DNA from: Myxocyprinus asiaticus
Taxonomy: Eukaryota; Chordata; Actinopteri; Cypriniformes; Catostomidae
Length of the DNA: 64,000 nucleotides
Reading direction: 5' to 3'
NCBI RefSeq assembly: GCF_019703515.2
Contig: NC_059372.1
Coordinates: 12,403,992-12,467,991, forward strand
Part shown: positions 1-64,000 of the stretch, in pieces
How positions within the stretch are numbered: the first letter of the stretch is position 1
Layout of the letters: each line of letters opens with the position of its first letter
Program-made: the position numbers and the translations under genes
The notes under the pieces: model-generated
The model's input: only the letters and a program-made list of their open reading frames with translations
The model's database searches: none
What the model was told of the DNA's origin: nothing

Positions 1-50
1 GAAAGAAAGAAAAAAGAAAAAGAGGCAAAAATCGAGGTTACAGTGAGGCA

Positions 51-254
51 CTTACAATGGAAGTGAATGGGGCCAATTTTTAGAGGGTTTAAAGGCAGAC
101 ATGTGAAGCTTTTAATTTTTTAAAAGCACTTACATTAATTCGATTTTATCACACTAAAATCACGTTAACATGCATATTGTTTACGTCTTGTGGCTATACT
201 TTTGAAAAAGTATTTTAACGTTTAAAGTTTGGCCCCATTCACTTCTATTGTAAG
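51..254. mobile_element. Short MITE with near-perfect terminal inverted repeats (family A)
   Basis: The left end (51-74) and right end (231-254) are inverted copies of each other with one mismatch in 24 bases. Both contain the motif CACTTACAATGGAAGTGAAT or its complement. The interior is AT-rich and has no coding potential. A related copy lies at about 10918-11271, and a fragment of the same interior occurs near 53885-53945. This is a non-autonomous DNA element; the superfamily cannot be assigned from the ends alone. Confidence 0.65.
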
Positions 255-258
255 TAGG

Positions 259-1004
259 ACAAGAGGCAAGTAAGACAAGCAAACCAGTTTGGGCTGGTTT
301 AATGTGTTTTTTTCATCATGGTCTTTAACAGCTCAGAGTAGAAAGCTGCCAGTCACGCTCCTAACCTCCACATGACTTCAGATGCCTGGAATCAGAGCCA
401 TTCTATCACCACTGCCTGAACACAGAGCTAAAAGGTCAACTGAGAACCTGTTATTAACGCTAAGCTCAGGGTGAAGAAAACTGTGTAGTGTGTTCACAGT
501 CACGATGTGGCTTTGTCGGCACTGAATTGTCTTCTGAACTAAAATCCAAAAAATTTGCATCTTGAATCTCTTATATGCAAAGATAATGTATCATAACAAC
601 AAATCCTTATAACTGCGATTTCTTTTTTCAACTTTGCTAAAAAGACAACACGCTCTCATGATGAAACATCACTTTCCTCAGTGCTACATTTTCAAATTAA
701 ATGATTTGAAAATTCTGTCATCATTTACTTGATGCTTTTTCATTTAATTTTTATTTTGTTTGCCGGGGGACACAAAGGGAGTTTTCTGAATGTCTGAGTT
801 GCGGCTCAAAAAATGCGAAAAGCACTAAAAGAGAAACAGATCTAAATTTCTACAGTCTCCATCCACTGTAACAGTCAGACCCAACACTCATTAAAACATT
901 TAAAAATTGCCTCCTAAAGAAGCGTTACGAGTCTTACGACAAAGCTTTGACGTCATTGATGTTAAATGCCATTAGTTCTTGCGTGTCTTGTGATCGATTG
1001 CGAC
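259..1004. other. Non-coding stretch, nothing recognised
   Basis: AT-rich sequence with only short chance reading frames on both strands. No exon-like segment, RNA gene or recognisable repeat was seen. Confidence 0.5.
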
Positions 1005-1012
1005 ATTCGTAT

Positions 1013-2207
1013 AAAGGATGCACCAATACAATATTTTCTCTTCCCAATCCGATTCCGATACCTGAACTCTCATTATCGGCTGATACCGTTCCCGATCCGA
1101 TACCAGTGTTGTTTTTTTCATAATCAGTTTAGAATATCTATGCCTTACTGGATAGAACTGCTTGGGAGTACTCTTTTATAAGTAAAGAAACAAAAACATC
1201 TAACTAAACATTATTTAATTATAAAGTAGAGGAAAAAAACAAAAACAAAAAACAGATAACATAAAAAATATGTAGCCTATTAGGAAAAATTTTATTTTAA
1301 AATATTCTACTGGATAATGCAGCAGAAAATTAACAGTAATTCCATTGAAAGTCTTCAGTTGAAAAGAAGCCAGTTCTCTTTACACATTTAAATGGGTTCA
1401 GGCCTCTTTTCTGTTCACTCCAGTTGTAATTGTATATCAGTCCACTTTTCAATCACAGTTATTTTTTTTTTAGAACCCAGTCAAGTTTAAAATTATTGTA
1501 ATTTAATATAAATAATTATATTATTAATAATAAAATTATTATTATGATCATTGTTATTATTACCAATAATAATGATAAATATTAGAATTGTATTATACAA
1601 TAGTAATGTATTTCAGCCATAATTTCCTAACTTAAAACTCTGGGGCTTTTATTTTTAGAGAGAGTGTGTGTGGGCTAGTTCACAATAGTTTAATGTGCTT
1701 TTCATTCAAAATCTGGTGAACTGCTCCTCCGGTTCTGATCTCAATGCATGTTATAAGCGAACCAAACTGTTGAGCATCTACATTTGAGATGTTGTTCGTG
1801 TGGAGCGCTCACATATTCTTACCGCTCTGAGAGCTGAAAACAGCAGCGCGTCATCAGCCCGCTCGTGCTATGTGTGTGTGTGTCACAACAGAGCACCGCT
1901 CATTTATTGAAGCACGCTGCACATGCAGACTATATATTTATTTATTAAAGCAGCCTTCTGAGATTCACAAAGCTATTATATGTCTTCAAGATACTTTTAA
2001 TAAAATGCACGAGTCATATGGACTGCATTAATGGTGCTTTTATGGTTCTTCTATGCCATTTTGGGAGCTGGATGGTTATGACCATGACCTACACACAGTG
2101 TCGAATTTGGATCGGGTTCATCGGACTGATACCCGATCCTGTTAAAAAAGTCAGTATCGAAGCTGATACCGATGTCAGATACCAGGTGTCAGATCGGTGT
2201 GTCTCTT
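1013..2207. mobile_element. hAT-like non-autonomous DNA transposon
   Basis: The two ends are inverted relatives: the left has GGATGCACCAAT and a run of imperfect CCGAT motifs (1016-1110), and the right has the complementary pattern ending GATCGGTGTGTCT (2104-2204). The flanks carry an 8-bp imperfect target-site duplication, ATTCGTAT (1005-1012) and ATTCTTAT (2208-2215), with 7 of 8 bases identical. Eight-base duplications and GTGCACCGAT-type ends are typical of fish hAT elements. No transposase ORF survives in the AT-rich interior. Confidence 0.55.
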
Positions 2208-2215
2208 ATTCTTAT

Positions 2216-5200
2216 GTTTGCTTGTATAATTTTTAAATGAGATCTGACTGCCTTCACTTAGTGGAATTTTTTTACCTTAATTTTGTTTAGAGTCGTTTGG
2301 AAAACTCTTATATTACTTTTATGGAATAAATTATTGTGTCTGTACTTGCTTCTGCTTGTTACGTCTTTTATATTGTTGAGAACTGGTTAGGTTCAGGAGT
2401 AGGGGTAGGGTTAGTTGCTCAGAAATATCTTTATAATTGTGTAATGCAACAAATTATTGTAACTAAATTTACCTGTCTGTTACATGTTAATAATTTGTTA
2501 GGTTTAAGGATTGGGTTGGTTAGGGGATCTAAAATCTCAATATGATAATAATGTATTTCTAAGTATAATAACACATATTGCGGTTATACCCACAATAATA
2601 TGCGAAGATTGCCAAGCCTGTGACAGAATAGTCCAAACTGAGGAGAGATCGTTCTGTACTTGACATTTTCACGGGCAGGAAAAAAGCTACAGTGATACTT
2701 CGCTTATGAGACTTCCCTGGAAAAAGCTAAGCTGGTTGAAGTTGATTTGTTGCTGGTCTAGCTTGAGAACCAGCATAGCCATGCAAAACTTAACTGATGA
2801 AGCTGTTTGCTTTTGGTGACCAGCAATCCTGGTCTTGTCAGCCAGTGAATGAAGGTTTCAGGACTTCTAAAGAAACCCACTGCAGGTGTTACTCAGCTCC
2901 TTGGAATGTGCTATTATAAACACTAATCCCGTTTCACTTTAACTATTAAAGCATCTAATATGTTTTGATTTATCTGTCCCCGTTAAGACCCTTTTAACAC
3001 GTGTGAAGCTACTGCATTTCAGGAAAGGTCAGAGGTTATCACTTTCCTGGAACTCATAGTCAATGCTCTCAGTTGGAGTCTCTTCATGTTAGCGGAGTAC
3101 ACTAGGGACAGATTAAACATATGTACTTATGGCTTTACTAAAAGCTTCACTGCACCTTGTAATTTTTGTGGAAACAGGCCCTGTTTACTTGTTACTCCGA
3201 TTTCTTTTGAAGTGACAGTTTTATGGGGTACGTCTGCTTGGAGAAAGCAATTAGCCATGTTTTCCTGGTTTAGAAGTGGGAAGAAGCCACTTGTCAACAT
3301 CTTAATTAATGACATGGATGGGCATTTATGGGTTTTAAGTTGCATGGCACCTACAGTATGTCTGCAATATGACCCTTTTTGATTTGTTGATAAGCAACTT
3401 TGCATTAAAATGAGCAACAAGCATGGTTATTTGTGCACTTGTTTCTCATTGTCAAACAAACTGATAGACACAGGTTAAGCATGCTTGTCTCTGCATACCT
3501 TCAGTTTTGCTCCTTTGCTTTGAAGTTCAAGATGAAGGGAAGAACAGCTGGGACATCTGAAGCCAAGGGTAAAGTGTGGGAGTTGGCGTAAAGTGAAAGT
3601 TAAGCATTGTGGGTAAGTGTTTGTGTGTGTGACAGGTGTCCACTGTGTCTCGCTGGAAAGAGACAACAGCTATATTTAGCAACTCTGACCAGTTTCCAGC
3701 GATCTTGTCAGGCTACTACCTACCCATAATTACAGCGTGTGTGTACGTGTTTCTATTTTACTGCATTTCACAGGGACGAGGTAGCATTAATCTAGTATTT
3801 TAACGTCAGAGGCTCACAATAGATATTGAAAGAGTTCTTGTTATGTGTGTAACATTTTTTATATTATTTTATATTTCATTATACTGTATTATTATATTTT
3901 TATTTTGCTTTCTTCCACTGTTCCACTGTAGGTTTTTGTGTTTTTATGATTTTCATGCGAACCCTATAATTTATTAAAATTACTGTTCTAACCATAATTC
4001 ATTTAAATGTTCATGTACTGTATACAGATAATTACTAAAACACAGTTTTTGTTTCCTCAGTAAAATTCGAGTGGCTCATTTCCATTTAGCCGCCTAGCAA
4101 CACGTTATGCTGTACTTTACCTCCACCTAGTGGACAGCACCAACATCACACAGAAAGCAGCAACGTGTTCATTTTCAGAAGTCTGGGCCCTTTGATGTAT
4201 ATAGAATTTAATGTTGGTATTGTAGGGCCTTGTTCAAATACTACATTTCACTTCTTCATCTTCTTCCTGCAAAAAACAAATAGCATAAATCTTGGTGTCA
4301 AATATATGAATGAGAACAAATATTGAAAGTACTGTTAGGAAATACATAATCAGTCAAAAGTCTGGACATACATGAAGTTGACAAGATGATAGATAGATGA
4401 GCATAGGGATGATCGCTTCTGAATGGGACGCACCAACACGGGAGCTGGATGCAAGGAAAGCTGGAGTTTATTTATATTTGTTGTGCAGCTGGAGGTTTCT
4501 TGGGATGTACAGCTCGAGTAAGTGATCTTTATTCTTTATTCTAGGTGTATTGTGTTTAAAAACATGGGATACATTATCTTTTACTCATTTCTAGTTCATC
4601 TGCATTGGACAACGACTCCATCCTCGTCAACAAAAAGAGCGATGTGGTGTTTGCGTTTGTGGGCTGGTTATGGATTAATGTTGTCTGTTAGTTCATCGTT
4701 CGGTTCTCAAGTCTTTGGAAAAGCTGGTCGGTATTGAGATCGCTTCTCATGTTTCCCCGATGAGCAGCTCTGACAAGAGCAGCATGGTGGAAGGGGATGT
4801 GTGTGTGTGTGTGTGTGTGGCTGTAAACTAAAGCCTATTGGCCATTTTTTAAATGGGACTAGTCGTTCCACATATCCTGCCTACACTGTCTGTTTCAGTA
4901 GGAAATGCGTCAAAACACCAAATCGAACTGTGCTCGTCAAGGCACTTGCGACTTTAACTTATATTGAATCTGGAATGTTTCTTTAATGACATTACTATTA
5001 TTCTAATATATGGAAAAGAGTAATAATATAGAATGAGTAAGCATGTCCAAAATTTGAGTGAAAAAACATTTACATTGAAAAGGGATTATAATAACAGCAC
5101 TATGAGATGATGCTTGAAACTGACATTAGTATTTCAATGTAAATTGAGTATAAAGTGACCCAGTTGCCCAACGTCATACAGTATGCTTGCTGTGCTCTAT

Positions 5201-5385
5201 TTAGATAATTGCACTACCAAATGAGCTCTAAAAGCATTTCAAAACCTGTGCCTGCACACACTGTCTTTTCAAATTTGGTGGCAATAAAGTGACTGTGATA
5301 TGTGTATGGAAACTGTTTAACTGAACGTTCTTTGAAGGGAACAGAGCTGTGGGTTTCCCTGTCAACACCATCTTCTCAGCAGCAG
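2216..5385. other. Non-coding upstream region
   Basis: About 3.2 kb without a recognisable exon. It contains AT-rich DNA, a TG tract near 4799-4820, and several short overlapping reading frames on opposite strands (for example around 3086-3420) that have no protein family signature. Part of the upstream intergenic or regulatory region of slc41a3. Confidence 0.5.
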
Positions 5386-5571
5386 ATGAGGACAGACAGG
5401 AGGGGGGTGTTATAAACTGCCAACAGGATGAAATTTAAGACCCCCATTCCCCCCACCCCATCTGTGACACCTCCAATCTGAACTCCCGTCGTTCCTCTTG
5501 ATGTCTTCTAAGATTTATGCAGTTCTCTGTGGACTTTCGTTCGCTTTGCGACATTGTGATAGGTAAGATGT
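5386..5571 (+). promoter_or_regulatory. Possible promoter and non-coding first exon ending in a splice donor
   Basis: A locally G/C-rich stretch with a TATA-like GTTATAAACTG near 5408, then about 150 bases ending at a strong donor-like sequence (ATAG|GTAAGATG near 5562-5570). It lies about 1.4 kb upstream of the slc41a3 start codon, so it could be an untranslated exon. There is no transcript evidence here, so this is a weak call. Confidence 0.2.
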
Positions 5572-5875
5572 TTATTTGTTAGATCTGCATGACTACACCT
5601 GTTATACTTACACCATATAGCTGGATTTGGGATTAGTTTATGTACTGTCAGATTCCCATGAAATTAACCATTCATTCAATTATAAGTTATCCACCTGGAG
5701 TGCAACTTTTCATGACCTTTGGAAGTTAGATGTATGGACACCTGCAATGTGGACAAACACAAGACAGAGCAGCTACAGCATTATATACTTAAAGTTAGCA
5801 ACATGTTTAACCTCTCATCTCTAAATTTCTTTGTATTACAAGTTAAAATGTATAATATAAATGGTAGTTATTTTA

Positions 5876-5953
<78 letters not shown>
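5876..5953. repeat. Compound (TG)n(TA)n microsatellite
   Basis: An uninterrupted TG run of about 26 bases continues directly into a TA run of about 50 bases. Likely length-polymorphic. Confidence 0.95.
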
Positions 5954-5954
<1 letters not shown>

Positions 5955-6239
5955 TATATTTTATGTGTAACAAAGTTTTACCTAACAAAATCGGCTAATT
6001 TATAAAATCTCAACAACACTTTTGGTTTGCATGGAGTGCTGACGACAAGAGACATTGGGTTGTGGAAATGTCACTGACTCACAAGTACTTCAGACAAATT
6101 TATAAACATATATGCCAAATCCTTAACATCATTCGATACCTGCTATATTAATTTAGTATTATATATATATATGTATATTCTGGTTCGTCCTCTGTATTAA
6201 AAATGTAACAAAATCCTAGCTTATGAATATTAATATCAC

Positions 6240-6480
6240 CACGTCGACGTTGCTTCCAAGCCTTTTTGCTGCCTACAGTCACGTGACTAATTAATATTCA
6301 TGAGCTCGGCTTTCCCCGTAGTAGGGTAGGTGAATTCGCTTTCACTCTAGGAAGTTAAACATTTCGCGAATTGATTGAACACGCTGAGGCGTTTTAGAGC
6401 GATTCATTTTGACATCGATAGCGAGATCTTATGTAATACGATGAATAAAACCACAAACGAACGTCTAAACTGAGACGGTA
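6240..6480 (+). promoter_or_regulatory. Candidate slc41a3 promoter with E-box palindrome
   Basis: About 0.7 kb upstream of the first slc41a3 ATG lies a short region rich in CpG compared with its surroundings. It contains the perfect palindrome GTCACGTGAC at 6278-6287, a USF/TFE-type E-box core, followed by an AT-rich TAATTAATATTCATGAG. The segment ends with a possible splice donor (GAGACG|GTAGGC at about 6477). The coding exon at 6970 has an acceptor-like AG just upstream, so an untranslated first exon here would fit. This is inference from position and motifs. Confidence 0.35.
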
Positions 6481-6698
6481 GGCTGTTGTTTACATTTACG
6501 TGACTTACTATTGGTGATGTGGAGCAGGAGCCATCATCCTTGTATAAACCCATCTTTGTATCAGCATCTATCGTTCATATCAATAACACTTGGCTTTGTT
6601 GCACAAACGTTTCAGATACGTTTTTATTTTTTAAGAAGAACATTTGTGATGCGTTTTGAGCCATTCATCAGTAAATCTGTGTGAATTTGGGATTTGAG

Positions 6699-6712
6699 AT
6701 TGCTATGGCAAC
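6699..6712 (-). promoter_or_regulatory. RFX X-box-like site
   Basis: Read on the minus strand the site is GTTGCCATAGCAAT, close to the RFX X-box consensus of two inverted half sites (GTTGCC and AGCAAC) with a 2-base spacer. It lies about 260 bases upstream of the slc41a3 start codon. A single motif match; function is not shown. Confidence 0.3.
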
Positions 6713-6969
6713 ATGACATCAGTGCATGTGGACCAAAACATGAACATCATCATAGTAATCAGGGGTCCAAGTGATGCAAACCTTCTATATATATTATAAA
6801 AATTCAAAATATTAGCATTTTCATTAGTGATATTAGATATTTTGACCTTACTGTATGTTTTAGACTAAATTACACCTCTGTTATTGTTGGCTTTACCTGC
6901 ATCCATTTTTAATGAACTATCTTTGATTGACTTGCTATTGCTCTGAAGGCCAGGAATTGGGGCATCACC

Positions 6970-7257
6970 ATGGCAGGAGATGAAGTTCGGCAGAGGAAAG
7001 GAGGTGGCCGCAAGAAGTCCAAGAAGGGGAAAGGGAAGGGTGGTCTGGATAGGACAAGCAGTCTAGATGGGCAAAATGACCTTCTTTTACCCCCACCTAC
7101 TACACCACCCAAGAAGCCTGTGGAGGAGAAGACCAAAACAGCCCAGGCTAAGATAGAAGATGAGTCTGCCATATCTATCTGCCTACAGGTGTTTTTCCCC
7201 TACCTGCTGGCTGGGATGGGGATGGTAATGGCAGGCATGGTGCTCGATATTGTACAG
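6970..7257 (+). CDS. slc41a3: slc41a3 coding exon 1a (N-terminus and first membrane segment)
   Basis: 96 codons, phase-0 donor (TACAG|GTAAGA). The start ATG has a good context (CACCATGG). Residues 1-25 form a strongly basic Lys/Arg/Gly tail, then a Ser/Pro-rich linker, then the first SLC41 membrane segment ending in AGMVLDIVQ. An acceptor-like AG precedes the ATG at about 6948, so a spliced 5' untranslated exon is likely. Confidence 0.9.
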
Positions 7258-10200
7258 GTAAGATAACTCTTGCTCTTTGGGCTTTTGGAGAGCTTTCTGC
7301 AACTGTCTATGATATTTTGAAGCCTGGTGTGATTTTCCATCAGTTTGAGAACAGTTACACATACATGGTTGATGCTATTTCTGCTTATGTGCTCTCTTTA
7401 TATCCAGCGAGTCATAAAGTGATATTTATGAGCCACAGTTATGGGAAGCAGAGTGTGAGTAAAATTAATGTGATCATTTAAAATGTGTTTGGAAATAGAG
7501 AGACTGGACTAGAGTCTAATCATGAAGCATTAAAGGAATGGTTCACCCAAAAATGAAAATTCTGTCATTATTTAGTTAGCCTCATATGTATGACATATAT
7601 GACTTTCTTCTGTGGAACACAAATTGAGATGTTTAGCAGAATGTCCAGGCTGATGTTTTACATTCAACGATAGTAAATAGGTACTGGGGCTGTCAAGCTC
7701 CAAAAATGATGGAAAAGCACCGTAATACCTCAATAAAAGTTGTCCATATGACTCTGTGCACTATTTTCACTATTTTCTTTTTACTTCTGTGGCTTAGCAC
7801 AGGAAACTACTAGTGTTATTTACATTTGTTTAAAATCACTGTATAATGCACACACATATTGACTGTAAAAGTAAATGTTGACAATTGAAACAAACTGATA
7901 ACGTGTGAATGCCATGTACTTTATATCCCAATATAATGGACTTTTGCACAAGTGGATTTTATTAAAATCTCTGACTATATACGGTGACCAACATAACATT
8001 AAGTTTACATTAAGTTAGTTTTCCTTTGAACACAGCTGTTTCCTTTTGAACGAACTGTAATGGCGTCTAAGGGCACTTAAATACTCACCAGATGGCGGCA
8101 TTTATAGGTAAATCTGATATTGAAAAACAGATGACAGATGAAAAAAGTGTAAATATCAGAAAAACATCAGAAAATCAATTTATCGGGCGTTCTCTACACC
8201 AAACACGTTTTTCAGTTCATCTGTGCTGTTTTTCAGTTGTTTTTCTATGTAAACATGAGCTAGTTGGACGTGTTTGACTATTGTGTGTTGCTGCATTTTT
8301 TTTAGAAGAACTTCAGCTTTTAAAAACGCATCTTGAGACACTTGCATTCCGTTATATTTGTTTGCTTCGTTTAGCTTTTTTTAGTGCAGGAACATGTCTG
8401 GCCCCCTTATCAGGTCAGTGTGATTTGGGGCTGGATGTGCTGCGTCATCATGCTGTGCTCACAATCAAGCTGTTTTCTTTAGCTGAATCATGCCCCTTCG
8501 CTCTTGATGTGTCCTCTACATGGCAGCTGGTATATTGGGTGAGTAATCGAGCAATGCTTTTACAACCCCATGGGTTCTGAGTCTGTCTTTGTTTTCAAAC
8601 ACACATACACACACTTGTTCTCTCAGACTATCTCTGTTTCTTCTCCTTGTGTCTTTTGAGCACTCAGCCCCATTCACAGCTGATAAGACAGGTTTTAGTA
8701 CGTCAGAGGAGACATAAGTAGAGAGAAAGAGAGAGAGAGAAAGCAAGCAGGACAGAACGAGACAGAGCTAGAATAGGGACAGACGGAAGGCATCTCGAAC
8801 GGCACTTAGAGGATGGAGGAGAAAGGAAACGTTAGAACAGATGATGGTACCATTGACCATTAGAGGGCTTGCCACCTTGGAAGGAATGAAAAAAAAAGAA
8901 AGCTTAAACATGTGTTTCTGACACATTCTGGACCTGTTTGACCAGGCCTGGTGACAGAGTGACTAAAGACAGTGGAAGACTAGACATTGAGCTGAACAGG
9001 ATTTTTTGTCTTGTGAGTCACGACTCCAACTGGGAATGCAACACAAACACGGTTTGGACATCATAGCGCTCACGTATATTGATATTCCTGCCACATGAAA
9101 GAGATATTAGGAAAGGCAGCTTGAGAATTGCTTCAAGAGTTCTCCAGGGATGACCGTGTCAAACTTCTAGATGCTTCGTCTTCTCAGACATATGATGGAT
9201 CTCAAGGTTTTGGAAGTGAAAACTGATGAAGACCATGTCTCTCAGAGAATCCGCTGAAGAAAACAGATTACGTGATGCATAGCGGAGACTGTTGGGAACA
9301 ATTTGAACTTGGTTTTGATGTTGCAAAAAAATGTTTTTAAACTTTTGAATGTGAAGGCACCTTTTGGATTCATTGATAGCAGAACTAATGACCTCTACAT
9401 CTCCTTGCATAATATTTATAACAGCTTCCTGGGTGCCTCAGACCTTTTTGGCCTTCTTGTGGAACAATATAAAGAAAAGTTAGCATCTTATTTTTCTCCT
9501 TCCAGACCTAATTACTTCATATTCATCATATGTCTCTTTGTCCTGATGTGTTCTTGCGTTCCTTTGAATTTAAACTTTATGAAAGGAGCATTCTGCCATC
9601 TAGAAGGGTGTTAAACCTTCCAGAACCTCAACAAACCTTTTAGTCACAGCCCCCACCATTGGGGAATGGGGTAACAGAGATGGTGGTCACTCAGTTAGAG
9701 CTGGAGCTCTGTTATCAGGGGAAGAAGCTCAGAGGTTTCAAATGCAAGCTCACCCGCTCAGCTCATGGCTTCCTGCCTGAGAGCTCATACATCATCGCTG
9801 CACATGTCTTGTTGCCGTATCTGCTGGGAGGGCTGGGGATGGTGGTGGCCGGTATTGTCATGGATATTATTCAAGTATGACCAATTTAGTTAAGCTTTGG
9901 AGAATTTTGTTGTACATGCTGTTGAAATTGGAAGTTTGAAGGTCTCTAGTGTTTTCAAACTATTGAAAGCATAGTATGGATAACATTTTAAAAGCACTGT
10001 GAAAGAACCATGATTCTTTAATGGTATCAGATGGTAATACCATGGTACTTTGATATACACTCACCGAGCACTTAATTAAGAACACTATTGTCCTAATAAA
10101 CTGCCCGACTTGGTCATCTGCTAGTGTAGTCCATCCGCCTCAAGGTTTGACATGTTGTGCATTCTGAGATGCTATTTTGCTCATTACAGTTGTACAGAGT

Positions 10201-13200
10201 GGTTAGGGTTAGCTGTCCCTAACAGATCTGTCAGCTCGAACCAGTCTGGCCATTATCTGTTGACCTCTCTCATCCACAAGGCATATCCATTCACAGAACT
10301 GCCGCTCACAGGATGTTTTTTGTTTTCGGCACCATTCTGAGTAAACTCTAGAGACTGTTGTGTGTGAAAATCCCAGGAGACCAGCAGTTACAGAAATACT
10401 CAAACCAGCCCATCTGGCACCAACAGTCATGCGATGGTCGAAAACACTGAGATCACATTAATGTTCAATGTGAACATTAAATGAAGCCCCCGACCCGTTT
10501 CTGCGTATATTTGTGCATCGCACTGCTGCCAGACGATTGGCTGATTAGATAATTGCATGAACAAGTAGGTGTTCAGGTGTACCTAATAAAGTGCTCAGTG
10601 AGTGTCGAATGGGTACAATATTTGTATTCCATGCGATTTACAAGTGGGTTTTATTAATGGTCGGTGCCAATATCAATATCTAGAGTGCACTGAGGCCAAT
10701 ATAATGTATTTACCACTTAAAATCACAGCAAATATTTGAAAACAGATCATCTGCACTATCCATTTACAAGACTGTCGGTAGAGTTTTTAACCGACACTAA
10801 GCGGAATTACTAATTCTGTTAAAAGAATATTTCAGGTTTAATACAAGTTAAACTCAGTCGACAGCATTTGTGGCATAATGTTGATTACCACAAAAAATAA
10901 TTAGAAAAATCGCAGTTGAAGTAAGGCATTGATAATGGAAGTGGATTGAGCCAGTTGATAAACATTAAAATACATACTGTTTTACAAGTATAGCAACAAG
11001 ATATAAACATTATAATGATTTTAGAGTGATAAAATAAGTGATTTACCACCAGACTACCGTTCACCAGATTAAAGGGTTTAACAGCATTACGGCATCATGA
11101 CAACGAAGTTGTAATATTTGACATAACTTTACCCAGATTAGATTTGTAAGCGATTGTATCACCCTAAAATCATGTTAACGTGTATAATGTTTGTGTCTTG
11201 TGGCTATACTTTTGAAACAATGTGTATTTTAACGTTTATGGACTGACCCCATTCACTTCCACTGTAAGTGCTTTCTTTTTGTGTGTGTGTGTGCTTTCAG
11301 AGGTTGTAGACTGCATCCTTAAAAACTTAATACCACACTGTACTTGCAAAAACCTCTAACATTTTCTGATTGTCAAACTTCCTTTGCATCTTGCTGAACA
11401 AAACACAAAGTGAATCTAACCTCACTGCCTTGTGACACAAAATATCCCCAAGTAAACATATAGAATAGTTTGTATCTACAACATTCAATCATTTCATGGG
11501 ATATCAGCAGTACTCTGCACAATCAAATGTCAGCTTCCAGTAACGGTTCCTTGTGTTCCTGTCCTTCAGATACAGTAGATGTGGTTGGCATGGACTGTGT
11601 TTGGTGTCTATTAATTGAATTTCCATGGAGGCAGATGAGATTGTCCTAGTAAGATATGAAGCTCTTATTCTATAAAGCTGAGAGAGAGCAAGAGAAGTGG
11701 GCTTGCTCCCAGGACAGGGCTGTGATGAGACACCAGCCCCTTAAAACAGCTTGGACTGTGCATGAGTTAAAAATACCGACCTTTGGCTGGTAGGCTGGTT
11801 GGCACCGGTCTCTTATCTGTTCATTTAAACATTAAGGTTATTTTTAGCTGCATAAGTGGATTTGTAAGCAGGGGAGCACTCAAATTGTATACTGACACAT
11901 ACTAAATATGGCACAGCATTAGGAGGCCATTAATTTTCACTGAGAAGCTCCACCCTCATAGTTTGCCATTATGCGATGATTTATGATTTTGCAGATGATT
12001 AAACAGTATTTAGTTTTGACTAAAAAATAAAATAACAAAAAATAGTTGAAACTGACGTAGTTGAAAATAGTAAGTGGAGCATTATATGATATTATATTAT
12101 AATTGCTATTTAGGACTTGAATAACATTTTCAAACTTAATTTGATTTAATTTTACTGCGATTAATTGCAATTAATTAATTAAAACATTAAAACAAACATT
12201 AAAATATAATCATGAATATATTTACTTTATACTTTGTCTTAAAGAACTTGCGACAAATCGGTCAGTCATCATTTATTTTAATGATTTAAATATGTACATA
12301 GTTAAAATGTTCAGTTTCTTGCAGATAGAGTTAATTAGACAAATTTTTACAGGTATAAATCTTTTGTACATGTATATGTTTACATGCCATAAAATCAGTA
12401 GCCATACATGCTGTAATTATAAGTTGGGCAAAATCTTCTGCTGTTTTCCAGTGGAAAATTTTTTTATTTTTTATTTTTTAATAATAGGATCGGGTAGATT
12501 CAATTCATATCAAGCTTTATTCACAAGATAAACTTAAGTGTACAGTGTCAGTGCATTAGTAGACACTATACATGGAGATATAAAAAAAATTGAATGCTGA
12601 AGTTTAATTAACTAAAGTTAAAAATCACAAAACTATTTTTTCTCTCTCTCTGCTGTTCAGTCTCGTACACACGCATTTGTCATGTGTAATGAATAAGCAT
12701 GCACTGCTCCACGCAATCAGTTTCTAGGATGTGCAGTTGAGTCGAGCATGTACCTCCTGGAAATTTATATATGCCAATTTTAGCCACAGGAAGTGGGGAA
12801 AACATTAGTAAAATTTTAGGAAGTGAAAAGAAAAAACAGTCAACTATTAATCAAAGAAATTAACACATTAAATTTCCCAGCCTTAATTATGTTATGTTAT
12901 GTTATCTTATGTTATCACCATCTCTTGCTGTTTATGGGTCCTTAGAGTTAGTCCCACTTACTAGTACAAAATCAGAATCAGAATAAGCTTTATTGCCTAG
13001 TGTTCTCATGTACACAAGGAATTTTTTATGGTGATATGAGAAACAAGTGCACACAGAACATTACAGTGAGACAGAATATAAAACAAGGTAGGAGTATAAA
13101 TAGACATACAAATAATAGGACATATAACAGAATGGCATATGTACATGTGCAGGTGGTAATGTATGTGCAAGGTAGGGGTATGTACAGTTATTGAAATAAA

Positions 13201-16200
13201 TGTAAAGTTACATATGTACATGAGATATGTATATACATTATTGCACTAAGGGGGAGTCCTGAGGCAGTTTAATTGTTCTTGTGCCTGGATGTCCTGGCAC
13301 TCAGTGCTCTGTAGCGCCGGCCAGAGGGCACCAGTTCAAAGAGGGAGTGGGTAGGGTGTGTGAGGTCTAGAGTGATTCTACCTGCACGTTTCCTCACATA
13401 CTGGTCTTGGAGGGTGCACAGGGGGGCACCAATAATCCTCTCAGCAGTCCTGACTGTCCGTTGTAGTTTCCTTCTGTCTGATTTGGTGGCTGAACCAAAC
13501 CAGACAGTTAAAGATGTACACAGGACAGACTCAGTGACGGCAGAGTAGAACTGTTTCAGCAGCTCCTGGCAGGTTGAACTTCCTCAGCTGGCAAAGGAAG
13601 TACAACCTCTGCTGAGCCTTCTTCACAATGGAGTCTATGTGGGTGTCCCACTTCAGGTCCTGAGAGATGGTAGAGCCCAGGAACCTAAATGACTCCACTG
13701 CTGCCACAGTGCTGTTCAGGATGGTGAGGGGAGGGGGTGCAGGGGGGATTTCTCCTGAAGTCCACTATCTGTGGACTCAAGATGGCACCGAGTATGGCTG
13801 CTGCGTTGCGAGCTCCGACACAACATTGTAGTTTTTTGTTTGTTTTGTTTACAATTCGTATGTTTTTTGTCTTGGATGTTGTCTGCCTTATTGTCTATGA
13901 CAGACAAACACTTTTGGACATTGGTTCTGCAATTACACACCGTAAACCGGACTTCAAATTCCTCAATGCCGACCCGCTGTTTACAAACCCGCTTACAGGC
14001 AGAAACTGAAACAGGAAGCACCCACCCTCAGAACGATCCAGTGCTGGTCAGACCAATCAGACTCTACGCTACAAGACTGTTTTAATCACGCGGACTGGGA
14101 GATGTTCCGGTCCGCCTCTGATGACGACATCGAGCTTTGCGCAGATAGCGCAACGTGTGTCATCAGAAAGTGTATAGAGGATGTTGTTCCGTCCAAAACA
14201 ATACGGATCTACCCGAACCAGAAACCTTGGATTAATAGCAATGTTCGCGCAGCACTTGATGCGCGGACCTCCGCTTTTAATTCCGGGAACACGGAGGAGC
14301 ATAAACAAGCCAGTTATGCCCTCTGAAAAACATAATCAGAACAGAAAATCAGAACAGCGAAACGTCAGTACAGGAACAAGATTGAAGGACAGTTCAACAC
14401 CACCAACTCTAGAAGCATGTGGCAGGGAATTAACATCATCATGGACTTAAAAGGGAATAAAAACTCCGCCGTGAACACTGCTGCATCTCTCCCGGATGAG
14501 CTAAATACTTTTTATGCTCGTTTTGAGGGAAATAACACCGCCCTCACGGAGAGAGCTCTCGCGGCCGAAGCTACAGAGGTTAGTTCACTCTCCGTCTCTG
14601 TAGCGGATGTAACCCGATCCTTCTGACGGGTGAATATCTGTAAAGCCACGGGTCCAGATGGCATTCCGGGCCGCGTCATCAGAGCGTGTGCGAACCAACT
14701 GGCTGTTGTTTATAAGGACATGCTTTAAAACATCCACCATTGTGCCTGTTCCAAAGCAATCCAAAATCACTTGCTTAAATGACTGGCATCCTGTTGCTCT
14801 GACCCCCATCATCAGCAAATGCTTTGAGAGACTAATCAGAGATTACATCTGCTCTGTGCTGCCTCCATCACTGGACCCATTGCAGTTTGCTTACCGCAGC
14901 AACCGCTCCACTGATGATGCCATTGCATCTACAATACACACTGCTCTCTCCCACCTGGAAAAAAAGAATACTTATGTGAGAATGCTGTTTGTAGACTACA
15001 GCTCAGCATTCAACACCATAGTGCCCTGCAAGCTTTATGTGAAACTCCGGGCTCTGGGCTTAAACAGCTCACTGTGCAGCTGTATCCTGGACTTCCTGTC
15101 AAGCAGACGCCAGGTGGTTAGAATGGGCAGCAAAATCTCCTCATCACTGACCCTCAACACTGGAGCCCTGCAGGGCTGTGTTCTCAGCCCACTCATGTAT
15201 TCCCTGTAAACACATGACTGTGTGGCAACACACAGCTCCAATGCCATCATTAAGTTTGCTGATGATACGACGGTGGTAGTTCTGATCACTGACAATGATG
15301 AAACAGCCAACAGAGAGGAGGTGCACACTCTGACACACTGGTGTCAGGAGCACAACCTCTCCCTCAACCGGAGCCATGGGCTGTTCTTACTGCTACCATC
15401 AGGCAGGCGGTATCGCAGCATCAGGACCCGAACCAGCCAACTACATGACAGCTTCTTCCCCCAAGCAATCAAGACTTTTGAACTCTTGATCTCTCATGAT
15501 CAAAATACATCAGCAATGCACTTTATTAATCTTATTATCTCACACTGGACTGTCATAAATTATATTCTCTCTTAACAACACACTGGCAACTTACTATCAA
15601 TGGACAGCCTGAATGTCAATTCAGTACAATACAACCTACTGTATATTTTATATATACAATATAGACTATTTTTATTTTTTTATTGTATAATGTGTATTCT
15701 ATATTGTGTGTATTGTATACTGTACATTGTATGTTATTATTTGTATATTGTATTATGTGTAATTATGTGTATATTAGATTTTAATTGGGTTGTGTAAATC
15801 TGATGTTTATTGTAAATTGGTATATGTCTCATCACTGTCACGACTACTATGTTGCTCGGAACTGCACCCAAGAATTTCACACACTATTGCACTTGAGTAT
15901 ATGGTTGTGTGACAATAAAAGTGATTTCATTTTGATTTGATTTGATCATCCCACTGTTTTGAGCCTGTTCAGCTCAAGGTTGTTGTGACCGCACCAGATA
16001 GCCAGCTGATCAAGCTCCCGTCTGTATGCAGACTCGTCACCATCGCGGATGAGGCCGATGATCGTGGTGTCATCTGCAAACTTCAGGAGCTTGACAGTGG
16101 GGTCTTTTGCAGTGCAGTCATTTGTGTACACGGAGAAGAGCAGTGGAGAGAGTATGCATCCCTGAGGAGCACCAGTGCTAATATTGAAGGTCCCGGATGT

Positions 16201-19200
16201 GAGTTTCCCCAGTCTCACTAGCTGCTGCCTATCTGTCAGAAAGCTGGTGATCCATCGACAGATTGGGGTGGGCACGGAGAGCTGGGTCAGTTTGGTTGAG
16301 AGAAGGTCAGACATGATGTATTGAAGGCTGAATAGGATCCTTGCATAAGTCCCAGGTCTGTCGAGGTGTTGCAGGATATAATGCAGTCCCATATTGACAG
16401 CATCACCCACAGACCTTTTTGCTCAGTAAGCAAACTGAAGGGGGTCCAGCAGGGGTCCAGTGATGTCCTTAAGGTAGGCCAAAACCAGTCTCTCAAACAG
16501 CTTCATGACCACAGACGTGAGAGTGACAGGAGCGACAAGTCCTGTGATTGTGTGTTTTTTGGGGACCGGAATGATGATGGAGCGTTTGAAGCAGCAGGGA
16601 ACTTCACACTGCTCTAGTAATCTATTGAAGATCTATGTGAAGATTAGGGCCAGTCGGTCAACGCAGACTTTCAGACAGACAGGTGAAACACCATCTGGCC
16701 CTGAAGCTTTCCTAGTCTTTTGTTTCCGAAAGACCCGGCACACATCCTCCTCACAGATCATAAGTGCAGATTGAGTAGCAGGAGGGGGGAGGAGGGGGGT
16801 TCCAGGAGGTGTTGCTGTGTGTGTGTGAAGTGAAGATCAGAGCGGGGGAGGGGTGTGAGACTGGAATTTTCAAACCTGCAGTAAAACACATTCAGTTCAT
16901 TAGCCATTAGTTGACACTCTACCGAGCAAGGGGCAGGTGTCTTGTACTTGGTGATATTTTTTAGGCCTTTCCACACAGATGCAGGATCATTGGCTTAAAA
17001 CTGGTTTTTCAGCTTTTTAGAGTAGCTTCTTTTAGCTACTGTGTGTTCCTGGCCTGGTTGTACAATGTTTTATTCCCACTTCTGTAAGCATTCTCTTTGG
17101 CATGACGAAGCTGTCTGAGTTTTCCTGCAAACCATGGTTTATCGTTATTGAATGATAAAAATGTCCTAGTAGGGGTGCACATATCCTCACAGAAACTGAT
17201 ATATGATGTCACAGTATCTGTGAGCTCGTCCAGGTCTGTGGCTGCAGCCTCAAAAACACTTCAATCAGTGCAGTCAAAGCAGGCTTGTAGTTCCAGCTCT
17301 GCTTCATTGGTCCATCCCTTTACAGACCTTACTACAGGCTTAGCTGATTTTAGTTTCTGCTTGTAGGCTGGAAGAAGATGAACCAGACAGTGATCAGAGA
17401 GTCCTAAAGCTGCACATGGGACAGAGCGAAATGCATCCTTTACAGTAGTGTAGCAGTGGTCCAGTATATTTCTTTCTCTGCTGGGGCATATGATGTGTTG
17501 TTTGTATTTTGGCAGTTCATGGGTAAGGTTAGCTTTATTAAAATCACCCAGAATAATGATAAGAGAGTCCGGATGTTGTTGCTCCGTGTCTTTGATGTGA
17601 TCAGCCAGCTGTTGCAACGCTGCATTCACACACGCTTGTGGCGGGATATAAACACTCATCAGAATGAACAAGGAAAACTCCTGCAGTGGGTAGAAAGGCT
17701 TACAGTTGATGAATAGCACCTGCAAATTAGGACAGCACATCTTCTTCAATGCTGTTACATCTTTACACAAACTTTCGTTGATGTAAAAGCATGTTCCACC
17801 ATCTCTCGTTTTCCCCGATAACTGCTTGATGCGATCCGCTCTGAACAGCTGGAAGGCCGGCAGATGTAATGCGCTGTCCAGGATGGCTTCTTTCAGTCAG
17901 GTTTCCATGAAACACAGAGCAGCGAAGTTAGAAATGTCCTTATTTGTTTGAGTGAGCAGAAGCAGTTCATCCGTTTTGTTGGCGAGAGAGCGGACATTCG
18001 CTAGATGAATACTCGGCAGCGGAGTCCTAAAGCCACGTTGACGAAGCTTCACAAGCACGCCAGCTCTCTTCCCTCGCGTGCGTTTTTTTGGATCACTTGT
18101 AGAGCACCACTGCGCTTCCAACTAAGATGGCTAGTAAAACATCAGAATAATCAAACACTGGCAAAAAATGATCAGAAATGCTCTGCCGAATATTTAGCAG
18201 TTCATCCCTGGTGAAACTGATCGGGGAGGTGACAAAAAACATGATAAAAAAAACAAAAGTAACAAAAACGCTAGAGAGCTCCACACCGAAGCAGCCATCT
18301 GTGGCGCCATCTTGAGATTTATCAGTACATGCTGTATTATAGATTTACATGTGTCTCTTTTGATATTTATTTTATAAACACTGTTTTCACAGTACCAGGT
18401 CAACCTCAATATTATGAAGAACCAACTCAAGATAACAGTTTCAAACCATTTGTCTTAATACTGCTTTTTGTGTGTTTCAGCACTGGGACGTATTTAAAGT
18501 GATCACGGAGATCTTCATCCTGGTACCTGCTCTGGTCGGGCTCAAGGGAAACCTGGAGATGACTCTAGCGTCTCGACTCTCTACTGCTGTATGTAAAAAC
18601 ATTAAAAAATAAAAACAAAGAAAAAAGCAGATTGGTACAGTAATGTACAGTGACTAAAAATGTATTTGTACATTTATGTCACACTTTAAATGTACTGTAT
18701 GAATGTCATTGCATTATATAATAAAATATCAAAGAAAGTGGCATTTATTTTAAAGAAAGGTATCTCAAGCACACTTTTCATGCCATCAATTTCACAAAAA
18801 GAAATTTGTTTGGTTTGACATGCTAAAACAATAGCTATACCAGTCAAAATGAATACAGAAAGAATCTCTAGAGTTTACTCAGAATGGTGCCAAAAACAAA
18901 AAACATCTAGTGAGCTGCAGTTCTGCGGACGGAAACACCTTGTTGATGAGAAAGTTCACCAGAGAATTGCCATACTGGTTCGGGGTGAGTGAAAGGCTGC
19001 AGTAACTCAGATAACCACTCTGTACAATTGTAGTAAGCAGAATAGCATCTCAGAATGCAGAACATGTCAAACCGTGAGGCGGATGGGCTACAACGGCAGA
19101 AGACCACGTTGGGTACTTAATTAGGACCATAGTGTTCCTAATAAAGTGCTCAGTGAGTGTCTATTAAAAATGACCTAGACACCAATTGGTTAATTGCAAA

Positions 19201-21972
19201 AATAGCTCAGAAAAGTGAAGTTAGTTCTGAGAAAAGCTCTAGCATCATTTGTTTGAAGATGCCAGTTGATTTGATAGTTTGTTATCTAATGACAATGTCT
19301 TTCAGACATTTTTAAGCATGGCATACACACTACTTATTATCTATATCAATCGGTAACCATGGCGTTTAAAGGCCTAGGTATTATCAAATGTGCCTCAATG
19401 ATTAAATTAAGATGTTTCAAGCTGTAACCTGCTTCACTGCTTTTGTTGGCTCTTTCGCAGGCTAACACCGGACAGATGGACGACACCAAACAGCAGTGGA
19501 TGATGGTGACCTGTAATCTTGCTCTTATTCAGGTGGGTGAGTCTCAAACACAAAGGGCCCAATGGATTGGGAATCACTATTGATATTTTTGTGTAATCCA
19601 CAGGAAACAGGCTTAAAGTAGTAGCTGTCAAAGTGAAAATATATAGGTTACAAACATGAATTAAAATCATTAAACAAATGTAAAGGAATATGTGCAATTA
19701 CTGTATAAGACTTCATGTTGAAGGAAACTTTAAAAACCATGAATAGTGTCTTGAATACCAATGAGTACTCATTATAAAAAATTATTTTTAATCTCCTTTA
19801 ATTATGAATGAAAATGATCTGCTCTGATGAGCTGCTGTGATTGCCAAGTTGGTTCTCTGCGCACTATGAATGTTAGGCCCTGTGCTTTCCCCCTCAGGTT
19901 CAGGCTACTGTAGTGGGCTTCCTGGCAGCTCTTGCAGCTGTGGCTCTTGGTGCTGTGTCCAGAGGAAGTGTTGAACTGGACCAAGCCGCTGTGCTGTGTG
20001 CTAGCAGCGTTACCACTGCGTTTGTGGCAGCACTGTCTTTAGGTACACCGCTCTCTTTATCATTTAAAGTCAACATGAAATTGACTCTATTTTCTTTCTT
20101 AAACACCCCATGAAGTCAAAATTAGAGTTTTGTTTTTCAGATCATGTGTGTTGGCTTTAAGGCCAACTCTATGCAAATGTAGCAGTGGTAGCTCAGCGGT
20201 TAAGGCTCTGGGTTACTGATCAGAAGGTCGGGGGTTCAAGCCCCAGCACCGCCAAGATGCCACTGTTGGGCCCTTGAGCAAGGCCCTTGACCCTATCTGC
20301 TCCAGGGGCGCTGTATCATGGCTGACCCTGCACTCTGACCCCAGCCTAGCTGGGATATGTGAAAAAAGAAGAATTTCACTGTATATGTGCAAATGTATAA
20401 TGTGTGATAAATAAAGAAAATTATAATTATTATTATAAATGTACTCCTGTACATTGACAGAACACTCTTATATATGCAGATATACTGTACACATTTAAAA
20501 TGTACAGTCTCTCTTCCGGGAAAACCGACCAAAATATTGATGACTCATCTTGCACTACACAGATTTTTGTCCACATTTTTTTTCCAAAATAAAAAAGAAT
20601 TCAGAACTCCAAATGCACAACTAAATTTGGTAAAATTGTGCATGTCCAGAATTCAAATGAACAAATTTCAGATTTAAGTTATTGTTTTAGCTCGATAGAT
20701 TTCATAAATTGTTCTCATAATCGTTCGTTAAAATGTAACTTTCTTAAAAATGTTCTTTTTCTTAAAAAAAAATATCTTTTTCTGCTGAAAAACCTCATGG
20801 ACAGGGTAAAATAACATGTAATAAATAAAATGACAATTCACTTTTACAAAGGATCAAATCAAGTCTTGCTCTATAATATTTTGTTGCATGTTGTACTCTA
20901 TATGCACTCTCACAGAATACTTTTGGAACATAGTTATCGACACAACGGAAATAACAACCTTTTGTTTTCATTGTGCTTATATTTTTAAAGAATTGTTTTA
21001 AAACCTTTAAATGCCCAAAAATCAGGACCATCTAGGATAATGCATCATAATCTTTCAGTCTTTGTGTCTTTCATATACCTAACATGACCCCTGAAATCCA
21101 GTAATCAGTTCTACTGGTCTTTATTCTCTGTCTGCAGGTCTGATTATGATTGGTGTGATCATTGGCTCCAGGAAGGTGGGCATCAACCCTGATAATGTGG
21201 CTACACCGATAGCCGCCAGTCTGGGAGATCTCATCACTCTGTCTTTACTGGCTGGAGTCAGCAGCACTCTGTTCCAGTACAGAGGTGTGAGAGCATATAG
21301 TCATTTAGTCTTCTTGATATTACCTAATAATTGCAAGTTTTTATGCATGAAAATACATATTGTTGCTTATGTTACAAAGCAGGTTGATATCTATCAACAA
21401 CCTTAAAGAAATAGTTCACCCAAAAATGTAAATTATGTGGAAATTTACTCACCCTCATGTTGTTCCAAACCTGTATGACTTTCTGTGGAACACACACGGA
21501 TGTTTGGCAGAATGACAGCATCAGTCACCATTTTTGTTATTTGTGTCTCTAAAGACTACATGCTACATGAGTGAGCTGTTCAAAGCATCAAATACTGCTT
21601 AACAGGAAGCATTAGACATTTCCCCTTATTTAACACATGCATACACAATGAAAAATACTGGTGGAGCCTATATTTTTAACTGTTGTGAGAATATGGTACT
21701 GTTGTTACATCAAGGTCCCAGAAGAGGGCAGTAGATAAGTACTAAAAAGATATTGGTGATTTGCATTACATACATGGTTTCTGTGATTAGACACCGAGTG
21801 AAATCAAAGAAAGATACAGTAGTGGGAATCTCCTCCCCTAGGGAAAGTCCTCTTGCTGTTTTGTTTAAAAACACTAAAATTCCAGAGAGGAAGTTGTTAC
21901 ATGTACAAAGTGCTTAATTAGAATCCTTAAAACCCTAGATTTTCTAAATGTACTTCTGTATGATTTAATGGG

Positions 21973-22007
<35 letters not shown>

Positions 22008-22669
22008 GTGTCATCATTTACTCACCCTCATATTGTTCAAAACCTCTATGACTTTCTACGATGGAACACAAAAGGAGATTTAATGCAAAATTTGAGCTTT
22101 TATTGTTTACTTTCATTGCATGGAATAAAGATGCAATGAAAGTGAATGTTGACCGAGATTAACATTCAGCCTAACATCTCCTTTTATGTTATGGAAAAAA
22201 ATAGTCCTTTGGGTTTTGGAACAACATGAGGGTGAATAAATTATGATATAATTTTCATTTTTGGGTGAAATAACCCTTTTTATGTCCCTTTTGAGTGAAA
22301 TAACCCTTTTAAGTTTCACAGGTGGCATCAGTATAATGTAAAATGTTTGTGTATGTTCAGATGTATGGTACTTGTCCCCTCTGGTGTGTGGCTTCTTCCT
22401 TCTACTCATTCCTTTCTGGGTGGTCATCGCCAGACGCAGTCCTCAGATTAAAGAGGTGCTCAAGTCCGGCTGGCAGCCTGTATTAGTGGCCATGTCCATC
22501 AGCAGGTACAAAGACATCAGAATAAAACATCAAATAAGCATGATCAGATTGAAATTTAAAATATATTTTGTGCCTGTAATCAGATTTACTCAGGGTTTTC
22601 ACAGTCATGGAAAACCTGGAAATATCAGGGAATTTTAATGTATCTGAGAAAGTCATAGTTATGAATAAT

Positions 22670-22732
<63 letters not shown>

Positions 22733-23280
22733 TACTTTGTGTGTATATATACACTACCGGTCAAAAGTTTTGAAACACGACTGAAATGTTTCTCATGATA
22801 TTAAAAATCTTTTGATCTGAAGGCGTTTGCTTAAATGTTTGAAATTAGTTTTGTAGAAAAAAATATAATTGTGCAACCATATTAATTAATTTCATTATAA
22901 AACTAAAATGTAATAAAAAAAACTTGATGACAGAATACATGCTGTAAAATGTAATTTGTAATGTATTCCGTTAGATTACTCAAGGTCAGTAACGTATTCT
23001 AAATACTTTGGATTACTTCTTCAGCACTGGTAGATTTTTTCACTTGTTTTGACTATAAAAACTCTGCCAGTACAGTAAGACAAAATACACGTTAAAAATA
23101 CATTCTCTGAAAAACCTAAATATCTTATGCAGTGTTGTTTCTAAAACAAGATAAATCAGTTTGAACTTGTTTTAAGGATTTTTAAATATTTTTACAGGAA
23201 AACAATACAAAAATTATCATCAAGAATACGATTTTTGCCCTAATATCAAAGAAATTATGATCCAACGTGAATTTTCCTGA

Positions 23281-23313
<33 letters not shown>

Positions 23314-26300
23314 TGATCGTGCCTGGTAACATGTGCATGTAAAATGGCTAGAAATAGCATTTTAGCTTAGCGTAAAGCTTACAATTTACACAAGGTTTAT
23401 TTCTATTTCTTCTGCTCCAAACTTACTTCAAACGTACTTCTCTGTCTGCTCGTGTGAATGTAACACATCATAAGAAAGTGTTTCACCGCTGTTCAAATGC
23501 ACTTTGGATCGCATCATTTATATGTATAAATGTTTTTCATCTGAAAGGACTAAATATTAAATGAAACAAATGACAATAAAATGCAAAGTAATCTCTTCAG
23601 TAATCAAAATACTTTTTGAATGTAACTGTATTCTAATTACCAATGATTTAAATTGTAACTGTAGTGGAATACAGTTACTCATATTTTGTATTTTAAATCC
23701 GTAATCCCGTTACATGTATTTCGTTACTCCCCAACCCATATATATGGATATTTTTTTATTATTAATGTCACTATAATAATATAGCAATATAATTTTTCTA
23801 GTTATAATCTTCTGTAAATGTTTCAAATAAGAGTCCAATATCTATAATATTACTTGTCCAGTAATCATTAATGACTGGAAAAGTCATGGAAATTCATTTG
23901 TCTAAAGATGTGGGAACCCTGTTGGCTAGATTTGAGTTTTATTCAGTTGTGAATAATTCAGAAAATCAAAAACTGTAATTTTTTCTGTTTGTACACTGTT
24001 TATAAAGAGACTTGATTAGACATTACTCATTCAAGATGTGAGTTTAATTATGTTATATAACAACGATTGATAATAATTTGATATGACTGTGAATTTTATT
24101 TTAATGAGTCTTTTCCCTATTTAAGTTTTGGAGGTCTTATTCTTGATAAGACTGTGAGCGATCCGAACTTTGAAGGAATGGCTGTCTTCACGCCTGTCAT
24201 AAATGGTGAGTAAATGTCAAGGACAAAACATTTCTTTAATATTCATATTTAAATTAAATACTTTATGCCAAATGTACAGAGCATGTTAAAGCTACTTATA
24301 ATTTAGAGAAGTTAAACTACAGTTAAGTTACCCATTTGACAATACAAAATACAAGCTACTTATAAAAATGTAGCAAAATATACTGAAGCTATTTAAAGGG
24401 ATAGTTCACACAAAATGAAAATTCTCTGATGATTTACTCTTCCATCATGCCATCCCAGATGTTTGTGACTTTCTTCTGCAGAACACAAATGAAGATTTTT
24501 TGAAAAATATTTCAGCTCTGTAGGTCCTCACAATGCAAGTGGATGGGTACCAAAATTTTAAAGCTCCAAAAGGACATAAAAGCAGCAAAACAGTAATCCA
24601 TAAGACTCCAGTGGTTAAATCCATGTCTTCTGAAGCGATATGACAAGTGTGAGTAAGAAACGGATCAATATTTTAGTCCTTTTTTACTAATAATCTCCAC
24701 TTTCACATTCTTATTCTTGTGTTTTTATATAGAAGAATGCAAATCACAACCTACTGGGCAGGGAGGAGAATTTATAGTAAAAAAGAACTTAAATACTGAT
24801 CTGTTTCTCACCCACACCTATCATATTGCTTCAGAAGACATGGATTATCCACTAGAGTTTTATGGATTACTTTTAAGCTGCCTTTATGTGCTTTTTGGAG
24901 CTTTAGTTTTGGTCACCATTCACTTGCATTGTGAGGACCTAAAGAACTGAGATATTCTTCAAAATATCTTCTTATCTGGGATGGCATGACGGTGAGTAAA
25001 TGATGAGAGAATAAAAAAATAAAAAAAGCATTTTTGTAGCACTTTGCCCCACTACACCGCTATTCATTGGAAAAAGTAGCTTTTTACTAGAAAAGCTACA
25101 GTATGTTATACTGAAACAGCTGAACTACTGTCACGCTACTGAAAAGTGTAAGAACATTAGTGTCACTACTTCTAGTTAGTCACTCCTCAACAGTGGTACA
25201 ATATAACAGTTTGCCTGAAAAACAAGTTTAGAATTTTGCTTAAGCCTTTCTCTCTCCAACTTCTAATCACATTAAAATAGATCACATATCTCATACTCCG
25301 TGTTTTGAGTTACTGCTCAGCTTGTTAACTTAGGACGGCGATCTGACTCTGCTGCCAAAATGAAACCTTTTTCATTCCAAATCGTCCCAATAAATCAGGG
25401 CACTGGTTCTTTGTTTGCGACTTTCTATTGTACATTAAATAATTAGAGTATTTTGATGGGAGTATAAGTAATAGACTTAAAAACCCCAATTGAGGCTGTC
25501 AATGGCAGAGTTTGTTGGTTTCACGTAAAATATCACTTGTGGTGATTTGTGATCTTCTGCAATCTGTTTTTGATTTCCTCTCTCTGGTCCCATTCCTATC
25601 CAGCTGCACATGTGCACTACCAGTGTTCTGTCCCTCTCAAACGATGGCTCAATCCGACGCAAGAATATGTTGCCAGAAATTGCATGCTTCCAAATGGGAA
25701 TCGAGTGCGTAAAAGTTTGTATAAACTGTTTAATCCAGTAATAAAGGGGTGATTCTCATGAAACCTGTCAGTTAAATGTCATATTTAACCCTAAATCAAT
25801 GCAAACAATATTAAATTCAATTAAAATGAAGCCTACATTTAGGATAAGTAAGCCTACATTAAGATATTTTTGCATTGTGACATTATTTTCAGGACACTTA
25901 AAGCAATAGTAAATCATCATTTACTCACCTGCATGCCATCCCAGATGTGTACGGTTTTCCTTGTTCTGCAGAACACAAAGATTTTTAGAAGAATATGTCT
26001 GCTCTGTAGGTCCATACAATGCACGTGAATGGTGGCCAAAACGTTGAAGCTCCAAAAAGCACATAAAGGCAGCATAAAAGTAATCCGTACGACTTGAGTG
26101 GTTTAATCCATGTTTTCTGAAAGGATCCAATTGGTTTTGGTTGAGAACAGACCAAAATATAACTCCTTTTTCACTATAAATCTTGACATCAGCAGTCTCC
26201 TTGGTGATCATGATTTCAAGCTTGATTACACTTCCTAGCGCCATCTAGCGCTCTGCGCATGGTCAAGCACTAGGAAGTGTAATCAAGCTGGAAATCACGA

Positions 26301-29300
26301 TTGTGCCTAGAGACTGCAATGGCAAGATGTACAGTGAAAAAGGAGTTATATTTTGGTCTGTTCTCACCCAAAACGGATTAGATCGCTTCAGAAGACATGG
26401 ATTAAACCACCTATAATGCTCATTACCATAACAGTCTTTTTTTTACTGTATTACAGTAAAAAAAATTCTGTTGTACAATTTTTATTTTCATTGAAATTAG
26501 TGAAAATGGAAAGCAGTACTAAGCGAGTGCTATTATGATGTATACATTTTAAATGTTTAATTTTGTCACGTTCTGATAATAAGAATATCATAATGACCAT
26601 CTTTTACCATGTTGCAATAATGAAAATTGGGGGTGCATAATTGTCATGAAAATAATGTCATTTTCTATATCCAAAATCTAATTTCTTATTTGTTACTTTT
26701 AATTTTGGAATAAAATAGGATCAGGACATTTTTTGACAGGTTTTGTGAGAATCACCCAAGAGTGCAGTAACTGATTTCTCTGCAGTAAACTCCTATGACG
26801 TCTTCTATGGCTATTTGTCTGGATCTGGAACAATGCAGACTATTTTTCCAGCTTAGTCCCAGACAAACTGCTCTTAATGAGGAACACAAGGTGGCAGTGA
26901 TTCAGGAAGACTAATTTGATATCTCATTAACTGGTTCGATATTCATGTGAAGGAATGCCCTCCTGCTGTAATACAAAACTGTCATTTGGCATTTTCACAT
27001 TATACGCTCAAGCTGAAGTGTGGAAAGGCTATTAATTGCACACATAATACTTTGATGGTGGCGAAATGTGCTGAAAAATATACATTTATGTCAGTGTGCA
27101 TATTCTCCTACCTAGACGCATGCCATTGACATGAATAGTTTATACGTTCCATTTTTTTCTGAAATGAGTGAATATGAGAATTGTAATGGTGTAGTGATTG
27201 GAAAGCTCTAACATTCTTTCCTCTTTATTTTCAGGTGTGGGGGGAAATCTGGTGGCCATCCAGGCGAGTCGGATCTCCACCTACCTTCATTTCTGGAGTG
27301 TCCCTGGAGTGCTGCCCTATAAGATGAGACAGCACTGGCCCAATCCCTGTGTCACATTCTTCTCCTCTGGTGAGGTCACTTCTAATCTATTTGTGTGCCT
27401 AACATGAATTCTCTCACTCCTTTGGGTCCTTGAGATAAAGTCCCTAATTTTGATCATTCTCAGTCATATAATTAAATGAGGCCCTTTCACCTGTGTTGTT
27501 TTTCTCCAGGAGTGAACTCCAAGTCAGCCCGGGTGCTGTTCCTCCTGGTGGTACCGGGTCACCTGTTGTTTCTCTTTGCCATTAATATGCTACAAGGTGG
27601 TCACACTGCCATCACGCCAGCCTTTACCTGCTGCTACCTGGGCGCTGCTCTACTTCAGGTGAGTCCTACGTTTTTTGAAAAATAGTTAACTTTGATTCTA
27701 ACCCAGCACCAAGTTTAAATATATACTGACTCAACATGAGCTGTTTACATGGGAAAATGTGAAACAAGCACTGTTATGTACATATTCACACTGATTGTTT
27801 CACATAGTAGCTCCATTTGCCAAGGACAAATAGGCAGTTGACAAATTTAACTGTAGTGTAATCAAAGAAAAAAGTCTATATTATTTTTCCATTTACTTCA
27901 AAAAAAGAAAAAGGTCAATATTTTTTTTTTTTTCCCATTTAAAAAAAACAAAACAAAAAAAAGGCCAATATATACAGTGCATCCGGAAAGTATTCACAGC
28001 GCTTCACTTTTTCCACATTTTGTCATGTTACAGCCTTATTACAAAATGGATTAAATTCATTATTTTCCTCAAAATTCTACAAACAATACCCCATAATGAC
28101 AATGTGAAAGAAGTTTGTTTGAAATATTTGCACATTTATTAAAAAAATAAATAAATAAATAAATAAAAAAGATAACATGTACATAAGCATTCACAGCCTT
28201 TGCCATGACACTCAAAATTGAGCTCAGGTGCATCCTGTTTCCACTGATCATCCTTGAGATGTTTCTACAACTTGGAGTCCACCTGTGGTAAATTCAGTTG
28301 ATTGGACATGATTTGGAAAGGCACACACCTGTCTATATAAGGTCCCACTGTTAACAGTGCATGTCAGAGCACAAACCAAGCCATGAAGTCCAAGGAATTG
28401 TATGTAGACCTCCGAGACAGGATTGTATCGAGGCACAGATCTGGGGAAGGGTACAGAAAAATTTCTGCAGCATTGAAGGTCCCAATGGGCACAGTGGCCT
28501 CCATCATCCGTAAATGGAAGAAGTTTGGAACCACCAGGACTCTTCCTAGAGCTGGCCGCCCGGCCAAACTGAGCGATCGGGGGAGAAGGGCCTTAGTCAG
28601 GGAGGTGACCAAGAACCCGATGATCACTCTGACAGAGCTTCAGCATTTCTCTGTGGACAGAGGAGAACCTTCCAGAAGAACAACCATCTCTGCAGCACTC
28701 CACCAATCAGGCCTGTATGGTAGAGTGGCCAGACGGAAGCCACTCCTCAGTAAAAGGCACATGACAGCCCGCCTGGAATTTGCCAAAAGGCACCTGAAGG
28801 ACTCTCAGACCATGAGAAATAAAGATTGAACTCATTGGCCTGAATGGCAAGCATCATGTCTGGAGGAAACCAGGCACCGCTCATCACCTGGCCAATACCA
28901 TCCCTACAGTGAAGCATGGTGGTGGCAGCATCATGCTGTGGGGATGTTTTTCAGCGGCAGGAACTGGGAGATTAGTCAGGATCGAGGGAAAGATGAATGC
29001 AGCAATGTACAGAGACATCCTTGATGAAAACCTGCTCCAGAGTGCTCTGGACCTCAGACTGGGGCGAAGGTTCGTCTTCCAACAGGACAACGACCCTAAG
29101 CACACAGCCAAGATAACAAAGGAGTGGCTCCGGGACAACTCTGTGAATGTCCTTGAGTGGCCCAGCCAGAGACCAGACTTGAACCCGATTGAACATCTCT
29201 GGAGAGATCTGAAAATGGCTGTGCACCGACGCTCCCCATCCAACCTGATGGAGCTTGAGAGGTCCTGCAAAGAAGAATAGGAGAAACTGCCCAAAAATAG

Positions 29301-31375
29301 GTGTGCCAAGCTTGTAGCATCATACTCAAAAAGACTTGAGGCTGTAATTGGTGCCAAAGGTGCTTCAACAAAGTATTGAGCAAAGGCTGTGAGTACTTAT
29401 GTACATGTGATTTGTTTCGTTTTTTATTTTTAATAAATTTGCAAAGATTTCAAACAAACTTCTTTCACATTGACATTATGGGGTATTGTTTGTAGAATTT
29501 TGAGGAAAATAATGAATTTAATCCATTTTGGAATAAGGCTGTAACATAACAAAATGTTGACAAAGTGAAGCGCTATGAATACTTTCCGGATGCACTGTAT
29601 AAATATATATATTTTTTCATTTACAAAAAAAAAAAAAAAAAAAAAAAAAAGGCCAATATTAAGATTTTCATTGCTTGTCTGGACAGAAAAAAAAGATTAT
29701 TCATATAAAAATAAAATTATCAATTCAAATGGAGTTTTTCCAAGTAAATTTCAAGTCAAATTTAGAAATTGTTCTGCAGTATGACTTAAATAATTAATGT
29801 GGATCTAAATACAATTAAATATATTAAATTGGGGTCTATTTTTTAAATATGACTTGACATAAACGTACATATTACCTTCAAGACGTAAAAAAGTTGAAAC
29901 AATTTTGTCACTTTGTCAGCAATTATTGAGGATGTTTATTTTATTCTATTTTTTTTTTTATATATATATATACATTTTTAAATAGGCAGTCTTTGGGGAT
30001 TCTTGAAAAAATTGCTAACCGAAAAAATTATGCTTAGACGTTAATAACACGATTCGTTTTACCTCCTACTATTACTTAAATTTGTACGTATGTGTGAAAC
30101 TACATCCATGTTTTTCAGTCCTAAAATGTGACATCTCTACACAAGCGATTTTCAGTATTAATAAGTTAAAGCTTTACTTGAATGCTAAATTATGCAATGC
30201 TAACTGTTTGCAAGATTGTCAAAACCACTTCATAGCTTAAAACTAGGAATGCACCGATGTATCGGCTGACGATATTTGTCGGACAATATTTGACCAAATT
30301 AAAACCATGGGCATATCGTTTATAAGCATGAAAACGCTGATATGAAAAACTGATGAAGAACTCGGGGAATTTTAATGCAAAATCCACAAATAATAATAGC
30401 CACAATATGTAAAAGGGTTGGCACTCCTAAGAACATGTAATATTTCATTTTTATTCATTCTCAATCTCACGTTAATGTGGAAAAACAGCCATAAACATAT
30501 GTGACAGTTGTGAATGCAACACTTACCCATAGGCTACATGGTAAGGGAAACCATTAAAAATGCTTTGAAACCAGCAGACTTTGACTTCTGAGACATCGGT
30601 ATGATATCCATTAATGCTGCACGATTGATTGAATTCAAATTTAAAAATCGCAATTTGGCCTTGCTAAACCAATTACTAAACATTAAAAGGCTGCTTTTTG
30701 GGGGCCTGGGTAGCTCAGTGAGTAATGACGCTGACTAACACCCCTGGAGTCGCGAGTTCAAATCCAGGGCATGCTGAGTGACTCAAGCCAGGACTCCTAA
30801 GCAACAAAATTGGCCCGGTTGCTAGGGAGGGTAGAGTCACATGGGGTAACCTCCTTGTGGTCGCTATAATGTTGTTCTCGCTCTCGGTGGGGTGCTTGGC
30901 GAGTTGTGCGTGGATGCTGTGGAGAATAGAGTGAAGCCTCCACACATGCTATGTCTCCGCGGTAACACGCTCAACAAGCCACGTGATAAGATGCGTGGAT
31001 TGACTGTCTCAGACGCAGAGGCAACTGAGATTCGTCCTCCGCCACCCGGATTGAGGCGAGTCACTATGCCACCACGAGGGCTTAGAGCGCATTGGGAATT
31101 GGGCATTCCAAATTGGGGAGAAAAACAACCCAAATATTGAGAGCCCAAATATTTTTTGCATGTAAAATAATTTGTTTTTAATCATGAGTTTTCCCTCACA
31201 GGTCGGGATCCTTATTTATACGGCTGACTTGATTGTGCGTTTGGTGTGGAGGAAAGGACTGGACCCTGATAACTTCTCCATCCCATACCTGACTGCACTG
31301 GGTGACCTGTTAGGCACGGGGTTCCTGGCCCTGTGTTTCCATCTGGTCATGTCAGTGAAGGGGCTTGGCCTGTAA
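6970..31375 (+). CDS. slc41a3: Solute carrier family 41 member 3-like Mg2+ transporter, spliced gene
   Basis: Predicted multi-pass membrane protein of the SLC41 (MgtE-related) family, which carries Mg2+ and other divalent cations. Coding exons: 6970-7257, 18481-18588, 19461-19532, 19898-20042, 21138-21284, 22361-22505, 24126-24205, 27235-27369, 27510-27658 and 31202-31375. They total 1443 nt, giving 480 residues plus stop, with all phases matching and GT-AG at every junction. The protein has two homologous halves. The first has the GLKGN motif (116-120), NPDN (221-224) and GD (234-235). The second has GVGGN (329-333), DPDN (444-447) and GD (457-458). Segments such as the AANTGQ run after exon 2 and the [12 protein letters not shown] stretch resemble SLC41A3 more than SLC41A1 or SLC41A2, from recalled family sequences. 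The length is close to human SLC41A3 (about 507). Exon 1b at 9650-9874 can replace exon 1a. The gene converges on chst13. Confidence 0.93.
7510..7760. mobile_element. Fragment of the GTTCACCC foldback/MITE family
   Basis: Starts with the hallmark GGTTCACCCAAAAATGAAAA, followed by the degraded CTCA...ATGACTTTCTTCTGTGGAACAC segment seen in several other copies in this window (for example 21405, 22003, 55495). The matching right end is not clear, so the copy is partial. Confidence 0.6.
7761..9649. other. slc41a3 intron 1 between the alternative first exons
   Basis: No recognisable coding segment. A purine-rich GAGA tract sits at about 8718-8745, followed by a G/A-rich stretch to 8850. This might be promoter DNA for exon 1b, but nothing decisive is visible. 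Confidence 0.4.
9680..9874 (+). CDS. slc41a3: slc41a3 alternative first coding exon 1b
   Basis: 65 codons from an ATG at 9680 with a purine at -3, ending at a phase-0 donor (TTCAA|GTATGA). The last 32 residues align with the end of exon 1a at about 18 identical positions, including the PYLL, AG and D-I-x-Q landmarks of the first SLC41 membrane segment. The N-terminal part is unrelated to exon 1a and lacks its basic tail. The frame is open back to a stop at 9641-9643. An acceptor-like CACAG at 9645-9649 means the exon may instead be internal and start at 9650. Joined to exon 2 it predicts a 449-residue isoform. Its coding status is inferred from amino-acid similarity and phase. Confidence 0.75.
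10062..10608 (-). mobile_element. Decayed Tc1-like element with a transposase HTH remnant (family B)
   Basis: Both ends carry the inverted motif CACTCAC[TC]GAGCACTT (left about 10061-10080, right about 10585-10607). On the minus strand, 10430-10209 reads as a helix-turn-helix segment ([16 protein letters not shown]) typical of the N-terminal DNA-binding domain of Tc1-like transposases. The catalytic domain is absent, so this is a deletion derivative. Related copies lie at about 18862-19160 and 42350-42630. Confidence 0.7.
10209..10430 (-). pseudogene. Transposase DNA-binding domain remnant
   Basis: A 73-residue open frame containing a helix-turn-helix with the pattern S-x-x-A-x-L-L-G-F-S-x-T-T-V-S-R-V-Y and then RQF and RADR elements. 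Tc1-like transposases begin this way. The DDE catalytic part is missing, so it cannot encode an active enzyme. Confidence 0.6.
10918..11271. mobile_element. Second copy of MITE family A
   Basis: The right end (about 11241-11271, CCCCATTCACTTCCACTGTAAGTG) and the interior (CATGTTAACGTGTATAATGTTTGTGTCTTGTGGCTATACTTTTG, split by differences) match the element at 51-254. The left end (TAATGGAAGTGGATTGAGCCAG) is more diverged. Confidence 0.55.
11272..12965. other. slc41a3 intron 1, unrecognised AT-rich sequence
   Basis: Starts with a short TG tract (about 11279-11292) and contains a (GTTAT)n repeat at 12889-12915. Open frames here are short and lack family signatures. Confidence 0.45.
12889..12915. 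repeat. (GTTAT)n pentanucleotide repeat
   Basis: About five tandem GTTAT units with one variant (CTTAT). Confidence 0.85.
13778..15946 (+). mobile_element. Internally deleted L2-type LINE (L2-A) nested in L2-B
   Basis: Begins with AAGATGGCACCGAGTATGG, similar to the start of L2-B, and ends with an AATAAAAGTGATTT motif and an imperfect (TTTGAT)n tail at 15925-15946. The endonuclease domain is absent: 5' sequence jumps directly to the linker that precedes reverse transcriptase near 14030. The part after the FADD motif is also shortened (LSLN is followed directly by the C-terminal end at about 15370). It is therefore non-autonomous. It interrupts L2-B without an obvious target-site duplication. 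Confidence 0.85.
14658..15575 (+). pseudogene. L2-A reverse transcriptase fragments
   Basis: The frame 14658-15209 has the blocks [47 protein letters not shown] and [11 protein letters not shown] of a LINE reverse transcriptase. A stop at 15207-15209 breaks it. The frame 15222-15575 continues with KFADDTTVV, the catalytic FADD box, and the C-terminal end [10 protein letters not shown]...FFPQAIK. Broken and internally deleted. Confidence 0.85.
15947..16976 (-). pseudogene. L2-B reverse transcriptase fragment
   Basis: The 16410-15947 frame contains the palm signature FADDTTIIG together with [13 protein letters not shown] and [16 protein letters not shown] blocks. These are characteristic of the reverse transcriptase domain of jockey/L2/CR1-type LINEs. 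Upstream pieces of the same domain lie in other frames to about 16976 (for example [12 protein letters not shown]). Frameshifted, so a pseudogene. Confidence 0.85.
17261..18121 (-). pseudogene. L2-B endonuclease (APE-like) domain fragment
   Basis: The 17770-17261 frame carries the endonuclease landmarks SVYIPP, ILGDFN and LGLSDHCLV, in the order expected for the apurinic-type endonuclease at the start of LINE ORF2. The more N-terminal piece ([20 protein letters not shown]) lies in 18121-17897 in another frame. The domain is split by at least one frameshift or stop. Confidence 0.85.
18481..18588 (+). CDS. slc41a3: slc41a3 coding exon 2
   Basis: 36 codons, phase 0 on both sides, acceptor TGTGTTTCAG and donor GTATGT. 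It encodes the segment with the GLKGN motif followed by [11 protein letters not shown], a signature of the first SLC41 pore half. It joins to either exon 1a or 1b. Confidence 0.95.
18862..19160 (+). mobile_element. Tc1-like remnant family B, second copy (opposite orientation)
   Basis: Shares the segment around AGAATGGTGCCAAAAACAAAAA and the end CTAATAAAGTGCTCAGTGAGTGT (to 19160) with the 10062-10608 element, in reverse orientation. The left end is truncated. Lies in slc41a3 intron 2. Confidence 0.65.
19461..19532 (+). CDS. slc41a3: slc41a3 coding exon 3
   Basis: 24 codons, phase 0, acceptor TCTTTCGCAG, donor GTGGGT. It encodes ANTGQMDD..., a loop resembling SLC41A3. Confidence 0.95.
19898..20042 (+). 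CDS. slc41a3: slc41a3 coding exon 4
   Basis: 145 nt, starts in phase 0 after CCCCTCAG and ends in phase 1 at GTACAC. It encodes [18 protein letters not shown] and a second hydrophobic segment ([17 protein letters not shown]), both membrane-spanning. Confidence 0.95.
20183..20438 (+). mobile_element. tRNA-derived SINE with LINE-like 3' tail
   Basis: The 5' part looks like a tRNA with an A-box (TAGCTCAGCGGTTAAGG) and a B-box (GGTTCAAGCCC). A unique body follows, then an ATAAATAAAG tail with short AT repeats. It resembles widespread teleost tRNA-derived SINEs, whose tails are similar to those of partner LINEs. It sits in slc41a3 intron 4. Confidence 0.85.
20439..21137. other. slc41a3 intron 4, no further feature seen
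   Basis: AT-rich intron sequence up to the acceptor TGTCTGCAG. No repeat or RNA gene recognised. Confidence 0.5.
21138..21284 (+). CDS. slc41a3: slc41a3 coding exon 5
   Basis: 147 nt, phase 1 to phase 1. It encodes a membrane segment (LIMIGVIIG) and the signature [15 protein letters not shown], in which the acidic residues are expected to line the cation path by analogy with MgtE. The donor is GTGTGA. Confidence 0.95.
21403..21560. mobile_element. GTTCACCC foldback/MITE fragment
   Basis: Begins AAATAGTTCACCCAAAAATG and continues with TTTACTCACCCTCATGTTGTTCCAAACC and ...GACTTTCTGTGGAACAC, typical of the family seen repeatedly here. The right half is missing or diverged. Confidence 0.65.
21976..22282. 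mobile_element. Palindromic MITE of the GTTCACCC family, with poly(A) on the left
   Basis: A run of about 27 A (21976-22002) is followed by TCATCATTTACTCACCCTCATATTGTTC. The right side carries the inverted equivalent GAACAACATGAGGGTGAATAAATTATG and TTTTGGGTGAAATAACCC near 22220-22282. Non-coding. Confidence 0.65.
22361..22505 (+). CDS. slc41a3: slc41a3 coding exon 6
   Basis: 145 nt. It starts by completing a GAT codon and ends with two bases of an AGT codon (donor GTACAA). It encodes [19 protein letters not shown], a membrane segment, then a cytosolic [14 protein letters not shown] loop and the start of the second SLC41 half. Confidence 0.95.
22506..24125. other. slc41a3 intron 6 with microsatellite and transposon end
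   Basis: Contains a (TA)n tract at about 22674-22722 passing into (CA)n. This is followed by ACACTACCGGTCAAAAGTTTTG at 22750-22772, which resembles the end of a fish Tc1-type MITE; the rest of that element is not clear. A second short (TA)n lies at about 23290-23312. Confidence 0.6.
24126..24205 (+). CDS. slc41a3: slc41a3 coding exon 7
   Basis: 80 nt. It encodes [12 protein letters not shown] and MAVFTPVIN, the start of the second homologous half. Acceptor TATTTAAG is weak in pyrimidines close to the AG but has TTTTCCCTATTT upstream. Donor GTGAGT is strong. Confidence 0.95.
24394..25010. mobile_element. Foldback element with ~240-bp inverted arms
   Basis: The left arm starts AAAGGGATAGTTCACACAAAAT and contains CATGCCATCCCAGATG and GTCCTCACAATGCAAGTGGATGG. 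The right arm holds the inverted equivalents (CATTCACTTGCATTGTGAGGACC, ATCTGGGATGGCATGACGGTGAG). The centre includes CCTACTGGGCAGGGAGGAG. It belongs to the same family as 40571-41204 and 51254-52062. Lies in slc41a3 intron 7 and would form a long hairpin in the pre-mRNA. Confidence 0.8.
25011..25905. other. slc41a3 intron 7, spacer between two foldbacks
   Basis: No coding or RNA feature recognised. Short frames at 25477-25752 overlap on both strands and lack family signatures. Confidence 0.45.
25906..26405. mobile_element. Second foldback element with a tight central palindrome
   Basis: The left arm carries CATCATTTACTCACCTGCATGCCATCCCAGATGTG. Around 26210-26290 the sequence CAAGCTTGATTACACTTCCTAG is followed by its inverse CTAGGAAGTGTAATCAAGCTG. 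The arms continue with ATATAACTCCTTTTTCACT and AGTGAAAAAGGAGTTATAT. The far right arm is truncated near 26405. Same family ends as the 24394 element but a different centre. Confidence 0.75.
26406..27234. other. slc41a3 intron 7, right part
   Basis: AT-rich intron leading to a strong acceptor (CTTTATTTTCAG). No other feature recognised. Confidence 0.5.
27235..27369 (+). CDS. slc41a3: slc41a3 coding exon 8
   Basis: 135 nt, phase 1 to phase 1. It encodes [18 protein letters not shown], the second-half counterpart of the first pore motif, and the [18 protein letters not shown] loop that points to SLC41A3 rather than its paralogues. Donor GTGAGG. Confidence 0.95.
27510..27658 (+). CDS. slc41a3: slc41a3 coding exon 9
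   Basis: 149 nt, phase 1 to phase 0. It encodes [18 protein letters not shown] and a second hydrophobic stretch ending AALLQ, both membrane segments. Acceptor TTTTTCTCCAG, donor GTGAGT. Confidence 0.95.
27975..29597 (+). mobile_element. Tc1-like DNA transposon, copy 1
   Basis: Begins CAGTGCATCCGGAAAGTATT and ends with the inverted AATACTTTCCGGATGCACTG. TA dinucleotides at 27973-27974 and 29598-29599 are the expected Tc1/mariner target duplication. The inverted repeats are long: outer and inner matching blocks extend about 170-200 bp from each end, including CAATACCCCATAATGAC and its inverse. Total length is 1623 bp. The transposase gene inside is broken. Lies in slc41a3 intron 9. Confidence 0.95.
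28383..29379 (+). pseudogene. Tc1-like transposase pseudogene, copy 1
   Basis: The first frame (28383-28829) encodes the paired-type DNA-binding region: [19 protein letters not shown], then the second HTH with [16 protein letters not shown]. The second frame (28909-29280) has the catalytic part with [12 protein letters not shown], the second Asp in FQQDNDPKH and Glu in LNPIEHLW. Between them the frame shifts, and the block that normally carries the first catalytic Asp (WSDE in Tc1-like enzymes) is missing. A further stop (TAG at 29278) cuts the C-terminus. Intact relatives are about 340 residues long. Confidence 0.92.
29598..30699. other. slc41a3 intron 9 with poly(A) and hAT-like fragments
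   Basis: An A run at about 29623-29651 follows the transposon. Around 30246-30300 AGGAATGCACCGATGTATCGGC resembles a hAT end without a visible partner. Near 30615-30660 CTGCACGATTGATTGAATTC...AAAATCGCAATTTGG resembles the repeat at 57440-58690. Confidence 0.45.
30701..31140 (+). mobile_element. Long tRNA-derived SINE upstream of the last slc41a3 exon
   Basis: The 5' end has an A-box-like GGTAGCTCAGTGAGTAATG and B-box GAGTTCAAATCC of a tRNA head. A body of about 360 bp follows (CGGTTGCTAGGGAGGGTAGAG, CTCCGCGGTAACACGCTC, CCACCCGGATTGAGGCGAG) and an A-rich end after GGAATTGGGCATTCCAAATTGG (split by short gaps). I recall this type from cyprinid genomes, but the family name is not certain. It ends about 60 bases before the exon-10 acceptor. 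Confidence 0.8.
31202..31375 (+). CDS. slc41a3: slc41a3 coding exon 10 (C-terminus)
   Basis: 57 codons plus a TAA stop, phase-0 acceptor (TTCCCTCACAG). It encodes [13 protein letters not shown], the second-half [15 protein letters not shown] motif and a last membrane segment ending VMSVKGLGL. The cytosolic tail is very short compared with human SLC41A3. Confidence 0.95.
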
Positions 31376-32016
31376 GATGCCAGGCCTCCTCCACCCACTC
31401 CCAGCTATATCTCTGGAGCCTCTGCCGCCCAGGCTGGCTGCAGTGGCTTTAGAGATGCAAACTTGTCTAAGGGAAGCTGAGCTTGGTTTGGACAGAATAT
31501 AAGCCACCTTTCCTATGTAATAACAGGATGGGTTGAATGGAAAGATACAGTTTTGATTAATGACAGGTATGGACTACTACCTGACAGTCTGTATACAGTT
31601 TTACATGAGCTCTAGGTGTGTTGTCCAGTTGCCACAATGCTGCTTTCATACATATTTCACATGATTACTGACCACAAATGGTCAATCTGATTTTTTATGT
31701 GCTATGTATACATTGAATTTGAAGTTTACAAGATGTAAGGACCCTGAAGGATTTTTAATTGTTTTGAAGTATCTCTTAAAATTAGGATCTATTTTAATGT
31801 ACATGGTAAAGTCACAAAACTTTGTTGGAGGTCATTCCTTTGTGTTAGTATATGCATATTAGGTCATTATTACCGCTCGACATTTCTACTGGATTATGAA
31901 AATATGGTTTATTTAGATGCTGTGGTCAGTGTGCCTCTAAGGTTCTAATATTTTGCATTTGCAATGGTTCTTTTTCTGAAATACCATATTTTAAATAAAG
32001 ACAAAATAACCATAAT
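31376..32016 (+). other. slc41a3: slc41a3 3' untranslated region
   Basis: Non-coding sequence after the stop, ending a little after the canonical AATAAA at 31994-31999. The end point is inferred. Confidence 0.6.
31994..31999 (+). promoter_or_regulatory. slc41a3: Polyadenylation signal of slc41a3
   Basis: AATAAA 619 bases after the stop codon, the first canonical signal after the last exon. Confidence 0.65.
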
Positions 32017-32020
32017 ATAC

Positions 32021-32538
32021 AGTACTGTGCAAAAGTCTTAGGCACATAAGGTGTTTCACAAAAACATTTGTCATAAGATGATTATTTATATCTTCAGCTT
32101 TAGTGCGTCAATAGGAAAAATAAATTTTAGACTCGCAAACATTACTTTTGCAAATAGAAAAGATTAGAATAGAAGAACGGCACTCTGCAAGAGATGGCAT
32201 TGCCCCTACAGAACATCGAGTCAGTTTGAGATTACATACAGAGACAGCAGCAATTGAGACAGCCTAAACAGATAGAAGAACTGTGGTGAATTCTCCAAGA
32301 AGCTTGGAACATCCTATCTGCCAACAACCAAGAAAAACTGTGTCCAGGTATAACTAGGAGAATTGGTGCTGTTTTAAAGGCAAAGGTGGTCACACCAAAT
32401 ATTGATTTAGCTTTATGTTTACTGGACTTTGTATGATGTTAATTGATAAATGAAAACTATTTATGGCATTATTTTTTGAAGACATCCTCACTATGCAACA
32501 TTTTTCACAAGTAACTAAAACATTTGTACAGTACTGTG
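32021..32538. mobile_element. Non-autonomous Tc1-type element
   Basis: The left end ACAGTACTGTGCAAAAGTCTTAGGC and right end ATTTGTACAGTACTGTG are inverted relatives, next to TA-rich flanks. The interior holds decayed transposase-like DNA (AACATCGAGTCAGTTTGAGATTAC, AAGAAGCTTGGAACATCCTATC) with no open frame. It begins directly after the slc41a3 polyadenylation signal. Confidence 0.7.
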
Positions 32539-33124
32539 TATATATATATATATATAAAATTTAAAAAAAGATAAAAATATTAAAAATTATATGTATTTTA
32601 TATACACTTTAATATAAAAATAAAAGGAATAATGCACCCTAAAAAATGAAAAATCTGTCATCAAATGCATCAATTGAAAAATGTCCTTACAACTCATGTA
32701 CTATAGTTTTTCCGATATCATTTAATAGGTTTGGATGAGAAACAGATCAAAATTTAAATAATTATTCATTGAAAATCTAGAAACTGCTCTAGCTTTCTTT
32801 GGTGCAATTAAAGTAACAACATTCTTTTGAGTTTGATATTTTTGGGGGTGGGGTGGGGGGTGATTTGTTCCTTGAAGTAATGAATGTAATTGGTTGTTCT
32901 ATGGCTTTCTTAAATCTCACATTTCCTCAAACATATGTATTAGCCTGCTAAATACATTCAAAGTTTCAAAGACAGAATAATCAAAGTAATGGCATTTTGC
33001 CAGGACAAAAACATGGGGAACTCTGCACCTTCAAAATCTAGATGCAATTTTTAAGTTTCTCTTTAGATGATAAGATATTGCCTGTTAAAACATATTATAA
33101 ACCAACCATAAACTAGATTTACAG
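32539..33124. other. Intergenic, AT-rich
   Basis: Contains a short (TA)n at about 32540-32555 and a fragment resembling the interior of the foldback family (GGTTTGGATGAGAAACAGATCAA near 32730). No gene seen. Confidence 0.4.
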
Positions 33125-33590
33125 GTGACTCCTTGTGCTCATTTTAAATTCATAATGAGTTGCTGGAAGATGTATGTGCCAGCTCAATATTGTAACAAGT
33201 TGGCTAGATTAAAACATTTTCCAACAGAACACCAGAAGATTTGTTACGCAATGTTGCACACAAGGTACCCACTGTGCATCAGGCTAGCAATGCAGCCCAA
33301 GGCAAGGGATGTATGTCTGCCAGATATTAGTCAGATACTACCACCTCACCCTTTCTCAAAAAAATTCATAATTTCAACCGTAAAAATTAATCTCAAGTCT
33401 TTGCCGTGGACAAAAATAAATAAATTATTAAGGGTAATTTCAACTGCTAAAAACCACAGGAACACGTTAAAGTTTCTGTGAACGATCCAATTATAGTTGG
33501 ACTTTTAAACTGTAATGTAGTGCACTTGTACACAAAGGGTTGGATGCATGACTTTCAATAAACTAAAAAAAAAAAAAAAAAAAAAAAAAC
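33125..33590 (+). pseudogene. Possible retrocopy or LINE/SINE 3' end with poly(A)
   Basis: A 118-codon open frame (33125-33481) with no recognised family is followed by about 80 bases and an AATAAA (about 33557) running almost directly into about 25 A residues (to about 33589). An open frame, a signal and an A-tail in this order suggest a reverse-transcribed insertion between slc41a3 and chst13. I could not identify a parent gene, and no clear target-site duplication was found. Confidence 0.3.
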
Positions 33591-34009
33591 TATAAGAGTT
33601 CTAAGGGACTGATTAAAACTATGGTTAAGCTACTACAAAGCATAAGTCTACAGATACAGGTACCTCATTAGAAACATTTATTGCACTTAAACCCTTATTA
33701 CAGATTCGTAAGACGAGTGATTCCTCCAAGATTCTGCTGGTGTTTGACCTGCAATGCCCAGTGGGTAGTTTGCACCTCACCCTGCATCCATAACTCAACA
33801 AGAGGAGCACTGATGAGTGTCTACCTTTCCCCAACCACAGCTATGCACTGTTTACCCAAGCCCGATGCATGCTAAATAAAGAGGTGACTCTGTGAGAACA
33901 ACATTTCATTTCAGAGTTGGTAAACTGGCCAAGGCTGACAGTCCAGTCCAGTTCATAACTAAAAGAGCAGCCTACCTTCATCCCTTAGTTTGAATCGCTT
34001 AAAGCTAGA

Positions 34010-34305
34010 GTATACTTCGTCTTTATGTTTGCCGTTCTGTCTCGCACATGGGTTGAGCACTAAGCCTTTCAATGTATACTCTTTTGACCTTAAGCCCATA
34101 CAGACTTGTTCAACGCATGCGCACTTTGATGGCTTTGTGGTACTATTTTAGCCTAGTCAAAAGGCAGGCACATGTGCTGATGATGTGCAAAGATGTGGAA
34201 TGTCTAGAAAAAACATGCTGCATGCGGACAATCTGCGCAAACTGTGCTGACGATTACATTTGCGTGAGATGTACCGGCACACAAAAAAACGAAGTATACT
34301 TTGGC
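34010..34305. mobile_element. MITE with AGTATACTTCG inverted ends (family C)
   Basis: The left end GAGTATACTTCGTC (about 34018) is the inverse of the right end AACGAAGTATACTTTGG (about 34288-34304). The CG-rich interior has no ORF of note. Copies of the same family occur at 57591-58318. Confidence 0.6.
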
Positions 34306-34781
34306 CACTGCATATCTTCAAAGGTTTTATCTTCTCAAAATCACAGTTGATGGTTTGTAACCTTTTGGCTTGGGCCTTGTCCACACATACGTTTTCCACT
34401 TCCTAACATAATTTTCCAAAGTACATGTTACTAGAGAGTGTTTTCGATTGTCTCCATTTTCGGTGGAGGAAAACACCATTGCAGTGTTGATGAGAGATGT
34501 AATTGTGAAAGTAGATCATAGTCCTGGTGACTTGCAAAGGGTTACGGTCTGAAATCATATCCCGAAATGTTAGAAAGGAAGCTTTGAGACCAGCCACATT
34601 ATGTTCCTTAAGGAATTTCATCATCAAGATTAATGTCAAGGCTTTGCTGGATCAAGTTCAAAAGCAATATTCACAATAAATATGCTACATAATACCATAA
34701 ATAGCATTTGTCTGTTGATGAAGAATCCTGCTTCACTTATCTACGTTTATAAGTACAAAGGCACATACTTGGAGCTTGGTC

Positions 34782-34787
34782 TTTATT
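34782..34787 (-). promoter_or_regulatory. Candidate polyadenylation signal of chst13
   Basis: AATAAA on the minus strand, about 275 bases after the chst13 stop codon. The position fits a short 3' untranslated region. It would leave about 2.8 kb between the 3' ends of the two convergent genes. Confidence 0.5.
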
Positions 34788-35060
34788 TACCGAAGCCAAA
34801 GGAATAACAGCCAGTATTTCATGAACTTTCATGGGATGTAACACCCCTGCCAGCGGTAATCTCTTCACAGTGCTGAATTTCGCCTCAAGGGAGTGAGGGT
34901 GACACCACATTCAAGGTTCATCCTCTACTGGTTCCCTCAGGCAGTTCACTCAAATCCAGACACAAGAGTGAAATTTAATCGTCAGTGCACACAAGACTCA
35001 AATCCATGTGCAGATTGAAGACGAAGACTTAGAATCAGTTGAAACATGTTGTGCAAACCC

Positions 35061-35906
35061 TCATCTCAACTTCAAGTATGCCGGCACAGAGTAGTTAAAC
35101 AGTAAGAAGTCCATTCGGTAGAGGTTAAAGAGTTTCTTCTGGTAAAACGGACTGATGTTGTCGAAGAACTTGGCAGCCATGTCTCCTGTGGTTCTGGTGC
35201 TCTTGGAGGTGGCTGGAAATTTGACCTCTCCGTCAGCATCTGCTAGCTTTAGAATATAGCGTGAATCCTGCTCTAGAGTCTCGTATTTGCCCACCACATC
35301 ATAATGGATCAAACAAGGGTGGCAAAGCGAGTGAACCCTCTCCCAGTGCTCATTAAAAGGTTCTTCTCTCTGAGTCTGGGGGTCTACTAAATAATACACG
35401 AACTCCTCAAAAGAGACATCGTTGCCTTTTTCTATTGCCTCGGGTTGGGGGTCCTCCCGATGCCTGCGGATGATTTTGGTTCCGTAGCGTTTATGGAACG
35501 CTGTGTTGTAGCTACGTGTGAACTTGTTCCGGTAGGCAGAAACTAGTCTCTCAAAGGGCTCGCGAACAAAGATAAACTTTAAGTACGTGCGTAGGCGCTT
35601 GTTGATCTCGGCCGTGGAATACTCCGAGAGTGAATGTAGGTTGCCCGCCACGTGAGCCTCGTTGGCTGGAATAGCTAGTGGTTCGCGATAGCGACCATCA
35701 CCCGTTAGTACCATCATCACACGCTTCCAGTTGGTGCATGCCACTTTGGGGACATAGCAGTACAGCAACTTGTGTTTATCGTCCACTATGAGGTGTCGGA
35801 GATCCTCCGGGCTGAGTACACGTCTTTTACGAGTATGCGTGCGACAAGTTTCCTCCAGGAGTTCGCGACGGCCCTGTAGAGTGGCCTGCACTGCAGACTG
35901 CTCCAG
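35061..35906 (-). CDS. chst13: chst13 catalytic exon
   Basis: 281 codons plus TGA, starting after a good minus-strand acceptor (CCTTATATCCTCCAG). In exon numbering, the PAPS 5'-phosphosulfate loop PKVACTNW is at residues 53-60 and the 3'-phosphate motif [14 protein letters not shown] at about 113-126. Conserved EEPFNEHW, the CHPC pair of cysteines and two N-glycosylation sequons (NIS, NYS) near the C-terminus fit the family. The frame is fully open with no damage. Confidence 0.95.
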
Positions 35907-38900
35907 CTGGAGGATATAAGGACAGGAAGAAGTGGTATAGGAAAAAGAAAGTGAAGATGGGGAGGTTAAAGAACATATCAAGCATTGAACAGTTCTTGCC
36001 TTGAATGACAGTCCAGTGCATTATGCAATGGAATAAAAAACAAAACAGGGATGGGCACAGGTACCTGGGTACTCACAAGAATGTTTGAGCATGAAAACAA
36101 CTACACACAAATGTGTCAAAAAGTGGTCTAATATTTAATTTAGAATTTGTTTACAGCTTATTTTTTTTACCTTGCGACCCAATTCATTAGACAGCAATTT
36201 GCGTTATCAAAACGGACGCATTCTTCCGTTCAAATACTGGTAGACAGAGCAAAGTTCCCCAATGGAACATAAATGGAGGGGTCTTGAGACATTTTTATAA
36301 GTGATTTTTAAGGCACTATTTAAAGGAAAGAACTAATTTAAAAAACAGAACTAAAAAGGCACAGTCACATACCTTCGCACTGTGAAATACAGCAGTTAAA
36401 GATGGCGTGGGCGGATATTGAGCGTGTGTGAAACCAACAAAAATATAATTGTCAAGCAGCCTCTTTTCAATGCTGCACTTTATAACCTTGTCCATTTGTG
36501 AATATTCTAAAATGATATCCTTGTCCATTGTGAATATTCAGTGTAGCTGTGTACAAAGCACAGCCCAGACAGAGGTCACTGCCAAACCATGCAACCGCCC
36601 ATTGGTCAACGCAAACAAATCATCAAACTTGAACTCTAAGTGAAATCCACGAGGAGAAATTCTTCGCCACCGGAAGTCCATCGTGTGAAACTCACGATTG
36701 CACAGATTCCCATTGAGATGACTGCATTTCGCCTGCGGAATTTCACTATGCAAAGGTATGTGTGACTGTGCCTTAATTTGAATTTGACAAAATCTTTAAA
36801 GTATGATCATGGCACGAGATGCTGAAAAAGCATCAGTATAAAAAATGTTAATAAAAAACAAAAATGAGTAATTTGTAAATTATATTTACCCTTTGCTATA
36901 TTGAAAACACAAACTACATATTATGATTTTTTTTCCTTGTGGATTCCATTGTTTTTTGAAAATGTACAGTAATTCCAAATTAATTGAATGCAACACACTC
37001 CAAAAAAGTTGAGACAAGGGCAATTTAGAACTAAAACAATTTAACGAGTTAAAACAAGGCAATGTGAAACAGGAGATGTTAAACAGGTGAAGCAATCATG
37101 TCACAGTATACAAGGAGCCTCCAAAAACAGCCTAGTCCTTCAAGAGCAAGGATCGTTCTAGACTTGTCTATTTGCCAAGTGATGCTTCAGTAAATAATCC
37201 AGCACTTTGAGATCAATGTTCCCCAAAGACAAACTGGAAGGATTGGGTGTTTTCACCCTCTACAGTGCACAACATAGTTAAAAGATTCAAGGAATCTGGT
37301 CAAATCTCAGTGCGTAAAGGGCAAGACGAAAACCATTTCTGAATGCACGTGATTTCTGATCCCTCAGACATCACCGTCTTTAAATATTTCATTCATCTGT
37401 AATGGATATCATGAACATGGGCTTGGGATAACTTTAGTAAACCTTTGTTAGTCAACACCATTTGCCACTGCATCCACATATGCAAATTAAGACTTCACTA
37501 TGCAAAGCAGAAGCCCTACATCAACACTGTCCAGAAGCGCTGCCAACTTCTCTGGTCTCGGTCTCATCTTAGATGGAAAGTAGAACAGTGGAACTGTGTT
37601 ACCCGGGCCAAAGAGGAAAAGGACCATCCAAGCTGTTATTAGCATCAGGTCCAAAAGCCAGTGTCTGTATGGACCAGGGGTGTGTCAGTGCCCATGGCAT
37701 GGGTAACTCGCACATCTGTGAGAACACCATGAATGCAGACAGATATGTACAAACTTTGGAGCAACAAATACTGCCATCCAGCACCGTCTTTTCCAGGGAC
37801 GTCCCTGCATTTTACAGCAGGACAACTTCAAACCACATACTGCCCGGATTACAAGTGCATGGCTGTGTAAGCAGAGAGTGTGGATGCTAGATTGGCCTGC
37901 CTGCAGTCCTGACCATCTCCAATTGAGAATGTGTAGCACATTATGAAGCACACCATACGGCAACAAAGTCCCCGTACAATTATGCAGCTAAAGACTTACA
38001 TAATGGATGAATGGGGGAAAATTCCACTTTCTAAACTTTACAAACTTGTGTCTTCAGTGCACAAATGCTTAATAAGTGTTATTAGAACAAATGATGTTTC
38101 GCAGTGGAAAACACTCGACTGTCCCAACTTTTTTGGAGCATGTTGCAATCATCTGACTTGAAATTACTGTACATTTAAAAAAAAAAAAAAAAAAAATGAA
38201 ATTCACAAGATAAAACATCATATAATGTGTAGTTGTAGTGCTTTCAATATAGCAAAGGGTGATTTTTTATTAGCATTTTTCATACTGTCCCAACTTTTTC
38301 GGAATTGGGGTTGTAGAACAACAATTTAAAAAAACAGTGTAAAAATACTTTAGTACTCTGTAAATGCATCCGTTGTGAACTCAAGACGACAAAATGACCA
38401 AAATGCCCATCCCTACACCAAACAGCAGAACCCAGACCTTCTTGTCCAGATAATCTTTTTTTGGGTGGTTGAAACTGAAATCTACTGGAACTTGTGGCTG
38501 AGAAACAAATATAGGCTTTGACAACTGTGCAGTTATGGAAACTGCAGTACATGCAGGCACATGTATTTGTGTGACATTATGCGATAAGACGGTTGCTCTG
38601 TTTGAGGGAAGTTCGTGTCAAACCATGAGGCACGTGGCAACTATGCAAGAGTAACGTTTTGCCTGAGGGATGATCAACAGATGGCTATGATAATGGAAAG
38701 CATACAAAATGATCTGATGAGCTTGTAGTGATAAACTGGAAGGGTCTTATCTAGACTTTTCACAGAGACCTTTAAAGCAATAATTTAACAAAAAATGAAA
38801 ATCTGGTAATTTAAATCACCTTCATGTTGTTCTAAACCCGTATAACTTTTTTTCTCTGGAACAAAAAAGGATAGGTGGTCACTGCCTGTTTTCATTAAAT

Positions 38901-41900
38901 GCCAGGACATTCTGCAAAATCTCTCCATTTGTACAGTGCATCCGGAAAGTATTCACAGCGCCTCACTTTTTCCACATTTTGTTATGTTACAGCCTTATTC
39001 CAAAATGGATTAAATTAATTATTTTCCTCAAAATTCTACAAACAATACCCCATAATGACAATGTGAAAGAAGTCTGTTTGAAATCTTTGCAAATTTATTA
39101 AAAAAAAAAAATAAATCACATGTACATAAGTATTCACAGCCTTTGCCATGACACTCAAAATTGAGCTCAGGTGCATCCTGTTTCCACTGATCATCCTTGA
39201 GATGTTTCTACAACTTGATTGGGGTCCACCTGTGGTAAATTCAGTTGATTGGACATGATTTGGAAGGGCACACACCTGTGCCTTTATAAGGTCCCACAGT
39301 TAACAGTGCATGTCAGAGCACAAACCAAGCCATGAAGTCCAAGGAATTGTCTGTAGACCTCCAAGACAGGATTGCATCGAGGCACAGGTCTGGGGAAGGG
39401 TACAGAAAAATTTCTGCAGCTTTGAAGGTCCCAATGAGCACAGTGGCCTCCATCATCCATAAATGGAAGAAGTTTGGAACCACTAGGACTCTTCCTAGAG
39501 CTGGCTGCCTGGCCAAACTGAGCGATCGGGGGAGAAGGGCCTTAGTCAGGGAGGTGACCAAGAACCCGATGGTCACTCTGACAGAGCTTCAGCATTTCTC
39601 TGTGGAGAGAGGAGAACCTTCCAGAAGAACAACCATCTCTGCAGCACTCCACCAATCAGGCCTGTATGCTAGACGGAAGCCACTCCTCAGTAAAAGGCAC
39701 ATGACAGCCCGCCTGGAGTTTGCCAAAAGGCACCTGAAGGACTCTCAGACCATGAGAAACAAAGACTGAACTCTTTGGCCTGAATGGCAAGTGTCATGTC
39801 ATGAGGAAACCAGGCATCGCTCATCACCTGGCCAATACCATCCCTACAGTGAAGCATGGTGGTGGCAGCATCATGCTGTGGGGATGTTTTTCAGCAGCAG
39901 GAACTGGGAGACTAGTCAGGATCGAGGGAAAGATGAATGCAGCAATGTAAAGAGACATCCTTGATGAAAACCTGCTCCAGAGCACTCTGGACCTCAGACT
40001 GGGGCAAAGGTTCCTCTTCCAACAGGACAATGACCCTAAGCACACAGCCAAGATAACAAAGGAGTGGTTACGGGACAACTCTGTGAATGTCCTTGAGTGG
40101 CCCAGCCAGAGCACAGACTTGAACCCGATTGAACATCTCTGGAGAGATCTAAAAATGGCTGTGCACCGACGCTCCCCATCCAACCTGATGGAGCTTGAGA
40201 GGTCCTGCAAAGAAGAATGGGAGAAACTGCCCAAAAATAGGTGTGCCAAGCTTGTAGCATCATACTCAAAAAGACTTGAGGCTATAATTGGTGCCAAAGG
40301 TGCTTTAACAAAGTATTGAGCAAAGGCTGTGAATACTTATGTACATGTAATTTTATTTTTCGTTTTTTAGATTTCAAACAAACTTCTTTCACATTGTCAT
40401 TATGGGGTATTATTTGTAGAATCTTGAGGAAAATAATGAATTTAATCCATTTTGGAATAAGGCTGTAACATAACAAAATGTGGAAAAAGTGAAGCGCTGT
40501 GAATACTTTCCGGATGCACTGTATTCCAAGGAAGAACGTCCAGAAAAAGGTGAGTAAATAAGAAAGTAAATAATTCTCTCATCATTTACTCACCCTCATG
40601 CCATCCCAGAAGTGTTTAATTTTCTTCTGCTGAACACAAATGAAGCTTTTTTTAAAAATATCTAAAAATGAAGGTCCTTACAATGCAAGTGAATGGTAGC
40701 CAGACTTTGAAGCTCCAAAAAGCACAAAGTCAGCATAAAATATGACTCCAGTGGTGATATGTGATATAATATGTGTGGGTGGGAAACAATATTTACATCC
40801 ATTTTTCCTATAAATTCTCCTCCCTGCCCAGTAGGTGGCAATCTGCACAAAGAATGTTAATCGCCAAAAACAAAAGAAGAAAAAGGTGAAAGTTAAAGTG
40901 AAGATTTATAGTAAAAAAGGACTTAAATATTGGTCTGTTCTCACCCACACTTATCATATCTATTCTGAAGATATGGATTTAAACACTGGAGTCATTTGGA
41001 TTACTTTTATGCTGCCTTTATATGCTTTTTAAAACCTTCAAAGTTCTGGCCACCATTCAGTTGCAATGTATACACCTACAAAGCTGAGATATCTTCTAAA
41101 AAATCTTTGTTTGTATTTTGCAGAAAAAGAAAGTCACATCTGGATGGCATGAGGGTGAGTAAATGATAAGAGAATTTTCATTTTTGGGTGAACTATCCCT
41201 TTAAAAATGCTGCACTGTTAGATTTTTGCTTTAGAGTCTGATTCTAACAGGATAAGGACTACAAAGCACACATCTTTGACAATGTAGAGCTCAACGTATC
41301 TGTACTGCCATGGAAAATTCACTAAGATGGTGAGTACAACATCCTGAAATCTAAAACCCTACACAGAAACTCCAGCCTAATCAATTTTGTCCTTAAAATG
41401 TTTTGCAATTTAAGAAAACAAGGCTTGGAAAAGTTTCATAATGACTCATTTGTTCCTTTCCAACATACTGCTTTGTTTACAATTTTTGGACAGGCTAAAA
41501 GCTTTTCGCGAAAAACGTGTAAATATAAAATGGTCCTCACAGTTAGTGCTGTGAATTCAGTGCGGGATGCGTTTCATTTAGTTTTGTCAGTTGGTTTGTG
41601 AATGTCTTCGTGAAATTATGATGGTGTAAGCTAATGGTGAGTAAAGTGAGCCGGTTGAGGAATGAGAGGTTGTTTTTTTTTAGCAATTCAATTTCCCCTG
41701 CTGTAAAAAAATGGTCCCTTCAACACCAGGGGCCCGTGGAAAGCACTTTGTCCTCCGTTAACCATCCAACAATTCAAACTCCAAAATTATCTTCAAAAGT
41801 ATTGCCAACTTCACTTTGTCTTATTTAAATACATAATTTATTTTCCTAGGTCAACCTTTATGTGCTTTCGATCAATAAAATACTCACCTGGTAATTTTCT

Positions 41901-41970
41901 TGTAGTGTCTGCAGAGGACTTCGTCTTGATTTAACTGGGAAACTGTTTCCACTCGACAGCTGTTCCGAAG
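35061..41970 (-). CDS. chst13: Carbohydrate (chondroitin 4) sulfotransferase 13-like, partial gene
   Basis: Golgi type II membrane enzyme of the HNK-1 sulfotransferase family, expected to transfer sulfate from PAPS to the 4-O position of GalNAc in chondroitin. Coding exons found: 41970-41888 (83 nt) and 35906-35061 (846 nt including stop), joined in phase 0. Together they give 308 full codons, close to the 341 residues of human CHST13 once a short first exon is added. The catalytic exon has the 5'-phosphosulfate loop [10 protein letters not shown] and the 3'-phosphate motif [16 protein letters not shown]. Its ending [23 protein letters not shown] (broken here: ISPFYQ, then [12 protein letters not shown]) and [11 protein letters not shown] resemble CHST13 more than CHST11. 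The signal-anchor exon was not found. Confidence 0.88.
35907..36959. other. chst13 intron, unrecognised sequence
   Basis: Between the catalytic exon and the first intronic transposon. Contains AATATTCA/TGAATATT-type short repeats around 36490-36545 but no exon or RNA gene that I can support. Confidence 0.45.
36960..38315 (+). mobile_element. Decayed Tc1-type DNA transposon
   Basis: The right end ACTGTCCCAACTTTTTCGGAATTGGGGTTGTAG (38281-38315, split by position) and a copy of the same motif at about 38120 mark a fish DNA-transposon terminus. On the left, CACTCCAAAAAAGTTGAGAC (about 36990-37010) is the inverse. The interior contains transposase-like relics in several frames: [23 protein letters not shown] in 37573-37890 and [23 protein letters not shown] in 37943-38161 (both given in full only by position). 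Heavily mutated, with an A run at about 38178-38196. Confidence 0.6.
38934..40521 (+). mobile_element. Tc1-like DNA transposon, copy 2
   Basis: Ends identical in type to copy 1 (CAGTGCATCCGGAAAGTATT and its inverse), flanked by TA at 38932-38933 and 40522-40523. Length 1588 bp. It lies in the chst13 intron in the opposite orientation to that gene. It has a 9-bp in-frame deletion relative to copy 1 (around 39669) and shares the frameshifting deletion described for copy 1. Confidence 0.95.
39332..40319 (+). pseudogene. Tc1-like transposase pseudogene, copy 2
   Basis: The DNA-binding half is open at 39332-39769. The catalytic half continues in another frame, including 40083-40319 with [12 protein letters not shown] and the natural C-terminus ending TKY. 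The FQQDNDPKH block is present at about 40018-40045. TAA at 39948-39950 interrupts the region where copy 1 reads AAMYRD. The first catalytic Asp block is missing, as in copy 1. Confidence 0.92.
40571..41204. mobile_element. Foldback element, same family as 24394-25010
   Basis: The left arm begins CTCTCATCATTTACTCACCC; the right arm ends with the inverse AAATGATAAGAGAATTTTCA and TTTTTGGGTGAACTATCCC. The centre carries TCCTCCCTGCCCAGTAGGTGG. It lies directly after Tc1-like copy 2 in the chst13 intron. Confidence 0.75.
41205..41887. other. chst13 intron next to exon 2
   Basis: No repeat or RNA gene recognised. The last bases read on the minus strand begin with the donor GTGAGTA of exon 2. Confidence 0.5.
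41888..41970 (-). CDS. chst13: chst13 short coding exon (stem region)
   Basis: 83 nt with acceptor TTGTTTGTAG and donor CAG|GTGAGTA on the minus strand. It completes a codon begun in the missing first exon (phase 2) and then encodes 27 residues ending [13 protein letters not shown]. Human CHST13 and CHST11 have RSPLQ followed by a short linker at the same distance from the catalytic exon, which also begins L-E. The exon is too short to stand out as an ORF. Phase, position and motif agree. Confidence 0.85.
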
Positions 41971-42349
41971 CTACAAACAAAAAATAAATGCAAAGGATCA
42001 GAAATGGCGAAGGAGAATGATAAAAGTTCTAAAAGTAAAACTTTTTGACATCTCATTAGGGTCACGAACTTGCTGTCTGAGATGATAAAATGAGAAATCA
42101 TCTAAAAAAATAATTTAAAACACGTGTCAAATTCGTAGAAATGTGATCTGTTTGTCCATGCTGGTTTCATAATTTTTAGAAAAACATTTATAGCATTTTC
42201 TACAAAAAATAAAATAATGACATTACACATTGAATACCTGTGAGTGTATTCGACATCATTTATTTCAAAAACATATTTTAAAGGTAATATATATATATAT
42301 ATATAAAATAAAAAAAATAAAACACACACATACATATATATATACACAC

Positions 42350-42630
42350 ACAACGATCAGCCACAACATTAAAACCACCTGCCTAATATTGTGTAGGTCT
42401 CCCTCATGCCGCCAAAACAGCGCCAACCCGCATCTCAGAATAGCAGTCTAAGATTTTATTCTTCTCACCACAATTGTACAGAGCGGTTATATGAGTTACC
42501 ATAGACTTTGTCAGTCTGAACAAGTCTGGCCATTCTCTGTTGACCTCTCTCACCAACAAGGCATTTCTGTCCGCAGAACTGCCGCTCACTGGATGTTTTT
42601 TGTTTTTGGCACCATTCGGAGTATGGTCAT
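42350..42630 (-). mobile_element. Tc1-like remnant family B, third copy
   Basis: Starts ACGATCAGCCACAACATTAAAACC-like (split here) and shares CTGACCTCTCTCACCAACAAGGC-type sequence and GAACTGCCGCTCACTGGATG with the 10062-10608 element. A preceding (TA)n/(CA)n tract lies at 42287-42350. Confidence 0.6.
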
Positions 42631-42655
42631 ATCAGCTAAATATTATCATCGCTAC

Positions 42656-44985
42656 TAGTGTTGGGTATGAGTCCACCTAAGTAGAGTCCGAGTCAAGTCT
42701 AAATGAATCTGTTCACAAATCTGAATTAAAATTTTAACCATAAAGTCAACATCAATATTATAAGCTTATTTTAACCTTCACATCTAAGAAACACAATTTG
42801 TCAATATAAATGTAACAAAAACTTGACAAAAACAAACAGACTTAAGTGAAACTTTGTTTGTCTTTACAACCAGGGTTATTACTGATTCAAATTTTAATTG
42901 AGTTTTAATTGAGTTCATGATCAATTTGCCCTTTTAATTTAGTTTAGGATTATCTAAAATTATCCCTATCTAAAGAAATAATAGTCTATACTGAGATTTC
43001 TTTCGGAGTCTCTAGCGCCAGAGCCCTTCTACCAATGAGCCTTCAAGCTTAGCCTAAAATAGCTTAATGTGGTGGTCCTATTGACATTCTATGGGCGGTA
43101 CTGTCATAACACGCTAGTTGACCGTTATGCTCTCTCCTATGATAGAGCCGTAGGTTATTTAATTAAAAGGATTCTGACAGCACTTCACTGTCAGTGATAA
43201 AATGGAGAAAGGAGCTTTGATGTACAAAACAAGCCCAGATGGGACTTGTAAGGTGCATTTTAATTATCACAAAAGCACACCAAATCTTAACTATCACCAA
43301 AACGCAGAATGAGACGTTTTTGTGTGCAAGCGCTCTTCATGTGAAATTCGAAGTGGCGCTCGACACTGGTGTTGACGCTCTGACGCAAATCATGAACAGC
43401 TTCACAATTGCTGTAGGAAAGTGACTAGCCACAGTCTACAGGCAGATTAATATTGTGGAGGAGTTTAAGAGATTTAATGACCATTGCAATGAATTTGCAA
43501 CTAACTAGTTCTTTCAATTAGTCAAACTCCCACTTAGACTATGGGAAACGTTTAATATTACTTGAATTGGTGCCATTTTTGTGCACATCTTTATACTGTG
43601 GAAGGCTTTATTTGGAAAATGTTAATAAAGCATTATATTGTTACATATTGTTTTGTTTTCTTTCCGGTGGTGGAAATAAATGAATTTTGACAAGAAAAAA
43701 AAAAGTATATATATTGTCCGATTTCAGTATTTTCTAAATCTGCAATTAATCGTGATTAACTACAAACAATTATGCGATTAATCGCGCTTAAAATTTTTAA
43801 ATGGCTGACAGCACTACTTTAAATGCCAACCAAATAAAATAACACTGAGCTCTTCTTTAACTGCAAAAACATGGAGAATAATAATATTAGAGTCATACAT
43901 TTAACAAAACTATCCTTCAAAAATGTCAGAGATATGGGCTACAAACAATATATGCATAAGTGTAAATTTATAGGCTACCCGGTTGTGAAAAAAATAAAAT
44001 AAAAATGTCATAACCAACTAAATTCAACTCATTACATGAAGTTTAGCTTCATACACAAACTCTGCCATTGAGTAATAGTCTACATTTTACAGTCTATAAT
44101 TAAACATTCGCTGCCCAAAATATCCTAATATTTTATTGTACATGGCTGAATGTTGTGAATAATGGACAAATGCTGTAAAAGAACATATTTTAAGCAGCTC
44201 GTCAATGCTTTGAAAATAGTAAATTAATAATAAATAGGTGCTGTTTTTCTGTTTAGAGTTGCTGTCTGCTTTAGCAATAACTATTTTTTGACCACTTAAA
44301 AAGTTACACAGTTAATTCATAAAGCTATTATGGACCATTTCAAGCTGACAACACTGAGTGGACCACAAGAGACTACAGAAGCCTACATGTGTGGATACAT
44401 TACACCTAAAAAGACTTAATAGCCCAATATAAATACTATTTTGATATGTTGTTTTTAGTAAACTGTGAGAGGCATCTTGTAGGTGACTAGACACAATTAA
44501 GTTTTTGGTTTGAAGTTCTTAACAACAATGAAACCGTGATGCGAGCACTGTCTTGGCTGCACAAATGGTGCATGCGATTTCAATTGTCAGGTACACGTGC
44601 CGTGCGAAACTGCCTTGCTTATAAAACATTGGCTACATACCTGTCTTTATGTTTTTGTCATGCCAGCCACCTGTTATACAGTAGTCTCTGTAGTAACATT
44701 CAAGCATATTGGTTGACTGATGAGTGTGACTGCTACGTCTATGAGATCGGGAGTGGTACAGCTGTGTTCATTTATTTCTGTTTTTTTTTTGGTTTGTTTT
44801 TTTTCAATGCATCACAAATGCCATGGACTTGGCTGGACACAGAAAAAAAAATCCCAAGTCTCAAAGGCTCGAGTCCGAGTCAAGTCCGAGTAAAAATGGA
44901 TCCAAGTCCGTGTCAAGTCCAAGTTCATTAAAATTGGACTTGTGATTCGGACTCGAGTCCGAACTCAAGAACCCCAACTCTAGTC
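42656..44985. mobile_element. Large non-autonomous hAT-like element with GAGTCC subterminal repeats
   Basis: The left end has TAGTGTTGGGTATGAGTCC and GAGTCCGAGTCAAGTC; the right end (44870-44985) has many GAGTCCGAGTCAAGTCC units and ends GAACCCCAACTCTAG. The ends are inverted relatives. Interior DNA is AT-rich, and around 43740-43800 contains CGATTAATCGCG, a motif seen in other fish hAT-type repeats, perhaps a nested fragment. No transposase found. Confidence 0.5.
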
Positions 44986-46185
44986 ACTAAATTGGCTACC
45001 TGTTAAATTTCATATTCATTTGAAAACTGCTTCTAACTACTTACAAAGCTTTGAATGGTCTAGCTCCACAGTACTTATGTGACCTATCATACTATATTCC
45101 ATCACATTCACTACAATCGCAGAATTCTGGCCTGTTAATAATACCTCGAATATCAAAATCCACAAAAGAAGGTAGATCCTTTTCCTATTTGGCTCCTAAA
45201 CTATGGAATAGTCTTCCGAACATGGTTCGGGACTCAGATACGCTCTCTCAGTTTAAGTCTAGACTAAAGACTCATCTTTTCAGCCAGGTATACACCTAAT
45301 TTATTCATCAACTCATAGTTTTGTTGCATTAGTTAGGTCTGCCGGAACCACTTCTCATATTCTATAAACTTGTTTTAAAACAAATGGCATCTAGGCTAAT
45401 ATTATTCTATTTGTTTCCCTGTCTTAACCTCGGGATACATATCATGAGGTTACATGAGCCTGCCAAATCCTGCCTGATGTCTGACTCCCACTACTATGTG
45501 TTGCTAAGTGATGATGACTAACTGCAGCCTGTGCCAGCCAGATATCACTTCAGTCTACTACGATGGACTTCACAGAGGATGAACTGATGCCAGCACCAAC
45601 CATCAGACACTGCCTGAAACTTGGACTTAAGATGGACTTCACCGGAAATTAACTGCCATAAGCTTCCAGTCGAACTGCAGTGCACCTTACTGACCTCTGC
45701 CTGCATCACCTTGGTCAAAGGATGGACTACACTCTTAAAATGGAATACAAAGATAATTAATAAATTGCAGCCTTCATCAGCCAAATGACTAAGGACAATG
45801 CATCTGTGTGCATTTCTGCAGTTGATTCAGGACGTTAATTCTAAGACTTTAGTCATTAATCTTACAGTTAATCCAAAATCTTTGTTTAAATATTGGCCCC
45901 TAACACTTAAGTTTACTAACTTTAAATCATGACTTGTACTACACATAACTAATACTGGCATTATATACATGCTTACATCTTATGGAGTTTTGTGTTCCTT
46001 GCCACAGTCACGGGCGTCTCAATATAAATATAATTTACTTATTTTTTTTATTATTTAAGGTGCCATTTACAATGTTTTTTATTAAACCACACTATTATGA
46101 CTCAAAGACATTGCAGCTTCTTTTTCTGTTAAAGCATATTTTTCTGTTTTTGTGTGCTATACAAATAAAAATTATTTGACTTGAG
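44986..46185 (+). mobile_element. 3' end of a LINE with reverse transcriptase C-terminus
   Basis: The frame 45051-45299 encodes LNGLAPQYL-type sequence followed by GLLIIPRISKSTKEGRSF, LAPKLWNSLPN and LKTHLFSQ, the common C-terminal end of a fish LINE reverse transcriptase ORF. About 0.9 kb of 3' untranslated sequence follows to GCTATACAAATAAAAATTATTTGAC at about 46155-46183. The 5' part of the LINE is missing, as usual for truncated insertions. Confidence 0.75.
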
Positions 46186-48647
46186 ATATATATATATATA
46201 TATGCTTTTGAGTCACATACTGTATATCAATAAGATTTTTTAGGGTTACGCTAAATATCTGAGATTTAAAAAAAAAAAAAAAAGGTTTCTTTTGCCTGCA
46301 TGTTGGTTACATGGACAAAAGTTTTTAAATATTAATAATATTTAAAAACAAAATTGTTTAACTGTTCATTAGTGTTTCAAGTAATTGTTTTGCTTGAAAT
46401 GTACTTTAATGTATTTTTGGATAATTTAATAGATCTGGACAACAACATAAAGTGTCACGTCATTGACCCATAAACACTTATTAGTGGTGTTTGCTAAGGT
46501 ATCACGATTACTATTGCTAATATAGGATAAGGGATTTGAACAAACTAAGTAATAAACTTTGACACGCCACTAATCACACACCTCTTGTTGAGGAGAGGTG
46601 TTCCATTTTTCACCCTAAAAGATTTGTCTTGTGATTTAAAAAAAATAAATAAAAATAAATAAAGACTTATATTGAAGGATCTGAGGCATATCTAGGCACC
46701 AGAAACCACTTCTTAGGGGTGGGCTTCCTACTTGGACTAGTTTGCAACCACAACAAACACCCTAGCATCCCCATACCAATGTCCAAAGAAAAACACTCAG
46801 AACATGTTAGAGACCACTTTGCAACTCAATGCCAACCACCCACAACATCCTGGCATCATGGCGGCAAGTTTTGCACCACTCACTCTTACACTTTAGAAAA
46901 TTTACTTAAGAAAACTCAGTTTTCTTGTGTTTCTTTGGGGTTGAGAGTCTTGTGTCCTTGTGTAGTGGGAGCAAAAATCAAAGTTCTCGGTCTGGACGAT
47001 CATGTTATTGAGCGATAAAAGATTAGATTTGTTAACTCAGAGCATATGGGTGATCTGCCTGCTCATCCACAACTACTGCCTTCTACTCACCACACTGATC
47101 TGCCATAAAATTCCTCCCTCACATTTGCATTCTCTATAGGAACAGTCTGTTCTTCCCTGTCCAAGTCATTTTCCCCCTTAATCCCCTTTCCACCCATCAC
47201 AAACACACATATACACACACACCCGCTCAGCTCGAAGCACGTCTCTGTTGGGGCCCTTGCTTGTCGGCGAACGTAAGTGATTGGTTTTGCACATGTGCCA
47301 GCTAAGTCAAAGGGATACTTTAAACTGCTGAGAGAGAGAGAGAAAAGAGTGCAAGCTAGCAAGTCTGAACGCTGAAAAGAGAGAGTAGGGGAGTGAACAA
47401 TCATGGTTAAAAAAAAAAAAAAAAAAAAAAAGTACTAAAGACGTAGTAAAACAGAGATAAGTAAGTGTAATGGATAATATTACGACATAGCTGGAGAAAT
47501 AGGTGGCAGTGAGAAGGAAATGGGGAGGGGGTTGAGTACATATACAGACCTAAATCTGTGCTATAGCAGCGGGCGCTGATGTCTTCTCCAGACTTTCATA
47601 TACACTCAATTTCAAACGGACAGATAAATATGAAATTAATATCAAACAGCAAAAGGGAAACTAATGCAGCTAAACACATATGTAGATGAATCACTTTCAC
47701 AACAAAAACTATTTTTCTTTATTTTTGGAATTGTTCCCTTGAATTTGACAGCTACAGAGCTATCGAGAATGACAGGAAATTGATATTTCTTCTGAGGCTT
47801 AAAGTCAAAAATGTCATGTGGTGTAACTGTCCAGAGACATCTGGTCTCATTAAAAGCTGAAATTCTTGAAAAAAGAATTGTTGGCATGAGTAGTGCAGAA
47901 TAATCTTTTAACAATATTTCTTATAAAAAATAAGCAGTGAAACATTTGTTATAAAATATTACATTTTTGAAAAACTTTTGTCCACCAAATCAAAGTCAGG
48001 TGGCGCAACCAACATGTAGGAAATCATTTTGTTGTTTATGTTCAGAAGAAAAGTAAAACAGAGAGGATCCTTTGTGGTCTAAAGAAAAAAGAAGAAAAAG
48101 AAATCTGATATTTTTGACATTTTTATGTAAAGGCACATTTTGTTCTGGTCATATGGAGTTACCTTAAGAAAACTTCATGATATTCATGCAAAAATTCATG
48201 ATACTTGTAAAAACAAAAACAAAAAAATGTTTTTACCTTGAAAAATGTGTTTGAAATTATTGAGTACACTCTCATGTAATACCTTTTACTTGATGGTTGC
48301 AAACAAGATCTTTTTTTTTTTTTTTTAAAGTCATTAAACAATATTTTATTTAGAAAATGCTATAAATGTTTTTCAAAAATAAATAAAACTAAATTGGACA
48401 CAAAGATTACATTTCTACAAACTTGACACGTGTGTTTAAAACTAGATTTTGATAAGATTTCTCATTTTTATAACCTCGGGCAACCTTATTTGTCAATGAT
48501 CCATATACAGTACACTATATATTTTGGTAACACTTTGCACTTAACATTATTTAATGCATTAAGTACATGAACTAACACTTTTTTTTTTATCAAAGCATTT
48601 ATTAACCTTGGTCAATGTTAATTTATGAAAATACAATTAGTTAAATG
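46186..48647. other. Non-coding region with simple repeats
   Basis: Includes (TA)n at 46188-46203, A runs at about 46268-46284 and 47408-47431, and a GAGA tract at 47329-47345. A GC-richer patch around 47220-47300 was examined as a possible chst13 first exon but lacks a signal-anchor frame. Confidence 0.45.
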
Positions 48648-48651
48648 TTAA

Positions 48652-49705
48652 AGCTACACTATGTAACTTTTTTGTTAAAAAATGTTATTAATGAGAGAGT
48701 GCAACAAAAATCCATCTTCCAAACCATGTCTTTACCCAAATACACTTTGATAAACCTATAATAATGATTTATATTTTAAAGCTGTCGGGACGGATTTCGC
48801 GGGAATTTGCATACATGCGTCATTCGCCCGTGCATGTTGACAACATATCCGGCTACTGTAGCGCTTGTGTGGGAGTAGCTGAAGCTGAAAGTTTGTTGTC
48901 ACAACGAACGAGAAAAACTGACAATGGATCATTCAAAACGGCAAACCGCTGGGAAAACACCGGTTGTAAAATCAGTCTACAAGCAAAAAGGGAAAGTGAC
49001 AGAGTCCGTAATAAAACCCGAATCAACATCGGCTTGGCTTTTCAGAGATGGGGACAACTCCGAGATCTGAAAGGATTTAAAAGCGACCCAGAGATGGCTT
49101 TTTTCTTACTCAACAGGTAAGATATTTTATTGATATGGTTTATGTATAGTTGTGTAATCACACACACGTCTGTCAAATCAATAACAGCAATAATTTATAT
49201 AAATAAATTCTTTAGCCCAAGGCATGCCAAGGACATGTGAGTCTTGAAATGATGTTGACCACTGGTTGGTAACAATGACAATCTATAAATTAATTACTAT
49301 CGTGGTCTATTTGGCCAGAATATCCTGCAGTTATAAAAACTTTACAACGTTTGACCTTATCAGACTAGCAATCATTATGTCTAATGTTAACAAACGTTAC
49401 TTAACTTTTGTAACATCATTTATTTCAAAACATCAATGTTTCCAATAAGTCAAAACAACAGCATAAGATATGGCACTTATCTGCTCAGATGACATGTTTT
49501 CGGATATCCGTCTTTTCCTTTCTTTCGTTATTTATTTGTCCATTCACTCTGATAAGATGTCCTGTATCCAGTGTACACCGGTGCCTCGAACCACATTCAT
49601 CCGCACAGAGCCGAAGCACATCATTACCAAAACAATGTTCTTCCGCAAGCCACATGCAGTTTTATTTTTTAACTGCTAGAGGGCCAAAAGTTACATAGTG
49701 TAGCT
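48652..49705 (+). mobile_element. TTAA-flanked DNA transposon with perfect 20-bp inverted repeats
   Basis: TTAA at 48648-48651 and 49706-49709 flank termini AGCTACACTATGTAACTTTT and its exact inverse. Length 1054 bp. TTAA target duplications occur in piggyBac and Kolobok elements; the ends do not begin with CCC as piggyBac ends do. The interior contains an open frame (48764-49117) ending at a splice-donor-like sequence. No transposase catalytic domain is visible. Confidence 0.75.
48845..49117 (+). CDS. Transposon-borne exon-like ORF
   Basis: A segment of the 118-codon frame 48764-49120 ends with KTRINIGLAFQRWGQLRDLKG and DPEMAFFLLN (given in two parts), right before AACAG|GTAAGA, a consensus splice donor. 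The pattern R-I-N-I-G-x-A-F-x-R-W resembles a conserved block I recall from many predicted fish proteins, so it may be the first exon of a transposon gene or a domesticated relative. A second frame from the ATG at 48923 overlaps it. Function is not known. Confidence 0.4.
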
Positions 49706-49709
49706 TTAA

Positions 49710-51253
49710 GTAATGTAGTTAGTTTAAAAAGAAAAAAAAAACAAAGAAAAAAAAGAAACTTATGGTAAAAAGTATACTAAAACCAGGATTTCAAGAGATT
49801 GTGATAGTAATGTCAATGCTGAATTAAATGGGATAAAATGTATAATTTTTTTAAACAAATGCATAACTAGTAATTAAAACTTTTGAAATTGATTTTTTTC
49901 TTTTTTTTTTTTTTTTAGCATTTCCAAATAACAAAATGCAAGGATGCTGTGAAAGTAATTACTTAACATTACTTAAAATCTCAGGAGGTACTTCAAGTAA
50001 ATAATTTGACATCGGGGTTCAGCTGACAAAAATATAGTTGGTAACCACTGTCCTAAAGTGTACATATTTTCCAGAATGTTAATCTGTTTTTTTCTGTGCA
50101 AAGGCTACAGCAACTTCTTAATCTATAGAAAATATGACTGATTGAAGTTCACATTTTTTTAAAACACAAAATGCAACCATTAAATCACAAATTACCCTGA
50201 CATTAAAATAAACTGTAGTGTGATTAAATTACACAATCTGAGATAATTTCCAGGTATAAACATATCAGATCTGTCATCACAAATTTCTTTCGTAAGACAA
50301 TTCTACTCATTATCATCAGATGAAAATCATTTGTAAAAGGAAGTCTCAAAGCGGAAGAGACTGTTAGGGGTTGCCCGATTCACAACCACAGAACGATCTG
50401 AATGACAACAAACTTCCTCTTACGACACTTATCTGTTTGCTACAGAACAGAGTTACCAGCAGAGAATCAAAGACAGACAGACAAGGCCAGCCTTACACAG
50501 AAATATTGGTTAGAACAGTGTTTGAACTACCAATGACAGACAGGGGAAGTGTTCATGAAGCCTGTCTGAAAACAGCCATTATTTTTGCAAAGAAAATACC
50601 AAAATACTACTAAATGTGTTCCTCGAAACAATCCTAAGGTTGACAAAGAGCACTAAACAGATTCCAAAGGTAGACAACAATGAGGCCCCTTTTTTAACCT
50701 TGTTAGTATGCACTATGAGTGAGGCTCCTCAAGTCAACAAAGGTTATTTGCTGGAACGCATCACAGGCTTGTGGCCATTTATGTTGGCATGTGAGGATTT
50801 ACAAAGGACAATGCATGAATCAGCAGGCTTTAATCAAAAGTTTGCAAGATAATGGGCAGGAAGCCCTCCTGCCGTCCTGCAACTGCTCGCTTAACTAATC
50901 GAATTCTGCTCGGCCTCATGTGGAGAGAGTCTTTGTTCTGCACTGTGGCTTGAGAGTTTTGTTTTACTCCCGAAATTAAATGATTTATTGACTCAATTGT
51001 CTTCTCAGCAGGTGTTCTCACGACTACAGTCTAAATATAATTAGGCTGCGATATTCCAATGACTAAAGTAACAGCTTTGGGGATCACCAGGGACGTAGTA
51101 CTTGAGTATTTGTACTTCTTTTCTATGCTTAAAGAAATAGTTCACCCAAAAAGGAAAATTCTGTCATCCTTAACTCACCCTATAATATAGTACTGTTGTT
51201 CCAAACCCATATGACTTTGTCTTGTGTATGCCTTTTGGGTGAACTAATCCTTA
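49710..51253. other. Non-coding region with a MITE fragment
   Basis: Contains A runs (about 49730-49755) and a T run near 49905. Two small open frames (50371-50613, 50616-50852) have no family match by eye. A GTTCACCC-family fragment lies at about 51130-51245. Confidence 0.45.
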
Positions 51254-52062
51254 AGGATAGTTCACCAAAAAATAAAAATCTCTCATCATTTACTTGCCCT
51301 CATGCCATCCCAAGATCCCAGGCCAAGATTTTTAGAAGAATATCTCAGCTCTGTAGGTCCATTCATTTACATTGTACATTTATGTATTTGGCAGACGCTT
51401 TTATCCAAAGAGACTTACATTGCACTTATTACAGGGACAATCCACCCTAGACGCTGAGGCTGTAGGGATCCTGCTAACCTGTTCTGTGCTTTAGCCCACT
51501 ACGCCACCACCACTCCATACAATGCAAGTGAATGGTGGCCAGCACTTTGAAGGTTCAAAAGCATATAAAGGCAGCATAGAAGTAATCCATAGACTCCAGA
51601 GGTTTAATCCATGACTTCAGAAGCAATATTATAGGTGTGGGTGAGAAACAGATCAATATATGTCCTTTTATCTATAAATTCTCCTCCCTGCCCAGTAGGT
51701 GGCGATAGGCATGATGAATTTGAATCAAAAACAATAGAAGAAGAATGTGGAAGTGAAAGTGTATAATCATTAGTAAAAAAGGACTTAATATTGATGTTTC
51801 TCACCCACACCTATCATATCGCTTCTGAAGATATGGATTTAACCACTGGAGTCTTATGTATTACTTTTATGCTGCCTTTATGTGATTTTTGGACCTTCAA
51901 AGTTCTGGCCATGATTCACTTGCATTGTATGGACCTACAGAGCCGAGATATTCTTCTAAAAATCTTTGTGTTCAGCAGAAGTGAAAAAGTCACATCTGGG
52001 ATGGCATGAGGGTTAGTAAATGATGAGATAATTTTCATTTTTGGGTGAACTATCCCTTTAAG
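51254..52062. mobile_element. Foldback element with a nested SINE
   Basis: Left end AGGATAGTTCACCAAAAAAT, right end ATTTTTGGGTGAACTATCCC (inverted, split by one variant). The centre has CTCCTCCCTGCCCAGTAGGTGG, as in the 40571 copy. The left arm is interrupted at 51363-51513 by a tRNA-SINE-like insertion flanked by TCCAT. Confidence 0.8.
51363..51513 (-). mobile_element. Truncated tRNA-derived SINE nested in the foldback
   Basis: On the minus strand it starts GGTGGTGGCGTAGTGGGCTAAAGC, a tRNA-like head, and ends with the GTCTCTTTGGATAAAAGCGTC and ...CCAAATACATAAATG sequence that is common in fish genomes. Direct repeats TCCAT at 51358-51362 and 51514-51518 flank it, and removing the insert plus one repeat restores the foldback arm. 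The internal part is deleted. Confidence 0.6.
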
Positions 52063-55000
52063 TAAAAGCAAATGAAAATGGTAACTCTTGTTTCATTCAA
52101 GTATTTTTTGGCCAGATACTTTGACTTTTAATCCAAGTAAAATTTTGACACAGCATCCATACTTTCATGAGTTTAATTTTGCAGTACTTTTTAAATCTCT
52201 GCTGATCACAATTCTCCAGTGACATAAAAGGTTACCAGGAAATGCTGAAAAATTAATGGAAACATATGCATGAGAGCTTGCACTTACTGGAAGGCTTGAG
52301 GTAGAGAAGTGTTGTATGTCTCATTAAACCCATCACAATTAGTAGATCAGTCATAAGTGAAGCAAACAAGGTTAAAATTAGCTAAGGGCATTTTCACAAG
52401 CTGTCAGACTTTATGTAAAATTAACATGTGTAGGATATTACAAACTACACGTCAAACACTCTCGACTCCTACTCATTTATCCAAAAAGCTTTACTGGAAA
52501 ACCACATTTTAAAATATAACTGCAAGCAGCAATTACCAGAATCCAGTTGGTATAGAAGCTCCCGTAAAAAAGCAGATGAAAAGGACATAGTGAATTTTGT
52601 GTGCGTATTTCAAGAATCAATCCAAAATGTATTGTCTCTGACATCTCACTATAGGACAGTTTATCAGTAAACTTTTTGTACCAGGAAGCACTTGACTCAG
52701 ATTATGCGGCAATATTCCAACTAAGCCAACATTCGGATGAGCAGAAATCCAAATAAGATCAGTAACATATGTTTGTATTAATCAGAAATTTTTAGTCATA
52801 TAAACACCTTACTCAGAATATCCACTGTAACAGAATGTTTAATTTACTCTATATCTGTATGTGTCAAAAAGTAATTCTGGGTGCTATGAGATGCTATGGC
52901 AGTTGTGAAATGACATACAATTAAAGAAACAGATTTTTGGACTGAGAATATTAAAATCATCATAAATCAATACAAAAACATGCAAAAGTACCATAACATA
53001 TTTGAAAAGGAGGCTGGTTTTGTGCCCAAAATTACAGTACAATGTTAATATTAGGGGTCGGCGATTTGACCAAAATCTTATATCACGATATGAATAATTT
53101 TTGATTACGATAACGAGATATATATAAATATATATATAAAATGATGTTACATTTTTCTTTAAAAAAATAAATAAAAAAATCTATAAAAAAGGTGGTTTAT
53201 ATATTAAATAACCGTATTGTAATGCCTATAATGCCTGTTTGCATAATCCAGTCAATGAATTCAATTTATAAATGAAAACTACTTCCTCTTATATAATTTT
53301 CTCTTTATTTGAAACTTGACAAACATGGCTAAAGTAAAAAAAAACAAACAAACAAAAAAAAAAAACAAATAGCTAAATTTGTTTTTAAATCAACATACCA
53401 TAATGCTAAATTTCACTTTGTTTTTACAGTTTGTTTTGTGGCTTTTTGTCGCAAGACAGTACCCGAATTGAGTTGTGCGAATGATCCTGCTCTGCACTCT
53501 CCTGTCTCTGGAGCATGAACGGGAAGCCCAGTGGACTTGCGCATACTGCATGATCCAGAGTGCGCACAACAGTCACGTGCAACACAGCTGCTCATGTCAG
53601 ATGAGAAGCACATTTAGAAAGTGAGATGAATGGTCATTTAATTTGCTTAGCCGGCCCAAATTGTTGTTTGGGTGGTCACTGTAAAATGGTCAGTGCCTTA
53701 AAAACCCTGTTTCTTCAATTCTCTCAGTCTCATGTGAAGCCGTTACATGTTACGTGAATAGAATGAGGTGCACGTCTTGCCACGCGGTGGCGATTTTCCG
53801 TAACCACGATAGAGACGATAATCCAAAATGTATACCAGTTGTCAAATTTCCCCTATTGTAAAAATTGGATATAACTTTACACAAAAAAGGTAAGTGACTT
53901 TATCATACTAAATCATATTAACACGCATATTGTTTACATACAGCCTTTTTATTATGCCACAAATGCAGTCGATTGAACTTAACTCATCTTGAACCTGGAA
54001 TATTCCTTTAAATACATGATTGAGAATTAATAATTTAATTACTGTCCTTAATTACAATTTATGCTGGATTGCTAATGAGAACCAAAATTCTCTTTTTGTT
54101 TTTACCTTGTTGTTGTCGTTTTTTTTAAATCATTTACATATTGCCGTGTTTTGTCCCTTGGTGAATCATTTAAAAGGAATAGGTAATCTTACTATAGAAA
54201 TCATTTTCCTTTCTGCCCTAAGAAAACTAGAAGCAGAACTCCCATGTGCATCTCAATGTGCCATAAAGCAAAACCCACTGCAGAATGAGAAATGTGCTTA
54301 ATCAGATATTTGGATAGAGTTACGTCCACTCACAGTGGCACAGCAGGTTGTACTATACAGTATTTCATTCATGGCATGAACTTTACTCTCATAACTATAG
54401 CTGAAATTTTGAGAAGAGAGACAGATTTAGAACTGTATGGCAGGCTGTAATATGATATGAGGTGAAGAAAAGCAGGGCTTCTCTCTTGCTTTCTCCACAG
54501 AGACTCCGTTTGAGGGTGTCATTCTATGCCTGACTAACACAGAGCCTTGACTGTTCATCCCAAATTCCAAAATTCCTTTTTAGGCTGGAAGTTGCCCCCT
54601 ATTTTTTTTTTTTTTTTTAATATACAGTTTTTTCCCCTTTTTCGATCCTAAAAGTGAGAAAATTACCAACACAAGAGCAAATGCAAAACCTTTGTAACCC
54701 TCAAACATATTTACTCCAGGGAATTGCCTAATATTCGAAACCATGTCGAGCGACCATGTTTGGCGACCAAGCAATCCGTTTTACCTAGTCACATTGCATG
54801 ATTTATTTGTTCTGATCTGGATTAAGTGAACTAGCCATCCAAATTTCTGATCCCCTTGCTTAAAGGTGAAGTGTTCAATTTATTTTGATTTTAAAATACT
54901 TTCTCATATCCCAGGTTAATATGTTAAGACATCTATAAGTAAGCCATGAGTAGTTTATTTCTCCTGAAATGTTTAACACTGTGACTCCTATCAAAACATT

Positions 55001-55492
55001 ACTCTGTTTGTTTGAGCATCCCGACCAGCCTGACATAACACTGGCTTAACTAATGGCATGAGTTTGGGGCGGGACAATCTGTTTGTTTGTTCTGCTAGAG
55101 GCGCCAAAAAAAAAAAAAAAAAAAAAAAAAAAACACACTTCACTTTAAACTACATCTCCAGTCTGAGTCCAGTTTTATTGGGCCTGGGATGCCTGAAGGG
55201 AGACAAAAAGACTGAAAGAGTTGGTGAAGTGCTGCCTAGTGCCCTTCCCTTTCACAAGCACAATAAATCAAAAGCATCTTGCATGCAGTTCCTCATAAAA
55301 TATAAAACAGGACTGTTGGGAAAGTTGGCGCTAGAGCGGTGCAGCTCACGGAGTTATGTCATTTTATGGGTAATATAATGCCTGGACAAAACTAGCAATG
55401 GCTGATGATGCTATACCAAACACATGAATCAGAAAGTGGATTTGCAGGAAGTTTACATTTCAATCTGTGAACATACTGAGCAAGAGGGCATT
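52063..55492. other. Non-coding region with weak repeat fragments
   Basis: Around 53055-53110 GGTCGGCGATTTGACCAAAATC and TATCACGATATGAATAATTTTTG resemble one end of a fish DNA element, with a possible partner near 53780-53830 (GGCGATTTTCCGTAACCACGATA). Near 53885-53945 lies a fragment of MITE family A. A runs occur at about 53336-53368 and 55105-55132. Confidence 0.4.
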
Positions 55493-55767
55493 AAAGGAAT
55501 GGTTCACCAAAAATGAAAATTCTGTCACCATTTACTCACCATAATGTTGTTCCAAACCAATATGACTTTCTTTCCTCCATGGACCCCAAAAGGATATGTT
55601 AGGCAGAATGACAGGCTCAGTCACCATTCACTTTCATTGTATGAAAAAAAAAAAAACACTACCGAACGCCATCTTTTGTGTTCCACAGAATAGTCTTTCA
55701 GGTTTAGAAGCACAATAGGGTGATCTAATGATGACAGAATTTTCATTTTGTGGACAATACCTTTAAA
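55493..55767. mobile_element. Palindromic GTTCACC-family MITE
   Basis: Left end AAAGGAATGGTTCACCAAAAATG; right end ATGACAGAATTTTCATTTTGTGG and CCTTTAAA as the inverse. The interior includes AATGACAGGCTCAGTCACC. Short, non-coding. Confidence 0.65.
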
Positions 55768-56177
55768 TGCAGGTCTCTCTTCAAAACTCATGCATTAGTG
55801 TGTACTGGGTGGTTTACCCCAAAAACAAGGGGTTAATGATTGATGTACACTTTTTCTAGCAGAAACGCCCTACAAAACAAATGTGTAAACAATTTAGGCT
55901 GAATTATTGGACATATCCAGTGCAATTCCAATTCTGAACTTTCCTGAATGGTCAGTGTATGAGTGTGGGAGGTTTGTGCAACTACTTAACGATGAGAAAT
56001 GTTTGTTTTGTTTTTTTAAAGTAGGCAGTATTAATGCAGTGTTAAGTAAGCAGTAAGCTTGTATTCCATATAGCCAATATCACTCCTTTCCTAAACTAAA
56101 ATATCCTACTAGAATGAAGGCAGGCATGTTATGAAAATTCTACAAATGTCCTTGCATTTTTTCGATACAAGACAAAC

Positions 56178-56890
56178 TAGTGGTGCACCGATCAGGAAAT
56201 CTGAGGCCAACAGTGGTATTTTGACCAACATTAATCGGATTTAAATTGGGATCCTCACAGAATAGCGCTGGGATGAGTGACTGATGATGAGATATTGAGC
56301 ACATGGAGAGCCGCATGTTTGATTGACACCAAGAGCGCTCATGTTGAAGGGAGTGAAGCTGAAAGTGCTCATGATTGCTCAAACAGTCTCTATCGCTCCA
56401 CACAACGTCCGACTGTCACGACTCACATTACATCACGTGTACTCAGATTTGTATTCGCAAGTTTATTTGTTGTTTAATTCATTTTTATACTCGTTAGCAG
56501 CCTCTTTATCCTCTTCCTGCTCACTGTGCAAAGAGTCAGAATAACTACCGTAATGACTCTAGAAAATGGGCAACTTAATATTCATACACGTGTAATTCAT
56601 ACACATTTTTAAAACCAAAATGGCATATTCATGTGAATTACATAATGTCTGAAAGTTTAAATTCGTGAATGCTTAGAAGTGCCAACAACTCACCCTCCAA
56701 AGGCCACTCTGTCATGCTTCAAGGGCTGAGCAAGTGCTCATTTATTAGAGTAGCAGTGTATGTGTGATTCCCTGTGTGCTGCAAAAAAGATCGGCCCTGA
56801 TACTAGGCACGATCGGCCGATCGCCAATCACGGATTTAAGACAAATATCGGCCGATTTTGATCGGTGGCTGATCAATTGGTGCACCCCTA
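56178..56890. mobile_element. hAT non-autonomous element with perfect 8-bp target duplication
   Basis: Left end TAGTGGTGCACCGATCAG; right end ATCAATTGGTGCACCCCTA, its inverted relative. AGACAAAC occurs immediately outside both ends (56170-56177 and 56891-56898), a perfect 8-bp target-site duplication as made by hAT transposases. Subterminal CGGCCGATC motifs repeat near the right end (56812-56875). No transposase frame. Confidence 0.85.
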
Positions 56891-56924
56891 AGACAAACCA
56901 TTAAAACCATTAAGCTTATATAAA

Positions 56925-57425
56925 ACAACAACAACAACAACAACAACAATTTATTTATAAAGCACAATTAAAAACAACAGACCGTTGACCAATGTGCTGT
57001 ACAATGAAAGATTATAAAATGAAAAATGTATAATACATAAGAGAAAAATAAAAAGTTTACAATGAAGAACAAACAACAAATCATTTATCAAGACTCTGTA
57101 TGACCAAATGCCAGAGAGAAAAGATGTGATTTTAATTGAGATTTAAAAATAGATAAAGTAGGAGCCATTCTTATGTGCAGGAGCAAACTGTTCCAAGCTT
57201 CGGGGCTGCGACTGCAAAAGCACGATCGCCTCTTAGCTTTAACTGGGACCTGGGAATGGTCAAAATCATCTGATCAGAGGACCTAAGTGAACTTGAATTC
57301 TTATGTATGTGCAGGTCACAGAGATAGATCGGCGCCAGCCCATTTAACGATTTAAAAACAAACAGTAGCAGCTTAAAATTGATTCTGTAATGGACAGGCA
57401 GCAATGAAGAGACTGTAGCATATAA
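56925..57425 (-). mobile_element. LINE 3' end, minus strand, with (GTT)n tail
   Basis: The minus-strand frame 57404-57171 encodes LNGLAPIYLCDL, then LTIPRSQLKLRGDRAFAVAAPKL-type sequence, the C-terminus of a LINE reverse transcriptase ORF. The 3' end at 56928-56970 reads TTTATAAATAAATTGTTGTTG on the minus strand, with a GTT trinucleotide tail. 5'-truncated. Distinct from the 44986 LINE in its tail. Confidence 0.75.
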
Positions 57426-57590
57426 ATGTTACAATCAAGACTAGGACTGAACAATTAATTGAAATAGAATCAAAATCGTGATATGACAGTGAGATTATCA
57501 AACCACAAAGGCTGCGATTTGAATAAATAAATAGTCTGAACACGCTGCTCGCTGCACTTTAAGTGCGCAGCTCTGTTCTTTGAAGTGTTA

Positions 57591-58318
57591 AAGGACAAAA
57601 GTATACTTCGGTTGTCCGCGTTGCTGATCGGAACATGAGCAGTATGCAAGATGCAAATGTTGTCATCAGCACAGTCTGTGCGGACAGTCCTAATCTGTGC
57701 ACATCATCGGTGCACGCGCCTCTCGTTGACTGTACTAAAAGAGTATCTCAAAGCCCAAAGTATACTTCGGTCAGATGTGTGACGCAAATCTCATCATCAG
57801 TGGAGTGCTCGAAAACTGAACGCCTGCAGCCCAATTTTTCAAACCACACGTCTCTGAATGCGCAGAATGCCCCTGGAATTATTTGTACGAATTAGTGGGT
57901 CCACAAGGTGGCAACACTCACATTTGAGCATTTCTGTTACAAAGAAGCGCTAGAAGATCGCCAGTAAACATCAGGAGACGATGGTAAAAACAACAACAGT
58001 GGATGTGCATGTCAAGAGCGTGTGTGAGAGGAGGTCAGGACGTACCTGCATTTGTATAACTCAAGTCTGAAGGAATATAAAGACATCTTTATGGGTATAA
58101 ACTACTGAAAACAAATAGTCTGGTGTCTCATAGCAGTCATAGCACGCTTGTGCCAACCGCCTGTGTATGCGCGCACAGTCATATGGAGTATACTTTAACA
58201 GGCTCACTTTCGACTGTACGTAGACGCTGAACGTTCGCATCAAAATCGAAGTATACTTTGGGCTTGAGCAGTGCGTTGAATGTGTTCATATTTGCTTGCA
58301 GTCAAAGAGTATACTTTC
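57591..58318. mobile_element. Nested MITEs of family C
   Basis: An inner element (57751-58265) has termini AAGCCCAAAGTATACTTCGG and its inverse with one difference. It sits inside an outer copy whose ends are CAAAAGTATACTTCGG (about 57596) and CAAAGAGTATACTTTCG (about 58303-58319). The surrounding AT-rich sequence (57440-58690) with ATCGTGATATGACAG and AAAATCGCAATA motifs may be yet another DNA element. Confidence 0.65.
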
Positions 58319-58695
58319 GATATATAATAGCTATGCCGCATGCAGGTTTAGAAAATATTACATAAATATGGTACTGTTTTATAATAATAATCATAATAAT
58401 AAAAAAGTTGTTGTTTATATTAAACAAAATATATTTCAATAATAATTTATTTTTATATACATGTAATAATATTTTTATATAAATAATAATTTCTAATAAC
58501 ATCTTTGTTTTTAAGAGGTAACAGTATTTCTATAAGCAGTAGAGCATGTTTGCCCATGATTTTTTTTTTTTTTTTGTTAAATTTTTTTTTTTGATATGTT
58601 AACAACAGTTATCACAGTTCAAATGAAAATCGCAATATTTTTCTAGATAAATCACAATTCGAATTTTGGTCCAAATCACCCTAATCATGATGTAT

Positions 58696-61600
58696 TACAA
58701 TCATTTTACATTTACCTTTAAATGCACAGTTTTATCGGCGCAAACTGTAAGGGAGCTCAGTGAAACTACGCTTAACTGACTAGATTTAATGGACAGCCTC
58801 TGTCAAACTAGACAAGCAAAAAGAAGTGCGATGTGAGAGGAAGTCAGCAATCTTACCTCTGCACACATGAGAAGCAATAACTGATGTTAAGATAAGCAAT
58901 AAAACTTTACTGCACATTCAGCAGCCACACTATTAGCCTTTATCAGAGAAGAATGAAAACATGCTGGGACACTGAAGCTTTTGCAAATGATGCTAGGAGT
59001 AGCGATAAGCAATATGATAGAAAACTCCATATTTTTAAAAGTAACAAGTCAGTGGGTTGCCTCAACGACTAGTTGACGAATCGGACTTAAGGAAGCCCTG
59101 TATAATTAGGATTGGTTTCAGGATAAACTGACCCCAACAGACATTTTCTTATGGAGTGTTGCGTTTAAAAACAGCTAGACGGTGTGCAACAGAATGGAAC
59201 AAAAAGCCGGTCTGACGTCATGAAAGTTTTCGGGTTTTCAAAATGTTAGTTGGTATGAACGAAATTTGCATCTGCTCCTGACCACATTTAAATCATGTGT
59301 AAAACATTCGAACGTGTTGTGTTCTTTCAGGCAAACTGCCATGACTATGTTTTAAGTAATGAAAAAATTAACTAATGATTAAATGAGTGAAATTAACCTT
59401 AAAAAATTGTAAAAAGGTTTTTTTTTTTTTTAAACCATAGCCTATACTAGCCTAAAAAAAAAATTTACTGCTTGAATTTATTTTTTTCAAAGTATCATTG
59501 TTTTTTCCCCAACTCTGTTTATAACTTTTTTTTCAGCAGAAGTGCTTGATTTATCTAGAAAAATAATAATGCCCTCTAATGTGACTGGATGGACAGGTTT
59601 TTTATTTGATATGAGCTCTATAATTTAGGTTTTATAATTTTGTATAGGCATCAGTAAATCACGTTCAGTTGATAATGTATGGTTAATGCTATTTAAGTTA
59701 CACATAAATAAATACATTGCAGGCAAGTGCATACACAATACAAAAAAGAAAAAGCCTGCACACTGTCATATAGCTTGCAAATCTTTAATATCTTACAGCA
59801 TTTCGGTCAAAGATCTTCTTCAGACATTCTATTAATTTCTCTGAAGATTCTTCCAGTTGCAAGTATATTACTGTTCCAATCATGATTTACCATAGAAGTT
59901 TCACAAATGATGCTGGCGATGCGCTGTAAACTGAACCAGAGTACAAAGCATTTGTGAAACTGGCAGAACGTATTCGGGAAGGTCCATTTTACACGCAAAT
60001 TACTCCTAATTTACTCATATATTTACGAAAGTTTCATGAATGAGGCCCAATGTTATTAGGGTTTTTCCTAATGTTTTACCCCCTAACCCAAACCTAAAGC
60101 TAACCCTACTTTCAATATGGAAAATCACTGAAAATCACAAACGCAAAAACCCGCTGTAGCTCAATTATAAATGCGCATGTAAACGTATTGACTGATCAAC
60201 GAGACGGTTGTTGGATGACTAGTCGACCATCATGATGCATCTCTAGCTGGGAGACTTGCAAAATCTATGTCCATAGAAAGGTACAGAATCTTCATAAAGG
60301 ACTGAGTCATCATAAGATTTGGGACCTTAGCTCCAAATTGACCAAAGTTTTGTTTAGTCAGCAGATGTGACTCTAATGCAGCTGAGAGCCAAGCAATAAC
60401 TCTCAACTTTACTGGAAATGGTCCAAGGGCCTTTGACAAAAGCTTACTTATGGTCCAGTTGAGCATCTAATCTCTGCTCTGACTCACTAGGCACGTACAG
60501 AAAAGGAAAGAGCTTCATATGTTTCTCATGGACAAACCACTAAATATTTATTGGTTGTACCTCATCGTTTGCATTCCAAGTTTTATTGTTGTTCGCTTGA
60601 AGTAAAAAGAAGCATATCAACAGAAAGAAAAGGGAAATTGCAAGATTCCAATCCAATCTCATGAGAATTTGTCACAATAGTACCAGTTCATTCATAGGAA
60701 ATAGTACGAGTTATACACCTACCAATGATAGTCGCTTCCCTCTTATCCTTGTAGTTCCCAACTACAGTTTGTTCCGTGATAATCCATAACTGCGTTTTTA
60801 TAACCCAAATGTCATCCCTAAACCTAACCATAAAGCGTAACACTTTACCCCACCCAGAGCGTATACATAACCATGATATTAATGTTAAAAGGCCTGATGT
60901 GTAAAAGAAAGCGAAACATCTGGTTTCCGAATGCATGTCCATCAAGCCTTTGTTAGGGATAACTAAAAGGGTTACTAAGAAGATTTTGTAAGACTAAATG
61001 TGAAAAACCCTTGTACATGTGTGGGTACTGGAGCTGTTGCTATGGTGGCCGCATGGTACTTGATGGCCAGGTGTCACAGGCTGAACATGAACTTTTAAAA
61101 TGTATTAAACTTTTTAAACTTAACTGAAACTGGGTCTACACACAAATTACAAAATATAACAGAGGAATTCGACCTACCAGACTTATATCCACCAAAAAGA
61201 AAAAACAGCTGTTTGGGAGCATTTAAATGACTGACTGAACACGAGGGACAGAAGTCATAGAAAGGTACACATCCTACAAATGGGTCAGGATGCTCCACTA
61301 GCCGTCCAACAACAAACTAGTAAGTTTAATAATTTTTTGCTGTGGTGATTTTAAAGTGATTTAAAAGATGCGACTTTATAATGTTTAAGCGTGCTGACAG
61401 CATGCGGTGCATTGCGTGTTGTTACTATCAGCGAGTAAACTTTGAAAAGTTGCATCTTAAAATCGTACTCATTATTTAAAGCATTGCTTGTGTATATTCA
61501 CATATTCAACATTAAATGTCAATTTTAGTCATTATCGGACTTTAAATTGCCTGCTGTAAGCAATGTACCTGTTATTATGCATAGTCACACAGGTTTATTT

Positions 61601-63956
61601 GTAAGGTGTTGTGGACAGTATTTTTATAGAGTCTGTTGCCAGTTCTTTATGCCAGGCTGTCCGACAGACAACGGATTGCTTTACTAAACTGTTGCAGATG
61701 CTGGATGGATGCTGTGAACTACATGTTGTGCACCCACAATAATCTTGTATGTACACTTTTGAAGCACTCCGGTTACATTAGCACATCAGTGAGCTTGGGG
61801 TGTGCATAAGCGGTGTACCCTAGATTGGAGTGTCTCTAATTATATATCTCCTATTTATTTTTTGTGTATTTATCCGTTTTCTTATTATAGGGCTGCCCTT
61901 AGCGAATCCCAGAAATACGTCCAGTAAGACGTTAAATTGTGATATGATATGCATTTTTTGTATCAGTACTAATTTGCAGATGATCGTAAAACTGGTTAAC
62001 TGTGATTTTTTTCTCGGACGGAAATCTAACCATCAAAAACTCACACTGTGGCATCCCTAGCATATGTGCATATCCCATTTACCGGTGGGACTGGTGGGAC
62101 CGCTTTTTGCCTTTACCAATTTTGTCCCAACTTTTTGAAATAGCTTTCATCAGGTAAGTGACTAATGCAAAAGATCAAACATCTCCAGTTCTTGAGCAGG
62201 AGTTTCCATTTCGTTTGTGTGTGTTATAATAAGTGGCGATCCAGCGCTAGTTTGTTTTTTTGTTATTTTTAACATTATGAGTGCTCATATTTGATATTAT
62301 CAGCACATAATATTAATGTGTTTCGCCACTGCATTACGTGTTTTAGTAAATTTCTCTCTGTGATAGAACCAATGAGAAAAGAGAAAGACAAATTCAAAAG
62401 CATTTTAAATCCCACACATCAGTTGCACCATCTTCACAAAAGCATGTGTTAAAACATCTGGTTAAGGTACATCGTAAGAAGAAACAAATGGCATTTTTGT
62501 AATACACAAGCTGTTTGCCTCTGGCAGCAGCACTTTCAAGGGTCACATCCTGAAATATTTTGAGCAGAATGTACCATAAAGTTCTACTCACTACACTAAC
62601 AAGTCTAGGCAATAGCAGGGGCCAAATCGAGTCAGGGAAAGTGGATTACTCATTTAATTTGTAAAAAAGGCTGTCTAAATTCTGGCCAGCCGTACAATCT
62701 TAGCTGTATAATAAAACTTTCACCAAAACACTTTGTATTCCCTGAACTTGGCTCAAGTCTACTGTGTCTTCTGGGCAAAGAGAAAGAGAATTGAGGTGCT
62801 GTTGACAAAATTGAAAAAAAGAGATTGGCTATCACTTTTATGTTCTCTCTTTTTGTTACAAAGTCTTTAATGCACTAGAAAGTATTCATAACCTACAAAT
62901 ATGCCCTCATATGCACACACACAGATGGGTGTTTCTTCAACTTCAAGCACTTTTAGCACTGTGGACTTCTTAGAATGTAAAGTCTCGTTAAACCCTTACT
63001 TTTTTTTTTTCTTTTTTTAAATAAATAGTGCATATACATGAATCACTAGAGATTTGTCTTTTTTTTTTTTCTTTTTTCATTTTCAAGTCATTAAGTCATG
63101 TCATTTGCACCATATCTTAAATTCTGTATGGTGTTTGATAGAATTTAGTGGAGGAAACAACGCTGATGGAAATGACATTTGTAAAAATAAAAAAATAAAA
63201 AAACAATAATTAAAATATATAAAAAAATACAATAAAATGGCAGACTCCTTTGTTTTGCTATAGCTAATTTCATAGATAATATTTTATGCATCCTAAATAC
63301 ACACAATAATATTTTCACACTTTTAACATAATTTGGCAAAATTACAGCTTGATTGGAACTGAAATCTAATAAAAAATACTCACTTGTTCCATATTTCGTT
63401 TCAAGCATGCTTTTCACTGACACTTGTCAACTTGGTTAACAAATACAGAAACTTTTTTTTAGGTATTAGGGGCTTTTTTAGAGTTTTTAATTGATAGAAA
63501 TCATTTTTACACAATAAATATTGAAATGGTTTGTTTATTTCTCTCTTTGTTTTAATTATCAGTTTAAACATGTAATCATTTGTATTTTTGTAATGGCTTT
63601 TCATAGTTTAATATTGAAAGCCTGTGTCTGGGAAATGACTAAAACAGTACAATCTGTACATAAAAGTCATTTCAAAAGTACCAATAAAGTTGGAAAAGTA
63701 AAAAGTATCCTTGTCAGTTTATTTGTAACTATGTCATATAACAAAAAGAAAAAAGATGAAATCTGTTTATTTTATAAAAACATCAACCCATGGGACATGA
63801 AATTGCCCGAAGTTGAAGAAACACCCAGATTTAGTAAGTCACCAAAAAGTATTTGGACACTTAAGACACATTTATGAATGTATTTGTATTATATAACAAC
63901 ATATTAAACCAAATGGCAATTACTTTAAAGAATGCTAGTACAATCACACTTTCTTA
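58696..63956. other. Non-coding right-hand region
   Basis: No host exon recognised. Around 59058-59085 and 60205-60225 are CGACTAGTTGACG and GACTAGTCGACC motifs, possibly the ends of a degraded DNA element. Around 59790-59830 CATTTCGGTCAAAGATCTTCTTC resembles the 3' end of a retroelement. T and A runs occur near 63000, 63060 and 63190. The missing chst13 first exon could lie here, but none was supported. Confidence 0.4.
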
Positions 63957-64000
63957 AAGGGTTAGTTCACATTTACTCACCCTCATGCCATCCCAGATGT
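63957..64000. mobile_element. Start of another GTTCAC-family foldback, cut by the window edge
   Basis: AAGGGTTAGTTCACATTTAC followed by TCACCCTCATGCCATCCCAG, the hallmark start of the foldback family. Continues beyond the window. Confidence 0.75.

Follow-up and report, generated by a model that had tools for sequence, protein, structure and literature searches.

Franken et al. (2025) described an isoform of mouse Slc41a3, Iso 2, and an isoform of human SLC41A3, isoform 4, that use an alternative intronic start (PMC11811817). According to the main text of that paper, the mouse start lies within the second intron of the Iso 1 gene, giving unique N-termini of 90 amino acids (Iso 1) and 64 amino acids (Iso 2), and the human start lies in intron 2 of isoform 1. 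In mouse, the distal convoluted tubule is enriched in Iso 2, which transports more Mg2+, and the two isoforms also differ in surface level; Iso 2 is proposed to be a distal-tubule Mg2+ extruder and is called conserved in humans (PMC11811817). Unlike the mouse pair, human isoforms 1 and 4 are nearly alike in transport and location, with only the 24-h loading higher for isoform 4, and isoform 1 also has its own C-terminus (PMC11811817). Because the human isoforms differ so little in transport, the functional difference is not proven to be general. The main text of this paper contains the terms "transmembrane", "duplicat", "zebrafish" and "vertebrate" 0 times. Judged by titles and the openings of abstracts, none of the papers listed in our literature searches concerns a fish slc41a3 first-exon pair, and a paper on salmon (PMC11605958) has 0 occurrences of "first exon" and "alternative" in its main text.

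The window, the 64,000-nucleotide stretch of Myxocyprinus asiaticus DNA that we analysed, contains an slc41a3 gene with two alternative first coding exons, a pair of the kind already published in mouse and human (PMC11811817). Exon limits were placed using the splice consensus and a comparison with human SLC41A1 and SLC41A3 sequences; all nine shared exons are present in the homeologous gene at 91-97%. The features of the gene are as follows.

6970-7257, + strand: slc41a3 coding exon 1a, 96 amino acids, phase 0, ending in CAG before gtaaga; a 64-residue Lys/Arg/Gly/Pro tail followed by the first transmembrane segment TM1a (32 residues)
9650-9679, + strand: stretch immediately preceding the 1b start codon, free of stops in the 1b frame, with 27 of 30 bases kept in the homeolog
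9680-9874, + strand: slc41a3 alternative coding exon 1b, 65 amino acids, phase 0, ending in CAA before gtatga; a conserved 33-residue tail followed by TM1b (32 residues)
18481-18588, + strand: shared exon 2, with tttcag preceding 18481
19461-19532, + strand: shared exon 3
19898-20042, + strand: shared exon 4
21138-21284, + strand: shared exon 5, holding the SLGD motif
22361-22505, + strand: shared exon 6
24126-24205, + strand: shared exon 7
27235-27369, + strand: shared exon 8
27510-27658, + strand: shared exon 9
31202-31375, + strand: shared exon 10, with the stop codon

Exons 1a and 1b each comprise a whole number of codons, have a GT donor and join exon 2 in frame at 18481; when joined to exons 2-10, they give proteins of 480 amino acids (1a form) and 449 amino acids (1b form). 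"First coding exon" is a safe term for both, and the coordinates, frames, phase 0 ends and splice sites given in the preliminary description agree with our reading of the sequence.

As in the mouse gene, a putative alternative intronic start precedes the shared exons and both forms have the same MgtE body; exon 1b codes in frame and occupies the intron that separates the Iso 1-type start exon from the shared exons. The unique N-termini are 96 and 65 amino acids long in the fish and 90 and 64 in mouse, and in both the first-helix residues lie inside the unique part, as judged for mouse from published primers. The Iso 2 primer encodes VAIPIL, aligned by eye with VLLPYL of TM1b, and the Iso 1 primer encodes TSLIIG, aligned by eye with SAISIC at the start of TM1a (PMC11811817). 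In the 1b form, the Asp of SLGD has residue number 204, as does the pore residue D204 of mouse Iso 2, to which it is presumably equivalent. The two systems differ in that expression and transport data describe the mouse pair, whereas the fish pair is known from sequence alone and exists in two homeologous copies. A homologous N-terminus can be followed through a series of fish, lungfish, amphibian, reptile and marsupial sequences (65 versus 64 residues) that matches the helix residues encoded by the mouse primer. Because position, phase, length and this sequence series all fit, we take exon 1b to be the fish ortholog of the first exon of Iso 2; the link to placental mammals comes from the published paper (PMC11811817).

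The overall explanation that we consider very probable is that slc41a3 has two promoters serving alternative first exons, with 1b orthologous to the start of mouse Iso 2 and human isoform 4. The upstream promoter would give exon 1a transcripts and a second one, presumably a separate 1b promoter in fish as well, would lie inside the following intron and give exon 1b transcripts, each first exon being spliced to exon 2 at 18481. A cell would make one or the other MgtE-type Mg2+ transporter, the two having different cytosolic tails and first helices and sharing the rest, including the pore. By analogy with mouse, the 1b form would be tissue-restricted, better at reaching the cell surface and able to move more Mg2+, and the 1a form would be broadly expressed; isoform functions in fish may match those in mouse, and the tail may do as much of the work as the helix.

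Two segments around and upstream of exon 1b, 8420-9050 and 9478-10040, can be aligned to the homeolog (79% and 86%) and are candidates for the 1b promoter. Upstream of 1b, a reading frame of two codons, ATG GGG TAA (9666-9674), stops 5 bases short of the start codon, and the homeolog has it unaltered. Carp and Labeo models show the residues GNGV ahead of their 1b start, which suggests that the frame is preserved in these fishes as well. Translation of the 1b form could be damped by it.

In both isoforms, the only Pfam family identified is MgtE (PF01769), with two stretches in each (E 5e-45 and 1e-45), and by these two domains both predicted products are SLC41 / MgtE-type Mg2+ transporters. The gene was assigned to SLC41A3 on finding separate A1- and A2-like loci elsewhere in the same genome, the A1 and A2 labels being judged by comparison with human sequences. 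Tetrapod proteins that share the 1b exon are mostly named SLC41A3, with three birds named "member 1". Many fish slc41a3 database entries carry the name "solute carrier family 41 member 1" despite having the 1b exon. A sulfotransferase frame lies downstream at 35064-36020 on the - strand (Sulfotransfer_2, E 4.5e-79); it is perhaps chst13, and as CHST13 neighbours SLC41A3 in human, the neighbourhood would fit. The first-helix exon of the SLC41A1-/A2-like genes resembles 1a, with 69% (L012) and 59% (L010) identity over the last 32 residues and 49% over 41 residues in L011. Whole-genome searches found one first-helix match per contig at these loci and no 1b tail, although a very diverged exon could escape such searches; among the SLC41 loci of this genome, the 1b tail was seen at slc41a3 only.

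When the 65 residues of exon 1b were searched alone, 157 of 176 candidate proteins matched at E<=1e-3. Among the 120 of these 157 that were listed, from which taxa were taken, are proteins of carp, Labeo, Sinocyclocheilus, catfishes, characins, salmonids and many spiny-rayed fishes, as well as of a bichir relative, Amia, sturgeon (82% covered), lungfish, amphibians, a turtle and birds. A Xenopus 1b query matched 49 of 200 candidates and adds tuatara, lizards, a snake and wombat, and a wombat 1b query matched 5 of 12 candidates at E<=1, four of them marsupial. No placental sequence was returned by the fish (matches listed), Xenopus or wombat queries, and sharks and lampreys are not among the 120 listed matches of the fish search, which is no test of their absence. 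Absence of the 1b frame from related cypriniforms, which the preliminary description would have taken as a refutation, is not what we see: carp, Labeo and Sinocyclocheilus proteins have it at 86-94%. Of 143 proteins found in a pattern search, 112 have the 1b start motif M[VAI][VIA]T[QHR] as their very first residues. SLC41A3 proteins of other vertebrates in the database, which often bear names such as "isoform X2", begin with the same 65-66 residues; these are annotations only. By this conservation, exon 1b is an old coding exon, and the pair appears to be common to ray-finned fishes, lungfish and tetrapods, with 1b found directly and 1a and 1b together in fish and bird models.

In the same genome (2.34 Gb, 345 contigs), there are two full-length matches to exon 1b, namely this locus and the homeolog on contig C28, with nine further weaker, partial matches up to E 10. 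Both first exons of the homeolog are accounted for: 1b is intact with 91% amino acid identity, and 1a lies at G000:C28:32796956-32797243 with 93%. Loss of exon 1a from the homeolog had been suggested by the 5.7 kb upstream of its 1b; a further 20 kb shows 1a intact. Between the homeologs, dN/dS is 0.235 for 1b (bootstrap 0.07-0.61), 0.115 for 1a (bootstrap 0.03-0.29) and 0.129 for exons 2-10, the ranges being wide for the two short exons. Could exon 1b be a decaying or fortuitous frame beside the gene? The 1b donor looks weaker than that of 1a, a point that also counts against the two-promoter explanation, yet gtatga is kept in the homeolog; and a plain BLASTP of 1a against 1b reports just the last 14 residues (9/14, E 5e-4). 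A pseudo-exon would not be expected to show conservation from end to end in the vertebrates listed above, nor to be intact in both homeologs at the dN/dS given, even with a bootstrap range reaching 0.61. Together with its presence in cDNA-like contigs, this conservation speaks so strongly against a pseudo-exon that we give the idea almost no weight.

Transposon-like sequences occur elsewhere in the window. The intron before exon 2 holds open frames at 13272-17896 that by eye resemble reverse-transcriptase-type retroelements, and Tc1-like transposase frames, also recognized by eye, are located at 27975-29600 and 39290-40316. An 89% match to the first of these Tc1-like stretches lies in the homeolog, but in another intron, the one separating 1b from exon 2.

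Transcript support for exon 1b comes from cDNA-like contigs of other fishes, in addition to mouse and human. Six proteins were found from the source "lgn", of which five (P0016, P0032, P0142, P0143 and P0144) are whole frames of 450-451 amino acids starting at 1b; of the named sources in the found set, spiny-rayed fishes are closest to them. The coding exons from 1b to the stop codon cover 21.7 kb in the window and the longest contigs of the five measure 1.7-3.6 kb, and therefore these look like, and probably are, spliced messages. In the sixth protein (P0064), 1b is followed by unrelated sequence, which looks like the product of unspliced genomic DNA.

The same proteins bear on the possibility that one message contains both exon 1a and exon 1b, so that the protein has two first helices. 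Splicing at an AG at 9648-9649 would keep 1a and 1b in one frame, no stop interrupts the 1b frame from 9644 onwards, and 9 of the 146 database proteins found have 1a followed by 1b (P0003, P0004, P0005, P0007, P0008, P0009, P0010, P0069 and P0123). However, the linkers differ among these models, with only carp P0003 and Labeo P0004 sharing a part, as would be expected of gene predictors if they were forced to use both exons; the longer carp/Labeo linker is closed in this fish by a stop at 9641-9643. The five cDNA-like proteins begin at or beside the 1b methionine, and a second first helix would probably upset the membrane topology. We consider tandem splicing very improbable, and the nine models are probably annotation artefacts.

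The preliminary description proposed that the pair arose by an old duplication of the segment encoding the first helix, on the basis of about 18 identities in the last 32 residues. Exactly 18 of 32 are identical; in 100,000 shuffles of one helix the mean was 2.8 identities and the maximum 12, so that 0 of 100,000 reached 18, and the second-best ungapped position of the 1b helix within the 1a protein gives 7/32. The parts before the helix are unrelated by eye, as had been described, with 1a bearing the Lys/Arg/Gly tail. An old duplication is supported, and so is the proposal of two transporters with differing N-termini and first helices. The helices were further compared, and a tree built, without P0090, with 20 of 21 1b rows kept and with A1 and A2 represented by one row each from this genome. 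The mean identities per 32 residues are 18.4 between the 1b helix and the 1a helices, 18.4 between 1b and A1, and 21.7 between 1a and A1. In the tree (32 columns), the nine 1a helices group together (100/95), but the tree places neither 1b nor the root and so does not date the duplication relative to A1 and A2. Either the duplication predates the A1/A3 split or 1b changed faster, and 32 columns cannot decide between the two.

The preliminary description placed its emphasis on the helix. The first helix does differ between the forms, but the emphasis was one-sided, as the 1b tail is somewhat more conserved than the 1b helix. Nine 1a-bearing models were tried and six were compared on both exons, leaving aside P0069 (pattern unmatched) and P0007 and P0123 (no 1b comparison). 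Between the bird P0009 and this fish, identities are 21/64 in the 1a tail, 27/32 in the 1a helix, 28/33 in the 1b tail and 17/32 in the 1b helix. A second bird (P0008: 19/64, 25/32, 28/33 and 17/32, in the same order) and a catfish (P0005: 26/64, 24/32, 32/33 and 21/32) agree, and a jack agrees more weakly (P0010: 26/64, 28/32, 27/33 and 23/32); the cyprinids P0003 (55/64, 29/32, 32/33 and 29/32) and P0004 (61/64, 30/32, 32/33 and 28/32) are too similar to tell. Sequence comparison between distant species thus suggests that the 1a helix is kept and the 1a tail is not, and that the 1b tail is kept more than the 1b helix, as if the 1b tail were a functional part. The mean column identity in 36 chosen 1b proteins is 0.74 in the tail, 0.66 in the helix, 0.88 in exon 2 and 0.75 in the rest; ranked from the least conserved among 409 windows of 32 residues, the tail is about 177th and the helix about 62nd, a modest difference. 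Between the homeologs, dN/dS is 0.09 for the 1b tail and 0.71 for TM1b alone (0.09-2.57; 32 codons), with overlapping ranges, and constraint on the helix is therefore not shown by this pair. The homeologs also run against the reversed constraint suggested by distant species, as their 1a tail (0.08) is no looser than their 1a helix (0.18).

Structure was predicted twice for the Sinocyclocheilus relative P0006, from 36 and 115 rows, with a mean pLDDT of 71.8 and 70.4 overall and of 36-37 and 47-52 in the three tail blocks. Both low-confidence models draw the 1b tail as a short beta hairpin within residues 4-27, which is a hint only. A comparison of the first model with the PDB gave 0 matches at E<=0.001; three among the 50 rows listed, 4u9l_A, 4u9l_B and 4u9n_A, have a TM-score by target of about 0.6, and we take these to be MgtE structures.

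The two exons might serve different promoters only, with the protein difference being neutral, as the near likeness of human isoforms 1 and 4 in transport and location would allow (PMC11811817). We regard this as unlikely, given that conservation of the 1b tail matches that of the transporter body in the 36 chosen proteins and exceeds that of the 1a tail in the bird P0009, and that in mouse the isoforms are unequal in transport and surface level (PMC11811817). A doubtful combination holds both that the working difference lies mainly in the 1b cytosolic tail and, in view of the mean helix identities, that the pair is older than the split of SLC41A1, A2 and A3 and was kept in A3 alone. The tail element GKKLRGFxCxLTRS...GFLPE would then control surface delivery or gating from inside, with the helix fitted to the tail.

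The observation is sound. The isoform pair that it describes is already known and conserved, nothing unusual of its kind, but its evolutionary detail is useful: what is added to the published work is the evolutionary depth of the pair, the presence of a 1b tail at slc41a3 but, in whole-genome searches, not at the A1- and A2-like loci, and the contrast in constraint between tail and helix. The observation ties the kidney-enriched mouse isoform to an exon of fishes, amphibians, reptiles, birds and marsupials, so that this isoform is not a mammalian oddity. The difference between the two forms may lie in the conserved 33-residue tail of 1b as well as in the helix, and fishes would become usable for knocking out one form at a time.
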